Origin: Sphingobacteriaceae bacterium
GTDB taxonomy: Bacteria > Bacteroidota > Bacteroidia > UBA7662
DNA: 64,000 nt
Direction: 5' to 3'
NCBI GenBank assembly: GCA_030682795.1
Contig: JAUXNJ010000026.1
Coordinates: forward strand, 1-64,000
How positions within the stretch are numbered: the first letter of the stretch is position 1; each line of letters opens with the position of its first letter. Under the pieces are notes generated by a model, which ran no database searches, was not told where the DNA came from, and saw only the letters and a program-made list of their open reading frames with translations. Of this stretch, positions 1-64,000 are shown one piece after another. The translations under genes were made by a program, and so were the position numbers.

Positions 1-648
1 CCCTAAAGAAGGGTTGTAAATACCATCGGCATCTACGTCTACAAAGGGTGCCATTTTAGGGTCCTGACCAAGGGTTACATCACCCTGCCAAGGCCATTTG
101 CGAATGGCATCTGGAATTACATAGGTAGGGTCCGAAGCAGCAATCGCATTGATGTGCGTTTGAATCTGACTGCGTTCTACTTTCCAGTGTGTATCCCATC
201 TACGGCACTCATCACGGGTAATGTTCGCTGAATCTATGGTAAGCGGTCCAGCCCACCAGCCAATACCCAATGTGCTTGCCTGCCGATAAGTTTGAACGGC
301 TACTCGCAAGGAACTGTTTTGAAAACCACCAATCCAAATCGAACCCGCGAATAACGAGTGTTTTTTAGGCAAGGTTATGTCATCGAGCTTTGGTATCTCG
401 TAGCGCGGAGTAAAGCTACCTCCTTGGTCCCACCACATATCATTGGCACGCAAGATTAACGCGCGCACATTGTTGATATCTAGACTAATACGCGCACCAG
501 GCGGCGTACAATCTGAGGCCACACGTGCAATAAATTGTCTGTTGAGTTGCTCTATTCGTGGCTGAACTGCCAAATCCTCACGGGCAATGGCGCTATTCAA
601 ACCAGCCAAGGTAAGTATCCCTACCCATGCCCATAATTTGCTACTCAT
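1..648 (-). CDS. T9SS-type large surface protein, N-terminal part (runs off left edge)
   Basis: Reading the minus strand from the ATG at 646-648 gives 216 uninterrupted codons to the window edge, so only the N-terminus is present. Residues 1-22 form a signal peptide (hydrophobic core ILTLAGL, A-x-A-like cut). Further on are MWWDQGG (residues 71-77), SIWIGG (103-108) and a VAVQTYRQ stretch, and the visible part ends in a DVDADGIYNPSLG calcium-loop-like segment. This layout recurs at the start of very large Bacteroidota surface proteins that end in a T9SS sorting domain; that family link is from memory, and the C-terminus that would prove it is outside. If the tRNA-Arg structure at 1201-3346 marks nested islands, this gene could be cargo of the outer one. 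Exported surface location is likely; the molecular function is unknown. Confidence 0.75.
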   Translation of the reverse strand, partial: MSSKLWAWVGILTLAGLNSAIAREDLAVQPRIEQLNRQFIARVASDCTPPGARISLDINNVRALILRANDMWWDQGGSFTPRYEIPKLDDITLPKKHSLFAGSIWIGGFQNSSLRVAVQTYRQASTLGIGWWAGPLTIDSANITRDECRRWDTHWKVERSQIQTHINAIAASDPTYVIPDAIRKWPWQGDVTLGQDPKMAPFVDVDADGIYNPSLG

Positions 649-1200
649 TATTCATCCTTTCGTTTTTTGTCTTCTTAAAAATTAAACCTCACACTTAAAG
701 GGGGCTTATTAATGGTTTGCTCAAAAAAGTCTACCAATGGTTTTGATACTTTTCGGCCTCATTTAGTTTTAAGCTGCCTCATAACTTGCTTGCGGCAGCG
801 CTAAATATACTAACATTTAATCTCAGTCCTTCAACGACCCTGATTTACTAGCGCCCTACAAATTCGGCGTCAACAAGCATGCATTGTGATTTGGCCATAA
901 GAGGTTCTGGCTACCAAAAGTAGTCCGAGGCTAACTAGGAGGTGTTTCATGGTTTTCATTTTCTAAAAGCTTATGGTATGCTACTCAATGACAAATACGC
1001 TTCCTATTTATTTTAAGAACCCTTAGCGTCATACTTACTTGATTAAAATGGGGTCAGTTTAAATTTCCAATACTCGTATACTGCCACTCAAACCCGTAGC
1101 AACACCCTCCCCCAAAGGAACTCAAACCCCGGCCCAAAAAACGGCATTTGCATACTAGTGTAACCGTCCTTTTACCCTCCCAACTGCACATTTCACTGCA
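649..1200. other. Gene-poor stretch beside the tRNA-Arg integration site
   Basis: Apart from the signal-peptide relic at 870-959, no credible gene is seen. The right end carries two copies of a 12-bp-period motif beginning ACTGCACA (1183 and 1195) directly against the 117-bp repeat. A TACTTTTG box on the minus strand lies at 915-922, but it is about 270 bp upstream of the gene at 648 and cannot be assigned with confidence. Confidence 0.5.
870..959 (-). pseudogene. Signal-peptide-only relic of a secreted protein gene
   Basis: From the ATG at 957-959 (or the in-frame ATG at 948-950) the minus strand encodes a clean export signal, MKHLLVSLGLLLVARTSYGQ, followed by six residues and a TGA at 870-872. 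A signal peptide with no mature protein suggests the 5' remnant of a gene whose body was deleted or frameshifted. No continuing frame of any length was found downstream towards 650. It could instead be a chance open frame, so confidence is modest. Confidence 0.35.
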
Positions 1201-1521
1201 CACTACCAAAAACAAAGGGCATTCTCATCGCTGAAAATACCCCTTAACTATATGATTTACAATTATTTGTAGCCCCGAGCAGAATCGAACTGCTATCTAA
1301 AGTTTAGGAAACTTCTAGACGAATGTAAAGTGTTAACTTGTTGATTATTTATATTTTATCTATACAATTTTATCATATTTATGTAGCAATTTGACCATTT
1401 ACTGCCCACTTTACTGCCCACTTTGAGGGTAGTTTTTTTTATAATACGCTCATTATTAATTGCTTAGAATCCCTAAATTTACAAATACCCTGTCGTTTCG
1501 GCGGCATCAAAAGTGTGCAGT
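1183..1521. repeat. Short 12-bp-period repeats around the left core copy (candidate integrase arm sites)
   Basis: A motif of the form ACTGC[A/C]CA repeats with a 12-bp period on both sides of the left tRNA fragment: at 1183 and 1195 on the left, and at 1401 and 1413 (ACTGCCCACTTT twice) on the right. An inverted ACTGCACAC lies at 1513-1521. Tyrosine integrases bind short direct repeats flanking their core site, so arm-core-arm is the natural reading. No integrase gene is in the window, and the assignment is inference from the pattern. Confidence 0.5.
1201..1317. repeat. Left copy of 117-bp direct repeat containing the 3' 48 nt of tRNA-Arg (att-like)
   Basis: Identical at every base to 3206-3322. 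Positions 1270-1317 match the tRNA-Arg(CCU) gene from its 3' end through the anticodon loop and then diverge, so this copy is a truncated tRNA that cannot be functional. Loss of identity inside the anticodon stem is where tyrosine recombinases typically cross over in tRNA genes. The identity also runs 69 bp beyond the tRNA 3' end, longer than most att duplications, and implies a recent event. Confidence 0.8.
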
Positions 1522-1543
1522 AAAGGATGTTGACTATTGGATT

Positions 1544-2866
1544 TTACAAGCCGAGGGTATAGATATTGGATGCTGCATACAAAGGAAGCACCTTGACCTT
1601 GCCATATTCGGCAAAGTTTTCTAAAGATAGCCTTACTCCATATCTCGATTTCTTTTCATCCATAAACAAATACATACTCTGCATCGCTCCTTTTGTGCCC
1701 GCTTTTACTTCTACAGGAAATATACACTCTTGATTTTGAATTACGTAGTCCACTTCAGCTTGACTATTCTTTGCTTCGCGATGCCAGTAATACAATGCAG
1801 TTCTTTCGTAAGCATCATTGGATTTAAGCAACTCTAATCCAACAAACAACTCAGCGATATTTCCCTTATTAATGACTTCAATATCGTCTTTCAACAAAAG
1901 TGAAGCTACATCAAGCCCCAAAATCCTTTGGTAAATTCCAGTGTCAAAAATGAGTAATTTAATTTTCTTAGGATTTGCTTCTGCTCCTAAAGGAATCCCG
2001 TTACTTGAAGAATGCGTTACACGATATACCAAGCCTGCCATTTCTAATAAATCAATCACTTGTTTGATTACTGGGTTAGTCAATGAAGTTAAATCGTTGG
2101 AGTACTTAAACTTAGTCCCAACCTGCTTTACAATACTTTCAAAAACAGATAAAATGTTCGTTGGAGGTATTTGTCTTTTGTATTTCACAAAATCCGCTTG
2201 TATGGCAATAATTAAATCATCTAAAATTCGCTGAACTTCCAATAAATCACCCTTGGCTACATAAGTTTGAACGGCCTGAGGCATTCCCCCGATAATCAAA
2301 AACTTCTTAAAATACACTTTTAGCTTTTCGTGAAATATAGGATTTATTGGTCTCTCGGGATTTGATTGCTGCATCATACTCGCCAAGGGCTTTTCATTCA
2401 AAGCGCCCAAAAATTCAATAAAAGAGAATGGGTACATAAACACAGATCGAACCCTTCCTACTCCAAAGGAAGGAAGTTCCGATAATGCGAATTCTAACAA
2501 AGAACCTGCAGCAATGACATGTAGATTTGGTTTTTTTTCATAAAAATAACGCAGCTTAGAGATTGCAGGTAAACTTGCTTGTATTTCGTCGAGAAAAACC
2601 AAGGTCCTCCCTTCAATTATCTCAGTTTGGGTTATAATTGCTAATTGCTCAACTAAATCATTAATATCTGAGGTATTGGCAAACAAACTTTGGTATTCCG
2701 GTTGCTCCTCAAAATTTATTTCAATAAAATAGTCGAACTGTTTCGACAAATTTCTTACTGCTGTTGATTTTCCAACTTGTCGCGCTCCTCGGATGAGCAA
2801 AGGCTTTCTTGATGACGACCTCTGCCAGGCAAGCAATACATCGTCGATTTTTCTTTGTATATACAT
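1544..2866 (-). CDS. AAA ATPase with C-terminal DUF4143 nuclease-like domain
   Basis: A 440-residue protein of the AAA_14/DUF4143 family, whose cellular role is not established. Walker A is GARQVGKST (27-35) and Walker B TLVFLDEIQ (88-96); a winged-helix-like middle part follows; the C-terminus has EVDYV then FPVEVKAG (371-390), the D...E-x-K pattern of the PD-(D/E)xK fold. Length fits the family. It is the only large gene in the tRNA-Arg cassette. Upstream on the minus strand are a TATTTTTG box (2899-2906), giving a leader of roughly 27 nt, and two 24-bp near-identical repeats (2935-2991). These ATPases are common, variable accessory genes in Bacteroidota and archaea; a defence or element-maintenance role is speculation. 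Confidence 0.9.
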   Translation of the reverse strand: MYIQRKIDDVLLAWQRSSSRKPLLIRGARQVGKSTAVRNLSKQFDYFIEINFEEQPEYQSLFANTSDINDLVEQLAIITQTEIIEGRTLVFLDEIQASLPAISKLRYFYEKKPNLHVIAAGSLLEFALSELPSFGVGRVRSVFMYPFSFIEFLGALNEKPLASMMQQSNPERPINPIFHEKLKVYFKKFLIIGGMPQAVQTYVAKGDLLEVQRILDDLIIAIQADFVKYKRQIPPTNILSVFESIVKQVGTKFKYSNDLTSLTNPVIKQVIDLLEMAGLVYRVTHSSSNGIPLGAEANPKKIKLLIFDTGIYQRILGLDVASLLLKDDIEVINKGNIAELFVGLELLKSNDAYERTALYYWHREAKNSQAEVDYVIQNQECIFPVEVKAGTKGAMQSMYLFMDEKKSRYGVRLSLENFAEYGKVKVLPLYAASNIYTLGL

Positions 2867-2934
2867 TTTTTACTCTACAATTGAATGCAGTGACGTGACA
2901 AAAATAAAAAATCCAAATCAATAAACGGGTAAAA

Positions 2935-2991
2935 TTTACAAAAAACAAGACCAATAAAATTCCTTAATTCACAAAAAACAAGACCAGTAAA
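2935..2991. repeat. Pair of 24-bp direct repeats upstream of the ATPase gene
   Basis: Copies at 2935-2958 and 2968-2991 share CACAAAAAACAAGACCA-like sequence with two mismatches and start 33 bp apart, about three helical turns. They lie 70-125 bp upstream of the ATPase start, on the side where its promoter should be. This could be a regulator-binding site or a leftover of a local duplication. Confidence 0.4.
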
Positions 2992-3110
2992 CCAAAACCA
3001 AAGATTAACCGTGACACATTAGGCAAAAAATCTGCGAAGAGCGGAGATTTTGTAGAATACCTATTGAAGTCGATGAAAAAGCAAAGACGATGACGAAATT
3101 GAACACTTAA

Positions 3111-3239
3111 ATGAGCATTCCGTTTCAAAATGCACCCCCCTCGGGTGAGGTACTCAAAATGCCTGAAAACTCTATTTTAGAACAGTCCGATTTTTTGGGG
3201 GAGGTCACTACCAAAAACAAAGGGCATTCTCATCGCTGA
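3111..3239 (+). CDS. Possible 42-aa small protein crossing the right repeat boundary
   Basis: ATG at 3111, TGA at 3237-3239; contains MPENSILEQSDFLGEV and its last ten codons are encoded by the 117-bp repeat. The composition is not extreme, but there is no recognisable promoter or family. It may be a chance frame or the truncated end of a gene cut by integration. Confidence 0.2.
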   Translation: MSIPFQNAPPSGEVLKMPENSILEQSDFLGEVTTKNKGHSHR

Positions 3240-3322
3240 AAATACCCCTTAACTATATGATTTACAATTATTTGTAGCCCCGAGCAGAATCGAACTGCTA
3301 TCTAAAGTTTAGGAAACTTCTA
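3206..3322. repeat. Right copy of 117-bp direct repeat, overlapping intact tRNA-Arg (att-like)
   Basis: Perfect partner of 1201-1317, offset 2005 bp. Here the tRNA continues to its full 5' end at 3346, so this copy restores a working tRNA-Arg, as expected at the tRNA side of an integrated element. Confidence 0.8.
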
Positions 3323-3346
3323 TTCTATCCGTTGAACTACGGGGCC
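3275..3346 (-). tRNA. tRNA-Arg(CCU)
   Basis: A 72-nt cloverleaf on the minus strand: acceptor GGCCCCG/CGGGGCT with a G-U first pair, D-stem GTTC/GAAT, anticodon stem GAAGT/ACTTT with loop TTCCTAA (anticodon CCT, reads AGG), T-arm AGCAG-TTCGATT-CTGCT, discriminator A, no encoded CCA. It is the intact tRNA at the border of the integrated segment; the truncated copy at 1270-1317 lacks the 5' 24 nt. Confidence 0.93.
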
Positions 3347-3539
3347 AAATGATTTGCAAAATAAGCTAAAAAGCAGGCCATTTTCAAGCACTGCTTTTCA
3401 TTGTATGCAGCTGGGGGCCTTTTCAGCTTCACCATAGCAAACGAACGACTGCGTAGCATTACAACGTCTCCAACAAACGCCCCTCCTCTTTTCTGCTAAG
3501 CACTTGAACTCCAAAGCCAAACATGCTTGTCAAAAAAAA

Positions 3540-3562
3540 TTATTAAGAATTAATCTAAATAA
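3540..3562 (+). promoter_or_regulatory. Palindromic operator upstream of the iron-type operon (Fur-like candidate)
   Basis: A 23-bp AT-rich palindrome, starting TTATTAAGAA and ending TCTAAATAA, with 9 of 11 arm pairs matching. It sits where the -33 element of the 3577-3584 promoter would be, so bound protein would block transcription. The form resembles AT-rich Fur boxes I associate with Bacteroidota iron genes. The regulator is inferred from gene content, not shown. Confidence 0.5.
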
Positions 3563-3576
3563 AGATAAGGGTCGTT

Positions 3577-3584
3577 TATCTTTG
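3577..3584 (+). promoter_or_regulatory. Bacteroidota -7 element TATCTTTG for the DUF4856 operon
   Basis: A perfect TAnnTTTG box 24 nt before the ATG at 3609, placing the transcription start near 3590 with a leader of under 20 nt. No TTTG is found at the usual -33 spacing; that position is taken by the palindrome at 3540-3562. The box also shows that an earlier in-frame ATG at 3504 lies upstream of the transcript. Confidence 0.6.
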
Positions 3585-3608
3585 CCTCCACATTCAAACA
3601 TCTATCAA

Positions 3609-4730
3609 ATGCAAAAACATATTCTCCTGTTCGTTATCGCCGCTTTATCGCTGGTGACTTGTAAAAAAGAAGAGACCCCCAATCCATCCCTCAACATCCC
3701 CAGCAGCTACAACGACAGCAATTTTAGCACTGATGCCGCTGGTTCACTTGCCCTGCGCAGCCAGCTCAATGCCCTGGTAAACGAGGCCAAAAGAGGCCGC
3801 AATACCGCTAATACCGTAGAAGCCGCTACCCTCACTTCCTTGTATACAGCCGCTAGTCCTTCGGTACAAAGTGCCACACTTGCCTATTTCAACGGCCTGC
3901 TCAGTGGTTCCAATGGTTGGTTAGCCGAATTGGCGAAAGCCAGTGGAACTACCTATACCCCTGGCATTCCCACCGGTGAAGGCGGCGTATACGGCGGTTA
4001 TTTATTCGATGAAAACGGTCTCGAAATTGAGCAACTGATCGAAAAAGGACTTTTTGGCGCCATGAACTACTACCAAGCACAGCAGCTTTTACGCACACCA
4101 AATGCGGCCAATCTCAACAAAGCCTTGGCCTTGTATGGTGCGCACCCCAGCTTTCCCAATACGCCAACGGCTTCTAAAGCAGAGCATCCTGATGCGCACA
4201 TGGCCAATTACGCCGCCCGTCGGTCCGATAGCAGCAATGTCAACAGTTTGTACAACCAAATCAAAATCGCCTTCATTACCGCACAGGCGGCCATGGAGCA
4301 GGGCGCCGACTTTAACGCCGAGCGCGACGCAGCCCTGGCCAACATTCGCTTGAATTGGGAGAAGGTGAATGCCGCTACCATCATCAATTATTGTCATAGC
4401 GTTATTGGCACCATGAGCGGCACTGCCCCTACCGATGCCCAAAAAGCCAACGCACTGCATGCCTATGGAGAAGCAGTGGGCTTTATGCATGGATGGCGCA
4501 ATCTGCCGGCTGACAGCAAGCGCATTACCGATACCCAAATCGACGAAGTGCTGGCTTTGTTAAGGGCTGAATCGGGACAAACACCTGTTTCATACGTATT
4601 CATCACCGAACCCGTAGCCAATTTGCCGCGTTTGCAGCAGGTAATTAGTCGCTTGCAACAGATTTACGGCTTCAGCAATGCCGAAGTGGAAGCCTTCCGC
4701 AACAACTGGGTGAACATTCAAAGTCGATAA
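3609..4730 (+). CDS. DUF4856 lipoprotein of an iron-type uptake operon
   Basis: A 373-residue protein with a lipoprotein signal (lipobox LVTC, Cys18), then the Ser/Asn-rich start and long helical body of DUF4856, a Bacteroidota family that accompanies imelysins. The start was set at 3609 rather than the in-frame ATG at 3504, because the signal peptide begins at 3609 and the promoter lies between. It is first of four genes; the next starts 3 bp after its stop. Likely anchored in the outer membrane, exposed to periplasm or surface. Its helical architecture and neighbours suggest a part in iron or iron-chelate capture, which is inference; no binding residues can be assigned. Confidence 0.85.
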   Translation: MQKHILLFVIAALSLVTCKKEETPNPSLNIPSSYNDSNFSTDAAGSLALRSQLNALVNEAKRGRNTANTVEAATLTSLYTAASPSVQSATLAYFNGLLSGSNGWLAELAKASGTTYTPGIPTGEGGVYGGYLFDENGLEIEQLIEKGLFGAMNYYQAQQLLRTPNAANLNKALALYGAHPSFPNTPTASKAEHPDAHMANYAARRSDSSNVNSLYNQIKIAFITAQAAMEQGADFNAERDAALANIRLNWEKVNAATIINYCHSVIGTMSGTAPTDAQKANALHAYGEAVGFMHGWRNLPADSKRITDTQIDEVLALLRAESGQTPVSYVFITEPVANLPRLQQVISRLQQIYGFSNAEVEAFRNNWVNIQSR

Positions 4731-4733
4731 GCC

Positions 4734-5804
4734 GTGCAGCGACTGCTTCTACTGAGTTTGCTGCTGGTGGCGCTGGTGGGCTGCAAGGACGAGCCATCGG
4801 GCCCCTCTGGTCAGGGCTTCGACCGTGGACAAATGCTGGCCTATTACGCCGATAACCACATCCAACCGGCCTACGACAGCCTGTCGCTGGCCGCACAAGA
4901 ACTCCATAGCAGGTTGCTAGGTCTCGCCACGCAGCCTCAGTCGGGTGAGCTGACTGAGCTGCGCGCGGCCTGGCTAAGCCTCTACTTGCGCTGGCAGTCG
5001 GCCTCGATTTATAACGTTGGTCCTGCCGCCGAGCAAGGTCTGCGCAAGCGCCTGGCCGAGGAACTCGGCACTTTCCCTGTGTCAGAAGCCAAAATTGAGC
5101 AGTACCTCAGCGCCGGCGACACCAGTTTTGCCAATTTCGACCGCGACAGTCGGGGTTTGTTTGCCATCGAATACCTACTTTACAAAGGCACTAGTACCGA
5201 AGTGCTAGCGCGCCTCGCCCAAACGCCTGTTCGCAATTACTTAATGGCCCTCTCCAACCGCTTCAAAAGCGAAAGCCAACGGGTAGCCAATGAATGGCGC
5301 CCCTACCGTGCCGAATTTGTAGGCAGCACTGGCACCAGCGCCGGCAGCTCCACTGTGCAACTGTACAACGAGTTCCTGTTATCGTTCGAAGGCCTCAAAA
5401 ACTTTAAACTCGGCTTGCCTTTGGGCTTGCGCATGGGACAAAATCAGGCCGAGCCGCAAAAGGTGGAGGCCTTGTACAGCGGCGCCAGCTTGGCAGGCAT
5501 CGCTCGGCAATGGCAAGCCCTCGAAGCCTTTTGGCGCGGCAACGGCAGCACCGGCTTCAAAGCCTACCTCCTAGCCAGCGCTGGCGGTAACGAACTCGTA
5601 AACCGCACCGAGCAGCAGTTGCTTGTGATCAACGCACGGCTTGCAGCTTGCGGCACAGGGCGCCTCGACAGTCTGATCACCACCAACCCCCAGCCCGCCA
5701 TCGAGCTCCATACCGAGTTGCAGCGCAACACCCGCTTCTTTAAGAGCGATTTATCGTCGCTCCTCGGCCTCACCATCACTTACTCGAGCGGCGACGGCGA
5801 CTGA
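4734..5804 (+). CDS. Imelysin family lipoprotein (M75-like)
   Basis: A 356-residue protein opening with GTG, a lipoprotein signal (LVGC, Cys17) and two helical imelysin repeats. Imelysins are iron-associated periplasmic or surface proteins once classed as M75 peptidases; a peptidase activity is not supported structurally. The family GxHxxE site appears here as GLFAIE (141-146), so the histidine is replaced by Phe while Glu is kept; some imelysin-like proteins lack this His and may bind another ligand. The stop TGA shares its A with the ATG of the next gene, pointing to translational coupling. GC content is high, like the rest of the operon. Confidence 0.88.
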   Translation: MQRLLLLSLLLVALVGCKDEPSGPSGQGFDRGQMLAYYADNHIQPAYDSLSLAAQELHSRLLGLATQPQSGELTELRAAWLSLYLRWQSASIYNVGPAAEQGLRKRLAEELGTFPVSEAKIEQYLSAGDTSFANFDRDSRGLFAIEYLLYKGTSTEVLARLAQTPVRNYLMALSNRFKSESQRVANEWRPYRAEFVGSTGTSAGSSTVQLYNEFLLSFEGLKNFKLGLPLGLRMGQNQAEPQKVEALYSGASLAGIARQWQALEAFWRGNGSTGFKAYLLASAGGNELVNRTEQQLLVINARLAACGTGRLDSLITTNPQPAIELHTELQRNTRFFKSDLSSLLGLTITYSSGDGD

Positions 5805-7132
5805 TGAACCCCCTCCGCCAGGCATACCGTTCCTTGTGGCAACCCGCCTCTCCAGCCCCGCTTACGACCCTCCGCATCGTAACGGGGCTGGTGATGTTGG
5901 TCGGTAGCCTGCGCTTTTGGTCGCTCGGCTGGATCGAAACCAACCTACTCGCCGCCCAACTGCAGTTTAAATACGCCGGTTTCGAGTGGGTGCAAATGCC
6001 CGAACCCGCCTGGCTGCTGTATGCTGTTTTTGGCGCCATGGTGCTGGCTTCGCTGGGCGTGATGCTCGGCTACCGCTACCGCCTTTCGGCCTGGTTGCTG
6101 TGGGGAAGCTTCACCTATGTGGAGCTGCTCGACCTCACTTGGTACCTCAACCACTACTATTTCATCAGTCTGCTGCTGCTCCTACTCGCCCTGCTCCCCG
6201 CCCACCGGCATCTGAGTTTAGATGTGCGCCTCGGCAGGGTACAGCCCTTCAGCTCCTTGCCCGGCTGGATGGTGGCCCTGCCCCGCTGGCAGATGGGCAT
6301 TTTGTACGTTTATGCGGGAATGGCCAAAATTCAGTCCGACTGGCTGCTCGAAGCCATGCCCATGCGGTTGTGGTTGCCGGCGCACAGCTCGGAGCCGCTT
6401 CTGGGACCGCTTTTCGCTTGGACCTACACCCCCTGGTTGTTCAGCTGGGCGGGCATGCTGTACGATTGTACGATTCCCTTTTGGCTCAGCTGGCGCAAAT
6501 CACGCCCTTGGGCTTACCTCACCGTGATTGTTTTTCACGGATTAACCGGCTGGCTTTTCCAAATCGGCATGTTTCCCGTGGTGATGATTGCCATCACCTT
6601 GGTGTTTTTCGACGCCAACACCCACCTCCACTGGCAAAAACGCTTTTTTGGAAGCTGGGCGGCAGTGCAGGGAGCTGCTTTTCGCGTTGCCCGGCCTTGG
6701 GTGCTGCTCACCGGCTTGTACCTGGCCTTTCAGTTGCTGTTTCCTTGGAGATTTGTACTGTACCCAGGTGATTTCTTTTGGACCGAAGCTGGCTACCGTT
6801 TTGGTTGGCGGGTAATGTTGATGGAGAAGGCGGGAACAGCCACTTTTTACGTAACCCGAGCCGATAATGAGCGAGAAGGACTGGTGGACAATGCCGAATT
6901 CCTCCTTCCCCACCAAGAAAAGCAGATGGCTATGCAGCCCGATTTGATCGTGCAATATGCCCACTGGCTAAAACAGCATTACGAAAAACAAGGCGTTCCC
7001 GTGGCCAAAGTACGGGCCGAGGTGTACGTGACCCTGCAAGGAAAGCCCAGCAGCCTCTATTTCGATCCGCAACTCAATTTGCTCGAACTTAATCCTCGTA
7101 CCTATCCCCATTGGCTATATCCCGCCCCATGA
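5804..7132 (+). CDS. HTTM domain membrane protein (vitamin K carboxylase-like)
   Basis: A 442-residue polytopic inner-membrane protein. Hydrophobic helices are visible at about 25-40, 65-85, 90-110, 115-135, 160-175, 200-225, 235-265 and 295-315, followed by a soluble C-terminal part with LLPHQEKQMAMQP near 365-377. The family, HTTM (horizontally transferred transmembrane), is homologous to vitamin K-dependent gamma-glutamyl carboxylase, but bacterial substrates are mostly unknown. It is wedged between imelysin and the TonB receptor with overlaps at both ends (1 nt before, 4 nt after), so it is part of the same uptake unit. A role in modifying or passing on the imported ligand is speculation. 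Confidence 0.85.
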   Translation: MNPLRQAYRSLWQPASPAPLTTLRIVTGLVMLVGSLRFWSLGWIETNLLAAQLQFKYAGFEWVQMPEPAWLLYAVFGAMVLASLGVMLGYRYRLSAWLLWGSFTYVELLDLTWYLNHYYFISLLLLLLALLPAHRHLSLDVRLGRVQPFSSLPGWMVALPRWQMGILYVYAGMAKIQSDWLLEAMPMRLWLPAHSSEPLLGPLFAWTYTPWLFSWAGMLYDCTIPFWLSWRKSRPWAYLTVIVFHGLTGWLFQIGMFPVVMIAITLVFFDANTHLHWQKRFFGSWAAVQGAAFRVARPWVLLTGLYLAFQLLFPWRFVLYPGDFFWTEAGYRFGWRVMLMEKAGTATFYVTRADNEREGLVDNAEFLLPHQEKQMAMQPDLIVQYAHWLKQHYEKQGVPVAKVRAEVYVTLQGKPSSLYFDPQLNLLELNPRTYPHWLYPAP

Positions 7133-9528
7133 AAAAAGCACTGTTGATTGTTTTGTGCTGGCTGCTGCTGCTGCCCCTGGCGCAGGCCCAGTCGTTGCAA
7201 GGCCAAGTGCTGCTACCCAACGGCGCGCCAGCCATTGCCGCTACGGTGGTGCTGCGGGGCCAATCCGAAAAACAAACCACTTCCGATGCCAATGGTCGGT
7301 TTGCTTTTAAAGATGCTGCTCCTGGCATATTGCTGGTGTTTGTGCCCGGGCACCGATTGTGGCAGCAGCGGCTCGATGTGCTCCCTGGCCAGCCTTTGCA
7401 AATCCAACTCACCGCCATCCAGCAAAATTTAAACGAGGTGCAAGTGCGCGACAGCCTGCCTCCCGCCCAAGCCATCCGCCAAATGCGCGCCGTGGAGGGC
7501 TTTGGCATTTATGCTGCCCGCAAAACCGAGGTAGTGGCCGTGCAGGAAATCACCGCCAACCTGGCCACCAACAACGCCCGGCAAGTGCTCGGACGGGTGG
7601 CTGGCTTGAACATTTGGGAATCGGATGGGGCAGGACTGCAGCTGGGCATTGGGGGAAGGGGTTTGAGTCCGAACCGCACCAGCAACTTCAACACCCGGCA
7701 AGAGGGCTACGACATGGCCGCCGATGCCCTCGGTTACCCCGAGAGTTATTACACCCCGCCGGTGGAAGCCCTCGACCGCATCGAAATTGTACGGGGCGCG
7801 GCCTCGCTCCAATACGGCACCCAGTTTGGGGGAATGGTGAATTTTAGGATGCAGCAAGCGCCCGACAGCGGCTTGCTGATCCGCACCCGCCTGAGCACCG
7901 GCAGCTTCGGCTTCCGAAATCTATTTGCCAGCGCCGGCTGGCGGCATGGGCGCAACGATGGATTTGCCTTTGTGCAGCACAAACAAGGCGATGGCTGGCG
8001 GCCCAACAGTGGCTTCGATGCCCAAACGGCCTATTTGCAAACCGGCTGGAAGCGTCGCAGCGGCAAATCCTACCAAAAAATAGCCTACACCCACATGCGC
8101 TACTTGGCGCAACAGCCGGGCGGACTCACCGATACCCAGTTTGAGCAAGACCCCCGGCAGTCGAACCGTCCCCGCAACTGGTTTGCCATCGACTGGAACC
8201 TCTTTGCTCACGAATGGGAGCTCGAGCTGGGGCCCCGTACCCGCTACAATGCCCGAACCTTCGGTCTGTACGCCAGTCGCGCCGCCCTCGGCAACCTCGA
8301 GCGCATCAATGTAGCCGATGCCGTGGTGGGCAACCGCACCCTCATCGATGGCAACTACAGGAACATCGGCCACGAAAGCCGGTTGCTGCACCGCATCGGA
8401 CTGAGCCAGTTGCTCCTCGGTCTCCGCCTCTACCAAGGCATCACCACCGCCCGGCAAGGCGACGCCAGCACCGGTGCCGATGCCGACTTTCGGCTGCTCA
8501 ACCCCAGCTACCCCGAGGGCAGCGACTACCGTTTTCCCAACCAAAACGCCGCCCTATTTGGCGAATACCTCTGGCAAGTGCTGCCGCAATTCAAAATTAC
8601 GGCCGGACTCCGAGCCGAATACATTCGCACCCAGGCCCAAGGCTACTACCGCCAGCGTGTGTTCGATTTTGCGGGCAATGTGGTGGTCGACAACCGCATC
8701 GACGAAGCCACCGATCGTTCCCGTAGCTTCATCATCGGCGCCCTAGGTGCCAGCTACCAGCTTGGCGAAAACAGCGAAATCTACGCCAACCTCGCCCAAA
8801 ACTACCGTGCCATCAACTTCAGCGATTTGCGCGTGGTGAACCCCAACTTCCGCATCGACCCCAATTTGCAAGACGAGCGGGGCTATACCGCCGACTTCGG
8901 TTACCGCGGCAAGCCGCTCAAATGGCTGCGGATAGATGGCAGCGCCTTCTTGCTTTACTACAACAACAAAATAGGCCAAATTCTGCGTGCCGACCAGCCG
9001 CCCCTTTTTCTCGATTACCGCCTGCGCACCAATGTGGCCGCGGCCCGCAGTGTAGGACTCGAAGCCCTGCTCGAAGCCGACCTTTGGAAGGGCCAAGCCG
9101 GCCACCAGTGGCAAACCTACCTCAATATGGCCTTCACCCAGGCCCGCTACCTGCGCAGCAACGAACCCGGCATCAGCGGCAAGCAAGTGGAGCTGGTGCC
9201 GCCGGTTATTTTGCGCAGTGGCTTACAATACCGCTACAAAAACTGGCGCTCGGCCCTGCAATACAGCTGGGTGGCCGCCCATTTCAGCGACGCCACCAAT
9301 GCCCGCCGCACCTCCACCGCGGTCGAAGGCCTCATCCCCGCCTATGCCGTGGCCGATTTCAGCTGCTCCTACGCCCACCGCGCTTGGCGTTTCGAAGCCA
9401 GCGTCAACAACCTCTTCAATGCCATGTATTTCACCCGTCGCGCCGATGGCTACCCTGGACCGGGCATCATTCCCTCCGACGGCCGAAGCTTCTTTTTGAC
9501 CCTGCAGTACCAATTCCGGAAATTGTGA
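7129..9528 (+). CDS. TonB-dependent outer-membrane receptor, FecA-like
   Basis: A 799-residue receptor. The signal peptide (cut after LAQAQ) is followed by a carboxypeptidase-like regulatory domain (about 22-105), a plug with RVAGLNIWESDG, IGGRGLSPNR and IEIVRGAASLQYGTQFGG, and a 22-strand barrel ending FFLTLQYQFRKL with a terminal aromatic-type strand. ATG at 7129 was chosen over the in-frame ATG at 7111 because the signal peptide starts there and it overlaps the previous stop as ATGA. Plug features match ferric-citrate and siderophore receptors. As last gene of the operon it provides the energised outer-membrane step. Substrate is unproven. Confidence 0.93.
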   Translation: MKKALLIVLCWLLLLPLAQAQSLQGQVLLPNGAPAIAATVVLRGQSEKQTTSDANGRFAFKDAAPGILLVFVPGHRLWQQRLDVLPGQPLQIQLTAIQQNLNEVQVRDSLPPAQAIRQMRAVEGFGIYAARKTEVVAVQEITANLATNNARQVLGRVAGLNIWESDGAGLQLGIGGRGLSPNRTSNFNTRQEGYDMAADALGYPESYYTPPVEALDRIEIVRGAASLQYGTQFGGMVNFRMQQAPDSGLLIRTRLSTGSFGFRNLFASAGWRHGRNDGFAFVQHKQGDGWRPNSGFDAQTAYLQTGWKRRSGKSYQKIAYTHMRYLAQQPGGLTDTQFEQDPRQSNRPRNWFAIDWNLFAHEWELELGPRTRYNARTFGLYASRAALGNLERINVADAVVGNRTLIDGNYRNIGHESRLLHRIGLSQLLLGLRLYQGITTARQGDASTGADADFRLLNPSYPEGSDYRFPNQNAALFGEYLWQVLPQFKITAGLRAEYIRTQAQGYYRQRVFDFAGNVVVDNRIDEATDRSRSFIIGALGASYQLGENSEIYANLAQNYRAINFSDLRVVNPNFRIDPNLQDERGYTADFGYRGKPLKWLRIDGSAFLLYYNNKIGQILRADQPPLFLDYRLRTNVAAARSVGLEALLEADLWKGQAGHQWQTYLNMAFTQARYLRSNEPGISGKQVELVPPVILRSGLQYRYKNWRSALQYSWVAAHFSDATNARRTSTAVEGLIPAYAVADFSCSYAHRAWRFEASVNNLFNAMYFTRRADGYPGPGIIPSDGRSFFLTLQYQFRKL

Positions 9529-9607
9529 TCCCAAGCGGCAAGCCTTTACCCCCTTTTTTTCTGCCCGATTACCCCTTTTTCGTTCCCCTGCGTATCTTCG
9601 CCCCCGC

Positions 9608-11776
9608 ATGAAAAAAGTGCTGCTTTTGGTTTTGGGGGGATGGCTGCTCAGTACGGCATATAATGCTGCACAAGCACAGTCGGCCGACAACCGCCTGCGG
9701 GCCACCTACACCCCCGAAGCCCCGCGCATTGACGGTCAGCTCGACGAAGCCGCATGGCTGCAGGCCCCACGCGTAACCAACTTCACCCAGCGCGAGCTTA
9801 CCCTCGGCGCCCCCGTGAGCGAACGCACCGAAGTGGCCGTGCTGTACGACGACCAAAAGTTGTATGTGGCCGTGTGGTGCTACGACCGCGAACCCGACAA
9901 ACTCATAGCCCGCGAGCTGCGGCGCGACTTCGATTACGAGCTCGACGACAACTTCATGCTCATACTCGACACCTACAACGACCAGCGCAACGGATTTATG
10001 TTTGTGACCAATCCCGTTGGTGCCCGGGCCGACCTCCAGGTGTTCAACAATGGCGGCTCCACCAATGCCTTTTGGAACGGCGTGTGGGATGTGCGCACCA
10101 CCGTAACCGAAGAAGGCTGGTTCGCCGAATTCGAAATTCCTTTTTACACCCTCAAATACCGCGTAGGCCTCGAAGAACAGGTGTGGGGCATCAACTTCGA
10201 GCGCAACATCCGCCGCAAGCGCGAGCAAGCCCGCTGGCAGGGATGGAGTAGAGATAACCGTTTCCAACAAGTAAACCTTGCTGGCAAACTCGTGGGCCTC
10301 AACCAGCTCACCCAAAAGCAATTTGTAGAAATCAAACCCTACGGCATCGGCGGGGGCGAAATCACCCCCCAAAACACACGCCCCACCGGCAACCTCGGCG
10401 GCGACGTCAACTACCTCCTCTCGCCCACCTACCGCCTCAACCTCACCTTCAACACCGACTTTGCGCAAGTGGAGGCCGACCAGCAGCAGGTCAACATCAC
10501 CCGCTTCCCTCTCTTTTTCCCCGAATTGCGGGAGTTTTTTTTAGAAGGCGACGACTTCTTTAACTTTGGCTTTGGCGGCAACCGCATCATTCCCTTTTAT
10601 ACCCGTCGCATTGGCTTAGATGAAAACCGCGAAACCGTGCCTATTTTAGCCGGTGCCCGTTTGTTAGGCAAAGAAGACAACCGCACCCTCGGCCTCATGA
10701 CCCTGCAAACAGCCGCCACCGCCACCCAAGCTTCCACCAACTACACCACTGCCAGTTGGCGACAAGATGTGGGCACCCAAAGCGTCATCGGAGCCATGAC
10801 CACCAACGCCATCACTGCCGATCGTTGGCACAGCACCACTGGCATCAACGGCCGCTTCAGCACCTCCCGCTTTTTGGGCAATAAAAACCTAGACCTCGGC
10901 GGCGCCATCCTCCAAACCTACAATACCGACGATGGCTATGACCCCCGTGCCACCGCTTTCCGCTTTTTTGTGAGCTACCCCAACGACAAACTGCAGCTTT
11001 TTGCCTCTGCCCAGCGGGGCGACGATGCCTTTGAACCCGAAGTGGGCCTCATGCTCCGCCGCAGTTTTAGGGAGCAATTTGCCGACATCAGCTTCAAACC
11101 CCGCCCCAAAAAGCGCCTGACTTGGATACGGCAATACGAGTTCAAACCCGTCCAAATCACCAACACCCAATACGACGATAACGGCCAAATTCAGTCGTTC
11201 AACTACAACTTCCAATACCTCGGCTTCGACACCAAAAGCGGCGAAAGTTTTACCATCAACCATGCGTTGGTGGCCGAAGGACTGCGCGCGCCCTTCACCA
11301 TTGCCCGCGATGTAACCCTGCCCGCCGGTACCTACTGGTGGCGCCAATCAAATGCCCGCCTCCGCACCTTCAAAGGCCGCAAACTATCGGTCGACAGCCG
11401 CATCAGCTGGGGCGAGTTTTACGACGGCCGCGGTCTCCAAACCCAAACCGAGCTCCTGTGGCGCAGCAGTCGCTACCTCAACCTCGGCCTCCGCTACGAG
11501 CGCAACGATGTACAACTGTCGGCCGGCAGCTTCCAAACCGACCTCGTTGGCGCGCGCCTGGCCTATGCCATCAACCCCAACCTCTTTGGCTCGCTCCTCA
11601 GCCAGTGGAACTCGGCCCAAAACGAATTCAACCTCAACTTCCGGCTGCAGTTCATCCCCAAAATCGGCACCGACTTCTTCCTCATCGTCAACCAGGTGTA
11701 CGATACCCAAACCGGCGCCCTCGACCCCAAACGCGGCACCGTGCTCGGCAAACTTATTTGGCGTTTTGTGGTTTAA
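9608..11776 (+). CDS. DUF5916 outer-membrane protein with CBM9-like N-terminal domain
   Basis: A 722-residue secreted protein: signal peptide (1-24), then a CBM9-like beta domain beginning APRIDGQLDEAAW (about 37-220), then a DUF5916 region that looks like a transmembrane barrel (alternating residues, RVGLEEQVWGINFER, EFFLEGDDFF, last strand GKLIWRFVV). Such proteins are usual in Bacteroidota and often follow TonB receptors; no substrate is known. It starts 79 bp after the receptor and has its own possible -7 box TATCTTCG (9593-9600), only 7 nt before the ATG, so it may be transcribed separately. Confidence 0.85.
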   Translation: MKKVLLLVLGGWLLSTAYNAAQAQSADNRLRATYTPEAPRIDGQLDEAAWLQAPRVTNFTQRELTLGAPVSERTEVAVLYDDQKLYVAVWCYDREPDKLIARELRRDFDYELDDNFMLILDTYNDQRNGFMFVTNPVGARADLQVFNNGGSTNAFWNGVWDVRTTVTEEGWFAEFEIPFYTLKYRVGLEEQVWGINFERNIRRKREQARWQGWSRDNRFQQVNLAGKLVGLNQLTQKQFVEIKPYGIGGGEITPQNTRPTGNLGGDVNYLLSPTYRLNLTFNTDFAQVEADQQQVNITRFPLFFPELREFFLEGDDFFNFGFGGNRIIPFYTRRIGLDENRETVPILAGARLLGKEDNRTLGLMTLQTAATATQASTNYTTASWRQDVGTQSVIGAMTTNAITADRWHSTTGINGRFSTSRFLGNKNLDLGGAILQTYNTDDGYDPRATAFRFFVSYPNDKLQLFASAQRGDDAFEPEVGLMLRRSFREQFADISFKPRPKKRLTWIRQYEFKPVQITNTQYDDNGQIQSFNYNFQYLGFDTKSGESFTINHALVAEGLRAPFTIARDVTLPAGTYWWRQSNARLRTFKGRKLSVDSRISWGEFYDGRGLQTQTELLWRSSRYLNLGLRYERNDVQLSAGSFQTDLVGARLAYAINPNLFGSLLSQWNSAQNEFNLNFRLQFIPKIGTDFFLIVNQVYDTQTGALDPKRGTVLGKLIWRFVV

Positions 11777-11816
11777 GGGGATAGAAAAACACGTATAAAT
11801 TGCCGATCGCCGGCCC

Positions 11817-11846
11817 TTTGCAGCCCAAAATTTTCATTTATCTTTA
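11817..11846 (+). promoter_or_regulatory. glyA promoter (TTTG, 18 bp, TATCTTTA)
   Basis: TTTG at 11817-11820 and TATCTTTA at 11839-11846 are 18 bp apart, close to the Bacteroidota consensus. The -7 box ends only 4 nt before the ATG at 11851, so transcription should begin at or next to the start codon. Confidence 0.65.
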
Positions 11847-11850
11847 CCCC

Positions 11851-13122
11851 ATGCGCGATACTATTATTTTCGACCTGATTGAACAGGAAAAAGCCCGTCA
11901 ACAGCACGGCATCGAACTCATTGCTTCAGAAAATTTTGTGAGTCCACAAGTCATGGAAGCCGCCGGCTCTGTGCTCACCAATAAATATGCAGAAGGCCTC
12001 CCTGGCAAGCGCTATTATGGCGGATGTGAGGTGGTTGACCAAATCGAACAACTGGCCATTGACCGTGCCAAGCAGCTTTTTGGTGCTGAATGGGCCAATG
12101 TGCAGCCCCATTCGGGTGCCCAAGCCAATGCCGCGGTGATGCTGGCGGTGCTCAATCCCGGCGATCGCATCCTGGGCTTCGACCTCAGTCATGGCGGTCA
12201 CCTCACCCACGGCTCACCCGTAAACTTCAGCGGCAAACTCTACGAGCCGCATTTTTATGGGGTAGAAAAAGAAACGGGCTTGATCGATTTCGCCAAAGTG
12301 GTCGAAAAAGCGCGGGAAGTAAAACCCAAGCTCATCATTTGTGGAGCCTCGGCTTATAGTCGCGATTGGGACTACGCCACCTTGCGTGCCGTAGCCGACG
12401 AAGTAGGCGCCCTCTTGCTCGCCGATATTTCGCATCCATCGGGCCTCATTGCTACCGGATTTCTCAACAATCCCGTGCCGCATTGTCACATCATCACCAC
12501 CACCACTCACAAAACCTTGCGCGGTCCACGTGGCGGTTTGATTTTGATGGGCAAAGATTTCCCGAATCCTTTCGGCCAAAAAACGCCTAAGGGAGAAATT
12601 AAGATGATGTCGAATTTGCTCGACATGGCCGTGTTTCCAGGCACCCAAGGCGGCCCTTTGGAGCACATCATTGCTGCCAAAGCCATTGCTTTTGGAGAAG
12701 CTTTGAGTCCTGCCTACAAAGCCTACTGCGGCCAAGTGGTTAAAAACGCCCAAGCCATGGCCAAGGCCTTTACCGACCGCGGCTACAACATCATCAGCGG
12801 CGGCACCAACAACCATTTGATGCTCATCGACCTGCGCAATAAAAACGTAAACGGCAAGCAAGCCGAAAACGCCCTTGTAAAAGCCGACATCACCGTCAAC
12901 AAAAACATGGTGCCTTTCGACGATAAGTCGCCCTTCACCACAAGCGGTTTCCGCGTAGGCACCGCCGCCATCACCACCCGCGGCATGCGCGAAGAGCATA
13001 TGGAAACCATTGTGGCACTCATCGACCGGGTGTTGAGCAATTTTGAAGACGAAACTACGCTCGCTGCCGTCCGCAAAGAAGTGAATGCGCTGATGGCTGG
13101 ATTTCCTCTTTACCAATCTTAA
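11851..13122 (+). CDS. glyA: Serine hydroxymethyltransferase
   Basis: Converts serine and tetrahydrofolate to glycine and methylene-THF; cytosolic, PLP-dependent. The 423-residue sequence carries [10 protein letters not shown] (22-31), [15 protein letters not shown] (44-58), and the PLP-lysine motif [13 protein letters not shown] with Lys221. Length is typical. The ATG at 11851 was chosen: the longer frame to 11800 passes through the promoter at 11817-11846 and lacks homology. The promoter position suggests a leaderless mRNA. Monocistronic; followed by a dispersed intergenic repeat. Confidence 0.97.
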
Positions 13123-13129
13123 ACCCCGG

Positions 13130-13266
13130 TCCCTGAGTTCATCGAAGGGCACTTCGTTCGCTTTTCAGACCGTTCGCTCCGCTCTCTGTTCAGACATCAG
13201 ACCGGTCGCGTTGCTCCGTTTTCAGATAGACTTGGCCCTAGCGTGGATGATTTCTGATTTATGAAA
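13130..13266 (+). repeat. Dispersed intergenic repeat, copy 1
   Basis: Contains CAGACCGTTCGCTCCGCTC and CAGACCGGTCGC-type units, CAGATAGACTTGGCCCTAGCG and an AT-rich tail GATTTCTGATTTATGAA. Related to 17601-17768 (same orientation) and, inverted, to 54262-54395. It lies between convergent genes glyA and the CHU_C protein. No coding potential. Confidence 0.7.
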
Positions 13267-13375
13267 CCATTGAAATGTGTCAACCTATTTCAGGCAAGGA
13301 CACCTTTTGAACCCCGCCTTGCGGGATTTCGCTTCGCTCAACATTCAACTTTGAATTTTGAACAACGTGCTGCGC

Positions 13376-15697
13376 CTACCGCAGCACGTTAACCACTCCC
13401 TTCTCCACCCTTGGATTCCGCCCCTCGGGCGTATAGCGGATGATGAAAGGATAGCTGCCATTCGGCAGGTCCTGCCCTTGGAAAGTGCCATCCCAGCCTC
13501 GGTTGAGGTTATTGCTGGTGAAGATTTGTCGACCCCAGCGGTCATAGACTTCCATTTGGAAGCTGCTGAGTGGACAACGGGTTTTGATGATTAGCTCATC
13601 GTTTAAACCATCGCCATTGGGCGAGAAGGCTGTAGGCAAGTATAAATGACATTCGCAATCGGCCAAACCCAGGTAAAACGCATCTGTGGCTGTGCCGCAG
13701 GGGTTACTTACTTCAACATTGTACCAACCGCTGTCGGTGAGGATGCGGATGCGCTCGCTACTGCCGTCGGTCCACTGGTAGCTCCCCTGCCACACTTCGG
13801 GCAGCTCGATGCGGTAAAACTGCCCTTCGCAGCGGCTTGTATCGTTGAGACTGAACTCTGGCGCTTGCTGGTAATCGACCCGCACTTCATGCACAAAAGT
13901 GCCACAGGCGTTGGTCATGAGCAAGGCAAAGGTGCCCGCCTCGGTAACTGTGAGCGGCTGGGTGCTGCCATCTTGCCATTGCCAAGTGTAATCGCCGGGC
14001 TGGGGTGTTAGGGTGAAGCTGATGCCCTCGCAAATATTGGTATCGGCAACCAGACCGCTTTGCGGCGGCTCGTGCAGCGTGATGTAAAAGCTGTCGCGGG
14101 TGCTGAAGCAGGCATTGCTGAGCTCGGCCCACTGCCAGCCGCCCGTGTTAAAGCTGGTGCTCCAGAGGCTGTCGTCGTTGCTCCAGCGGATGCTAAGCAC
14201 CGAATCGGACGCCAAAGCAACGGGCAAGCTGCTGCCCGCGCACAAAACCGTATCGGGGAGATTGGGTGATTCAGGATAGCCCCAAACGCGGATGGTTTTG
14301 GTAAGGGTATCTAATTTATTGCAATAATCGGCGATAGCAGTAATGGTGTAGATACCCGGCTGACTATAAAAATGCACGGGAGCAAACACTGTATCGGTAT
14401 TGTTGGGCGAGCTAGGGTCGCCAAAATCCCAGCGCACACTGTTTAAATTGTCGTAATCATAGAGCCGCATGCGCGCCGTATCGCCCAAGCATACATCGTT
14501 GGCTACTACTGAAAAGCGGCCGGGGTAGAAGTAGCGCATGGGGAAGCGGGGCATATGTTGTAGAAATGCCTGGGGTGGCAAAGATGCAGGTAAAAAAACA
14601 ACAGTGTCCTGAAATCCAATTAATGGATAGGTAAGATCAGGTTCGTTTATTCGTGAAAAGTTTAGCCTGAATGGCGCCGCATTTGTGATTCCGTAAATAT
14701 AAATTTTGCCGTCAACAGCCAAAGTCAAACTTGCAAATAGAGATACCGGATTTAAAATGTGTTGAGATGAAGAACGAATGGCCGTTGAATCCCAGATAGT
14801 GACATCATACTGAAAAATAGGGGTACTAGGCATCCATACATAAAGCTTTGTTCCGTTTGGAGAAAAGCAAAAATAAGGGTTGGAAAGTTGTTGTAATCCA
14901 TTCAATATCATTGGCAGAATTACCAAAGAATCTAACATCCCAGTGGCAGGGTTAAATTTTAAAAACTCGATTTGACTATTTCTCAAATTACAAGTAACCA
15001 ATTTTGTTCCATCTGGACTAGCATATATACGTTCATTATTGGCTTGATTGTGATTACAACGGGCATCTGTGAACGTACTGTGGGGCGTGAGGTTCGCTGA
15101 AGTGTCAATTAAATACACATGGTAAGTATTTATCACCCTGTTCACAAAAATAAGCCATTTATCGAAGCCGTTTGAATGAGGAACAACAGTAAACCCTCCT
15201 GTAATTGGGTCTGGTAATGCAGTCCTTGTAGTAACCATATATTCATTATTTGTTTGCGATTTTTCAATTTTTGTGCAAAAAAGTGTGGCAAGAGAAGTGC
15301 CACCACTAAGTGTGCCCGCACTGTCAGCAAACATTAAATATAGATCTTCGTTCAATGAAATTTTTTCAATTGCTGCAGGCTTGCTATTACTTCCAATACT
15401 CAAGTTTCCATTAAGCAATCTACTTCCAGCACTGTCAATCAAGGACCTACTTAGAGCAGAATCAGATTCGAAAAAAAGAATTTTTCCATCACAACTGTTT
15501 ACTACAGGTAAAGGGTTTTGCTGTATCCCTAAAAACCCAGTTTTTACATTTTTAGGTAAGGCGGAATATTGAAGCATACCATTAGCATCAAACCTAAAGG
15601 TACCAACGTTAGTGACCCAATTAGCTGCCTCCCCCTGCCCAAACAAGCAGGCAGGAAGAAGCATTAACACATAAAATAGCCAGAAACGCTTTTTCAT
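13376..15697 (-). CDS. Secreted protein with PKD domain and type B (CHU_C) T9SS sorting domain
   Basis: A 773-residue protein: signal peptide ending LFGQG, a beta-propeller-like region of about 370 residues with DGKILFF and PDGTKLV-type repeats, a PKD domain (VRWDFGDPSSPNNTDT), Ig-like segments with paired cysteines, and the CHU_C ending LYLPTAFSPNGDGLND ... NGSYPFIIRY. The CHU_C domain directs export by T9SS and surface attachment. Its ATG overlaps the stop of the upstream gene by 1 nt (TAATG), so both are one operon. Base composition shifts near 14575: AT-rich for the N-terminal half, GC-rich for the PKD-to-sorting half, suggesting a mosaic gene. Ligand unknown. Confidence 0.9.
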   Translation of the reverse strand: MKKRFWLFYVLMLLPACLFGQGEAANWVTNVGTFRFDANGMLQYSALPKNVKTGFLGIQQNPLPVVNSCDGKILFFESDSALSRSLIDSAGSRLLNGNLSIGSNSKPAAIEKISLNEDLYLMFADSAGTLSGGTSLATLFCTKIEKSQTNNEYMVTTRTALPDPITGGFTVVPHSNGFDKWLIFVNRVINTYHVYLIDTSANLTPHSTFTDARCNHNQANNERIYASPDGTKLVTCNLRNSQIEFLKFNPATGMLDSLVILPMILNGLQQLSNPYFCFSPNGTKLYVWMPSTPIFQYDVTIWDSTAIRSSSQHILNPVSLFASLTLAVDGKIYIYGITNAAPFRLNFSRINEPDLTYPLIGFQDTVVFLPASLPPQAFLQHMPRFPMRYFYPGRFSVVANDVCLGDTARMRLYDYDNLNSVRWDFGDPSSPNNTDTVFAPVHFYSQPGIYTITAIADYCNKLDTLTKTIRVWGYPESPNLPDTVLCAGSSLPVALASDSVLSIRWSNDDSLWSTSFNTGGWQWAELSNACFSTRDSFYITLHEPPQSGLVADTNICEGISFTLTPQPGDYTWQWQDGSTQPLTVTEAGTFALLMTNACGTFVHEVRVDYQQAPEFSLNDTSRCEGQFYRIELPEVWQGSYQWTDGSSERIRILTDSGWYNVEVSNPCGTATDAFYLGLADCECHLYLPTAFSPNGDGLNDELIIKTRCPLSSFQMEVYDRWGRQIFTSNNLNRGWDGTFQGQDLPNGSYPFIIRYTPEGRNPRVEKGVVNVLR

Positions 15698-17526
15698 TAT
15701 CTCGCAATCACTATGCGCTTGTATGCTGGCGCAGCGTTTTGGTAATGAACACTAAGGGTGTAAACACCATTGGGCAAATGATTCAAATCTAATTGGGAGG
15801 TGGATGTTGTAGCTTTCATGTCATTAGAAAGCAAGATTTCTCCACGTGCTCCTACAAGTTGGATATTGGCAATTCCATAAGGGGCTTTTATTTCAAAAAG
15901 GCCCTCGCTCGGATTTGGATAAACACTTAGCTCTTTTACAGATTGATTTACCATTTCGGCCTCCACATTTGGCCTTGAGGTTCTAACTGCAGCTGTTGAG
16001 TTTTGAAACGACCGTTTATAAAAAATCCTGCCGCTGTTAGGTCCAACAAATGCATAATAACTCCAATCGAGAGTGCCATCCATGCTGAGCAGCGTTTGGG
16101 GTTCAGGCGTAGTTAATCCATCACCAACTACAAAATAATCATTGGTAGTGGGCGCAGGAATTACAAAATGATATAAAGTGTTATTAAAAGGAGGTGTGGC
16201 GCCAAGTTGGCTATTACCATCAGAAGTAAGTATTAGGCGTCTCGAAAGCACTTCTTCGAGACCAATACTTCGAATAGGAACACTTAGGTTCGTCCAGTTC
16301 CAGCCTGTATAAGTAATAAAATCACCTGCCATGGCAATCACAGGGCCGGAGTTGAAATCACCAAATGAATTGTGTGCAGCTGACATCAATTGAGTAGTTG
16401 GCCCAGGAGAAACAATTGAAGTCACAAAGTTGCTCATCACATCAGATATCCACTCATGGGTAGCCCAAGCAGGTTGGCTATAGGTTTGAGCGAAAACTAT
16501 ATTCGCAAAAGGATTTGGCGGTTGTGGAACAGGAAAATACGTATCTGATAAATCCATCCATTGACTACTCCCCACGTAACTGTCAGTACCATCATACATC
16601 TCATAAACCACCCCACAAGCATGTGGATTTTGAAACGTCCAATAGGAATTAAAGTAGGTATTCATATCGATGCGCGGCTTAGCCACCCGTGTTGGAGCAA
16701 AGCCAGGAAAAACACTCGCATGCTGCACAATATGAGAAGCACAATTATTTGCAAAACCTGACTGTACAATGGTAAACGACTCGAATACCACTACAATATC
16801 ACCCGCTGCTGTTCCTTGGTCAACCATTACAAAATTCACATAATTATTGCCCCCAAAAGAACGAATGGCTACATCGGGCTCGGCAGCTCTGTTATGGCCA
16901 CAAGCACCATCGTTTACCCAATAAGTATTACCTGAAGGCGTTAAACTCCCAAAATCAACGGTCATGGCTTCAATGTCGCTCCCGTTTTTCCACACCACCA
17001 CCGCATTGCCGTCAATATCTGCATCCACATTTGGGTGGGTTGCACCTGCACTAAACAAATAAAATCCAGAACCTGCGTAACTCGTTACTGGAACCGGCGA
17101 ACCACCGTTCCAATCCCACATCTCCGACCACACCCCGCTTGGACCCAAGTCTGATTCGTATACTACCAAAGCCAAACCAGTACCACTATAATCCCAAACA
17201 ACATCAGGATCTTCTACCCTTCCACCAATGGCAGCGGCTTGCAAGAGAAAACACACTTCGGTTGGTGGGGAGGTAGTGTGATCGATAAATACGATACTTG
17301 GGTCAGAGCCATCCACTACAACCACCTGCAAATCGCCAAAGGCAGAGGTCCCTGTATTGGCTACCGAACTTGAAGTGCACGAAGCAAACTCATCGGGCGT
17401 TGTAGGATTGATGAACTGAGCCATGGCAGGAAAGCTAAAAAGTGATAAAACTGCTAACGAGCGGGCAAATACCCCCCCCCAACTTGTGTTTAGGCTGTTT
17501 TTAAACAGCGATGGAGAATTTTTCAT
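15697..17526 (-). CDS. Secreted protein with type A T9SS sorting domain
   Basis: A 609-residue protein: N-terminal signal peptide (hydrophobic SLAVLSLFSFPAMA), a long beta-rich body with no family I recognise (motifs VEDPDVVWDYSG, HPNVDADIDGNAVVVW, which look like propeller blades), and a C-terminal sorting domain starting SVYPNPSEGLFEI and ending YKRIVIAR. Upstream gene of a two-gene T9SS operon with the CHU_C protein. A run of nine G residues on the coding strand (17472-17480, codons 16-18) falls just before the hydrophobic core, so slippage there would switch the protein off. AT-rich relative to neighbours. Function unknown beyond surface or secreted location. Confidence 0.88.
   Translation of the reverse strand: MKNSPSLFKNSLNTSWGGVFARSLAVLSLFSFPAMAQFINPTTPDEFASCTSSSVANTGTSAFGDLQVVVVDGSDPSIVFIDHTTSPPTEVCFLLQAAAIGGRVEDPDVVWDYSGTGLALVVYESDLGPSGVWSEMWDWNGGSPVPVTSYAGSGFYLFSAGATHPNVDADIDGNAVVVWKNGSDIEAMTVDFGSLTPSGNTYWVNDGACGHNRAAEPDVAIRSFGGNNYVNFVMVDQGTAAGDIVVVFESFTIVQSGFANNCASHIVQHASVFPGFAPTRVAKPRIDMNTYFNSYWTFQNPHACGVVYEMYDGTDSYVGSSQWMDLSDTYFPVPQPPNPFANIVFAQTYSQPAWATHEWISDVMSNFVTSIVSPGPTTQLMSAAHNSFGDFNSGPVIAMAGDFITYTGWNWTNLSVPIRSIGLEEVLSRRLILTSDGNSQLGATPPFNNTLYHFVIPAPTTNDYFVVGDGLTTPEPQTLLSMDGTLDWSYYAFVGPNSGRIFYKRSFQNSTAAVRTSRPNVEAEMVNQSVKELSVYPNPSEGLFEIKAPYGIANIQLVGARGEILLSNDMKATTSTSQLDLNHLPNGVYTLSVHYQNAAPAYKRIVIAR
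17472..17480 (-). repeat. G9 homopolymer in the 5' coding region of a T9SS protein
   Basis: Nine consecutive C on the plus strand, G on the coding strand, at codons 16-18. Such tracts are prone to slipped-strand mutation and are a known substrate of phase variation. At nine bases the frame is open. Confidence 0.8.
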
Positions 17527-17600
17527 ACGATCAAGATTTTAATATGGATAAATTTAATTGTTGTTTTTGGTATGTCCAAATTAATTTGACATTAAAAAGA

Positions 17601-17768
17601 TCGCCCTTCGACAGGGCTCAGGTACCATCGATGCGCTCGCTTTACAGACCGGTCGCTGCGCTCTCTTTTCGGACATCAGACCGGTCGCTGCGCTCCCTTT
17701 TCAGATAGATTGGGCCATGGCGTTGTATGATTTCTGATTTATGAATTTGATTTCTGATTTCTGATTTG
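17601..17768 (+). repeat. Dispersed intergenic repeat, copy 2
   Basis: Holds two tandem CAGACCGGTCGCTGCGCTC units (within 17640-17705), CAGATAGATTGGGCC, then several GATTTCTGATTT units. Matches copy 1 at 13130 in order and orientation. The block lies between divergent genes. Confidence 0.75.
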
Positions 17769-17913
17769 GTACCATGGGTCATTCCCTGAATAGCATTGAC
17801 CGTTTGATTTTGAACCTCAAACGCGTTCACCCCCCGAATCCACGTGTTCAACCTCAAAAAATATAAGCTGACAAAAATCTAACAAATGTCCGGCACTTTC
17901 TGATCCCCGTCCC

Positions 17914-17997
17914 CGTTTAGGATGTATGTAAACGAGAGACGCTCGGTTCATACAACAGGTTTTAGTTAAAGCCCTCTTCGCGGAGGGCTTTTTTTTT
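17914..17997 (+). ncRNA. Candidate small structured RNA with intrinsic terminator
   Basis: CGTTTA (17914-17919) can pair with TAAACG (17929-17934). The loop between them holds TGTATG (17923-17928), which can pair with CATACA (17949-17954), giving either two exclusive hairpins or an H-type pseudoknot. A further CGAG/CTCG hairpin sits inside. A strong terminator follows (17968-17997). It lies about 200 nt upstream of the T9SS gene at 18205, on the same strand, so it could be a free small RNA or a leader attenuator. It fits no RNA family I can name, and no promoter is clear. Confidence 0.35.
17968..17997 (+). terminator. Intrinsic terminator
   Basis: AAAGCCCTC-TTCGCG-GAGGGCTTT hairpin followed by a run of T on the plus strand. 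No plus-strand protein gene ends here, so it must serve a non-coding or leader transcript. Confidence 0.75.
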
Positions 17998-18204
17998 GAG
18001 CTCACTGTCAACAGCCCTAGCATTCCTGTATGGCTGTTCAAAAAAAAGAACAGCTGCCCCAAAAAAGCTCACAAAAACACAAAATCCCCATCTAACATAA
18101 CACATTGCGCCGCTAATTTTACATCATGCGTCAAATGATATCTATCACCCGGTTTTGGCACAGCCTTTGAAAATGGTAGGGAAATCTAAATAAAACCCAA
18201 AACC

Positions 18205-19755
18205 ATGATCAAAAATTTCTTTGTTGTCCTCAGCCTCTGCGCTACCACCGCAACTGTCAACGCCCAAAACCCAACCCCCCTCTTCCAACACACCCCCAAG
18301 CATCCGCTCCTGCAGCAAATCAAACCCATCCTCCAAAGCCAGCTGCAAAATAATGTACAACTTCGGGCCATCGATGCTCGTCCCGACTCGGTGCATTATT
18401 CAAGCTGGGACACCCTCACCAATGCTTGGCAAATTGAAGAAGTAAATGCCCTTAGCTATGATGCCAATTCCCGCATCACCCGCGTAGTCAATTACAGCGG
18501 TCCAGGCATTGGCAGCTTCCCCATCAGCGATATGCGCTACAGCTATACCCCAGCCGGTAAGCTCGCCAGCTATTCATTCAATTTGTTGTTAGGAGGACAA
18601 GTGCAAGAGCAAATGCGCCTCGAATTCAACTACGATGCCAATGGCCGCAAAGCCTCTGGGGTATTTTCTGTGGTTGACCCCCTTACCAACAGCTTGATGC
18701 CGCTCTTTGGCGACTCCATTGCCTATGTGCGCAACCAAAACAACGAGGTCATTGAAGCTACCCACTATCTGTATGACAACCTTTTTGCAGGCCTCGGCTG
18801 GGTGCCTATTCAGCGCGTAACTGATGTTCAATCCGCCCCAAATGGCAGTCCAAAAGCCTATCTGCATTGGAGCTGGGATGATCAAATGCAAGACTGGAGT
18901 TTGCCAACCCGCATGCAAGATGTGGTTTGGGGATTTGGCTGGAAAGGCTGGGAAACTGCTTTTGGCACCATCCAATTAGACGAAACCTTCAATGTGTATG
19001 AGCCTTCAGACTTTAGTTACACCGAGCCAACCGACTACCTTTCGTACCTCTACATTCAAAACCAATGGGAACCCAGCACTTTGGCAAAATCAGCGAGCAA
19101 TTCAGCTGGAGAAATTTTGAGCATTCAAACCATGCGCTTCGATGCCCTTACGCGAGTATGGGAAGACATGAACTTGAGCACATTTGGCTATGCCAATGGC
19201 GAAATGGAAGATATGACTACCTTTTATTTTGATTTCTTGACCATGAATTACGAGCCAATTTCAAGACTTCAATACCGCTTTGACAACCAATTTGGCTTCA
19301 TGAATGCGCGTAGAGAAAGCTGGTATGACGGCACAACCTGGATACCCACCCTTCAAAATCGCTTTGCCTACCAGCACAACAATGATGGCAAGCCTACCCT
19401 TTGCATCGGCACTGAAGCTGTTGGAGCTGGAGCTCCTTTCGTGAATGTTTTTAAAAAGGATTTCTTCTACAAAACGCCAGTTGCAGCTTCTGTAAAACCC
19501 AATACTTATGATCGCATTGCCATGCGCATCTACCCCAATCCTGCTCAAAACGAATTGCACATCCAAACCGCTGAAGCCGATGTGCAGCGCATCTTGATTC
19601 GCAATATGCAAGGACAAGTGGTAAAGCAGCAAAGCGTAAACCAGGAGCATGCCGAAGTACTGGTGATGAACATTTCAGAGTTAGCGGCCGGCATCTATGT
19701 GGTGGAAGCCATTGGCCGCAACAACAAGGGTGTAGAACGCCTGATTAAGCACTAA
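18205..19755 (+). CDS. Secreted protein with type A T9SS sorting domain
   Basis: A 516-residue protein: signal peptide ending TVNAQ, a body of repeated tyrosine-rich units such as ALSYDANSRITRVVNY, LEFNYDANGRKASG and RYSYTPAGKLASY that resemble YD/RHS-like beta hairpins, and a sorting domain RIYPNPAQNELHIQ ... AAGIYVVEAIG. The tail directs T9SS export and surface attachment. The gene stands alone with a strong terminator at 19780. The repeat body may form a beta solenoid or propeller; ligand unknown. Confidence 0.88.
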   Translation: MIKNFFVVLSLCATTATVNAQNPTPLFQHTPKHPLLQQIKPILQSQLQNNVQLRAIDARPDSVHYSSWDTLTNAWQIEEVNALSYDANSRITRVVNYSGPGIGSFPISDMRYSYTPAGKLASYSFNLLLGGQVQEQMRLEFNYDANGRKASGVFSVVDPLTNSLMPLFGDSIAYVRNQNNEVIEATHYLYDNLFAGLGWVPIQRVTDVQSAPNGSPKAYLHWSWDDQMQDWSLPTRMQDVVWGFGWKGWETAFGTIQLDETFNVYEPSDFSYTEPTDYLSYLYIQNQWEPSTLAKSASNSAGEILSIQTMRFDALTRVWEDMNLSTFGYANGEMEDMTTFYFDFLTMNYEPISRLQYRFDNQFGFMNARRESWYDGTTWIPTLQNRFAYQHNNDGKPTLCIGTEAVGAGAPFVNVFKKDFFYKTPVAASVKPNTYDRIAMRIYPNPAQNELHIQTAEADVQRILIRNMQGQVVKQQSVNQEHAEVLVMNISELAAGIYVVEAIGRNNKGVERLIKH

Positions 19756-19779
19756 ACAACCAACCCAACCTATGACAAA

Positions 19780-19810
19780 GGCCGTCTCTAGTACAGAGGC
19801 GGCCTTTTTG
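19780..19810 (+). terminator. Intrinsic terminator after the 18205 gene
   Basis: GGCCGTCTC (19780-19788) pairs with GAGGCGGCC (19796-19804, one G-T pair), followed by TTTTTGT. It begins 25 nt after the stop codon. Confidence 0.85.
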
Positions 19811-19881
19811 TATTGAGGATGCGTAAAGAAGACGGCATGACCATTTCCAAGCTGTAGCAAGCTTGGTCTAAATCCTGGCTT

Positions 19882-20220
19882 TCAACCAAAAAACTCTTTC
19901 GCCGCTTCAGCATCTGCCGCCACGGCCAAAATGCCTTCGAGCTGCGAAATTTCAATGAGCTTGGCAATCGACTGGTTAACATGCGTGAGCACAAAACGGC
20001 CTTCCACGGCATTGCAGAGGCGGTTGCCTACCAAAATGGCGCTGAGGCCCGAGCTGTCGACGTATTTCACCGACGATAAATCGAAGATGATGTTTTTAAC
20101 GCCCTCGGAATTGAGGAATACGAGTTCTGACTTCAATTGCGGCGCAATCAAAGAATCTAATTTGTCTTCTTCCAGCTTTACCAGGGTAAAAGCGGCTTGT
20201 TTATCGAGTAAAAGTTTCAT
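19882..20220 (-). CDS. STAS domain protein, anti-sigma factor antagonist type
   Basis: A 112-residue single STAS domain of the SpoIIAA/RsbV type. The phosphorylation motif VDSSGLS (54-60) is intact, with Ser57 the expected phosphosite. In the classic system an anti-sigma kinase (RsbW/SpoIIAB) phosphorylates it, and the unphosphorylated form frees a sigma factor; no kinase, phosphatase or sigma gene is adjacent. It follows purC by 92 bp and has its own TATTTTTG box at 20255-20262. The C-terminal AAAKEFFG tail is unremarkable. In Bacteroidota such orphan STAS proteins are common, and the partner is not predictable here. Confidence 0.9.
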   Translation of the reverse strand: MKLLLDKQAAFTLVKLEEDKLDSLIAPQLKSELVFLNSEGVKNIIFDLSSVKYVDSSGLSAILVGNRLCNAVEGRFVLTHVNQSIAKLIEISQLEGILAVAADAEAAKEFFG

Positions 20221-20254
20221 AGCAATGTAAGTTGGTGCCTGGTTTGGCAGCTTT

Positions 20255-20262
20255 CAAAAATA
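20255..20262 (-). promoter_or_regulatory. -7 element TATTTTTG for the STAS gene
   Basis: Minus-strand TAnnTTTG box 35 nt upstream of the STAS start, implying a leader of about 28 nt. It separates this gene from the purC transcript. No -33 match. Confidence 0.45.
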
Positions 20263-20312
20263 CAGAATGAAGCTGTGCTTGCGCCCATGGCTCCATTTTT
20301 AACGGGCTACAA

Positions 20313-21257
20313 TTACGAGAGCTCGTTTAAGGCCTTGGTTACGTTGGCCAACACCCGCGCCTGCATATCGCTGATGTCGGCTTTTACAAAGGCTTGGCCA
20401 GTGATGCCCTCATACAACTCAATGTAGCGCGCGCTGATGGTTTCGAGCCAGGCATCGCTCATTTCGGGGATTTGCTGCCCCTCCAGGCCTTGAAAACCGT
20501 TTTCAATGAGCCATTGGCGCACAAATTCCTTCGAAAGCTGCTTCTGGGTTTCACCTGCCGCCTGCCGCTCGGCATAACCTTGGGCGTAAAAATAGCGGCT
20601 CGAATCGGGGGTATGCACCTCGTCGATGAGCACCACTTTATCGCCAATCAAACCAAATTCGTACTTGGTATCTACCAAAATGAGGCCTTTGGCCGCCGCC
20701 ATTTCGGTGCCGCGCTGGAATAATTTGCGGGTATAATCCTCCAATTGCACATAATGTGCCTCCGAAACGATGCCTTGGGCTAAGATTTCTTCCCTGCTGA
20801 TGTCTAAATCGTGCCCCTCCTGCGCCTTGGTGCTGGGGGTAATGATGGGTGCCGGCAAGCGGTCGTTTTCTTTTAATCCGTCAGGCAAAGCCACGCCGCA
20901 CAACAGGCGCTTTCCGGCTTTGTATTCGCGCCAGGCATGTCCCGCCAAATAGCCCCGTATCACCATCTCCACCGCAAAAGGCTCGGCCCGGTAACCGATG
21001 GCCACATTGGGGTCGGGGGTGCTGAGCAGCCAATTGGGCACGATGTCGGCCGTGGCCTTTAAAAAATGTGCCGCCGTTTGGTTGAGCACCTGGCCTTTGT
21101 AGGGAATGGGGCGCGGTAAAATCACGTCGAAGGCTGAAATGCGGTCGCTGGCCACCATCACCAAATATTGGCTGCCAATGGTATATACGTCGCGTACTTT
21201 GCCGTGGTACACGGCGGTTTGTCCGGGAAACTGAAAAGAAGTGCTTGCTAAAGCCAT
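20313..21257 (-). CDS. purC: SAICAR synthetase
   Basis: Catalyses the ATP-dependent joining of CAIR and aspartate in de novo purine synthesis; cytosolic. The 314-residue protein has [10 protein letters not shown] near 18-27, [12 protein letters not shown], the [11 protein letters not shown] motif and [14 protein letters not shown], all hallmark SAICAR synthetase segments. It is the longer form usual in Bacteroidota and yeast (about 300 residues rather than 240). It starts 1 nt after the phoH stop, so the two are co-transcribed. Confidence 0.97.
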
Positions 21258-21258
21258 G

Positions 21259-22230
21259 TTATGCGGGGTTTTGTTGGGATTTTTGGGTTTCGTCGTGCTT
21301 GTCGTAGGCCTTGATGATGTCTTTCACCAAGCGGTGACGCACCACATCGTTGGCGGTGAGGTACACCATGCCAATGCCTTCTACCTCTTTGAGCAGCCGC
21401 AAGGCCTGGGGCAAGCCTGAGCGCTGCTGCCGCGGCAAGTCGATTTGGGTGAGGTCACCGGTGATGATGAATTTGGCGGTGGGCCCCATGCGGGTGAGAA
21501 ACATTTTGATCTGCATCTCGGTGGTATTTTGGGCCTCGTCGAGGATCACAAAGGCTTTGTCGAGGGTACGACCCCGCATAAAAGCCAAAGGTGCTATTTC
21601 AATGATGTTGTCTTCGAGGTATTTTTCGAGCTTCGAGGCCGGGAGCATGTCTTCCAAGGCATCGTACAACGGCCGCAGATAAGGGTCGATTTTCTCTTTT
21701 AAATCGCCAGGCAAAAAGCCGAGGTTTTCGCCTGCTTCTACAGCAGGGCGGGTCAGGATGATTTTTTTGACCTCCCGATTGCGCAAGGCACGTACAGCCA
21801 AGGCCACCGCGGTATAGGTTTTGCCCGAACCGGCGGGACCTACCGCAAACAAAATATCGTTTTTGCCAATGAGCTCCACCATTTGCCGCTGGTTGTGCGA
21901 GCGGGCTTTTACCACGAGGCCGTTGGGACCAAATACAATCGGTTCTTCGCTGTTCAAATGCGAGAAGGCGCGCACACCCTCGTCGAGCAGCAGCAGGGCG
22001 AAGTCCTCGTCAGACAAGCGGTCGTGCTTCGCATAATGACTAATGATCCGCTCAAACTTCAGCTGGAAGCCATCGAGCGCTACCGCCTCGCCCCCCACCT
22101 GCAGCTGGTCGCCCCGTGCCGTAAATTTCAAATCCGGAAAAGCCGATTTGAGCGTCTTCAACCGCAGATTGTTGACGCCAAAAAACTCGAGTGGACTTAC
22201 ACCGTCCAACTTAAAACTAAATTCTACCAA
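21259..22230 (-). CDS. phoH: PhoH family ATPase
   Basis: A 323-residue PhoH/YbeZ-type protein, a P-loop ATPase linked to RNA metabolism and ribosome maturation; cytosolic. An N-terminal KH/RNA-binding-like part (about 1-110) precedes Walker A GPAGSGKT (131-138), the [17 protein letters not shown] motif, Walker [11 protein letters not shown] and the [10 protein letters not shown] motif. The reading starts with TTG at 22228-22230; an in-frame stop lies 12 nt further upstream with no ATG or GTG between, so a TTG start is the only near option. Usually neighboured by ybeY, which is not here; instead it leads into purC. Confidence 0.93.
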
Positions 22231-22247
22231 TACCTTTTCGTTTTAGC

Positions 22248-22255
22248 TAAATTTG
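22248..22255 (+). promoter_or_regulatory. -7 element TAAATTTG for the 22278 gene
   Basis: TAnnTTTG box in the 47-bp gap between divergent phoH and the SAM hydrolase-type gene. A start near 22262 leaves about 16 nt before the GTG at 22278. Confidence 0.5.
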
Positions 22256-22277
22256 CGCTTATCGAAAGCCCTTGCCT

Positions 22278-23075
22278 GTGATTCAACACATCACCCTTAC
22301 GACCGATTACGGACTGAGTGACGCTTATGTTGCAGCATTGAAGGGGCAATTGCTTCGCCAGCACCCGGCGGCGCAGCTCGTCGATATCTCGCACAATATT
22401 AGCAAATATAACCTCCAACAGGCGGCATACGTTTTAAAAAATGCGTATCATTTTTTTCCGGATGGGAGTCTGCACCTGCTCGACGTATCGAATTTCAACC
22501 TCGACCCCGCCGAGTACATGCTTTTTGCCTTTGATGGGCACTTTTTTGTGATGCCCGACAATGGCTTGGCCTCTTTGCTCACCCAAAATGCCAATCTGCG
22601 CACTTACTTGGTGCCTGCCAATGGTCGCACTGCCCTGCATTCGTTTAGCATGTTAAACGACGTTTTACCCGCCTTGCAGCCCTTCCTAACAGGCGCTTCC
22701 CTGGAGGAGGTGTACGGTCCGGCCAACGAGCATTACCACATGCTCATGCCCTTTCTACCGGCCATCAGCGGCAACAACCTCAATGGGGTAGTGCTGCACA
22801 TCGACGGTTATGAAAACCTTATTACCAACATCGACCGCGCCTACTTTAACAACTTCATGAAAGGCAGCGGTGCTTTCACCATCCACCTCAAGCGCAAAAT
22901 CAACCATGAAAATCGGGTCAACCAACTCGTAAACAGCTACGAAGAGGTGGCACCTGGCAACATCGCCTGCTTTTTTGGCCACAACAACCTGCTGCAAATT
23001 GCCATCCGCGGTGGGAATGCCGCCAGTTTGCTCGGACTGCGCATGGGTGACCCCATCTTTATCGAAAAATCATGA
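22278..23075 (+). CDS. SAM hydroxide adenosyltransferase / SAM hydrolase family (DUF62)
   Basis: A 265-residue cytosolic enzyme of the DUF62 family, which splits S-adenosylmethionine to adenosine and methionine using water or hydroxide; chlorinase and fluorinase relatives use halide. The N-terminal TLTTDYGLSDAYVAALKG is the family signature (TTD-FG), and HIDGYENLITNI near 175 matches the second conserved block. Start set at GTG 22278, where homology begins; a TTG at 22272 is in frame. Overlaps the next gene by 4 nt (ATGA). Confidence 0.9.
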   Translation: MIQHITLTTDYGLSDAYVAALKGQLLRQHPAAQLVDISHNISKYNLQQAAYVLKNAYHFFPDGSLHLLDVSNFNLDPAEYMLFAFDGHFFVMPDNGLASLLTQNANLRTYLVPANGRTALHSFSMLNDVLPALQPFLTGASLEEVYGPANEHYHMLMPFLPAISGNNLNGVVLHIDGYENLITNIDRAYFNNFMKGSGAFTIHLKRKINHENRVNQLVNSYEEVAPGNIACFFGHNNLLQIAIRGGNAASLLGLRMGDPIFIEKS

Positions 23076-23356
23076 TTGTACGTCTCGTTAAAATGACCTT
23101 CCGTGCCGAAGCAACGGCCGAATTCGACGCCCTCTTTGAAAAGCACCACCAGCAAATCCGCCATTTCCCAGGCTGCACGCATTTGCAATTGCTGAAGTCG
23201 GGCAACGTGTATTTTACTTACAGTCATTGGGAGCGAGCCAGTGATTTAGAGGCCTACCGCAATTCTGTGCTTTTTCAAGAAGTGTGGCCCGCCACCAAGC
23301 GCCTTTTTGCCGCCCCGGCAGAGGCCTGGAGCACCGAGCAGCAATACCAGCTTTAA
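23072..23356 (+). CDS. Antibiotic biosynthesis monooxygenase (ABM) domain protein
   Basis: A 94-residue single-domain ferredoxin-fold protein. The pattern MIVRLVKMTFRAEATAEF then HFPGCTHLQLL ... YFTYSHWERASDLEAYRNS is that of ABM/quinol monooxygenase-like proteins, small oxygenases or heme/quinone-binding folds. Translationally coupled to the SAM hydrolase gene. The substrate cannot be predicted; the name reflects the fold and not antibiotic synthesis. Confidence 0.85.
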   Translation: MIVRLVKMTFRAEATAEFDALFEKHHQQIRHFPGCTHLQLLKSGNVYFTYSHWERASDLEAYRNSVLFQEVWPATKRLFAAPAEAWSTEQQYQL

Positions 23357-23464
23357 ACGGCTCACAACACAACCCAATGCGCCAATTCCGGTTCCTTAAC
23401 TCAGCAAAACCCTAGCAGTAGCAGAAGTGGAATGGTCTTTGTATCTTGCTGCATAAACCGCATC

Positions 23465-23653
23465 ATGATGAAACGATATTTCCCTTACCTCCTACTGCTG
23501 TTGGGCATGGCCATTTTAATTGGCCTGAGCAGCTGCAACAGCCAAAAGCGGGCCGCCGCCGCCGAAGCCAAGATGCTAGAACAAAAACGGGAACAGGGCG
23601 ATCGCGATAAAGCCAGGTTTGAGCAAGCCCTGCCTGCTACGGCTACAGAATAA
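23465..23653 (+). CDS. Small lipoprotein
   Basis: A 62-residue protein with a lipoprotein signal (GLSSC, Cys24) and a short charged, helical tail rich in Ala, Glu, Lys and Arg (KRAAAAEAKMLEQKREQ). The ATG at 23465 (or 23468) was chosen since the longer frame from 23432 runs through a -7-like TATCTTGC at 23442-23449. No family recognised. It lies between the ABM gene and the end of the respiratory operon. Confidence 0.65.
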   Translation: MMKRYFPYLLLLLGMAILIGLSSCNSQKRAAAAEAKMLEQKREQGDRDKARFEQALPATATE

Positions 23654-23728
23654 ATCAACCTCAGCAAGTGTCGACCAAAAAGCCAGGTCGCCCTCAAAAT
23701 CGCTCGGCAAAAAATACAGCTAAAAACA

Positions 23729-23752
23729 AAAGGCATCCAATTGGATGCCTTT
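23729..23752 (-). terminator. Terminator of the Alternative Complex III operon
   Basis: A perfect 24-bp palindrome, AAAGGCATCCAA with its complement, flanked by A-runs and T-runs, 22 bp beyond the actF stop. Symmetric enough to work for the small lipoprotein gene on the other strand too. Confidence 0.85.
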
Positions 23753-23773
23753 TATTGTTAAACACAGTTTGGA

Positions 23774-24991
23774 TTAAAGTACCTCGTGCGTTACGAATTC
23801 TTTGATGTACGGATGCTTTGTAGGCACCAAAGAGGCTTTGGTTAAGCTGCGTGTGAACACGAAGGTAAACAAGCCGAGGAAGCCCAGGAACATGCCGATT
23901 TCTACAAATCCAATGTGGGCATGAGAACCTACAGTACCCGGCATGATGCCGATGTACAAATCGATCCACTTACCAATGATCAACAGTACACCCACCAAAA
24001 TCATCATGCTTTCGTTGCGCTTAGAGCCACGGGTCATGAATAACAAGAAAGGTACTACGAAGTTGATCACCAAATTGATCCAGAAAAGCAACTTAAAGTG
24101 CTCAAAACGCTCCTGATAATAAATTGATTCTTCAGGGATGTTGGCGTAGAAAATGAGGAGGAACTGCGACAACCAGATGTAGGTCCAGAAAATACTGAAG
24201 GCAAACATGAACTTACCAAGGTCGTGCATGTGGTGCTCGCTCACAATCGACAAATAACCAGCGCGGCGTAAATAAATCACCGTTAAGGCAATGATCGAAA
24301 TGGCCGTTACCCAAGCAGCAGCGAAATGATACACCCAGAAAATGGTAGAATACCAGTGGGTGTCAATGCTCATGATAAAGTCCCAACAAGCCATCGCCCA
24401 GCTCACTGCAAACACAGGGAGGAAAATGGCAGAAATGGTTTTGTTGCGCTTCAACATCTTAAAGCCACCTTGGAGATCTTCGGCCAAAGAGTTACGGCGC
24501 ATTACCCGGCTGAATAAATACCAGAGGGTGAAGATCACTACCACACGACCAATCATAAACGGTAAATTCAAGTAAGCCACCTTCTCCGCAATGATTTCAT
24601 CGAAATCAGGTGAAGTTGGATCGGCAATGCCTTCGTGCGTCCAGTGGTAGGTGTGGTTCCAGTGCATCAATACGCTGAGGATGATGATGGCGAAACCTGC
24701 AAAAGCATACGGCAAATAGGTGGCCATGGCTTCAGGAATGCGCTTAAAACCAGCTGACCAACCGGCGTTACTTACAGATTGCGTGGCCAAAAAGAGCGTA
24801 CCCATGAGGGCTACTCCTAAAAAATACCAGTTGTTGAGGAGGAAATTCGCCCAAAAACGGTGACTATCCGTCATCAATCCAACCACAATGGCCACCAAAC
24901 CGATGCCCATTAAGCCGAAGGTGATGTTTCTTAAACGTGCCGGTACAACAAATTTCTCTTCATGTACCGCTACTTCGTGATGATGTCCCAT
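23774..24991 (-). CDS. actF: Alternative Complex III subunit ActF (NrfD-like quinol-side membrane protein)
   Basis: A 405-residue inner-membrane protein with about ten helices, homologous to NrfD/PsrC and to ActC in the same operon. ACIII oxidises menaquinol and reduces a c-type cytochrome or oxidase. The N-terminus begins with a His-rich MGHHHEVAVHEE; helices include FGLMGIGLVAIVVGLM and AFAGFAIIILSVLMHW. In solved ACIII structures ActC has the quinol site and ActF is its structural counterpart. Last gene of the operon, 5 nt after actE, followed by the terminator at 23729. Confidence 0.93.
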   Translation of the reverse strand: MGHHHEVAVHEEKFVVPARLRNITFGLMGIGLVAIVVGLMTDSHRFWANFLLNNWYFLGVALMGTLFLATQSVSNAGWSAGFKRIPEAMATYLPYAFAGFAIIILSVLMHWNHTYHWTHEGIADPTSPDFDEIIAEKVAYLNLPFMIGRVVVIFTLWYLFSRVMRRNSLAEDLQGGFKMLKRNKTISAIFLPVFAVSWAMACWDFIMSIDTHWYSTIFWVYHFAAAWVTAISIIALTVIYLRRAGYLSIVSEHHMHDLGKFMFAFSIFWTYIWLSQFLLIFYANIPEESIYYQERFEHFKLLFWINLVINFVVPFLLFMTRGSKRNESMMILVGVLLIIGKWIDLYIGIMPGTVGSHAHIGFVEIGMFLGFLGLFTFVFTRSLTKASLVPTKHPYIKEFVTHEVL

Positions 24992-24996
24992 GATGC

Positions 24997-25590
24997 TTAT
25001 TCTCCTGTATAACCTCTTAACTTGTTCACATACATTACAATCTGCCAGCGCTCTTCAGGGCGGATTTGTGTGCCGTGGGCCCACATACGTCCTTTACCCT
25101 TGGTAATTACGTGGTAGATGTGGCCAGATGGCTGGTTCACGATGTAGCTCGCCTGGTAATTAGGCACACCACCGTAAATCTGTCCTACTGAACCGTCGCC
25201 TTTGCCTTCGGCACCGTGACAAGGAGTGCAATATTTTCCGTAGAAATATTGTCCCTTTTCAAGATTGGCTGGTGTAGCTTCCAAAGGATTCTTCAACATA
25301 CGTGCAGCCATTTCCAGGCTGTCCTTGTGAATCGGATAGTTGTACATCAAAGCCAATTTGGTATTGTCGTAGCCAATGCCAGAACGGGCAATGGTGCCTT
25401 CTACTGGCGCACGCATATTTTTACCATCGGCATTGATGGCATTGTCTTCCACCTGCGTATAAGGCTCGTAAGGATGCGACACATACATTTGCGGCGCATA
25501 TTCCCAACCTGGATCTTTTTTATCGGCAATCAAAGCACAGCTGCTGAGCAAACTCATGCTCGCAAGACCAATTATGAGGATGTTTTTCAT
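24997..25590 (-). CDS. actE: Alternative Complex III subunit ActE, monoheme cytochrome c lipoprotein
   Basis: A 197-residue lipoprotein (lipobox LSSC, Cys18) with a single c-type heme site CTPCH (121-125), preceded by GQYFYGKY, and a likely Met ligand in GRMWAHG near 169. In ACIII it sits on the periplasmic face and is part of the electron exit path. Overlaps actD by 4 nt and precedes actF by 5 nt. Confidence 0.94.
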   Translation of the reverse strand: MKNILIIGLASMSLLSSCALIADKKDPGWEYAPQMYVSHPYEPYTQVEDNAINADGKNMRAPVEGTIARSGIGYDNTKLALMYNYPIHKDSLEMAARMLKNPLEATPANLEKGQYFYGKYCTPCHGAEGKGDGSVGQIYGGVPNYQASYIVNQPSGHIYHVITKGKGRMWAHGTQIRPEERWQIVMYVNKLRGYTGE

Positions 25591-26108
25591 AGTTCAATCT
25601 CCCTTTCTTCCACCTCGTCGGCACCGTGGCGCATCAACAACGCATGGATTTTGTCATAATCTGCGGTGTTGCTAGGAATAGCAATGCAGAAAACGTGGCT
25701 GGTGCAACGAATGTCCGGCATTTTTGCCTCGTTGCCAGGCAAGAAGCCTGAAGCCACCAAATAAGTACCCACCATGCCCAAGGCGGTAATGAGTACAGTT
25801 AATTCAAAAGTTACTGGCACAAAGTCGGGCCAAGCCAAGGCTGGCTTACCACCAATGTTCATTGGCCAATCGTAACCCAACATCCAAGCTTGCATAAATA
25901 AAGCCAAGCTGAAACCAAGTACGCCAAACATAAAGGCGGCACGGGGCAAGCGGCTGCGGCGATAGCCCAAGGCCTCGTCGAGTCCGTGTACCGGAAAGGG
26001 GGTGTAACACTCGTGGATCGGGGTGCCAGCAGCACGTACCTCTTTCACCGCTTCGAGCAAAGGCTCTTCGTCGTTGAAAGTTCCAATGATATATTTCTGA
26101 CTACTCAT
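25587..26108 (-). CDS. actD: Alternative Complex III subunit ActD (DUF3341)
   Basis: A 173-residue protein: soluble N-terminal ferredoxin-like part (about 1-55, with IGTFNDEEPLLEAVKEVRAAG) then two transmembrane helices (about 58-80 and 100-122), the DUF3341 pattern. It anchors the complex on the cytoplasmic side; no cofactor. Sits between actC and actE with a 4-nt gap and a 4-nt overlap. Confidence 0.94.
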   Translation of the reverse strand: MSSQKYIIGTFNDEEPLLEAVKEVRAAGTPIHECYTPFPVHGLDEALGYRRSRLPRAAFMFGVLGFSLALFMQAWMLGYDWPMNIGGKPALAWPDFVPVTFELTVLITALGMVGTYLVASGFLPGNEAKMPDIRCTSHVFCIAIPSNTADYDKIHALLMRHGADEVEEREIEL

Positions 26109-26112
26109 ATGC

Positions 26113-27525
26113 TTAGGCGATTTGAGGATTCACTTCTTTGATGTCGATGCCTTCTTTTTCGGCGGTCTTTTTGATGTGCTCTTCCGCAGAAGTCTTCACA
26201 ATTGATTTCACCTCAGCAATCGCAATTACTGGCAAGAACTTGGCGAATAGGAAGAACAAAGTGAAGAACAAGCCCAATGAACCTACGAACATGCCGATTT
26301 CTACCCAGGTAGGCGAATACATGGCCCAGCTTGATGGGAGGTAGTCACGGTGCAAAGAAGTTACAATGATTACGAAACGCTCGAACCACATACCGATGTT
26401 CACGAAAATTGAGATGATGAATACAGCGGTAATGTTGCGACGCAATTTCTGTGACCAGAACAATTGCGGGGTGATTACGTTACAGGTCATCATGGCCCAG
26501 TAAGCCCACCAATACGGACCAAAAGCGCGGTTTACGAAGGCGTAACGCTCAAAAGGAACGGCAGAATACCAAGCGATGAAGAATTCGGTGATGTAAGCCG
26601 AACCTACAATCGAACCCGTTACGAGGATGATCTTGTTCATCACATCGATGTGGTTGAGGGTAATGTAGGCCTCGAGGCGCATTACCTTACGCATGATGAT
26701 TAAGAGGGTCAATACCATCGCAAAACCCGAGAACACCGCTCCCGCTACGAAATACGGAGGGAAGATGGTGGTGTGCCAACCAGGAATTACCGAGGTAGCA
26801 AAGTCCATCGATACAATGGTATGCACTGAAAGTACGAGTGGGGTTGCCAAACCGGCCAAGATGAGCGATACGCTCTCAAAACGCTGCCATGCTTTGGCAG
26901 AACCGTTCCAGCCAAAGGCGAGCAATCCGTAAATCTTTTTACGAACGCCTTCCGCACGGTCGCGGATGGTAGCCAAATCGGGAATCAAACCTACATACCA
27001 GAACACCAAGGATACGGTGAAGTAGGTAGAGATGGCAAATACGTCCCACAACAAAGGTGAGTTAAAGTTGGCCCACAACGAGCCGTAGGTGTTTGGTAAA
27101 GGGAATACCCAGTAGATTACCCAAGGACGACCTGCGTGCAAAAGCGGATAAGTACCCGCACAAATTACCGCAAAGATGGTCATGGCTTCTGCCGAGCGGT
27201 TCACCGCCGTCCGCCACTTCTGACGGAACAACAAGAGGATGGCCGAGATGAGGGTACCGGCGTGACCAATACCTACCCACCATACGAAGTTGGTGATGTC
27301 CCAACCCCAGTCTACCGTTTTGTTCAAGCCCCACACACCTACACCGGTTACCAGGAGATAGGTTACAGTAAGCAACCACAAGCCCAAACCGGCCAGGGAT
27401 ACGATGAAACCGATGTACCACCACTTGGTTGGTTTTGCTTCTACCGCTGTGGCGATATCATCCGTGATTTGGGCGTAGGAAGTTTTTCCTGTGATTAACG
27501 GACGCCGTATTGGAGATTCGTACAT
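26113..27525 (-). CDS. actC: Alternative Complex III subunit ActC (NrfD-like, quinol-binding)
   Basis: A 470-residue inner-membrane protein of the NrfD family with about ten helices. It holds the menaquinol oxidation site in characterised complexes. Conserved stretches include [20 protein letters not shown] and [17 protein letters not shown], the latter typical of ActC. Ends in a charged cytoplasmic tail of about 30 residues. Follows actB by 21 nt. Confidence 0.95.
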
Positions 27526-27546
27526 ATCGTTCTGTTCGATTTACTT

Positions 27547-30500
27547 TTAAGCCTGAGTTGAATTGGTGTTGCGCACCTTGGTGAGGTAATTCACCGATGG
27601 CAATACGTTGAGTTCTTCGATGATGCCGTACGCACGCTCGTTGAGGAACAATTGCGATACCTCGCTGTTCGGGTCGTTCAAGTCACCAAAAATGATGGCA
27701 CCTGATGGGCACGACTGCTGACAAGCGGTTTTGATTTCGCCATCGTTCACCCCGCGGCTCTGACGCTTGGCGTCGAGTTTGCCGGCTTGGATGCGCTGTA
27801 CGCAGAAAGTACACTTCTCCATCACACCACGGGCACGAACGGTTACATCAGGATTGAGTACCATTTTGCCGAGATCGCTCTGCGATGGGTTGGTGTAAAA
27901 CTTCGGATTGTCGGTATAGCTGAACCAGTTGAAGCGACGTACTTTGTATGGACAGTTGTTGGCGCAGTAACGGGTACCTACACAACGGTTGTACACCATT
28001 TGATTCAAACCTTCGTCGGAGTGTACGGTGGCCAAAACTGGACAAACGGTTTCGCATGGTGCATTGTCGCACTGCATACACATCACCGGCTGGAAAGCCA
28101 CTTGTACGTTATCACCGTTTTGGATCATGCCGTATTCCTTCTCCTGATCGATCTTCATGCCGTCTTCGTTGAAGGCATAATAGCGGTCGATGCGGATCCA
28201 GTGCATTTCACGACGGTTGATTACTTCTTGCTTACCTACTACAGGGACGTTGTTTTCGACCTGACAGCTCACGATACAAGCACCACAACCGGTACAAGCA
28301 TTGAGGTCAACGGCCATGGCCCAGTGGTGGCCTTCGTAATCGCGCTTGTCCCAAAGGGTAATCGCATCGCGGTTAATGCCTGGGTAGATTTTTTTGAATG
28401 TACCATCCGCTTGCTTCTGCTGCACATACGGACGCACGTTGCCGTCGGCCGGATTCACAGTATACTTGTCAAGCGTGGTTTCTTTTACGATGTTACGACC
28501 TTCGATGGTGTGGTGGGTTTGGGTTTGCGCCAAGGCCGTTTTCATGCCTGTTTTGCTCACCGTTACCGCGCCAGCCAAATGCGAGCGGCTGCCATTGAAG
28601 CTCATGAATGGATAGGCGTTGGCACCGATACCGAGACCCGCCTTGCTCACATTCAAACGACCATAACCCAAAGCAAGGGCTACCGTGCCAGGATACGTGC
28701 CAGCCTGAATCAACACAGGTACTTCTACTTCGTAACCATTGGCGGCTACTTTTACGATGTCGCCATCGTTCAAGCCATTTTCACGGGCATATTTAATGCT
28801 CACGGCCAAATAGTTGTCCCAAGTAGTTTTTGAAATCGGATCTGGCATCTCCTGCAACCATGGGTTACCAGCGAGGGAGCCATTACCAAGACCAAGCTTT
28901 TCATATACTACCAACTCTACCTCAGCACCTTCGGCTTTGATGGCCCCAGCAGCTGCACTCACATTGCCATTGAAGGCAGGCTGTGAAGCTATTACTGCGG
29001 TTTCATACACACCATTGTGGAGGGTTGTACGCCAGAAACTGCTGAAATCGGTAGCATCTGCACTGCTGAAAATACCTTTCCAAGTCTCTTTAAAAGCATC
29101 GTAAGCCGAAGCCTCGCTGCCCGTCAACGCTAACAACACCTCATCGAGTGAACGGGTATCGTATAATTTGCTGATGGTAGGCTGAGAAATGCTGTATTTG
29201 CCGGCGACTGGCATGGCATCACCCCAATTTTCGAGGTAGTTGTTGGCCGCTGCTACAAACTTGGCTTTTTGTACAGTTTCATCGTTTTGCTCCGATACGG
29301 CTACCGTTACTTCCACCTTGCCCATGGCTTTGGTGAAGGCGGCGCCTTTGTAATAGTCGTAAGCTGGATTTACACCACTGGTGATCACGGCACCGATTTT
29401 ACCTGCTTCCATATCGGTAAGCAAGGTTTCCATATCGCTGTCGATGCCCTGACGGGTATACACTGGTGCTGCCATGTCGATGCTGCTGCCGTAGCTGCCC
29501 AACAACTGGTTGATGCCGTTTACAAGCATTTGTACGTTGGCATCGTTGGAACCACATACTACCAAGGCTTTGCCTTTGGCTGCCCATAACTCGGCGGCAC
29601 TAGCAGCAATGGCGTTACCTGCCAAATCGTGTGCAGTAGCGTTTACCGTAGCTGCTCCCGCCAATTTGGCGATGGCATTGTATAAGTTGGCTACTACCAA
29701 ACCTTCTTTCGAAGCCTGGTGCGTAACACGAAGGTCGGCGTTGGAGCCAGTAACGGTCAAAATAGACTCGAACTGGATGTGGCGCGACATTTTAGGATTG
29801 CTCTTGTTAACCTTGCGGTTTTTGCTGTAGTCGCGGGTAAATTCTACTGGCGAAATCCAGTTGCCCAAGAAATCTGCTCCTACGCCTAAAATCACATCGG
29901 CTTTGTCGAAGTGATACGTTGGCAAAGCAGCTACACCAAAGCTGTTTTTGTTGGCTTCCAACATGCCCGAAGCTGAAATCGCATCGTAGGTAACGTGGCG
30001 TGTGCTTGGGTATTTGGCTTTGAAATTGGTGAGAATGCGGCGGGTGGTAGGACTGATGATGCTGTTGGTTAACAACACAATCGGCTTGCCACCGAGGCCG
30101 TCTAACTTTGCAGTTAATTGTGCATCAAACTCGCTCCAGCTCACCCCTTTGCCAGCAATCATTGGCTGCTGCAAACGGTTGGCGTCGTACAAACTCAAAA
30201 CCGACGCATGCACACGGGCGTTAACACCGCCTTGTGATACACCAGAAAGGGTGTTGCCTTCGATTTTGATCGGACGACCTTCGCGGGTTTTCACCATTAC
30301 ACTGGCGTAATCATAACCATCACTAAAAGTGGTAGCATACCAGGTGGCAATAGAAGGAGACATCTCTTCTGGATGGGCTACAAACGGAACCGCTTTTTTC
30401 ACTGGCGCTTTGTTACAAGCAGCCAGGGTTGCAGCCGTTAAACTGAAGCCGAATATTTTGAGGAAGTCGCGGCGATTGGCCTCTAAGCCTAAACTGTCGG

Positions 30501-30621
30501 AACTCAACAGCTCGTCTACCGGAATCTCTTCTGCAAATTCTTTGGAGGCCTCGGCCGTGAACTCAGGGGTTTGGTTGAGCTCGTCGAGACTTCTCCAATA
30601 CTTTTTTTGTGCAATATCCAT
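27547..30621 (-). CDS. actB: Alternative Complex III subunit ActB (molybdopterin-like plus iron-sulfur domain)
   Basis: A 1024-residue fusion. Residues 50-55 RRDFLK with a following hydrophobic stretch and AAC at 69 form a Tat-like signal with a lipobox. The middle is related to molybdopterin oxidoreductases but the ACIII family has no Mo cofactor. The C-terminal third has ferredoxin motifs CTGCGACIVSC, CMQCDNAPCETVC, CVGTRYCANNCPYK and CTFCVQRI...CQQSC, enough for three [4Fe-4S] and one [3Fe-4S] clusters as in known ActB. It passes electrons from quinol to the hemes of ActA/ActE. Starts 24 nt after actA. Confidence 0.96.
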   Translation of the reverse strand: MDIAQKKYWRSLDELNQTPEFTAEASKEFAEEIPVDELLSSDSLGLEANRRDFLKIFGFSLTAATLAACNKAPVKKAVPFVAHPEEMSPSIATWYATTFSDGYDYASVMVKTREGRPIKIEGNTLSGVSQGGVNARVHASVLSLYDANRLQQPMIAGKGVSWSEFDAQLTAKLDGLGGKPIVLLTNSIISPTTRRILTNFKAKYPSTRHVTYDAISASGMLEANKNSFGVAALPTYHFDKADVILGVGADFLGNWISPVEFTRDYSKNRKVNKSNPKMSRHIQFESILTVTGSNADLRVTHQASKEGLVVANLYNAIAKLAGAATVNATAHDLAGNAIAASAAELWAAKGKALVVCGSNDANVQMLVNGINQLLGSYGSSIDMAAPVYTRQGIDSDMETLLTDMEAGKIGAVITSGVNPAYDYYKGAAFTKAMGKVEVTVAVSEQNDETVQKAKFVAAANNYLENWGDAMPVAGKYSISQPTISKLYDTRSLDEVLLALTGSEASAYDAFKETWKGIFSSADATDFSSFWRTTLHNGVYETAVIASQPAFNGNVSAAAGAIKAEGAEVELVVYEKLGLGNGSLAGNPWLQEMPDPISKTTWDNYLAVSIKYARENGLNDGDIVKVAANGYEVEVPVLIQAGTYPGTVALALGYGRLNVSKAGLGIGANAYPFMSFNGSRSHLAGAVTVSKTGMKTALAQTQTHHTIEGRNIVKETTLDKYTVNPADGNVRPYVQQKQADGTFKKIYPGINRDAITLWDKRDYEGHHWAMAVDLNACTGCGACIVSCQVENNVPVVGKQEVINRREMHWIRIDRYYAFNEDGMKIDQEKEYGMIQNGDNVQVAFQPVMCMQCDNAPCETVCPVLATVHSDEGLNQMVYNRCVGTRYCANNCPYKVRRFNWFSYTDNPKFYTNPSQSDLGKMVLNPDVTVRARGVMEKCTFCVQRIQAGKLDAKRQSRGVNDGEIKTACQQSCPSGAIIFGDLNDPNSEVSQLFLNERAYGIIEELNVLPSVNYLTKVRNTNSTQA

Positions 30622-30645
30622 GTATAAGGTGGTTATTGATAAAGA

Positions 30646-31857
30646 TTAATAGTGACACTTTGAACACTCGAGACCGCCCAGATTGGCAATGGTCAAGCCT
30701 TTTTCTTTGAGCGCAACTTGGAATGACTCCTTGTTGCCATGTACTGCCTGGTAGTAACCATTGTCGAGGTCTACCTTGGTTTCGCGGTGACAGTTAATAC
30801 ACCAGCCCATGGTGAGGGTGCTGTGCTGGGCAACTTCTACCATTTCCTGGATTTCACCATGACAAGTTTGACACTCGATGCCAGCAATTTTGTAGTGCTG
30901 CAAGTGGTTGAAATAGGCAAAGTCTGGCAAGTTGTGAATGCGAATCCACTCAATAGGCTGGTTATTTTCCCAAGCCGCTGCGATTTTTTTGATTTCTGGC
31001 GCGTCCTTTTTGATTTGGTTGTGACAGTTCATACAGATGTTCACTGCAGGAATGGTAGCACTTTTACCGCGCTCTACACCTACGTGGCAATAGCTACAAG
31101 CAATTTCATGCGTGCCAGCATGCAATTCGTGGCTAAAGGCAATGGGCTGTGAAGGCTGATACCCCTGCTGAATGCCTACGTGGTTAGCTACGTCAACCCC
31201 CCAGCCGATGGCTGCGAGCAAAAACACCGTTAATCCACCACCAATGGCATGTATAGGCTTTACTTTAAAAGAAGGCTTGATTTCTTTGAGCTTGCTAGGA
31301 TCGATGTTGCCGCTGGCTACTTCGTCTTCAAACTGACCTTCCAACTTCTTGCGCTGTTGCACAAAGAAATAGATGACAGCAGCAATCAAGAAAATCACCA
31401 CCCAAAGGATCTGTGAAATAGGGAAGCTGTCGTCGGCAGCGGTAGCGGCTTCACCACCTGCAGCAGGAGCTGCAGCGGCTGTAGCAGCAGCGGCTGACTG
31501 TTCCTTGACATAAGCGAGCACCGATTTGATCTCCTCGTCGGTCCAATCGTAAGCCGGCATGGCCACTTTGTTCCACTTGTTGTACAAATCCACAGCATAC
31601 TGATCGCCAGAGGCAATCACCGCTTGGGAATTCCGGATCCATTTAATCAGATATGCCTCTTCTAAACGTTCGGTAACGCCTCCAAGTGCTGGGCCAACCA
31701 AGTCTTGGTCGATGCGGTGACAGGCTGAGCAATTGTTGTTATACAACGCCGCGCCGTCAGGCTGGGCCTGCAGTTTGTTGAAGGGACTACTGAGCGTTAG
31801 GAGAGTGGCAGCAGTTAAAAGGATCCTGCTAAGGTTAAATCCTCGATTTTGGTTCAT
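30646..31857 (-). CDS. actA: Alternative Complex III subunit ActA, fused mono- plus pentaheme cytochrome c
   Basis: A 403-residue cytochrome with six CxxCH sites: CSACH (43-47), CSYCH (254-258), CMNCH (275-279), CQTCH (329-333), CINCH (353-357), CSKCH (398-402). Order: signal peptide (1-31), a class-I monoheme domain with a Met ligand candidate at Met100, an Ala-rich linker (121-142), two membrane helices (about 148-167 and 204-224), then the pentaheme domain. The pentaheme part is the ActA of described complexes; the N-terminal monoheme domain adds one. First gene of the six-gene operon, with a TAATTTTG box at 31903-31910. Confidence 0.94.
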   Translation of the reverse strand: MNQNRGFNLSRILLTAATLLTLSSPFNKLQAQPDGAALYNNNCSACHRIDQDLVGPALGGVTERLEEAYLIKWIRNSQAVIASGDQYAVDLYNKWNKVAMPAYDWTDEEIKSVLAYVKEQSAAAATAAAAPAAGGEAATAADDSFPISQILWVVIFLIAAVIYFFVQQRKKLEGQFEDEVASGNIDPSKLKEIKPSFKVKPIHAIGGGLTVFLLAAIGWGVDVANHVGIQQGYQPSQPIAFSHELHAGTHEIACSYCHVGVERGKSATIPAVNICMNCHNQIKKDAPEIKKIAAAWENNQPIEWIRIHNLPDFAYFNHLQHYKIAGIECQTCHGEIQEMVEVAQHSTLTMGWCINCHRETKVDLDNGYYQAVHGNKESFQVALKEKGLTIANLGGLECSKCHY

Positions 31858-31902
31858 TTGCGCTATTTTTTTAGGGCTGGAATGCCTTAAATTTTCCAGT
31901 CA

Positions 31903-31910
31903 CAAAATTA
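31903..31910 (-). promoter_or_regulatory. -7 element TAATTTTG of the actA-F operon
   Basis: Minus-strand TAnnTTTG box 46 nt upstream of the actA start, giving a leader near 40 nt. No clear -33 match. The 293-bp gap 31858-32150 otherwise shows nothing recognisable. Confidence 0.5.
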
Positions 31911-32150
31911 GTCGTTAAGACGAATAGCGCACCATATGTCACAAAAAATTCAAAATGCAGGGGTAATTTAAAATCGGTCTAAATAAGAAAAGACCTCCTT
32001 GCGCATGCCAGACTAGCATATGGGCCCCAGCACTACCCTTGTTTCCCAAAAAATGTGAAATTGAAAGATTGCGGGCAGATGAACTAACGAACTAATAATC
32101 ACATAGTTCATGGCGCTGCCAATTTTAAAGTCTATGACCCAAAATCAACA

Positions 32151-33983
32151 TCAACGCTCCGATTCCAACAAATCGTGCTGCAGCAGCTTGAGGTTGCGGT
32201 AAAGGCCCCCTTCTACCTGCATCAGTTCCTCGTGGGTACCAAACTCCACCGCCGCTCCTTTATCGAGCACCAAAATTTTGTCGGCATCGCGGATGGTACT
32301 CAATCGGTGGGCAATGACGATGCTCGTTCGGCCTACCATGAGGGCATTGAGGGCTTCTTGCACCAAACGCTCCGATTCGCTGTCGAGTGAGCTCGTGGCC
32401 TCGTCTAAAATGAGGATGGCAGGATTCCGCAACACGGCCCGGGCAATGGCAATGCGCTGTCGCTGTCCGCCGCTGAGCTTCACCCCGCGCTCGCCTACCA
32501 AGGTTTGTAATTTTTCGGGGAAGTCGCTGATGAACGACCAGGCGTTCGCTTTTTCGGCTGCCGCCTGCACCTCTGCTTCGCTTGCCCCGGGCTTGCCATA
32601 GGCGATGTTTTCGTAGATACTTCCCCCAAAAAGCACCACATCTTGCGGCACCACCGCCAAATTGGCCCGGTAGGCGCTCAAATCATAGCTGTTTAACGGC
32701 TGGCCATCTACCAAAAGCTCCCCGGCTTCGGCCTGGTAAAAGGCTTGCACCAAACTCACCAGGGTAGATTTTCCTGCACCTGAAGGTCCCACCACGGCCA
32801 TCTTCTCGCCCGGTAAAATATGGAACGAAAGGTCGCGGAGCACGGTAATTTCGGGCCGACTGGCGTAGCGGAACTGCACCGACTTAAATTCAATGTCGCC
32901 TTTCAATGCCAAAGGCGCCTTCAGCTGCTCCATGGCCACGTCCTCTGTGGTTTCGTTGAGTATTTCAAACACCCGCTCGGTAGCCCCCAAGGCCTTCTGC
33001 ACCTGTGCATACAACTCGGCAAAGCTGCCCATGGCCGCGCCCACAAAGGTGCTGTAGAGGATGAAGCTGGTGAGCGCGCCGATGGTGAGTTCGCCCTCAC
33101 TAACCAAGGTAGAGCCATACCAAATCACCGCCACAATGCTTCCCAACAAGGCAAAAATGATAAAACTGGCAAAGGCGCCGCGGTAAACGGCTCCTTTTAA
33201 GGCCAATTTCACCACGCCACCGATGCGTTCTTTGTAACGTTGCGCCTCGTACCATTCGTTGGTATAGGCCTTTACGCTGGCAATGGCCTGCAGGGTTTCT
33301 TCCACCACGGTGTTCGACTCGGCGAGCTCGTCTTGCGCATCGCGCGCTACTTTGCGGATGGCCTTGCCAAAAATCACAGCCAGCACCACCAATACGGGGA
33401 ATACCGACAGCATCATCACCGTGAGCTTGCCCGAAGTGAAGGCCAAAAGCGCAATGCCTCCCACCAAAGTCACTACCTGCCTAATGAGCTCGGCCAGCGT
33501 GGTGGTCATGGTATCTTGAATTTGCGAAAGGTCAGCGGCAATGCGGCTATTGAGCTCCCCCACCCTGCGGCGGGCAAAAAACTCCATGGGCATGCGCACA
33601 ATGCGACCAAAACTATCCTTGCGCAAATCGGCCAGCGAGCGCTCGCCCACCTGCACAAAAGTATAAATACGGAAAAAACTGATGGTGGCTTGCACCAGCA
33701 AAATGGCCAGCAGCGAGCCGGCAATGTAATTGATATTGGCCCAAAAGCCGGTTAAATCGGTGCGCAGCGAGGCATCAATGAGCTTACCCATTAAAAAAGG
33801 GAAGGCCAGCGACAGCAAACTCCCGAGCACCAACAACACCATGCCGGTGATGAAAATGGCACGGTAAGGCCGCAGGTAGCTGAGTAAAAAACTTGCTTTT
33901 TGGAGGGTTTCGCGGTTGAATTTCGCTTTCGGCAGATCGTTGGCGTCGGCCTTGTTGTTGGAGTTAAATCTGGGTCTGGCCAT
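32151..33983 (-). CDS. ABC exporter, MsbA/lipid-flippase type
   Basis: A 610-residue half-transporter: six-helix transmembrane domain (about 38-330), then an ATPase domain with Walker A VGPSGAGKST (398-407), signature LSGGQRQRIAIARA and Walker B ILILDEATSSLDSESE. It would work as a homodimer in the inner membrane. Sequence type fits MsbA-like lipid or multidrug exporters; the substrate is not decidable. Its ATG directly follows the stop of the 189-aa gene, so it is the last gene of murQ-hypothetical-ABC. Confidence 0.93.
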   Translation of the reverse strand: MARPRFNSNNKADANDLPKAKFNRETLQKASFLLSYLRPYRAIFITGMVLLVLGSLLSLAFPFLMGKLIDASLRTDLTGFWANINYIAGSLLAILLVQATISFFRIYTFVQVGERSLADLRKDSFGRIVRMPMEFFARRRVGELNSRIAADLSQIQDTMTTTLAELIRQVVTLVGGIALLAFTSGKLTVMMLSVFPVLVVLAVIFGKAIRKVARDAQDELAESNTVVEETLQAIASVKAYTNEWYEAQRYKERIGGVVKLALKGAVYRGAFASFIIFALLGSIVAVIWYGSTLVSEGELTIGALTSFILYSTFVGAAMGSFAELYAQVQKALGATERVFEILNETTEDVAMEQLKAPLALKGDIEFKSVQFRYASRPEITVLRDLSFHILPGEKMAVVGPSGAGKSTLVSLVQAFYQAEAGELLVDGQPLNSYDLSAYRANLAVVPQDVVLFGGSIYENIAYGKPGASEAEVQAAAEKANAWSFISDFPEKLQTLVGERGVKLSGGQRQRIAIARAVLRNPAILILDEATSSLDSESERLVQEALNALMVGRTSIVIAHRLSTIRDADKILVLDKGAAVEFGTHEELMQVEGGLYRNLKLLQHDLLESER

Positions 33984-34553
33984 TTAGGCGTTGAGTCGTT
34001 TAGTAATCAAACCATCGATGATGGCAAAAAGTTGCCTCGGGTGATATTTGCGCCAGTGGAGCTCGTCGAGCTCGCCGCCGAAATTCACATAATAATCGAG
34101 GTTGGCGGTGCGCATTTCCTCCAGCACATGCTCGCGGAAGTTCACCGCGGCAATCCAGCCGGCTTCAATCTCCGAAAACCATTCTTCGTAATAGCAATCG
34201 TCGGAGGTGTGGAAATTGAGGATGTTTTCGCCAATGAGCACAAATTTATCGATGCCGTTGCTCAGGAGGATGTCGATGACCTCGGTTTTGAGCGTCATCA
34301 CATCGTTGCTGATGGCGTCGTTCCATTCGCCGATGAACTCGAGGATAGCGCACTGCCGGTGATAATCGACGTACAACAGCTTGGTGAACAGCGTTTCGGA
34401 GCCAAAAAACTCCCACTGGGGATGAATAAGATGGTCGTAAATGCTGTGCTCGTACTTAAACTGCGAATGTTCTTGTCCGTAAAAAGGCGATCGCTCGTCT
34501 TCCTCGGCGTTGTAATCGTCTTGCCACAAATAAAAAGGCTCAATGTTATGCAT
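33984..34553 (-). CDS. Conserved hypothetical protein, acidic, 189 aa
   Basis: No family recognised with certainty. Soluble, acidic and rich in aromatics (FYLWQDDYNAEEDERSPFYG at the start), no signal peptide or membrane helix. It resembles small cytoplasmic proteins seen only in Bacteroidota. Its start codon overlaps the end of murQ by 8 nt, and its stop abuts the ABC gene, so the trio is translated together. Confidence 0.8.
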   Translation of the reverse strand: MHNIEPFYLWQDDYNAEEDERSPFYGQEHSQFKYEHSIYDHLIHPQWEFFGSETLFTKLLYVDYHRQCAILEFIGEWNDAISNDVMTLKTEVIDILLSNGIDKFVLIGENILNFHTSDDCYYEEWFSEIEAGWIAAVNFREHVLEEMRTANLDYYVNFGGELDELHWRKYHPRQLFAIIDGLITKRLNA

Positions 34554-35379
34554 CGGGGTGTTGCTTTCGGTAGGCCTCGGCGGCGGCTTTTACTTGTTTG
34601 TGTTCGGCTAGCAGCGCAGCGGCGGTCTCGTAATTTAGCTGTAACTCTTCCATGAGCATGCGGGTTCCCCGATCTACCAATTTATGATTGCTGAGTTGCA
34701 TTTGTACCATTTTGCTGCCTTTTACATAGCCCAGCTTCACCATTACCGAGGTGCTGAGCATGTTGAGCACGAGTTTTTGGGCAGTGCCACTTTTCATGCG
34801 GGTGGAGCCGGTGACGACTTCGGGCCCTACGGCCACTTCCACCGGAAAATTGGCGGCAAGGGCAATGGGTGCACCGGGATTGCATACAATGCAGCCGGTG
34901 GCGATGCCCTGAGCTTTACAAGCCTCTAAAGCGCCCAATACATAAGGTGTGGTGCCGGAGGCGGCAATGCCTACAACCACGTCCTGCGCAGTCACCTGCC
35001 AAGCCTGCAAATCTTTCCAGCCTTGTGCGGTATCGTCCTCCGCAAATTCCACCGCCTTGCGAATGGCGGCATCTCCCCCGGCAATGAGGCCTATTACTTT
35101 GTCGAAAGGCACGCCGTAGGTAGGAGGACACTCGCTCGCATCCACAATGCCCAACCGGCCGCTGGTGCCGGCACCGAGGTAAAAAAGTCTGCCCCCCTGC
35201 TGCATCCGCTCCACCACCACCGCTACCAAGGCTTCTATTTGGGGGATGGCTTGAGCCACGGCCTGAGGCACGGTTTGATCGGCCTGGTTAATGGCTTCGA
35301 GCAATTGACGGATGCTGTAACTGTCGAGCTGCTCATGCGCCGACGGCTGCTCAGTGATGCGGGTGAATTGTTGCGACAA
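34546..35379 (-). CDS. murQ: N-acetylmuramic acid 6-phosphate etherase
   Basis: Cleaves the lactyl ether of MurNAc-6-phosphate to GlcNAc-6-phosphate and D-lactate in peptidoglycan recycling; cytosolic SIS-domain enzyme. The 277-residue sequence has the start ITEQPSAHEQLDSYSIRQLL, YLGAGTSGRLGIVDASECPPTYG, IAASGTTPYV and TGSTRMKSGTAQKLVLN, all diagnostic. It opens with TTG at 35377-35379; upstream in-frame codons contain no ATG or GTG before a stop, and homology starts exactly here. Heads the operon and is divergent from ctpA. Confidence 0.97.
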   Translation of the reverse strand: MSQQFTRITEQPSAHEQLDSYSIRQLLEAINQADQTVPQAVAQAIPQIEALVAVVVERMQQGGRLFYLGAGTSGRLGIVDASECPPTYGVPFDKVIGLIAGGDAAIRKAVEFAEDDTAQGWKDLQAWQVTAQDVVVGIAASGTTPYVLGALEACKAQGIATGCIVCNPGAPIALAANFPVEVAVGPEVVTGSTRMKSGTAQKLVLNMLSTSVMVKLGYVKGSKMVQMQLSNHKLVDRGTRMLMEELQLNYETAAALLAEHKQVKAAAEAYRKQHPDA

Positions 35380-35475
35380 GCGGATATGTTTAGGATGCGT
35401 TCGAAATTACTTGCAAATTTGCACAGCTTCTCGCAAGCATTCAAACTTATTTGGCCTCGCATCAGTTAAATCTCC

Positions 35476-37095
35476 ATGAATTCAGACTTCGAACCCGCTA
35501 AAAAGCGCCTCAGTATTTGGTTGCCCCTCCTTTTCGCCTTGGTTTTGGCGCTCGGCATGTTTTTGGGCAGCAAATTCCAATCCGTAGAAGTGGGCGGTCC
35601 GAACATTGTTTTGCGCAACAGCGGCGGCAAAATCGACCAGATTTTAAAGCTCGTGCAGAACCGCTATGTAGACACGGTAAATACCGAGGATTTGACCGAC
35701 AAAACCATCTCCCAGCTATTAACCCAGCTAGACCCCTACTCGGCCTACATTCCCGCTGCCAGCTATGAAGAAGTAAACCAGCCGCTGGAAGGCAATTTTG
35801 AAGGCATCGGCATTGAATTTTACAAGCTAAACGACACCATTTTGGTGGTGAGCGCGCTTTCGGGGGGACCGTCGGAGCAGGTGGGCATCCGGGGAGGCGA
35901 TAAGATTGTGACGGTAGACAGCGTGCCGGTAGCGGGACAAAACCTCAGCAACGAAGACATCATCAAAAAACTGCGGGGCAAAAAAGGCAGCAAAGTGGTG
36001 GTGGGCATCAAGCGCAACGGACAAAAAGAGCTCCTGAGCTTCACCATTACCCGCGACCGCATTCCGATTTACAGCGTAGATATTGCTTATATGGTAGCGC
36101 CAGAAGTGGGCTACATCAAAATCAACAAATTCAGCGCTACTACGGCCGAGGAATTCCGCCAGGCTTTTGCCAAGCTGCGCAGCAGCTCGCCTATCAAAGG
36201 CCTAGTGCTCGATTTGCGGGGCAATCCGGGCGGCTACCTCGATGCCGCCATCCGCCTCGCCGACGAGTTTTTGCCCAACGGCAAGCTCATTACCTATACC
36301 GAAGGGCGCACGCAGCCGCGGCGCGACTTCAGTTCGAGCAGCAGCGGCTTGTTTGAAACAGGTAAATTGGTGGTCTTGATAGACGAAGGCTCGGCTTCGG
36401 CCAGTGAAATTGTAAGTGGGGCCATTCAAGATTGGGACCGGGGCGAAGTGATTGGCCGCCGTTCGTTTGGTAAAGGCCTGGTGCAAGAGCAATTCGACAT
36501 GCGTGATGGTTCGGCGGTGCGGCTCACGGTATCGCGTTACTACACGCCATCGGGCCGCTCCATCCAAAAGCCGTACGAAGGCGGAAAGAGCAGCGACGAT
36601 TTTTTACAACGCTTAGAGCGTGGCGAACTGTTTAGCGCCGACAGCATTCAGCAAAACGACAGTTTGCAGTTCCGAACCGCCAGTGGCCGCATTGTGTTCG
36701 GCGGCGGTGGCATCATGCCCGACATTTTCGTGCCAGCCGACAGTAATAAATTCTCCGACTTTTTCAACGCCCTCAACAATACCGGCACGCTCATTCAATT
36801 TAGCTATGTGTATGCCGACCAGCAGCGCAGCAAGCTGGAGCGCTTCAAAACCGCAGATGCTTTTGTGAAAGGCTTTCAGGTAGACGCCCCCCTGGTGCAA
36901 GCCCTGCTCGATTTTGCGAAAAGCGAAGGCATTGAGGTCAAAGGCGATGCTTATAAAAAAGACCTCGATACCATTCGTTTATACCTCAAAGCGAATATTG
37001 GCCGGCAGTTGTTTAGCAACGAAGCCTTTTTTCCAGTGATGCAGCAGCGCGACAAAACCTTGAAGAAGGCTTTGGAGGTATTGCAGGCAGGTTAA
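35476..37095 (+). CDS. C-terminal processing peptidase, S41 family
   Basis: A 539-residue periplasmic protease anchored by one N-terminal helix (about 12-31). PDZ domain about 105-185 (GPSEQVGIRGGDKIVTVD), then the S41 core with GLVLDLRGNPGGYLDAAI, the catalytic Ser within EGSASASEI (304-311) and Lys333 in GRRSFGKGLVQEQ. The long C-terminal extension (380-539) is usual for Bacteroidota CtpA/Prc-type enzymes, which trim or degrade envelope proteins. Monocistronic; ends 76 bp before a bidirectional terminator. Confidence 0.94.
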   Translation: MNSDFEPAKKRLSIWLPLLFALVLALGMFLGSKFQSVEVGGPNIVLRNSGGKIDQILKLVQNRYVDTVNTEDLTDKTISQLLTQLDPYSAYIPAASYEEVNQPLEGNFEGIGIEFYKLNDTILVVSALSGGPSEQVGIRGGDKIVTVDSVPVAGQNLSNEDIIKKLRGKKGSKVVVGIKRNGQKELLSFTITRDRIPIYSVDIAYMVAPEVGYIKINKFSATTAEEFRQAFAKLRSSSPIKGLVLDLRGNPGGYLDAAIRLADEFLPNGKLITYTEGRTQPRRDFSSSSSGLFETGKLVVLIDEGSASASEIVSGAIQDWDRGEVIGRRSFGKGLVQEQFDMRDGSAVRLTVSRYYTPSGRSIQKPYEGGKSSDDFLQRLERGELFSADSIQQNDSLQFRTASGRIVFGGGGIMPDIFVPADSNKFSDFFNALNNTGTLIQFSYVYADQQRSKLERFKTADAFVKGFQVDAPLVQALLDFAKSEGIEVKGDAYKKDLDTIRLYLKANIGRQLFSNEAFFPVMQQRDKTLKKALEVLQAG

Positions 37096-37171
37096 AACTC
37101 CAATTCTAGAAAGAAATTGAGGGGCCACAAGCCCTTTTACGGCTTTCTTCTCTTAAAAGAAAGGACAAAAA

Positions 37172-37193
37172 AAAGCCCCGAAAATCGGGGCTT
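37172..37193. terminator. Bidirectional terminator between ctpA and the acidic lipoprotein gene
   Basis: AAAGCCCCGA-AA-TCGGGGCTTT hairpin with A-runs before and T-runs after, between convergent genes, so it can stop transcription on both strands. Confidence 0.88.
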
Positions 37194-37217
37194 TGCTTTT
37201 TGACTGAGCTGTTCAGA

Positions 37218-37397
37218 TTACTGAGCAACTTCTTCAGTAGCAGTTGAATCAGCAACAACTTCTTCAGTTACTACTTCTTCTTCAGCTACAACTTCTTCAG
37301 TGGTTGTTTCTTCAACAGCAGCTTCTTCAGTTGCGTTGTTACAAGCTACTACAAACAAGGTAGCGCTTACCATCAGGAGTGCGAATAATTTTTTCAT
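37218..37397 (-). CDS. Small, very acidic lipoprotein (59 aa)
   Basis: Encoded from ATG 37395-37397 to TAA 37218-37220. Lipoprotein signal (VVAC, Cys19) then a 40-residue tail made almost only of Glu, Thr, Val and Ala, with repeated TEE and EEV units and no Lys or Arg. Supported by a textbook promoter (TTTG-N19-TACCTTTG, 37420-37450) and a strong terminator 25 bp after the stop, so it is surely expressed despite its size. Probably anchored to a membrane with an extended, highly negative chain. Function unknown; it might be a cell-surface charge or spacer protein. Confidence 0.85.
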   Translation of the reverse strand: MKKLFALLMVSATLFVVACNNATEEAAVEETTTEEVVAEEEVVTEEVVADSTATEEVAQ

Positions 37398-37419
37398 GAG
37401 ATAGTGTTTTTTAACGATG

Positions 37420-37450
37420 CAAAGGTAAGCAGCTTTTTGATTCCTGCAAA
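37420..37450 (-). promoter_or_regulatory. Consensus promoter of the acidic lipoprotein
   Basis: On the minus strand, TTTG (37447-37450), 19-bp spacer, TACCTTTG (37420-37427): an ideal Bacteroidota promoter. The box ends 23 nt before the ATG. Confidence 0.8.
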
Positions 37451-37566
37451 TTTTATTTTCAATCTTGAAAAATAATTTTAGGCCCTCATTAATAAAGCTT
37501 TACAAACGAAAAAGCAACACTGTGCTGCTCATCCAAGCATTGTTCCCTCCAAAGAGGCACCTTTAT

Positions 37567-38871
37567 TTACTTCTCCCTAAAGAACAAATTGAATGGCACC
37601 CCTGTGAAATTGAATTTCTCACGAATTTGGTTTTCGAGGTAGCGCTTGTACGATTCGCGGATGTACTGCGGCAGATTGCAGAAAAATACGAATGTTGGGG
37701 GTACCTGTTTGAGCTGTGTAACGTATTTGATGCGGATGTATTTGCCCTTCCAAGCCGGTGGCGGGTAATTTTCGATGATTTCGAGCATTACTTCATTGAG
37801 CTTGTTGGTTTTAATGTGCTGCTGGCGCGCCTGGTATACGTCCATGGCAGTTTCAACGGCCTTTAAAATACGTTGTTTGTCGATGGCCGAGATAAATACG
37901 ATGGGCACATCGGTAAAAGGCGCAATGCGCTCCTTGATGGCCGCTTCGAACTTTTTGGTGCTGGTATGGTCTTTTTCAATCAAATCCCATTTGTTCACCA
38001 AAATCACGAGGCCTTTTTTATTCTTTTCGGCCAAATGGAAGATGCTCAGGTCTTGGGCCTGAATGCCTTCCTGGGCGTCGATCATGAGCATCACCACGTC
38101 ACAATCTTCAATGGTACGCACGGTACGGAGCACCGAGTAAAACTCAATGTCTTCGTGCACCTTGGCCTTGCGGCGCAAACCTGCGGTATCAATGAGCGTA
38201 AAATGGTGACCATAGCCTTTGTATTCGGTATGGATGGTGTCGCGGGTGGTGCCTGCGATAGGTGTTACGATGGTACGCTCATAGCCGAGCAGGGCATTGA
38301 GGAGGGTAGACTTGCCAACGTTAGGGCGACCTACGAGGGTTACCTTCGGCAGGCTGTCTTCAGCTTGCTGCTCTTGCTCCGGTAGGGCTTTCACCAATAC
38401 ATCGAGCAATTCTCCGGTACCGGTGCCCGTTTGAGAAGAGATGCTGTACACTTCGCCCAGACCAAAGCTGTAAAACTCGGCGGAAGCTGGTTCACGATCG
38501 CCGTAATCTACTTTGTTAGAAACCACAAGCACTGGCTTTTTGGTACGACGGAGTACGTCGGCCAGGGTAGCGTCGAGGTCGGTGATGCCGGTGGTTACAT
38601 CCACCATAAACAGCAGCACGTCGGCTTCTTCCACGGCAATGTGCACTTGGCGGCGGATGGCTTCTTCGAAGATGTCTTCCGAGCCCGACACATAGCCGCC
38701 CGTATCAATCACGGTGAACTCCTCGCCCACCCATTCGGCTTTGCCGTAGTGACGGTCGCGGGTTACGCCCGAAAAGTCGTCGACAATGGCCTTGCGACTC
38801 TCGGTGAGTCTGTTAAATAATGTCGATTTGCCCACATTGGGGCGGCCTACGATGGCAACAATCCGGCTCAT
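37567..38871 (-). CDS. der: GTPase Der (EngA)
   Basis: A 434-residue double GTPase needed for 50S ribosome assembly; cytosolic. Two G domains each have a P-loop ([11 protein letters not shown] at 8-18, [11 protein letters not shown] near 182), DTGGY/DTAGL G3 motifs and NKVD/NKWD G4 motifs, followed by a KH-like C-terminal domain ending [11 protein letters not shown]. Start codon overlaps the era stop by 4 nt (ATGA), so era-der form one operon. Confidence 0.97.
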
Positions 38872-39755
38872 GATCCTAATTTATATCCAAAATATTTGAG
38901 GAGACGGTCATCGTTCCTCCAGTTGTCTTTCACTTTCACGAAGAGGCCGAGGTAGACTTTTTTGTCCCAGAACTTCTCCATATCTAAACGGGCAGCGGTG
39001 CCCACTTTTTTCAATTCTTTGCCTTGGTGGCCAATGAGGATGCCTTTTTGCGTGGCGCGCTCCACATAAATGGTGGCCTCGATGCGCAAAAGCTTGCCTT
39101 CATCTTTAAAAGCATCCACCCCTACTTCACTGGCGTAAGGAATTTCCTGCTTGTAGTTGAGGAAGATTTTTTCGCGGATGATTTCGGCGGCGAGGAAGCG
39201 TTCTGTTTTGTCGGTGAGCTCATCCGGACCGTAATACGCCTCTCCTTCGGGCAAAAGGGCCACGATGCGCTCCATTAAGAGGGAGGTGTTGAGGCCGTCT
39301 TCGGCGGAGATGGGAATGACTTCGGACTTTGGCGCCAGCACCTTCCAGCTTTCGATGAGGGCGGGCAACGACTCGTCGGTGAGTTGATCTACCTTATTAA
39401 GCACCACAATCAGCTTGCTTTCGGCTTGTAGGATTTCGGTGCGGTAGCTTTCCACGTCGGATGGGTCGGTAACGTCGATCATGTACAAGATCACGTCGGC
39501 ATCTTCGATGGCCATTTCCACGAAGCGCATCATGGCTTTGTGCAGGCCATATTTGGCTTCGAGGTAGCCGGGGGTATCGCTAAAAACGATTTGGTATTGG
39601 TCGGGCTCGGTTACGATGCCCAAAATGCGGTGGCGCGTGGTTTGCGCCTTGGGCGTAACAATCGAAAGTTTCTCGCCCACCAAGCGGTTCATCAAAGTGG
39701 ACTTACCGGCATTGGGTTTACCGAGTATGTTTACGAATCCGGCTTTGTGTGACAT
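38868..39755 (-). CDS. era: GTPase Era
   Basis: A 295-residue GTPase that binds 16S rRNA during 30S maturation; cytosolic and membrane-associated. P-loop GKPNAGKST (10-18), switch G3 DTPGY, G4 NKVD, and a C-terminal KH domain with [15 protein letters not shown]. The start at 39755 (MSHKAGFVN) was chosen over the in-frame ATG at 39809 as homology begins here. Confidence 0.96.
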
Positions 39756-39960
39756 GCTTGCAATAAAATTTGAAGCTGCAAAGAACGGAACTAATGCATT
39801 GCCATCCAATTAATAAGCCATTGTTAGGGCAACTAAAGTGGCTGAATGGAAGCCGACATGCTGGCTTTAGGATGGGTTTCGGGCAATTATTACCCCCGTA
39901 AGCCTTTAAAAAGGGCATTTTTGATGTTTTTGAAGCTTTTTGCTTTTTCCAGAAAATTTA

Positions 39961-39991
39961 TTTGGCATTTCTCACTTTTTATCTATCTTTG
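39961..39991 (+). promoter_or_regulatory. Consensus promoter of initiator tRNA gene
   Basis: TTTG at 39961-39964, exactly 19 bp, TATCTTTG at 39984-39991, then the tRNA 15 nt later. This is the best promoter in the window and calibrates the others. Confidence 0.85.
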
Positions 39992-40005
39992 CAGTCCGAT
40001 AACGA

Positions 40006-40078
<73 letters not shown>

Positions 40079-40084
40079 CAAGAG

Positions 40085-40112
40085 AAGCCTGAACGAAAGT
40101 TCAGGCTTTTTC
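40085..40112 (+). terminator. Terminator of the initiator tRNA
   Basis: AAGCCTGAAC-GAAA-GTTCAGGCTT, a 10-bp stem with GNRA loop, followed by TTTTC; starts 7 nt after the tRNA. Confidence 0.88.
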
Positions 40113-40117
40113 ATTTT

Positions 40118-40710
40118 TGCACCGGAGCCAAGCTCGCTTGAGCGACGGGGCGAAAATGAAAAAGCCCAGACTGCACAGCAGGCTGAAGGCTTCCTTGTAC
40201 AAGCTCCCCCATGTGGACGGGCGAGCGCAGCGAGCCAGTCCAGCCCCAGCGCTACGCTCGCTTGAGCGACGGGGCGAAAATGAAAAAGCCCAGCACGCGC
40301 AGCGGAAAAGATTTATGATTTGCGATTTTGATTTGCGATTACCGATTTGGCGAGCGGATTGCCATTTTCTGATTCCCGATTTAACTTACCTCCAGTATCC
40401 CAAAATCATAAATCATACTCAGAAATCAGAAATCTAAAATCATCCGGCGGCCTTGTACCAGCAACCCCCATGTGGACGGGCGAGCGCAGCGAGCCAGTCC
40501 AGTCCCCGCCTGAAGCTCGCTCGTAAGCGCCTGGAAAATGAAAAAAACCCAGACTGCGCAGCGGAAAAGATTTTTGATTTGCGATTTCGATTTGCGATTT
40601 CAGATTTGGATAGCGGATAAAAAATTTAAGAGTACTGATTTAATTAGCCTTCGATCAAGCTAAATCATAAATCAAACTCATAAATCCCAAATCCTGCCGC
40701 GGCCTTATTT
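40118..40710 (+). repeat. Degenerate repeat array related to the tRNA tail
   Basis: A 38-bp unit starting GCTCGCTTGAGCGACGGGG is present exactly at 40132-40169 and 40256-40293, with a decayed third copy from 40515. Between copies stand ATGTGGACGGGCGAGCGCAG blocks (from about 40210 and 40470) and, in units two and three, AT-rich ATTTGCGATTT blocks, so the two later units are each near 260 bp. AGTCCAGTCCCCGC (40496-40509) is identical to the end of the tRNA (40063-40076). No credible gene lies in 40079-40733. Confidence 0.75.
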
Positions 40711-40733
40711 CAGGCTTCGAACCTCGTCCTTCT

Positions 40734-41000
40734 CTACCTTCCTCTACCATTCCCTCTTCCCCTACCCCTACCATCTCTATGGTCGTGACGACGATGCGGT
40801 GCCGGTCTGCGATACTCTTGACGATAACGCGGTCTCGGACGGGGCTTGTACCAACCGTAGTGGTGGCCGCGATTCGACCGGAACTCGCGATCGTGACCAC
40901 GGCGGTCGAGCACCAAGCAAGAACTGCTGCCTAAGAGTAAGAAAATACAAATAAGCCAGAGCGATAAATGTCGCCAGTGGCTGTAGAAAAATGATTTCAT
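40734..41000 (-). CDS. Small Arg/His-rich lipoprotein
   Basis: An 88-residue protein: lipoprotein signal (GSSSC, Cys28) then a tail packed with Arg, His, Gly and Pro (RPRPRYRQEYRRPAPHRRH, then GRGRGRGNGRGR), strongly basic. No family recognised; similar low-complexity lipoproteins are common in Bacteroidota. It lies 12 bp after the AraC-type gene on the same strand and is probably the last gene of the stress operon. Confidence 0.65.
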   Translation of the reverse strand: MKSFFYSHWRHLSLWLICIFLLLGSSSCLVLDRRGHDREFRSNRGHHYGWYKPRPRPRYRQEYRRPAPHRRHDHRDGRGRGRGNGRGR

Positions 41001-41012
41001 GGGATGGTGGTG

Positions 41013-41576
41013 TTAAATGTCTTCCAACGCAATGCGCATGCGGTAGGCCTTCATTTGTTTGAAATAACTTGGCGTTAACCCGGTTACATCTTTGAATTGC
41101 CGCGACAAATGCCCAACACTGCTGTAGCGCAACATGCGGGCAATTTCCGACAAATTCATCTCGTCGTACAAAAGGTATTCTTTGGCCATTTCAATTTTTT
41201 GGGCGATGATGTATTGTCCTATGGTGATCCCCATAATGCGGGAAAAATTATTCGATAAATAGTTGTATTCATAATCGAGGGCCTGACTGAGGGCATCTGA
41301 GAAATTAAGATTACCCACGTCTTCTTTATTCCGTATGCTATCGATAACCGCAGTTTTTATTTTCTCAATGAGGATGGCCTTTTTATCGTCCATGAGTTCG
41401 AGTCCTGAGTTAAGTAAACTGCTAGTCAGCGACAAGCGATCAGCAGCGCTAAGGGGCTTACACAGCTTTACCATGCCTAATTCAATGGTTTCGTAGTCCA
41501 AATGCCGCTTATCCAATTCCTCCTTTACGCGCAATTTGCAGCGGAGACTCACCATATATTTGATGTATAACACCAT
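41013..41576 (-). CDS. AraC family transcriptional regulator
   Basis: A 187-residue cytosolic regulator. The C-terminal two-thirds is a double helix-turn-helix AraC domain (NLSEIARMLRYSSVGHLSRQ; LTPSYFKQMKAYR). The N-terminus, MVLYIKYMVSLRCKLRVKEEL then SGLELMDDKKAILIEKIK, matches a Bacteroidota group without a sugar-binding domain that resembles an HMA-like fold at the start. It ends the YtxH/holin cluster and could regulate it; no target site is recognised. Confidence 0.9.
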   Translation of the reverse strand: MVLYIKYMVSLRCKLRVKEELDKRHLDYETIELGMVKLCKPLSAADRLSLTSSLLNSGLELMDDKKAILIEKIKTAVIDSIRNKEDVGNLNFSDALSQALDYEYNYLSNNFSRIMGITIGQYIIAQKIEMAKEYLLYDEMNLSEIARMLRYSSVGHLSRQFKDVTGLTPSYFKQMKAYRMRIALEDI

Positions 41577-41686
41577 TGTTCTCTTCCTTTCTTTGGATAA
41601 AACCAGCGTTCAGCTGGCTGGGGATGAAATCGAAACCCAGTTAGGCTTCCATTTGAGTTATGCGCTTTTGTCTTGCTTGGGCAAGT

Positions 41687-41959
41687 CTAGGATGTGCTGC
41701 CTTTGGAGCCAGTCATTTTCCAAAGCTTCTGCAAGAGTGCTTTACCCATTTTAAAGGCCGCAAAGCGCAACGTAGAGGTAAAAAGCAGCTGTTGTAAAGG
41801 CTGAAACTGTACCAAGGCGCTTACTGAGTGGGTCAGGATGTTCTTCCATTGTAAACTCTGCAGGGCCGATTGACACAAAGCACCAAGCTCCAATTTTTGT
41901 GCATCCAAGGCTGTTTCTTGCTCCTGTATACGCTGTCTTAATTGTTGTTCTGGAGTCAT
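41687..41959 (-). CDS. Hypothetical protein of the YtxH/holin cluster
   Basis: A 90-residue protein with an N-terminal helix likely to coil (EQQLRQRIQEQETALDAQKLEL) and a later amphipathic stretch, no signal peptide. Unrecognised, but the position 4 nt after a membrane protein of the same operon and the Gln-rich helix suggest an envelope partner. Confidence 0.6.
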   Translation of the reverse strand: MTPEQQLRQRIQEQETALDAQKLELGALCQSALQSLQWKNILTHSVSALVQFQPLQQLLFTSTLRFAAFKMGKALLQKLWKMTGSKGSTS

Positions 41960-41963
41960 AGGG

Positions 41964-42311
41964 CTAGCTTTCGTGTAAACTTATTTTGATAAAAACGTTG
42001 CGCATTCGGCGCTTGAAGGCTCCTTTGAAAAAAAACAAAAACACGATCAAAAGCACCAAATAACAGCCTGCCAGTGCCATAAAACCCAGGTAAGTAGCGC
42101 CCAACAAAGCTCCAAGCCAAATGGCTCCGCCGATGTTTAACAGCATGAATACCAGGCTGAGCATCAAAAAAACAAAAATGCTCGTAATGAAGATCGAAAA
42201 TAACTCCGATAACTTCAAAACGAGCTTTAAACGTTGTAATTCTACCAAGGCACTAAGCTGCTTCAAAGCTGCTAGGCCTAGCTTCTCTAAGATGTTTACA
42301 ACATTTTCCAT
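41964..42311 (-). CDS. Phage holin-like / Holin-X family membrane protein
   Basis: A 115-residue membrane protein: amphipathic N-terminal helix (about 1-33), two long transmembrane helices (about 40-60 and 70-100) and a basic tail KGAFKRRMRN. This matches the Holin-X-like family seen in general-stress clusters and not lysis cassettes. ATG 42309-42311 was chosen; the TTG two codons earlier is in frame. No lysin or phage gene is near, so a lysis role is unlikely. Confidence 0.8.
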   Translation of the reverse strand: MENVVNILEKLGLAALKQLSALVELQRLKLVLKLSELFSIFITSIFVFLMLSLVFMLLNIGGAIWLGALLGATYLGFMALAGCYLVLLIVFLFFFKGAFKRRMRNVFIKISLHES

Positions 42312-42318
42312 GGGCAAA

Positions 42319-42570
42319 TCAGGCTTTAGTTTTGTCAGCTACAAAATCAGCAGCCTTTTCTTTTTGTGCCTGAAAGGTTGATTTTACCTCTTCAAACATA
42401 TCCTCAAACTTATCCTTAATGGCATGTGCCAGGTCATCAGATGAATTTGCAATGTTCTTGCGTGTTTTGCTGCCTTTGTGGGGTGCAAAGAGGATGCCCA
42501 ATACGCTACCGATGGCTGCGCCAACGAGCAAGGCACCAATTACTTTTCCTGTGGTGTGTGAATTTTCCAT
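42319..42570 (-). CDS. YtxH domain stress protein
   Basis: An 83-residue protein with one glycine-rich helix (VIGALLVGAAIGSVLGILFAPHKGSKTRKN), the YtxH signature, and a coiled, Lys-rich C-terminal part. YtxH-like proteins are general-stress proteins of unknown mechanism, bound to the inner membrane. Operon neighbours are lmo0937 and the holin-like protein. Confidence 0.88.
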   Translation of the reverse strand: MENSHTTGKVIGALLVGAAIGSVLGILFAPHKGSKTRKNIANSSDDLAHAIKDKFEDMFEEVKSTFQAQKEKAADFVADKTKA

Positions 42571-42593
42571 TGTTCTAAATTTTTAAGCGTGTA

Positions 42594-42749
42594 CTAATAA
42601 ACTTTTCTGCCTTGAATGATGCGAAGCAGGATCGCGATGATTGCCAGAATAAGCAATACGTGTATGATTGACCCAGCATTGTAACCCAGATAGCCAATGG
42701 CCCAAAGGATGATTAACACTACTGCAATCAGATAAATTAATCTGCCCAT
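42594..42749 (-). CDS. Small membrane protein, lmo0937 family (51 aa)
   Basis: ATG 42747-42749 to TAG 42594-42596 encodes two hydrophobic helices separated by a glycine-rich turn (MGRLIYLIAVVLIILWAIG, then GSIIHVLLILAIIAILLR), the lmo0937 pattern. Found in general-stress clusters of Bacteroidota and Firmicutes; function unknown. It is 16 nt after the porin stop, so co-transcribed. Confidence 0.85.
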   Translation of the reverse strand: MGRLIYLIAVVLIILWAIGYLGYNAGSIIHVLLILAIIAILLRIIQGRKVY

Positions 42750-42765
42750 GATTGCTTAGCTAGAT

Positions 42766-43482
42766 TTAGAGCTTGAAGCCCAGGGTGAGCTGCAACCACT
42801 GATTTTTGTAGCGCGGAGTAGATGATGTGCCATCTCCATGGTTATTCATAAAATCCCAGCCAGCGCGGCCCGAAATCACCACGTGATCGGCATTAAAATC
42901 AGCGCCAATTACGAAGCCTAAGGTGTTTTTACGAATGTTGTCGTTATCAAATTGCTCTTGCAAAACGGTATTGTTGCCGCCAAAAGAATAGGTATTGCGC
43001 TCGCTTAACAGATAGGCGTATTGAGGACCAAAGACCACCGTAAACATCTCCAAAGGTTTAATTTGGATGAGTAAAGGCACATCTAAATAGGTGGTGGTTC
43101 TTGAAAAACTGTATGGTATGGTCAGTATGGTTCCTGAACCCTGAAATCCCTTTTGCGAAAGCAAAATCTCTGGCTGAAAGCCTAAATAGGTTGTGATCGG
43201 GAAGCTCAAAAAAGCACCCCCTACAAACCCAATCTTGGCATCCGCTTGGAAATCTTGTCCTTGCTCATCCCATACATTCGATTTGTTGATACCTGCTTTC
43301 ACACCAAAACTTGGGCGGTTGCGTGCATCTACATTGTTACGATTGCGATCACGATTAGAACCAAACATTTGTGCGCTTGCTTCCGTGACGTTGAGGACCG
43401 AAAAGCCCACCAATCCCAATACCACCAACATGGCTCTCATGCTGCGTGGGGCCTGACCAAAATATTTAAGCCTTGTATTCAT
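42766..43482 (-). CDS. Outer-membrane beta-barrel porin (PorT-like)
   Basis: A 238-residue protein: signal peptide ending EASAQ, an Asn/Arg-rich segment, then an eight-stranded barrel of the outer-membrane beta-barrel family (SFGVKAGINKSNVWD, FVGGAFLSFPITTYLGFQPE, ending QWLQLTLGFKL). ATG 43480-43482 was preferred to the in-frame ATG at 43587 because the signal peptide starts here and the TACCTTTG box lies at 43520-43527. First gene of the cluster. Its substrate is not known. Confidence 0.88.
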   Translation of the reverse strand: MNTRLKYFGQAPRSMRAMLVVLGLVGFSVLNVTEASAQMFGSNRDRNRNNVDARNRPSFGVKAGINKSNVWDEQGQDFQADAKIGFVGGAFLSFPITTYLGFQPEILLSQKGFQGSGTILTIPYSFSRTTTYLDVPLLIQIKPLEMFTVVFGPQYAYLLSERNTYSFGGNNTVLQEQFDNDNIRKNTLGFVIGADFNADHVVISGRAGWDFMNNHGDGTSSTPRYKNQWLQLTLGFKL

Positions 43483-43519
43483 ATCCAATAATTTAACAGC
43501 AGATTTATTTCCACTAAAA

Positions 43520-43527
43520 CAAAGGTA
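43520..43527 (-). promoter_or_regulatory. -7 element TACCTTTG of the porin/stress operon
   Basis: Minus-strand box 38 nt upstream of the porin ATG at 43482; drives the gene run to about 40734. No TTTG at the usual -33 distance, so an activator may be needed. Confidence 0.55.
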
Positions 43528-43590
43528 AGGCTGGTTTGAGGGCCATTCGTTACACAATTTTGGATATAAGTTGCATCCATCATACAAAAA

Positions 43591-43617
43591 AACCCGCTGC
43601 CATTACGACAGCGGGTT
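43591..43617 (-). terminator. Terminator of the double-DUF3494 gene
   Basis: AACCCGCTG (43591-43599) pairs with CAGCGGGTT (43609-43617); on the minus strand it ends in seven T. It lies 18 bp beyond the stop at 43635. Confidence 0.88.
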
Positions 43618-43634
43618 ACCTAAAAAACCTAACC

Positions 43635-46600
43635 TTATTGAATCGAAACTAACTTGCCTGACTGAATGAGTTGGCCGTTCGACACCACGCGATAGTGGTA
43701 GATGCCGGCGGGTAAATTCATTTGCTCGCGCATGCCTTGTTCGGTAGTGAGGCTAGACTGCATTACCAGTACACCCAAACTGTTGTACAGCTGCACATCG
43801 GCCTCGGTGAGACTGCTGCTGCTTTGGATCATGGCATTTAACTCGGTGTTGAACGGATTGGGGTAGAAAACCACGGGGGTCTCTTTCGCCAGCCATTCTT
43901 CAACACTCAAGGGTTGGGTAACCAAGAGCGCTACATTGATGGAGCGTACATCGGCCGCGCAAGGACCTGAAATTACCACATTGTAATTCATGCCGTTGTC
44001 GGCAACGGTAGCAGGACTGAACTGGAGCGTGGCACTCTGACTGCCGCTGATGTTTCCGCCTTCAACCACATTGGTGCTGCCTCTGCGCCACTGGTAGGTG
44101 AGGCCCTGGCCGTTGTCTACCACCGTAAAGCTGGCACTGCCACCGATATTGGTAATGGTATCAGAAGGCTGGGTCACAATCTCGTGTGGCAAACCAACTG
44201 AAAGTCCTACTAAATTAGAACTTACCGCTGGCAAACAGCTGCCTGTTACCACCAATTGGTAGTTCGTAGCGATGTCGGCTATAGTCACCGGATTGATCAC
44301 CAAAGTATTGGTATTGCTTCCTGAGATATTGCCTGCATTGCTCAAGGCTACGCCACCTTTGAACCACTGATAGCTGAGCGCCGTGCCCACCGACACGCTG
44401 CTGAAGCTCACCATATCGCCTTCGCAGGCGGTCATGTTCATGGGTTGGGTTGTGATGGCTGTGAGCGCATTTACTACAAGCGCAGCATTGGCTGAGATTT
44501 GTTGTGGGGCGCAAGTACCTACAATGACCACATTGTAGTTCGTTGCGGCATCGCCTGCAACCACTGGGTTGAGGGTAAGCACTGCTGAAGTGGCACCGGT
44601 TACATTACCCGTATTGGTAAGGTTGGTGGTGCCCCTGCGCCACTGGTAGGTTAGCCCTGTGCCTGTAGCTACTACCGCAAACGATACGCTGCTGCCAGCA
44701 CAAACGGTTTGGGTAGCCAGAGGTGCTGTGGTAATGGCCACCAGGCTGTTTACCTGCAAGGCCACGTTGGCACTGGCAAGCGCTGGCGTACAAGTTCCAC
44801 TGATCAATACATTGTAGTCTGCAGCTGCATCCGTTAAACTTACCCCTGTAAGGGTCAAAGTAGCAGTGTTAGCACCTGAGATGTTACCGGTATTGGTGAG
44901 ATTAACCAAACCCTTGCGCCATTGGTAGGTCAAGGCAGTGCCTGTGGCTACTACCGTAAATGTGGCGTTGGCACCCACACAAAGTGTTTGGGCAAGGGGT
45001 TGGGTGGTGATGGCGGGACTGCTGTTTACCACTACGGCTACTGAAACCGAGGTATCAGGACTGCCGCAGCTGCCGCTTACAATCACATTGTAATTGCTGG
45101 CTGCGTTGGCAAGTGTAGCCGCGCTGATGGTCAGCGTAGCAGTGGTAGCGCCCGAAATCAAACCACCATTGGTTAAATTCGTGCTGCCTATGCGCCACTG
45201 ATAAGTAAGGCCTGCGCCCTGAGCTATTACCGACAGGTTCACCATCTGGCCAGCACAAACGGTTTGTGCAATGGGTTCGGTGGTGATTTCATTCAAAGTA
45301 TTCACCACTAAAATTGCAAAATCGGAAGTATCCGGAGCACCACAAATGCTGTTCACAATCACATTGTAATTGGTAGCTATGTCAGCTAAATTAACCGCCG
45401 AAATAGTCAAAGTAGAACTTGTAGCACCACTAATGGAGCCGCCGTTTACCAATACCACATTTCCTTTGCGCCATTGATAGGTCAGACTGTTGCCCAAGGC
45501 TACCACTGAAAACGAGGTTGGCTGACCAATACAAACATTCTGAGAAAGTGGCTGGGTAGTAATATCCGTACCAGTATTTACTTGAACACTCGCTAATGCG
45601 GAGGTATCCTTGCCACAAGTTCCGGTTACCACTACGTAATAATTAGCAGCTGCAGCTAAAGTAACAGCAGTAATTGATAAACTGGCTGTTGTTACTCCAC
45701 TGATACCAGCGGCATTGGCCATTGCAACATTCCCTTTATACCATTGGTAAGTTAAACTGGTGCCAGCAGCAACGACTGATAAATTCAAGGTTTGTCCTTC
45801 GCACAAAGTTGCGCTCACTGGCTCGGTAGTAATGTTGGTAAGGGGATTGATTGTTAAAGCAGCCAAATTACTGGTGTCAGAAACACCACAAACTCCGCTT
45901 ACAATGGCATAATAATTTGTGGCCGCATCGCCAGCATTGAGCGCAAAAAGGCTGAGTACCGTCGAGTCGGCTCCTACCACATTTGCACCATTGCTCAGCA
46001 AGGTGTTGCCTTTGTACCAGCGAATATTCGCGGGGATGGTGGTGGTAATACTAAAGCGTACCGTATCACCTATACACTTTGTTTGACTTTGGGGTTCAGT
46101 TAACACCAAGGGTACTGCATTCAAACGTAAGCTCACCCTATTCGAGGTGTCAGCAACGCCACAAAGTCCTGTTACCACCACATAATAATTTGAATCAACA
46201 TTGCCTTGAGCAGGCGATAAAAACGTAATGCTAGAAGAATCTGCGCCTGTAATGAAAAAGGAATTAATCAATGCCGTATTGCCGCGGTACCAACGATAAG
46301 TTAGGCCGCTACCTTGAGCAATTACAGTAAAAACTGCTGAATCACCAGCACAAACCGTTTTTGAACTGGGCTCAGTGGTTATTTGGGTAGCCGTGGTTAC
46401 TGTTAACATCGCAACCTGCGAGGTATCAGCTGCAGCTGTACCACTCACAATAACCGTATAACTTCCTGCATTGGCTAGCGTGGCCGGTATGATGTAGAGC
46501 GAATCTTTATTGGCACCACTTATGGCGCCGCCATTAATGAGTGCTACATTATTACGATACCACTGGTAACTGAGATTTGATCCCGTAGCTTTTACTACAA

Positions 46601-48008
46601 ACAGTGCAGTATCACCAGCGCAACGCTGTAGCGACAATGGTTCGGTAATAATGGTCACACCCGGTGTGCTGGCTAAACATGTAATGGGAGAAACCACGTT
46701 CACTGCAGCGGTATTGATAGCGCCAACAGTGGTCATTAATCGTCCCTGCACTTGTACACCAATTTTAGCATCCACTGCGCCATTGTTAGCAATCACTGTT
46801 CCTTTAAACTGTGAATAATCGTTTATCTCAACAGCGCCATTTACCACCCAGTACACGTTTTTAGAACGTGCCTGATTGATTAGAATCACCTTCGAATAGG
46901 TGCTGGTACTGAGTGCTCCATTGATTTTAATCACAAATACGGCATTCGAGTCACCCATCGCATTTAAATACAAGGAATCGGTAAACACCGTCATGGCATT
47001 CAACAAATAGGTATGTGGCGTGAGTACCAAACCATTACCAAAAGCCGCTGGGGCCATGAGTTGAATGTCGTGGGTAATGGTGTTCAATCCTGTGTAGGCA
47101 TTTCCTAAAGCTGCGGCTGCTGCTGCAGTGGTAGTATCTTGCACCAGGTGAATTTTTCCCGTTACGTTTAAACTATCAAATCCAGTAACCGAACCAACTT
47201 GTGTACCTACATCACCAGTGATAAAACTAACACCCGCGTTGATCACTTGTCCATTCGCTGAAAACACACCAAAACAACCAGCAGTACCTAAAGCAGGAAC
47301 GTTGGGTCCGGTTAAAACGGGACTTCCACAACCAATCGGCGTGTAGGCCATGATGTTATCTACAGTCAAACCGCCTGTAGTGGTGAGCAAACGTCCCTCT
47401 ATGGTGTCGTTCGTACTCATGGTGATGGCTGCGTTATTTACAATAAAAGTACCGCGCAAGACGGTGCCCGAGGCAATCGACAAAAGCCCTTCAATCTGCC
47501 AATACACATTACAGGCTTGAGCTCCATTGATGAGGTTGACTTTGGTGTTGGCCGCTGACGACAAACTTCCCATGACCCGGATAATGAAAACCGCGGTATC
47601 GATATTTTGAGCATCCAAAGTAAGCATACCGTTTAAGGTAGAGGCAGCTCCCAATGAATAAACACCCGCTGTTAGGGTATCGCCATTGCCGAGTGGACTG
47701 GCCACAAAGTAATTAGCCGTTACTGCTGCAATTTGGTTATAAGCCGTCAATAAATCCGTAGCCGCTTGTGCGCTTGCGGGGTTCTGATCGTGCATATTGC
47801 CATTTACATTCCCAAAATTGGTGCTGGAACCGCTGTTGGTGCCAACATTGCCTGTGATTTGGGACAGGCCGGTGTGGCTAACCGCACCATTACTCGAAAA
47901 GAGCACAAAATTAGCAGCCGTCCCGAGGGTCGGCGCCTGTGCAAAATTCGACTGAGATATCAACAACATAACAGCTGCAGAAATCAGGAATTTTAGAAGT
48001 GTTTTCAT
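43635..48008 (-). CDS. T9SS surface protein with two DUF3494 ice-binding-like domains and ten Ig-like repeats
   Basis: A 1457-residue protein. Order: signal peptide (1-23); DUF3494 domain 1 (about 28-225) and domain 2 (about 237-445), each starting ANFVLFSSNGAV or GCFGVFSANGQV and ending in REL-like GRLLTTTGG / GRLMTTVGA; ten Ig-like repeats of about 90 residues, each with a TEP/TQP start, a Cys-x-G and a YQW core; a final T9SS type A sorting domain (VVFYPNPFNTELNAMIQ). DUF3494 domains include antifreeze proteins that bind ice, but other members are adhesins or of unknown role. The layout (binding head, long Ig stalk, surface anchor) parallels bacterial ice adhesins. Own terminator. Confidence 0.92.
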   Translation of the reverse strand: MKTLLKFLISAAVMLLISQSNFAQAPTLGTAANFVLFSSNGAVSHTGLSQITGNVGTNSGSSTNFGNVNGNMHDQNPASAQAATDLLTAYNQIAAVTANYFVASPLGNGDTLTAGVYSLGAASTLNGMLTLDAQNIDTAVFIIRVMGSLSSAANTKVNLINGAQACNVYWQIEGLLSIASGTVLRGTFIVNNAAITMSTNDTIEGRLLTTTGGLTVDNIMAYTPIGCGSPVLTGPNVPALGTAGCFGVFSANGQVINAGVSFITGDVGTQVGSVTGFDSLNVTGKIHLVQDTTTAAAAAALGNAYTGLNTITHDIQLMAPAAFGNGLVLTPHTYLLNAMTVFTDSLYLNAMGDSNAVFVIKINGALSTSTYSKVILINQARSKNVYWVVNGAVEINDYSQFKGTVIANNGAVDAKIGVQVQGRLMTTVGAINTAAVNVVSPITCLASTPGVTIITEPLSLQRCAGDTALFVVKATGSNLSYQWYRNNVALINGGAISGANKDSLYIIPATLANAGSYTVIVSGTAAADTSQVAMLTVTTATQITTEPSSKTVCAGDSAVFTVIAQGSGLTYRWYRGNTALINSFFITGADSSSITFLSPAQGNVDSNYYVVVTGLCGVADTSNRVSLRLNAVPLVLTEPQSQTKCIGDTVRFSITTTIPANIRWYKGNTLLSNGANVVGADSTVLSLFALNAGDAATNYYAIVSGVCGVSDTSNLAALTINPLTNITTEPVSATLCEGQTLNLSVVAAGTSLTYQWYKGNVAMANAAGISGVTTASLSITAVTLAAAANYYVVVTGTCGKDTSALASVQVNTGTDITTQPLSQNVCIGQPTSFSVVALGNSLTYQWRKGNVVLVNGGSISGATSSTLTISAVNLADIATNYNVIVNSICGAPDTSDFAILVVNTLNEITTEPIAQTVCAGQMVNLSVIAQGAGLTYQWRIGSTNLTNGGLISGATTATLTISAATLANAASNYNVIVSGSCGSPDTSVSVAVVVNSSPAITTQPLAQTLCVGANATFTVVATGTALTYQWRKGLVNLTNTGNISGANTATLTLTGVSLTDAAADYNVLISGTCTPALASANVALQVNSLVAITTAPLATQTVCAGSSVSFAVVATGTGLTYQWRRGTTNLTNTGNVTGATSAVLTLNPVVAGDAATNYNVVIVGTCAPQQISANAALVVNALTAITTQPMNMTACEGDMVSFSSVSVGTALSYQWFKGGVALSNAGNISGSNTNTLVINPVTIADIATNYQLVVTGSCLPAVSSNLVGLSVGLPHEIVTQPSDTITNIGGSASFTVVDNGQGLTYQWRRGSTNVVEGGNISGSQSATLQFSPATVADNGMNYNVVISGPCAADVRSINVALLVTQPLSVEEWLAKETPVVFYPNPFNTELNAMIQSSSSLTEADVQLYNSLGVLVMQSSLTTEQGMREQMNLPAGIYHYRVVSNGQLIQSGKLVSIQ

Positions 48009-48152
48009 CCTTATAATTAAGTGGGTTGAAGAATTTTAACCCGATATAAAGGTAGCTAGGCTGTTGCCGTAAGCCTTATAAGATAGACTTGATGAATTGC
48101 ATATTTTATTGATTTTAAAATTTTTATATTTTTCAAATATTCATATACTAAA

Positions 48153-48174
48153 AAGACCGCCCGAAGGCAGTCTT
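48153..48174 (-). terminator. Terminator of the DUF3494 lipoprotein-OmpA operon
   Basis: AAGACTGCC-TTCG-GGCGGTCTT on the minus strand: 9-bp stem (one G-T pair) with UUCG tetraloop, T-rich after it; starts 20 bp after the OmpA stop. Confidence 0.88.
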
Positions 48175-48194
48175 TTATTATGAACATTATTTTG

Positions 48195-50255
48195 TTACTT
48201 TTTAGCTGGCAGAATGTCGATTAAAACCGTGCGGTTATAAAAGCGTTCTTCCGGGTACTTATTATCGAATGGCATGGCGCCGCTTTCTTCTCCATGGCCT
48301 TCCACCACAAAGGTTACATCATTTCGGCCTTCAGCCTTGAGGGCCTTTTTCATGATGCGTTCTACATCCTTGGCTCGCTCCAGCGATAACTGTCGGTTAT
48401 ACTCCGCATCGCCAATATTATCTGAGTAGCCATTGATGAATACCCGTCCGTTGGTCGGGATTTTTTTCACCACCACATTGCTCAAATAATCGTCGTAAGC
48501 TTTGATGGCTTCGCTGGTGTTGAACTCGTAAATCACACTGTAGCGGATCACTTGCTCGTTCACATCAGGCGTCCATTGTACCATCTGCACACTGGTATCG
48601 GCTTTCACATCTGCACCAACCTTGCGAACACCGGTCATGGTGATCAAAAAGCGGCCAGCTGGACGGGCACCCATCAGCGTTTTTCCAGGAACAGTTACGG
48701 TTGTTTGGGTATATGGACCGTATTTCTGCACCGCACCTTTGTCGTCTTTCACTTCAAACGACCAAGTGTTCAATTGCTTGTCGGGGTCGGTTACCACAAA
48801 ACTCACAAAGCTCTCAGCTGGTGCCTGTTGCACCACATTCATTACCACTGGCTTCAAAGGAGCATCTCCCCCGCTGCGGAATTCCATCAACAATTCAGGT
48901 GAATTGGTTTCGATGGTTACCCGGCGGTCGCCTTCTCGCAAGCGTACCAATTCTGAGGTGCCACCAGCTTGTTCAGAAGCTACCACTGGCTTGGTGCGTC
49001 CTTCAGTGGCAATGCGGTCGGCCTTAATGCCCCACACCTCCACCAAATAAGTCTTAATTGACTCCGCCATCAGCTTACCATCGGCAGCGCCTTTTTCAGA
49101 CGAACCTACGAGGCGCACATTCGTCTTTGGATTTTCCTGCATGCGGTCACCCAAAATATTCAGGATGTTGTAGTACACATCCAGTTGACGATTTGAGCGG
49201 CCAGCTTCACGCTTGGGCTCCATCACTTCTAAACGCTCGGTTTTGAAGGTTTTTACCTCGTTTTTCTTCAGCAATACATAACGCTCAGGAATTTCGGTAG
49301 AAGCCAGGTCAAAAAACACATAGTTGCGCAAAGGGAAGGTCTCGTTGGCACGACGCTCCACCGGGATATTCGCCGGGGCATTTACCGCCAAACGAATGTT
49401 GTTCGGCACCACCATCGGCAACAGCTCCTTTTCAACTTCCTTCGCTTGCTCTTCTTTTACCTTTTCGATTTTAGAACTGCCCACACCAAACTTCAGCGCA
49501 GCACCTACCCTAACGGTGGTGATGTTCCATGTTTCAATGTTCCGTGGATTTTGTCCAAAATAAGGATGCACCGATACGAAAGGTGCCAACACCAATTGCG
49601 TGCGCTTTTCAGCAGCTGTCAAAGGGATGTCGATGCCCGCACCAAACTGCATGCTGATTAAAGAAGCAGCCACATCACTAAAGTCGCCTTCTACCAAAGC
49701 CGTAGGTGCTTGGGCCGGGAAAGCCGGATTAACCTCGAGCTGGTATTTAAAGGAATGGTTCCAGTTAAAGGCAAAGCGTGGACCTGCAAACAGGTAAAAA
49801 CTGGACCTAAAGGGTGCCAAACGAAGGCTCGGCTCAATAACCAAGTAGTTTAACTTGGTGGAGAGGTTGGCAGGACAATCACAATCGGTGAGTTGCTCTG
49901 CAAAAGTACCCTTGCGGCTATCGTAGCCAAACTCAAAAATAAATCCAAACAAGCTATTTGGCTTGTAATAAGATACCGATGGTGCGGCATACAAACCCAA
50001 TCCCAAACCATCCTTGAACACCACAGGTGGCGTAAGCGAATTATTGAGCTTGTAGGTGGAGCCTCGGTAGAAATTGATGTTGCCACCAACTGCGCCACCG
50101 AACCACCACGAAGGAGTGGTGTATTCATCTACCTGCGCTTGTGCCTGATTAATAGACACGCCTGTAAGGAGCAACAGCAGCAGTAGGCTAGTGAAAGAGC
50201 GGGTGAAGCCTGACATACGGCCAGTGCGACTACCCTGATTTATTGATTGTTTCAT
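48195..50255 (-). CDS. OmpA family protein with N-terminal barrel and two OmpA-like segments
   Basis: A 686-residue protein. Signal peptide (about residues 15-41, ending QAQAQ), then an outer-membrane barrel-like region (to about 265), then two regions with peptidoglycan-binding OmpA character: one near 365-450 (VRLVGSSEKGAADGKLMAESI, IATEGRTKPV) and the canonical one at the C-terminus (INGYSDNIGDAEYNRQLSLERAKDVERI). Ends at ILIAK-type VLIDILPAKK. Tethers the outer membrane to the cell wall. Starts 8 bp after the DUF3494 lipoprotein, so the two are co-expressed. Confidence 0.9.
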   Translation of the reverse strand: MKQSINQGSRTGRMSGFTRSFTSLLLLLLLTGVSINQAQAQVDEYTTPSWWFGGAVGGNINFYRGSTYKLNNSLTPPVVFKDGLGLGLYAAPSVSYYKPNSLFGFIFEFGYDSRKGTFAEQLTDCDCPANLSTKLNYLVIEPSLRLAPFRSSFYLFAGPRFAFNWNHSFKYQLEVNPAFPAQAPTALVEGDFSDVAASLISMQFGAGIDIPLTAAEKRTQLVLAPFVSVHPYFGQNPRNIETWNITTVRVGAALKFGVGSSKIEKVKEEQAKEVEKELLPMVVPNNIRLAVNAPANIPVERRANETFPLRNYVFFDLASTEIPERYVLLKKNEVKTFKTERLEVMEPKREAGRSNRQLDVYYNILNILGDRMQENPKTNVRLVGSSEKGAADGKLMAESIKTYLVEVWGIKADRIATEGRTKPVVASEQAGGTSELVRLREGDRRVTIETNSPELLMEFRSGGDAPLKPVVMNVVQQAPAESFVSFVVTDPDKQLNTWSFEVKDDKGAVQKYGPYTQTTVTVPGKTLMGARPAGRFLITMTGVRKVGADVKADTSVQMVQWTPDVNEQVIRYSVIYEFNTSEAIKAYDDYLSNVVVKKIPTNGRVFINGYSDNIGDAEYNRQLSLERAKDVERIMKKALKAEGRNDVTFVVEGHGEESGAMPFDNKYPEERFYNRTVLIDILPAKK

Positions 50256-50263
50256 ACGAATGG

Positions 50264-51967
50264 TTATGGTTTGTTGATGGTATTGCCGCTGGTCATTACT
50301 ACAGCGCTGTTACGCGCGAGCATGCGGCCTGTGGCTACAGCACCTGAATTCATGGTGATAGATTCGAGGGCAAGCACATTGCCATAAAAGATGGTAAAGT
50401 CGCCAATGGTAGCCGAACTGCCTGTTTGCCAAAAAATGTTTTTAGCTTGTGCACCACCCGAGAGGATGACGTTGCCACCTGCACCACCCACGGTTGTGAA
50501 AGTAGAGCCGATTTGGAAAATCCAAACCGCGTTCTGGTCGCCTTGGGCATCCAAGGTAAGATCACCCGATTGAATAAGTAAAGAAGAAGCCGTCTTGTAA
50601 ATGCCTGGCGCGAGGGTTGTGCCGCCTAAGTCACCCGAAACGATTTGGGGTGCCGGGGTGCTGGCCGCTGCCGCAAAGTTGTAGGCAGCTACCAAATCGA
50701 GCTTCGCTTGTTGCAACATGGCATTGGTACCCACCGGTATCAAATCATCAGCACAATAAATCGCACCGTTGTTGATAATAGCCGGCGGAAAGCCTACCAC
50801 CGAGCTGCGAACCCCTGGGTAAATGCCTACATCAAGGTTATTGATCACGCTAAAGCCCGCCTGGTTGCTAACACCAACACCAGCTATGATACCAAAGCGC
50901 CCTACAGTACCGAGGTCTACTACACCTGGACCAAGTGGATTCAGGGTGGTGAACTCCCACTCATAATCTACATCTAATGGGATACCGCTCAAATCCATAG
51001 CACCTGTGGTGATGGTTGCGGTATAAGTAGTTCCGGTTAGCAATAAGCTATCAGGCGTAAAACTGGCGGTATTGCCGCTGTAGCTGATTTGTCCGCTTAG
51101 CATATTGGTGCCATTACTCAACAAAAAGGTAGTCGGCAGAATGGTAAGGGGGTCCATTTGGCGACTGAAGGTGGCGGTAATGATTTGATTGCGAGCAACA
51201 CCGGTAGCCAAGTTGGCAGGCACGGTTGACTGTACAATGGGGGCTAAAGTTGAAGTAGTTGTGAAACTCCAGCTGTAGTCAAACTGCAAAGGATAACCGC
51301 TGATGCTCATCACCCCCGCCCGAATGGTGGCGGTATAAACGGTGCTGTTCAAAAGCTGGAAATCCGGCGTGAAAAACGCGATTTGGTTATCATAACTCAC
51401 CGTGCCCTCCACGAAGTTAGTGCCGTCATGCAACACAAAACTGTTCGGTCCAAACGAAGAAGCTTCCATGGGCATGCTGAAACATACCTTCACAATTTTA
51501 GTAACCACTACATTGGTGGCGTCATAGATGGGATCGGAGCAGGTAATCATGGGCGACAACACATCACCTGTGCTGAAGGTCCACACATAATCCTCCTGCA
51601 TCAAATTGCCTTTCACATCTTTGATGCTGCGGCTGATGGTGCCTTTGTAGGTGGTGTTTTCGGCCAAAAGACTGTCAGGAATAAACTGCATCGTTTTGGT
51701 ATTGGCATTGTACGAAAAGCTGCCATTCACCACGGCGCCTGCTTCTAGCTTGAAGGCACTGGCTACGATGGTCGCTGGATCGAGGGTAGTATTAAAGGTG
51801 GCCTGAATCACTTGGTCGAGTGGAATGGCGGTGGCACCGTTAAAAGGGATGGTAGAAACCACTTCAGGACAAACGCCTGTGGTTTCATTGAATGTGTCTT
51901 TTTTGCAGGCAGTCATTACGCCCACGGCCAATACGACCACACTCAAAAAAAGTAATTTTATTTTCAT
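50264..51967 (-). CDS. DUF3494 ice-binding-like lipoprotein with three Big_5 Ig domains
   Basis: A 567-residue lipoprotein (lipobox VMTAC, Cys21). Three SbsA/Big_5 Ig-like domains follow (starts near 33, 140 and 240, each with an NxATGV/NGATAI-type loop and a YxWxFxT ending), then a DUF3494 domain (about 345-567) with GRFGIIAGVGVSNQAGFSVI and GRMLARNSAV. Without T9SS tail, it relies on lipid anchoring. A 25-bp hairpin (52015-52039, GGCAAAGG/CCTTTGCC) lies in the leader region upstream and may be regulatory. Shares the DUF3494 fold with the neighbour at 43635, suggesting a common function in cold, ice or surface adhesion. Confidence 0.92.
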   Translation of the reverse strand: MKIKLLFLSVVVLAVGVMTACKKDTFNETTGVCPEVVSTIPFNGATAIPLDQVIQATFNTTLDPATIVASAFKLEAGAVVNGSFSYNANTKTMQFIPDSLLAENTTYKGTISRSIKDVKGNLMQEDYVWTFSTGDVLSPMITCSDPIYDATNVVVTKIVKVCFSMPMEASSFGPNSFVLHDGTNFVEGTVSYDNQIAFFTPDFQLLNSTVYTATIRAGVMSISGYPLQFDYSWSFTTTSTLAPIVQSTVPANLATGVARNQIITATFSRQMDPLTILPTTFLLSNGTNMLSGQISYSGNTASFTPDSLLLTGTTYTATITTGAMDLSGIPLDVDYEWEFTTLNPLGPGVVDLGTVGRFGIIAGVGVSNQAGFSVINNLDVGIYPGVRSSVVGFPPAIINNGAIYCADDLIPVGTNAMLQQAKLDLVAAYNFAAAASTPAPQIVSGDLGGTTLAPGIYKTASSLLIQSGDLTLDAQGDQNAVWIFQIGSTFTTVGGAGGNVILSGGAQAKNIFWQTGSSATIGDFTIFYGNVLALESITMNSGAVATGRMLARNSAVVMTSGNTINKP

Positions 51968-52192
51968 AACGGGGATTTAAGATCCACTGCACACAAAGTG
52001 GGCACAGTTTCAATGGCAAAGGTCCGTACTCCCTTTGCCTCCGCTGTTACATATTAAATGTTTTTATTTACACAAAAGGCTTGAATTTAAATATATAAGG
52101 AGGCATCTATTATGCCATTTGCGCTGCAGGTATCAAAAGGTTGTTTTTTGTGATTGAGGTCATCAGATGGCAACAATCTGCAATCATTATTG

Positions 52193-52200
52193 TACTTTTG
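52193..52200 (+). promoter_or_regulatory. -7 element TACTTTTG of tRNA-Arg(CCG)
   Basis: TAnnTTTG box ending 11 nt before the tRNA 5' end; no good -33 match. Confidence 0.6.
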
Positions 52201-52211
52201 CACTTTCAAGC

Positions 52212-52283
52212 GGTCTCGTAGTACAATGGATAGTATATGGGTTTCCGGAGCCTAGGATGCAGGTTCGATTCCTGCCGAGACCA
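52212..52283 (+). tRNA. tRNA-Arg(CCG)
   Basis: 72-nt cloverleaf: acceptor GGTCTCG/CGAGACC, anticodon loop TTCCGGA (CCG, reads CGG), T-arm GCAGG-TTCGATT-CCTGC, discriminator A. Own promoter and terminator, no sign of integration next to it. Confidence 0.94.
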
Positions 52284-52287
52284 CCCC

Positions 52288-52323
52288 AAGCCTTAAGGAG
52301 CAATAGCCCCTTGAGGCTTTTTA
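52288..52323 (+). terminator. Terminator of tRNA-Arg(CCG)
   Basis: AAGCCTTAAGG (52288-52298) pairs over 11 bp, one T-G pair, with CCTTGAGGCTT (52309-52319), then T-rich. Confidence 0.85.
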
Positions 52324-52426
52324 CTTTTCAAGTCCTCCCGTGTTTCACAAAAAAATTAAGATTGGCCGTTAACCCGCTAACATCTTGTCCAACTGCTTAT
52401 ATTTAAATTCTTTTTATACTACCCAG

Positions 52427-54106
52427 ATGATTACATCCCTTGTCACGCTGTTATTCATCGCTCTGCTCCGGAGTAATGCCGGCCCCTTGCCCAGCTCCCA
52501 TTTCGCCTGCGAAGGAATGGTGGTGTCGGCGCATCCACTCGCTTCAGAAGTAGGTTTACAAGTATTACAATCCGGTGGCAATGCTTTTGATGCTGGTATC
52601 AGCGTTGAATTTGCCTTGGCAGTGGTATTCCCCATTGCGGGTAATATTGGCGGTGGTGGCTTTGCTTTGCTGCACACAGCCGAAGGGGAGATTCAGAGCC
52701 TCAATTACCGCGAACAAGCCCCTGCGGGTATCAGCGCGCAACTCTATGTAGATGATAGTGGCCAACCGCTAGGAAAAAAAAGCACAGAAGGCCCACTGGC
52801 CGCGGGCATCCCCGGCACCGTGGCAGGCATGTATGCCTTACATCAACAATATGGACAATTGCCATGGAGCAGCTTGGTACAACCAGCCATCGAACTAGCA
52901 CGCAAGGGCTGGGTACTCACTTTTAAAGAAGTGGAACAAATAAAAAAATACCAAGCCGATTTGCAGCGTTTGAATCCTGAGGACTGCTACTTATGCGCCA
53001 CCAAAAGCTTTCGGGCTGGCGATACGCTTTACAACGAAGCCCTTGCCGCTACCCTCGAACGCATTCGTGATCATGGTGCAGCTGGCTTTTATAGAGGCCC
53101 TACCGCCGAGCAACTGGTGGCCTTTATGCAAGCAAAAGGCGGTATCATGACCGCAAGTGATCTCGAAAACTACCAAGCCATTTGGCGTGCCCCCCTGCAG
53201 GGGCAGTACAAAGGTTATGATGTTTACAGCATGGGACCACCCTCCAGCGGAGGTGTTTTATTACTGCAAATGCTCGGCATGCTCGAAACTCAGCCATTGA
53301 GCTCTTGGGGCATGGGCAGTACGCAATACTTACACCATACTTCCGAAGTAGCACGGCGGGCCTATGCCGATAGGGCTTTGTATTTGGGAGATCCCGATTT
53401 TGTGGAGGTGCCTCTGAATGCCCTGTTAGATGAAAGCTATTTGAAAAGACGCGCCAGCAGCATTCAAGCCAAAAAAGCCACCCCTTCTAGCCGAATTAGC
53501 GGCGGCCTCCCTGCCCTTCCCGAATCCGACGAAACCACCCACTACATCGTTGCCGACGGTAAAGGCAACATCATTACCGCCACCACGAGCTTGAATGGCG
53601 CTTATGGCAGCAAGAGCATCGCTACAGGACTCGGATTTTTGCTAAACAACACCATCGATGACTTCAGTCTGGCCCCCGGCCTACCCAATAGTTATGGTTT
53701 GGTGGGAAGCACAGCCAATGCCATTGCACCTGGCAAGCGCATGCTCAGCTCTATGACGCCAACCTTGGTTTTAAAAGAGGGCAAGCCTGTTTTAGCCATC
53801 GGCAGTCCGGGTGGATCCACCATTCCCACCACCGTGCTACAGGTATTTTTAAATCAACTCGAATTTGGACTCCCGGCGCAGTGGGCGGTTGATTTTCCGC
53901 GTTTTCATCACCAGTGGTTACCAGACCACATTCGCTATGAAAACGGGAGACTCGATAAAAAAAACCAGCGCCAATTAAAGCAGTGGGGGCATACTTTGCA
54001 AGAAAGTGCGCCCTATGGGCGGGCCGAAACCATTCGCTTTCACCCCGACGGTACGCTAGAGGGCGGGGCTGATAGGCGTGGGGATGACGCCGTGCGCTCC
54101 TACTGA
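52427..54106 (+). CDS. ggt: Gamma-glutamyltransferase
   Basis: A 559-residue periplasmic enzyme cleaving glutathione and other gamma-glutamyl compounds. Signal peptide (about 1-18), large-subunit start MVVSAHPLASEVGLQVLQSG GNAFDAG-type sequence, and the processing site at ETTHY (369-373): Thr370 is the expected nucleophile that becomes the small-subunit N-terminus; the substrate-binding MLSSMTPTLVL and GSPGGSTIPTTVLQ motifs follow. Start at 52427, since the in-frame ATG at 52385 precedes the signal peptide. Monocistronic. Confidence 0.95.
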   Translation: MITSLVTLLFIALLRSNAGPLPSSHFACEGMVVSAHPLASEVGLQVLQSGGNAFDAGISVEFALAVVFPIAGNIGGGGFALLHTAEGEIQSLNYREQAPAGISAQLYVDDSGQPLGKKSTEGPLAAGIPGTVAGMYALHQQYGQLPWSSLVQPAIELARKGWVLTFKEVEQIKKYQADLQRLNPEDCYLCATKSFRAGDTLYNEALAATLERIRDHGAAGFYRGPTAEQLVAFMQAKGGIMTASDLENYQAIWRAPLQGQYKGYDVYSMGPPSSGGVLLLQMLGMLETQPLSSWGMGSTQYLHHTSEVARRAYADRALYLGDPDFVEVPLNALLDESYLKRRASSIQAKKATPSSRISGGLPALPESDETTHYIVADGKGNIITATTSLNGAYGSKSIATGLGFLLNNTIDDFSLAPGLPNSYGLVGSTANAIAPGKRMLSSMTPTLVLKEGKPVLAIGSPGGSTIPTTVLQVFLNQLEFGLPAQWAVDFPRFHHQWLPDHIRYENGRLDKKNQRQLKQWGHTLQESAPYGRAETIRFHPDGTLEGGADRRGDDAVRSY

Positions 54107-54261
54107 TGATTTTTAAAACACGAAGGACACAGAGCGTGGTACCTGCTTCCACAACTTGACGCTGCCGTTCGGGCCTCTGCGCTGCTAAAGCTGCGCGAGT
54201 TCAACGTTCAAAATTCAACGTTCAAAAGAAATGTATACACTGCCAAATTCTTGTGATTTGA

Positions 54262-54395
54262 TTACTACTCATCAACGCTAGGGCCTGCCCTATCTCTCAG
54301 CGAGCCGCAGGCGATGGACCCTGAGCCTCGTCGAAGGGCGGTCTGAAAGTGCGCCGAAGGGGAACGGTCTGTCAGCGAGCAACCGGCGAGCGCTC
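54262..54395 (-). repeat. Dispersed intergenic repeat, inverted copy 3
   Basis: On the minus strand this carries CGCCCTTCGACGAGGCTCAGG, CTCGCTGAGAGATAGG and GGCCCTAGCGTTGATGA, matching the order at 17601. More diverged than copies 1 and 2. The whole gap 54107-54394 holds no gene. Confidence 0.55.
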
Positions 54396-54958
54396 TATGC
54401 AGCAACAACCTCTTTTACCTCCGGCAACATGCGCTTCAGCAGATTTTCAATGCCTGCTTTGAGGGTAATCATGCTCGAAGGACAACCACTGCATGAGCCG
54501 CGCAATTCTACCGTAACTTGGCCCGAAGCCTCATCGAATGCTTTGTAGCTGATCGCGCCACCATCTTGCTCAACCGCGGGCTGGATATAGTCTTTGAGGA
54601 TTTGTTTGATGCGTTTTACCGTCTCGCGCTCGTCTTCCACCTCAGCTTCTCCGTCTTGCACAGGCTGGTAAATGGGAAAACCAGCTTCTAGGTAGCTTTG
54701 AATGAAATCTTTGAGCATAGGGTTGATCTCCGCCCAGTCCTCCCCCGCCTTTCGGGTAATGGTTACAAAATTTTGCGAGATGAAAACGCCTGCTACAAAA
54801 GGAAACTCGAACAACTTCTCCGCCATGGGCGCCCCTTTGGTTTGCTCTACACTGGTGTAATCAAGGGTTTCATCGGGTAAAATGTAGCGATTCGACACAA
54901 ACTTCATGGTGTCGGGATTTGGGGTAGACTCTGTATATAAAGTGATGAGGTTTTGCAT
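54395..54958 (-). CDS. NifU-family iron-sulfur carrier (Nfu)
   Basis: A 187-residue cytosolic carrier that delivers Fe-S clusters to target proteins. Nfu_N domain (1-95, opening LYTESTPNPDTMKFVSN) and C-terminal NifU domain with the cluster-binding CSGC (156-159). Monocistronic with a TACCTTTG box at 54976-54983. Clusters made here would supply ActB and other enzymes. Confidence 0.94.
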   Translation of the reverse strand: MQNLITLYTESTPNPDTMKFVSNRYILPDETLDYTSVEQTKGAPMAEKLFEFPFVAGVFISQNFVTITRKAGEDWAEINPMLKDFIQSYLEAGFPIYQPVQDGEAEVEDERETVKRIKQILKDYIQPAVEQDGGAISYKAFDEASGQVTVELRGSCSGCPSSMITLKAGIENLLKRMLPEVKEVVAA

Positions 54959-54975
54959 GAGGTGGTTTTGAACTG

Positions 54976-54983
54976 CAAAGGTA
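54976..54983 (-). promoter_or_regulatory. -7 element TACCTTTG of nfu
   Basis: Minus-strand box 18 nt upstream of the nfu ATG. A TTTG lies 24 bp further upstream (55008-55011), somewhat long for the usual spacer. Confidence 0.55.
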
Positions 54984-55082
54984 ACAGCATCTTAGCAAAA
55001 TGGTTCACAAAATGCAGCAAGATTGCCTTCAAAGCAACGACCCAGCGCGGGCATCACAATCCTTTTCAAGATCTAAAGGCAT

Positions 55083-55110
55083 AAAAAAACCGGACACAAA
55101 GGCCCGGTTC
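55083..55110 (-). terminator. Terminator of the accC operon
   Basis: AACCGG (55088-55093) pairs with CCGGTT (55104-55109); on the minus strand it ends in seven T. Lies 20 bp after the accC stop. Confidence 0.85.
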
Positions 55111-55129
55111 TTTTGAACAGCAACGCTGC

Positions 55130-56470
55130 TTAATCTTCCATGCTCCAATTATTCAAATACTGCGTATTGAAGTTTCCTGCGCGGAAATTCTCATCTTTCA
55201 GCATTTTCATATGGAATGGAATGGTGGTTTTGATGCCTTCTACCACAAATTCGCTCAAGGCGCGCTCCATGGTGGCAATGGCCTCTTCCCGGGTTTGGGC
55301 CGTGGCAATCACTTTGGCAATCATGCTGTCGTAATAAGGCGGGATGGTGTAACCCGAATAAATGTGGGTATCGATGCGTACACCATGGCCGCCTGGCACG
55401 TGCAAGGTGGTGATTTTGCCCGGTGAAGGACGGAAATCGTTATACACATCTTCCGCATTGATGCGACACTCAATGGCGTGCATCTTAGGGATGTAGTTTT
55501 TACCTGAAATTGGGATGCCGGCAGCCACTTTGATTTGCTCTTTGATCAAATCGTAGTCGATTACCTCTTCGGTTACCGGGTGCTCCACCTGAATCCGCGT
55601 ATTCATCTCCATAAAATAGAAGTTGCGGTGTTTGTCGACCAAAAACTCAATCGTACCGGCGCCTTCGTAATTCACGGCCATGGCGCCACGTACCGCCGCT
55701 TCACCCATGCGCTCGCGCAATTCGTCGGTCATAAAGGGTGATGGCGACTCCTCAATCAACTTCTGGTGGCGACGCTGGATAGAGCAATCGCGCTCGCTCA
55801 AGTGACAAGCCTTGCCATACTGGTCGCCCACAATCTGAATTTCGATGTGACGCGGCTCTTCGATGAATTTCTCCATGTACATGCCGTCGTTGCCAAAAGC
55901 GGCACCTGATTCACGCTTGGCCGAATCGATGCTGGCTTCGAGCTCTTCCTCTTTCCAGATTACGCGCATGCCACGTCCGCCACCACCTGCGGTGGCTTTG
56001 ATAATGACTGGATAGCCGATTTCGGCAGCCACCTTTTTGGCTTCGTCTAAACTTTCTAACAAACCTTCTGAACCGGGCACCACAGGTACACCAGCTTTTT
56101 TCATGGTGTCTTTGGCAGTAGCTTTATCACCCATGGCGTTGATGGCCTCGGGTGGCGGTCCAATAAATTTGATGCCATACTCACGGCAAATCTCAGAGAA
56201 TTTAGCGTTCTCCGACAAAAAGCCATAGCCTGGGTGAATGGCATCGGCATTGGTAATTTCGGCCGCAGCTAAAATATTGGGGATGTTGAGGTAAGAGTCG
56301 GCGCTTTTAGGCGGACCGATACATACGGCTTCGTCGGCAAAACGCACGTGCAAACTTTCGCGGTCGGCGGTAGAATATACGGCCACCGTTTTGATGCCCA
56401 TTTCGCGGCAAGTGCGAATGACCCGCAGGGCGATTTCCCCCCTGTTGGCAATTAGAATTTTCTTAAACAC
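55130..56470 (-). CDS. accC: Biotin carboxylase subunit of acetyl-CoA carboxylase
   Basis: A 446-residue ATP-grasp enzyme that carboxylates biotin on AccB. N-terminal [18 protein letters not shown], glycine loop [13 protein letters not shown] near 160-172, the biotin-carboxylase [14 protein letters not shown] motif and the C-terminal lid are complete. Final gene of the yceD-rpmF-plsX-fabH-efp-accB-accC operon, 29 nt after accB. Confidence 0.97.
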
Positions 56471-56499
56471 AGTGTTCGCTTTGGGTTAAAAAAAGGCAA

Positions 56500-56973
56500 T
56501 TACGAAGGATCAACCAAGAACAATGGCTGATCGTACTCTACTGGGGATGCATTTTCAACCATCACCTTGGTAATGGTGCCTGAAACTTCTGATTCAATTT
56601 CGTTGAACAGCTTCATGGCTTCGATGATGCATACCACCTGACCTTTTTCAACTTTGTCGCCTACTTTTACGAAAGGCTCTTTATCTGGACCACCTGAACG
56701 GTAGAACGTACCAATCATCGGCGACTTAATGCCCACACCACCATCAGCGGCTGGCGCAGCTGCTGGAGCTGCTGCAGGTGCCGGAGCTGGTGCCGGTGCA
56801 GCCATTTGCGGCTGCGGCTGCATCATCATAGGCTGCTGCATTACAGCATGATATTCTGTGGTTGGCTTCTCAGCCTTGATTACGATCTTGAAGCCATCTC
56901 TTTCGAGTTCTACTTCGGTTACGCCCGATTTCGACACGAAACGAATGAGGTCTTGTATTTCTTTTAAGTCCAT
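56500..56973 (-). CDS. accB: Biotin carboxyl carrier protein
   Basis: A 157-residue carrier: N-terminal domain (1-45), Pro/Ala-rich linker (56-76), then a biotinyl domain with EAMKLFNE, biotin on Lys121. Carries CO2 from AccC to the carboxyltransferase (genes not in this window). Operon with accC. Confidence 0.97.
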   Translation of the reverse strand: MDLKEIQDLIRFVSKSGVTEVELERDGFKIVIKAEKPTTEYHAVMQQPMMMQPQPQMAAPAPAPAPAAAPAAAPAADGGVGIKSPMIGTFYRSGGPDKEPFVKVGDKVEKGQVVCIIEAMKLFNEIESEVSGTITKVMVENASPVEYDQPLFLVDPS

Positions 56974-56991
56974 TTTGCTAAGGTTAAGGAT

Positions 56992-57558
56992 TTACTTTAC
57001 GCGTTCAATATAATCGCCAGTGCGGGTATCGATGCGGATACGATCGCCTTGGTTTACAAATAAGGGTACGTTTACAATCGGACCGTTGTCGACTGTTGCC
57101 TGCTTCAAGGCATTGCCGCTGGCGGTATCGCCTCGCAAGCCTGGTTCGGTGTAAGTTACTTCCATTTCCACAGAGTTGGGCAATTCCAATGCTAAAATAC
57201 TGTCGTCTTCGGCATTTACTGAGGTCAAGCACACAGCGCCTTCTTGCAAAAACTGCGGGGCGTTTATTTTGTGCTCTTCTACGCTAAACTGCTCAAAAGA
57301 TTCGCTATCCATAAAATTATAGCCCATATCGTCTTTGTACAAGAACTGATATTCGCGGGTTTCTACACGAACGGTATCGATTTTGGCACCGGCAGGAAAG
57401 GTGTTTTCAAGCACGCGACCGTTGGTCATGCTGCGCAACTTGGTCCGCACAAAAGCAGCGCCTTTGCCTGGTTTTACGTGTAAAAACTCAACAACTTGAT
57501 AAATATCGTTGTTGAATTTGATGCAGAGTCCATTTCTGAATTCAGAGGTACTGGCCAT
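56992..57558 (-). CDS. efp: Elongation factor P
   Basis: A 188-residue translation factor that relieves stalling at polyproline. Three-domain EF-P: the loop VKPGKGAAF (29-37) carries the residue usually modified, and the C-terminal KQATVDNGPIVNVPLFVNQG DRIRIDTRTGDY matches the family. Lies between fabH and accB, as usual in Bacteroidota. Confidence 0.97.
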   Translation of the reverse strand: MASTSEFRNGLCIKFNNDIYQVVEFLHVKPGKGAAFVRTKLRSMTNGRVLENTFPAGAKIDTVRVETREYQFLYKDDMGYNFMDSESFEQFSVEEHKINAPQFLQEGAVCLTSVNAEDDSILALELPNSVEMEVTYTEPGLRGDTASGNALKQATVDNGPIVNVPLFVNQGDRIRIDTRTGDYIERVK

Positions 57559-57608
57559 ATAGATTGCAATTTAATAGTTCAAAAATAAGGTGGCAAAAAT
57601 AACCGCAA

Positions 57609-58607
57609 TTATTTAGGGTCGTATGCCCATTTTAAATAAAGTGCGCCCCAAGTGAAGCCGCCGCCAAAGGCTGCCCAAATGATGTTGTCGCCTTTTTTAA
57701 GCTGCGACTCCCATTCGTGCAAACAAAGCGGGATGGTGCCGTTGGTGGTATTGCCGTAGCGTTGGATGTTGACCATGGTTTTGGCTTCGTCGAGCCCCAT
57801 GCGCTCCCGGGTGGCATCAATGATGCGTTTGTTGGCTTGGTGCGGCACCAACCAGGCGATGTCGTCGGCTACCAAGTGATTACGCTCCATGATTTCGGCC
57901 GCGGTATTGGCCATATTGGTAACGGCAAACTTAAATACGGTTTTGCCCTCTTGATACACATAGTGCTCCTTATTGGTCACCGTTTCGATGCTGGCCGGCT
58001 TGGCTGAGCCGCCTGCCTTTTGGTGCAAGAAATGACGACCGGCACCATCGCTATGCATGATGCTGTCGATCACCCCGAGGCCATCGTGGTTCGGCTCGAG
58101 CAACACCGCTCCGCCACCATCTCCAAAAATGATGGAAGTAGCCCGGTCTTCGATGTCGAGAATAGAGGTCATTTTATCGGCACCTACAATCACCACCTTT
58201 TTATACATGCCAGCTTCTATGAACTTGGCCCCGGTGGTTACACCGAACAAAAAGCCCGAGCAAGCCGCAGAGATGTCGTAACCTGCTGCGTTTTTTGCGC
58301 CAATTTTATCGGTGATGATGTTGGCCGTGGCTGGAAAAGCCATGTCGGGCGTGGCGGTACAGCAAATGAGCAGCTCAATCTCTTCAGGCTTGAGGCCTGT
58401 TTTTTTCATCAAGCCGTTCACTGCTTCTACGCCAATATCGGAAGTAGCACTGCCCGGCTCCACCATCCAACGGCGCTCTTTGATACCGGTGCGGGTGGTG
58501 ATCCATTCGTCGTTGGTGTCCATGACCTTTTCGAGGTCAAAATTGGTGACCACATTGTCGGGCGCCCATGCAAATATGCCGGTGATGGCTGCAGTTGTTT
58601 TATTCAT
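57609..58607 (-). CDS. fabH: 3-oxoacyl-ACP synthase III
   Basis: A 332-residue enzyme starting fatty-acid synthesis by joining acetyl-CoA and malonyl-ACP. Catalytic Cys116 in DISAACSGF, His in WLVPHQANKRIID, and Asn in YGNTTNGTIPL form the usual triad. Follows plsX after a 79-bp gap with a hairpin. Confidence 0.97.
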   Translation of the reverse strand: MNKTTAAITGIFAWAPDNVVTNFDLEKVMDTNDEWITTRTGIKERRWMVEPGSATSDIGVEAVNGLMKKTGLKPEEIELLICCTATPDMAFPATANIITDKIGAKNAAGYDISAACSGFLFGVTTGAKFIEAGMYKKVVIVGADKMTSILDIEDRATSIIFGDGGGAVLLEPNHDGLGVIDSIMHSDGAGRHFLHQKAGGSAKPASIETVTNKEHYVYQEGKTVFKFAVTNMANTAAEIMERNHLVADDIAWLVPHQANKRIIDATRERMGLDEAKTMVNIQRYGNTTNGTIPLCLHEWESQLKKGDNIIWAAFGGGFTWGALYLKWAYDPK

Positions 58608-58625
58608 TACAGGTCATTATGTACA

Positions 58626-58657
58626 AAGCCCGCTGTGCGCTTGCATACAACGGGCTT
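58626..58657 (-). other. Hairpin in the plsX-fabH gap
   Basis: AAGCCCG...CGGGCTT arms extended by TGT/ACA with one mismatch. On the minus strand the following sequence is TTTGTAC, so T-richness is weak: an attenuator or mRNA-processing hairpin rather than a strong stop. Confidence 0.45.
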
Positions 58658-58686
58658 GCAAATTAGTACTTTTTAGCTTTCTAAAC

Positions 58687-59634
58687 CTAATTAAAGGCTT
58701 CGCTGATTTTCTCGGTTAAATCGTGCCGCGCCAATTCGCTGGCATGCACAATCATGTTCATGATGGCTTTGTCGTTGGATATGCCGTGGCCAATCACCAC
58801 CGGCTTGTTGAGGCCCAAAATCGGACTTCCACCATAGTTTTCGTAGTTGAAGCGGTCAAAAAACTCATCCTTGATGCCACGGTGCACAATCAGTTCGTAA
58901 AAACTCTCGGCCAACTTAATCATCACATTGCCTGTGAAGCCGTCGCACACAATCACATCGGCCTTGTCGTTAAACAAGTCGCGGCCTTCGAGATTGCCAA
59001 TGAAGTTAAATTGCTCATTCCCCTTGAGCATTTTATTAGCTGCTTGCGCCAATAAATTGCCCTTTTCCTCTTCTTCCCCAATGTTCATGAGGCCCACACG
59101 CGGCTCGGCAATGCCTAGAATGTGCTTGGCGTAGAGGTTGCCGAGGATGCCGAATTGGTACAGGCTATCAGGCCTGCAATCGGCATTGGCGCCCACATCC
59201 ACAATCAATCCCATGCCGCCCGTTTGTTTGGGCACCAGGGAAGCGATGGCAGGACGCACCACACCAGGAATGGTTTTGACGGTGTACATTCCGCCCACCA
59301 ACATGGCGCCGGTATTGCCCGCACCAGCAAAGGCTGCGATTTGGCCTTGGCGCAAATGCTGAAACCCGACCACAATGCTGGAGTCGGGATTCTTTGGAAT
59401 GGCTTTGGTAGGGTGCTCCCCCATGTCGATCACCTGGGTGGTCGGCACGAGCTGAATGCGCTTGCCTAACTCGGGATGCTGGCCAAATGCTGCTTCCAGC
59501 ACCTCGCCGTTTCCAAACAAGCTCAACGACACATCAGCTGGCAGTTTGGCCAAAGCTAAATGTACGCCTGCAATGGCAGCCTCCGGGGCGAAATCGCCCC
59601 CCATGATGTCGACGCCGATGCGCATCGATTGCAA
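58687..59634 (-). CDS. plsX: Phosphate acyltransferase PlsX
   Basis: A 315-residue peripheral membrane enzyme converting acyl-ACP to acyl phosphate for phospholipid synthesis. MRIGVDIMGGDFAPEAAI at the start, VDVGANADCRP and VCDGFTGNVMIK are family motifs. Starts 1 nt after rpmF. Confidence 0.97.
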   Translation of the reverse strand: MQSMRIGVDIMGGDFAPEAAIAGVHLALAKLPADVSLSLFGNGEVLEAAFGQHPELGKRIQLVPTTQVIDMGEHPTKAIPKNPDSSIVVGFQHLRQGQIAAFAGAGNTGAMLVGGMYTVKTIPGVVRPAIASLVPKQTGGMGLIVDVGANADCRPDSLYQFGILGNLYAKHILGIAEPRVGLMNIGEEEEKGNLLAQAANKMLKGNEQFNFIGNLEGRDLFNDKADVIVCDGFTGNVMIKLAESFYELIVHRGIKDEFFDRFNYENYGGSPILGLNKPVVIGHGISNDKAIMNMIVHASELARHDLTEKISEAFN

Positions 59635-59635
59635 A

Positions 59636-59821
59636 TTAAGCCGTAGCGTCGATTACTACCTTGCCTTTGTAGTACATCTTGCCCTCAAACCAATGAGCGC
59701 GGTGGTACAGGTGTGGCTGACCGGTAGTAGGACAAGTGGCAACGGTAGGGGCTTCAGCCTTGTAGTGCGTTCTTCTCTTGTCTCTTCTGCTCCGCGAGTG
59801 GCGGTGTTTTGGATTTGGCAT
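59636..59821 (-). CDS. rpmF: 50S ribosomal protein L32
   Basis: A 61-residue ribosomal protein: [17 protein letters not shown] start, then [15 protein letters not shown]. Only one Cys remains of the four in zinc-binding forms, so this is a zinc-independent type. Between yceD and plsX in the classic order. Confidence 0.96.
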
Positions 59822-59822
59822 T

Positions 59823-60356
59823 TCAGTTTAACTTTAAATTCTTCAATTTTTCCCATCGAGGATCCACATCGCTGCTTTCCTCGCTATCTGCGTTGCTGCC
59901 ATCGTACTTTTGCATTAGAGTTTCAAAGTCGCTTTGACAGTGCCCGCTTTCGCCCACTTCGCACGATACCCGCAAAGGCATCAACAAACTGAGCGTTTCG
60001 TACAAATATTGTCCCACATTGATTTCCCATGCCGTTGTTGGCAGGTACCAAATGCTGTCGGTGCTTTCGGCTGGATTGGCTGAAAACTTAACCAAAAGCT
60101 CTGATTCATCACTCACCGGCACATTTACTGCTTGTAGGCAGCGGTCGCATGGCAAGGTCAAAAAACCCGTGGTTTTGAAGTGCAGATCTAGTCCGTTCGT
60201 CTTACGTTCTAGCGTTAAAGCCACCTTTAAATCGGCTTCTTGAATCAAACTTCCGTCAAAGGCCTTGAAAAAGTCTCCCTTGATTTCATAGTCGAAATCA
60301 TGAAAACCATTCTTTAAACCCGTAAACCGGATGTTATATAGTTTCAATGCCTCCAT
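59823..60356 (-). CDS. yceD: DUF177 / YceD family protein
   Basis: A 177-residue protein of the YceD family, linked with 23S rRNA accumulation and ribosome assembly and almost always next to rpm[12 protein letters not shown] (about 73-83) is the conserved cysteine pair region; acidic C-terminus. First gene of the operon, with TACCTTTG at 60381-60388. Confidence 0.93.
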
Positions 60357-60380
60357 CGGTAGCCCCGCAATTCAGGACGG

Positions 60381-60388
60381 CAAAGGTA
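60381..60388 (-). promoter_or_regulatory. -7 element TACCTTTG of the yceD-accC operon
   Basis: Minus-strand TAnnTTTG box 25 nt upstream of the yceD ATG; no good -33 match. Transcription would start near 60376. Confidence 0.55.
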
Positions 60389-60605
60389 ATATCTTTTTCT
60401 GACATTGAAAAAGGATATTGAAAAAACTGCCGCCTTACAGCTTGCTGCTATTCATTCTTCGGTTTGCCATACAGCGGTTTTATTTTACCGCGGGGGCGGG
60501 GAGTTTTTACCTAGCAAGTTTGACAGGCCAATTAGTAACCGATTGCTTCCTGCCTTCGAATGGCATTTCTTCCACTTTAACAAACTGCACTCAAGCCTTG
60601 AGGCC

Positions 60606-60655
60606 GCGGCGGCACAAGGCTCCTTTGCTAAAGCAAATCGCCAGAGGGCGCTGTT
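60606..60655 (+). repeat. 50-bp repeat, copy 1 (left border of accessory patch)
   Basis: Begins GCGGCGGCACAAGGC and contains the inverted repeat TTTGCTAAAGCAAA. Forty-five of 50 bases agree with 61984-62033, in the same orientation. Confidence 0.75.
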
Positions 60656-60811
60656 TTGGGAGACCGCATTGATAATAGCCACAAAATGCTACAGGGCACT
60701 ACCAATATCTTCTTTAAGTCTTATAGATAGGTAATGAAATTTCTTTTTTCACCTATGAAAACAAAAATCTCTTAAATGGCCTCTTAGATGTCAAGTAACC
60801 AAACCTGGATC

Positions 60812-61114
60812 TTAATATCCATAGATTTTGACTTTGGTTTCGTCAAGTTGTTTTCTAAAAAGCCGATTTCGAATCCCTCTTTCTTCAAGCAAATCAACTT
60901 GTCTTTTCAGTATCTCCTCTAGTCTTGTTTTTAAGCCAAAATAAAGGTCTGTGTATTTGAAAGGGTCGTTTTCGTCAAAATCTACTACCAAGTCAATATC
61001 AGATGATTCATTAAAATCATCTCTTGTGACTGACCCAAAAGCAAAAAGAGACTTTACCTTGCTCGTTTTGCAAAGCTCTTGTATCAATTCTATTTGAGAC
61101 CTGTCGATTTTCAT
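60812..61114 (-). CDS. Minimal nucleotidyltransferase (MNT) domain protein
   Basis: A 100-residue protein with the Pol-beta type motif FAFGSVTRDD ... SSDIDLVVDF: Gly27-Ser28 and the Asp39/Asp41 pair are all intact. MNT proteins are antitoxins or toxins that AMPylate, usually paired with a HEPN protein; no HEPN partner (such as DUF86) is adjacent. Start at 61114 was chosen over the in-frame ATG at 61156. AT-rich, inside a repeat-bracketed patch, so likely acquired. Confidence 0.8.
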   Translation of the reverse strand: MKIDRSQIELIQELCKTSKVKSLFAFGSVTRDDFNESSDIDLVVDFDENDPFKYTDLYFGLKTRLEEILKRQVDLLEERGIRNRLFRKQLDETKVKIYGY

Positions 61115-61237
61115 ACTCAAATGTAGGTTTTTACTGCTATTTCGCCAAATTGGCATTGGCCTACAGCGAAACGAAGGCTATCTGTTATTGAATAGCGCTT
61201 TTGCCGTTCTTGCGCTTCGCGTAGTCGGTCACAATAG

Positions 61238-61650
61238 TTATTGGGACTTCAAGAAATCTGAAATTGTTAATATGGTTGTTGATCCAAAATTGTTTAACGC
61301 TAACAAATCTTTATCGCCTGTCAATAAATAATCTGCTTGTCCTTCTTGCGATAATGAAAGGAGAAAGTTGTCTTTAGGGTCCCGGCAGACGTTTATTTCT
61401 GTTTTGACATCTATAAATTCCGCGTATTCCTCAATCGTCTCAATAATTTCTTCAATGTCGTTTTGGGAAAAGAAGCGTCTGAATTTCGGTCTTTTTGCTA
61501 CCGTTAAAATTCTTGAAGTAATTCTTCACTGAATATGAAGGTGCATTTTTTGCTGAAAATTAGGTCGTCTAGTTTTGTAAAGTCTTTACTTATCAAAAAA
61601 CTAATCCAAAGGTTAGTATCTAATACAATTCTGCTAACCTTATTTTTCAT
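61238..61650 (-). pseudogene. PIN-domain toxin, frameshifted
   Basis: From ATG 61648-61650 the frame MKNKVSRIVLDTNLWISF ... FSEELLQEF stops at TAA within a run of four T (61506-61509). Adding one T lets it continue in the other frame: LTVAKRPKFRRFFSQNDIEE, then DPKDNFLLSLSQ and ADYLLTGDKDLL, to the TAA at 61238-61240. The full 137-residue product would be a PIN ribonuclease of a toxin-antitoxin pair with all acidic positions present. The gene is 413 bp, one short of 414. Either a true one-base deletion, a sequencing error in a homopolymer, or a slippery site. Confidence 0.85.
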
Positions 61651-61855
61651 AACGTTTGCTTCTCACTAGCTCAACCTCTTTGGTAATCTCTTCCAGTGAA
61701 GGCGCAGATTTCGATTTTGCACGTAATTTTTTCAGAATGCCTTCAAAACCGTTTTTTGATGTGTCCTGGATGGCAATGAGGTTGAGATCTGCTAAGTCTT
61801 TTAACAACTTTGCCGCTTTTGGATTCAATATGTCAATTCTCATCGTATTCATCAT
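61640..61855 (-). CDS. Antitoxin of the PIN-toxin pair
   Basis: A 71-residue protein, MRIDILNPKAAKLLKDLADL at its core and a Lys-rich C-terminus VELVRSKRYEK, like the small antitoxins (DUF2683 type) partnered with PIN toxins. Its last 11 nt overlap the toxin start, the usual coupling. With the toxin frame broken, it is an orphan if the deletion is real. The first Met or an internal one (residue 5) may start the protein. Confidence 0.75.
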   Translation of the reverse strand: MMNTMRIDILNPKAAKLLKDLADLNLIAIQDTSKNGFEGILKKLRAKSKSAPSLEEITKEVELVRSKRYEK

Positions 61856-61983
61856 TCAAATTTAATGAAAAGAAAGCGAATTTGTTTTTTAGGGGATACC
61901 GTTATTTTAATGCAGCATGACACAACTCCTAAACAGGCAGCAGTGAGGCCTTGAAGCCACCATTCGACTATGCTCACAGCAAC

Positions 61984-62033
61984 GCGGCGGCACAAGGCAC
62001 TTTTGCTAAAGCAAATCGCCAGCGTTCGCTGTT
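61984..62033 (+). repeat. 50-bp repeat, copy 2 (right border of accessory patch)
   Basis: Direct repeat of 60606-60655 with five mismatches; ends CGCTGTT. The two copies enclose the nucleotidyltransferase and the broken toxin-antitoxin pair. Confidence 0.75.
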
Positions 62034-62044
62034 GAACAAAAAGG

Positions 62045-62079
62045 ATATCAAAGGGACAAATGTAATCGCCCTTTGATAT
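62045..62079 (-). terminator. Terminator of pdxA
   Basis: ATATCAAAGGG (62045-62055) pairs with CCCTTTGATAT (62069-62079); on the minus strand five T follow. Ten bp after the pdxA stop. Confidence 0.82.
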
Positions 62080-62088
62080 TCCCTGTAC

Positions 62089-63150
62089 TTAATTCCGTTC
62101 GCGCTCCAGCTTCACTTGCCCGCCTTTGATGGCGCCTGCTTCCAAAGCCGTTTGCTCGCTGCGCTGCTTAAAAATATCTACCGCGGCATACAAGGCATGC
62201 CGGAAAGAAGCCGGATCTGCCTCGTTTTTGCCTGCAATGTCGTAGCCGGTGCCGTGATCGGGCGAGGTGCGCACAATGGGCAAGGCGGCGGTAAAGTTCA
62301 CCCCGTTTTCGAAAGCGAGGGTTTTGAAGGGCGTGAGCACTTGGTCGTGGTACATGCCCAACACCGCATCAAACTTGCTGAAGAGGGCGGAGCCGAAGAA
62401 GCCGTCGGCGCCATAAGGACCGTACACCTGCATGCCTGCCGCCACTGCTTGCTCAATGGCTGGCTGGATGATGGTTTTTTCTTCGTCGCCCAGCAGCCCG
62501 TTATCGCCGGCATGGGGGTTCAGCGAAAGCACGGCAATACGCGGCTTCGCCACCCCAAAATCGAGTTGCAAGGAGCGGTGCATGTGCTTGATTTTGCTTA
62601 GAATGTCTTTGGTGTGCAGCTTTTTGGCCACTTCTTTTAAAGGAATGTGGCCGGTAACCACCCCCACCCGCAGTTTGTCGCTCACCAAAAACATGAGCAC
62701 ATCGTCGGTTCCAAAGGCCTGCTGCAGGTATTCGGTATGACCCGGAAACTTGAAGCTCTCGCTCTGAATCGTGTCTTTATTAATAGGCGCGGTAAGCAGG
62801 GCGTCGATTTTGCCAGCTTTCAGGTCGGCCACGGCGGCCTCGAGCGAAGTAAGGGCGTACTTACCCACCTCTGGGTCGGCTACGCCGAGCTGTATGTTCA
62901 CCTCATCTTGCCACACATTGAGCAAATTGGCGCGTTTGGGATTGGCAGCCTCGGCATCGTTGATGATGTTGAAGCTCCAGTCGTTTACCCCAAGCGCCTT
63001 GCGGTGGTAAGAGGCGGTGCGCGACGAACCATACACAATGGGCGTGCAAATGTTGGTGATGCGCGGTTCCATGAGGGTTTTGATGATCACCTCCATGCCA
63101 ATGCCATTGAGGTCGCCTACGGTAATACCGAGTCTAACCTTATGCTCCAT
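62089..63150 (-). CDS. pdxA: 4-hydroxythreonine-4-phosphate dehydrogenase
   Basis: A 353-residue NAD-dependent enzyme of the DXP-independent-of-glyA branch of pyridoxal phosphate synthesis (deoxyxylulose route). GITVGDLNGIGMEVIIK at the start, LTAPINKDTIQ, FPGHTEYL, LSLNPHAGDNGLLG, YHDQVLTPFKTL and RTSPDHGTGYDIAGK are the family blocks, including metal-binding His residues. Overlaps the aminopeptidase gene by 11 nt. Confidence 0.96.
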   Translation of the reverse strand: MEHKVRLGITVGDLNGIGMEVIIKTLMEPRITNICTPIVYGSSRTASYHRKALGVNDWSFNIINDAEAANPKRANLLNVWQDEVNIQLGVADPEVGKYALTSLEAAVADLKAGKIDALLTAPINKDTIQSESFKFPGHTEYLQQAFGTDDVLMFLVSDKLRVGVVTGHIPLKEVAKKLHTKDILSKIKHMHRSLQLDFGVAKPRIAVLSLNPHAGDNGLLGDEEKTIIQPAIEQAVAAGMQVYGPYGADGFFGSALFSKFDAVLGMYHDQVLTPFKTLAFENGVNFTAALPIVRTSPDHGTGYDIAGKNEADPASFRHALYAAVDIFKQRSEQTALEAGAIKGGQVKLERERN

Positions 63151-64000
63151 GCTGGTAATTTTTGAAGAAGTTGTACAACAGGCGCACCCCTACCCCTGTG
63201 CCGTGCTTGCTGCGGTAGCTGCTTTCGGCGTCGAGGAAAGCGGGACCAGCAATGTCGACGTGGATCCAAGGATAATCCACAAAATGCTCGAGGAATTTGC
63301 CTGCGGTGATGCTGCCTGCTTCACGACCGCCGATGTTTTTAAGGTCGGCAATGTGGCTCTTGATCATATCGCCATACTCTTCCCAAAAAGGAAAATGCAC
63401 CAAACGCTCGTAAGTGGCCTCGCCGCTGTTTTGCAGGGCTTTGAAGGTTTCATCGGCGGCAGTACCCATGATCACGCTGCCCACGCTGCCGATGGCCAAA
63501 ACGGCTGAACCAGTGAGGGTGGCCATGTCGATAACCAACTCGGGCTTGTATTTTTTGGCGTAGTGGAGGGCGTCGGCTAGGATGAGGCGGCCTTCGGCAT
63601 CGGTATTGAGCACTTCCACGGTCATGCCGTTGTACATCGTAATGACGTCGCCGGGCACGTAGGCATCTTCACCGGGACGGTTGTCGGTAGCCGGCACCAG
63701 CGCCACCACGTGAATCGGTAGTTTGTTTTTGGCGATGGCATACATCGTAGCGCCCATGGCAGCTCCTCCGGCCATATCGCACTTCATGCTGTCCATGCTG
63801 CCTGCGGTTGGCTTCAAGCTCAAACCGCCGGTATCGTACACCACAGCCTTGCCCACCAGCACAATCGGTTTTTTGTTGAGGGCGTTGGCGGGCTTGTATT
63901 CGAGGATGTTGAAGGTAGGCGGACGTTGCGAACCGCGGTTCACGGCCAGAAGTCCCCCCATTTTCAAACTTTCAATTTGTTTTTTATTAAAGACCTCCAC
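63140..64000 (-). CDS. Leucyl aminopeptidase (M17), C-terminal part, runs off right edge
   Basis: The last 286 codons of a di-metal aminopeptidase: VGKAVVYDTGGLSLKP (about 48-63 of the visible part), MKCDMAGGAA, and the metal and catalytic NTDAEGRLILADAL. The frame is open to the edge, so the N-terminus and start are outside. Cytosolic peptidase; ends inside pdxA, so both are co-transcribed, with this gene upstream. Confidence 0.95.
   Translation of the reverse strand: MEVFNKKQIESLKMGGLLAVNRGSQRPPTFNILEYKPANALNKKPIVLVGKAVVYDTGGLSLKPTAGSMDSMKCDMAGGAAMGATMYAIAKNKLPIHVVALVPATDNRPGEDAYVPGDVITMYNGMTVEVLNTDAEGRLILADALHYAKKYKPELVIDMATLTGSAVLAIGSVGSVIMGTAADETFKALQNSGEATYERLVHFPFWEEYGDMIKSHIADLKNIGGREAGSITAGKFLEHFVDYPWIHVDIAGPAFLDAESSYRSKHGTGVGVRLLYNFFKNYQHGA

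Follow-up and report, generated by a model that had tools for sequence, protein, structure and literature searches.

Results

The window analysed here is a stretch of 64,000 nucleotides, the first 64,000 bases of the 91,260-base contig C33 of a Sphingobacteriaceae bacterium genome (G000), a MAG-like assembly of 3.14 Mb in 47 contigs. Close to its left end lies a tRNA-Arg(CCU) gene of 73 nt on the minus strand (3274–3346), recognised by ARAGORN as tRNA-Arg(CCT) and by Rfam as RF00005 (62.9 bits). A direct repeat of 117 bp (1201–1317 and 3206–3322), 100% identical between copies spaced 2005 bp apart, was predicted for this region and is confirmed. The right copy runs into the intact gene, while the left copy, by comparison of the repeat with the tRNA, holds only the 3′ 49 nt of tRNA-Arg(CCU) (1269–1317, minus strand). 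Thus, an intact tRNA gene is accompanied downstream, in the same orientation, by a displaced 3′ fragment, as is found at genomic islands integrated in tRNA genes. The original prediction had recognised both the gene and the fragment, but the ends it gave to them differ from those found here; it had also placed the divergence of the copies inside the anticodon stem, whereas they part between positions 24 and 25 of the tRNA, where the D-stem meets the anticodon stem, and the whole anticodon stem-loop is common to both. A genome-wide search of G000 returned no third copy of the repeat, so that the genome seems to have a single tRNA-Arg(CCU) gene; at C26:96510, a 20-bp match sits in an unrelated coding-like stretch and was set aside.

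Arm-type sites flank the core at the left junction only. On the P′ side, the arm pair ACTGCACATTTCACTGCACA occupies 1183–1202 (plus strand), and on the P side a repeat search and a genome pattern search locate two exact 12-mers, TTTACTGCCCAC, at 1398–1421 (plus strand); an inverted arm site, CTTTACTGCACACTTT, was found by inverted repeat search at 1510–1525 (minus strand). The motifs with a 12-bp period on both sides of the left copy, and the single inverted one, are therefore as first described. In the whole 3.14-Mb genome, the pattern ACTGCMCA-N4-ACTGCMCA has just two occurrences, those at 1183 and 1401, where about 0.007 are expected from base composition; the reversed control gives 0. Between the left arm pair and the core, a flank common to all arm-bearing copies (1203–1268, plus strand) carries a hairpin (stem about 1215–1228/1233–1246) that is terminator-like on the minus strand; repeat comparison and folding identify a second copy of this flank, with the arms missing, beside the intact tRNA (3208–3273, plus strand). 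On the tRNA strand, a stem of 12–15 bp is followed by a U-rich run, with −16 to −20 kcal/mol in all four copies of the arm family that were folded. The island would thus supply the terminator of the tRNA.

Homology between the two repeat copies ends at 3207. From there leftwards, on the minus strand, the sequence (TGACCTCCCCCAAAAAATCGGACTG...) is the end of an IS3-family element, with the tip of its inverted repeat (TGACCTCCC...) at 3206–3207. Near-identical ends precede an OrfA gene (PF01527, 1.1e-23) at C34 and C41; at C11, a related end comes after the C-terminus of OrfB (PF13683, 1.3e-5, just under the cut-off). By comparison with these ends, a terminal remnant of about 50 bp (3160–3207, minus strand) is all that is left of the element, its outer tip coinciding with the edge of the repeat. 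The 'CA' at 3206–3207 is the tip of the IS3-family inverted repeat and matches 1201–1202 by chance, so that the stretch truly shared is 1203–1317, about 115 bp, plus 2 bp of chance match. We had considered 3160–3207, which has several copies in the genome, as part of an island end, and rejected this once it proved to be an IS3-family terminus. The IS boundary is the main correction to the earlier reading, in which the outer edge of the repeat was not recognised as such a boundary: the tRNA-side copy lacks arms because the IS3-family terminus cuts it off at 3207. We infer an IS insertion followed by an adjacent deletion.

The unit between the repeat copies (1318–3205), hereafter island A, is AT-rich (36.1% G+C, against a reference value of 49.4%), its left end being formed by the P-side arm pair. 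It has a single clear gene, coding on the minus strand (1544–2866) for an AAA_14/DUF4143 ATPase of 440 aa (Pfam PF13173, 6.3e-26; PF13635, 4.5e-27), with no match in G001 or G002, two genomes of the same genus. Upstream of this gene (2933–2991), a 26-bp sequence is present twice, 92% alike and 33 bp apart.

On the other side of the tRNA gene, genes for a DUF4856 protein, an imelysin (PF09375), an HTTM/VKGC protein and a TonB receptor (3504–9528) precede a DUF5916 gene; in G002 the DUF5916 gene directly follows the tRNA, without the four-gene block, and the first gene of the block (DUF4856) has a 78% identical stretch on another contig of G001. Further along, a segment of about 6.7 kb (13122–19882), in which there are ORFs of 773, 609 and 516 aa, lies between flanking genes whose orthologues in contig C16 of G002 are only about 70 bp apart.

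We compared the locus with G001, with G002, a sister-species MAG, and with two further members of the family, G005 and G007. On the 5′ side of the tRNA, 9608–35379 is colinear with C16 of G002, mostly at 87–99% protein identity, which places the two at the same chromosomal locus. On the other side of the G002 tRNA there are at least 18 kb at 38.6% G+C, compared with 52.1% for the G002 chromosome. G002 has three homologous modules, each in the order conserved block, ACTGCACA arms, hairpin and tRNA 3′ core, and the P′-side arm pair is kept in all three. At C16 the conserved block R is followed by ACTGCACACTTTACTGCACG, the hairpin and the intact tRNA-Arg; in the C19 and C24 modules, these arms and this hairpin run into tRNA fragments that have decayed. 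In the window, block R (1000–1114, plus strand) is 67–75% identical to the blocks at C16, C19 and C24. In G002 the hairpin and arms, together with block R at C16, are found on that side of the tRNA where the island lies, and so represent the right end of an island family. Since the same three elements stand left of the tRNA fragment in the window, the DNA there is the right end of another island (island B) and not native flank.

That a single small island (1318–3205) lies between its own attL and attR, the left arms being ordinary chromosomal flank, is therefore improbable. It would account for the one fragment found in the assembly, the body of the left island being out of view; yet the arms, hairpin and block R have homologues in the island end beside the G002 tRNA, and are absent from the tRNA loci of G001, G005 and G007, where tRNA-Arg has an unrelated flank (in G001, an unrelated hairpin occupies the same place). 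An empty site with the same two flanks was not found among the genomes compared. In the GTDB genome collection, the exact arm pattern was found at the three G002 loci and in 11 matches without an adjoining tRNA core.

The modules also bear on the idea that the repeat is not site-specific at all, an IS-driven duplication, a homologous exchange or an assembly chimera having put the tRNA end beside unrelated DNA. An IS3-family tip does border one copy, other such IS copies lie at contig ends, and the assembly is MAG-like, in 47 contigs. However, all junctions, those of the independent G002 modules included, break within a few nucleotides of tRNA position 24/25, and arms of one consensus stand on both sides of the core, so that we regard this origin as very improbable, and an assembly chimera in particular as unlikely. 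The modules of G000 and G002 are 81–88% identical to each other, whereas the two copies in the window are 100% identical, which indicates recent accretion or gene conversion.

Not all modules are at the tRNA today. The decayed module at C24 of G002 (L030 1–1062) abuts a chromosomal segment colinear with C26:86284–89745 of G000 rather than with the tRNA locus, which points to a rearrangement in G002 or to relocation there. In the G002 blocks R (L030 786–852; L029; L028), the left part resembles the right terminus of an IS3-family element and is possibly an old IS footprint at the island end. The C16 island (L029 3709–11308) codes for a DUF2779 protein and a GmrSD-like protein, both possibly defence functions.

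The tRNA-Arg genes of G000 and G002 differ at 10 of 73 positions (48–52 and 60–64). These are exactly the ten bases of the T-stem, and all five pairs are kept. G001, G005 and G007 share yet another T-stem, ATGGG/CCCGT, and the decayed fragment at C24 of G002 carries the G000-type 3′ strand, CTGCT. Among class-wide matches, T-stems of the same genus differ by at most two of the five pairs, as read from the match list; the stem AGCAG/CTGCT is also found, without these arms, in other families. The simplest reading, to judge from these sequences, is that the integrating islands brought in a different tRNA 3′ half, and the 3′ half of the gene in the window is probably island-supplied. Ordinary drift with compensation is an alternative that we do not place first.

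No integrase gene was found within 1318–3205, and the absence of one from the window, noted from the start, extends to plausible candidates genome-wide. A PF00589 search of the whole G000 genome gave four matches, two of them Xer-sized. The recombinase at C35 (375-aa frame) is unlikely to be the missing enzyme, as it has SAM_4/SAM_1 domains without Arm-DNA-bind and no tRNA was found nearby. The 400-aa integrase at C1 (L004) was set aside, since this 5.2-kb contig, with a tRNA-like end, has 60% G+C and is probably foreign to the assembly. G002 has only two recombinases matching PF00589, both Xer-sized. Neither assembly, therefore, yielded a plausible island integrase, and we class the locus as an island remnant, not an intact island.

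In IMG/VR, three contigs place a phage integrase gene near an intact tRNA-Arg(CCU), and a fourth has a fragment only; the integrase genes indicate that the site is used by tyrosine integrases. In a tRNA context, the arm motifs had no exact counterpart in IMG/VR, and searches of viral, phage and plasmid sequences returned tRNA matches or chance only. None of the collections searched yielded an element that combines these arms with an integrase. A class-wide control found no integrase relative close to 38 tRNA-Arg(CCU) loci, although this is a weak test, with five phmmer queries and some loci overlapping in the same genome.

Could the 2-kb unit still be mobile, with an integrase of a phage or related island acting in trans to recombine the left junction, attP-like as it is, with the tRNA site, which is arm-free and attB-like, so that a circle is released? 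The left core with intact arms on each side, the identical cores, the open cargo gene and the integrase genes beside tRNA-Arg(CCU) in viral contigs all fit this possibility. However, the IS has deprived the tRNA-side copy of its arms, and neither a matching integrase in G000 nor an exact arm match beside a tRNA in IMG/VR was found; we consider mobility of the unit quite improbable.

Discussion

The locus probably arose when two related islands accreted in tandem at tRNA-Arg(CCU); in neither can an integrase now be recognised. Beside the intact G002 tRNA, the arms, the hairpin and block R form the end of an AT-rich island, which supports the original prediction that the left copy, attP-like in appearance, is a junction of two stacked islands: it would join the right end of island B, by way of the core, to the left end of island A, and stacking would have created its attP-like structure. 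The body of island B is out of view because the contig ends at window position 1.

The likely course of events is as follows. Each island of the family would have carried an attP in which the core, equal to the 3′ 49 nt of the tRNA, stood between the P arms and a P′ side that held the hairpin/terminator and the arm pair of 12-bp period, and a tyrosine integrase would have recombined this core with the tRNA gene. We propose that each such recombination supplied a new tRNA 3′ half and, with it, a new terminator. Island B may have inserted first, and island A then into the rebuilt tRNA, so that 1183–1525 would be a composite junction, attP-like, of B right end, core and A left end. Later, an IS3-family element presumably landed beside the arms at the tRNA-proximal end of island A, and an adjacent deletion would have left only the IS tip. 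The structure would now be inert unless an integrase arrives in trans. The order of events, the class of integrase, the IS-mediated deletion and the inertness are all deduced from the present arrangement.

Accretion at a tRNA gene is a known process, of which this locus offers a clear, if ordinary, example. Islander has mapped genomic islands in tRNA genes, and tandem arrays are known (PMC4383910). Like the Islander islands, the locus has an intact tRNA and a displaced 3′ fragment in the right orientation, with an attP of the anticodon-region type; Islander, however, requires an integrase gene for each island, and there is none here (PMC4383910). The Bacteroidota proviruses at tRNA-Arg(CCU) in IMG/VR (L111, L113 and L115) share the target tRNA and have a phage integrase gene close by, but their flanks are unrelated and they have none of the arms or cargo of the window. 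We rejected an integron-like cassette array (by the test of IntI plus attC), because the repeats consist of tRNA fragments with arms, and there is no integrase close by.

That elements decay to integrase-less CIMEs and then accrete (CIME-IME/ICE) has been described (PMC5704250, after Pavlovic 2004 and Bellanger 2011). As in that account, an integrase-less element here appears to lie between att sites and to be stacked on a related element, and, with no plausible integrase in either genome, the islands look like CIME-like remnants. The ATPase gene is all that is clear in island A, and genes for integration and transfer, if presumed to have been present earlier, have been lost; in G002, the island has a DnaB-like helicase, and no transfer gene was identified in the part examined. 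Cores are kept on both sides, and the right end of a related island, its body off the contig, adjoins on the left. Unlike a CIME, the window has a tRNA-side att site without arms, these having been lost to the IS. The likeness rests on structure, and descent from an ICE or IME is only putative here.

A broader proposal is that an integrase-less island family of uncultured Bacteroidota is mobilised in trans with alternative, pair-compensated T-stems, so that with every integration the only tRNA-Arg(CCU) of the host exchanges its 3′ half and its terminator; we hold this to be speculative and rather unlikely. Our literature search found no precedents in Bacteroidetes and none for T-arm replacement.

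In any event, an island family with its own arms, its own terminator-like hairpin and tRNA-Arg(CCU) as target is present in two sister species of uncultured Bacteroidota and did not turn up in the collections searched. The locus shows what a stacked junction looks like after an IS has trimmed one of its att sites. Moreover, the full T-stem swap between sister species would be a compact instance in which mobile elements rewrite a tRNA gene present in one copy.
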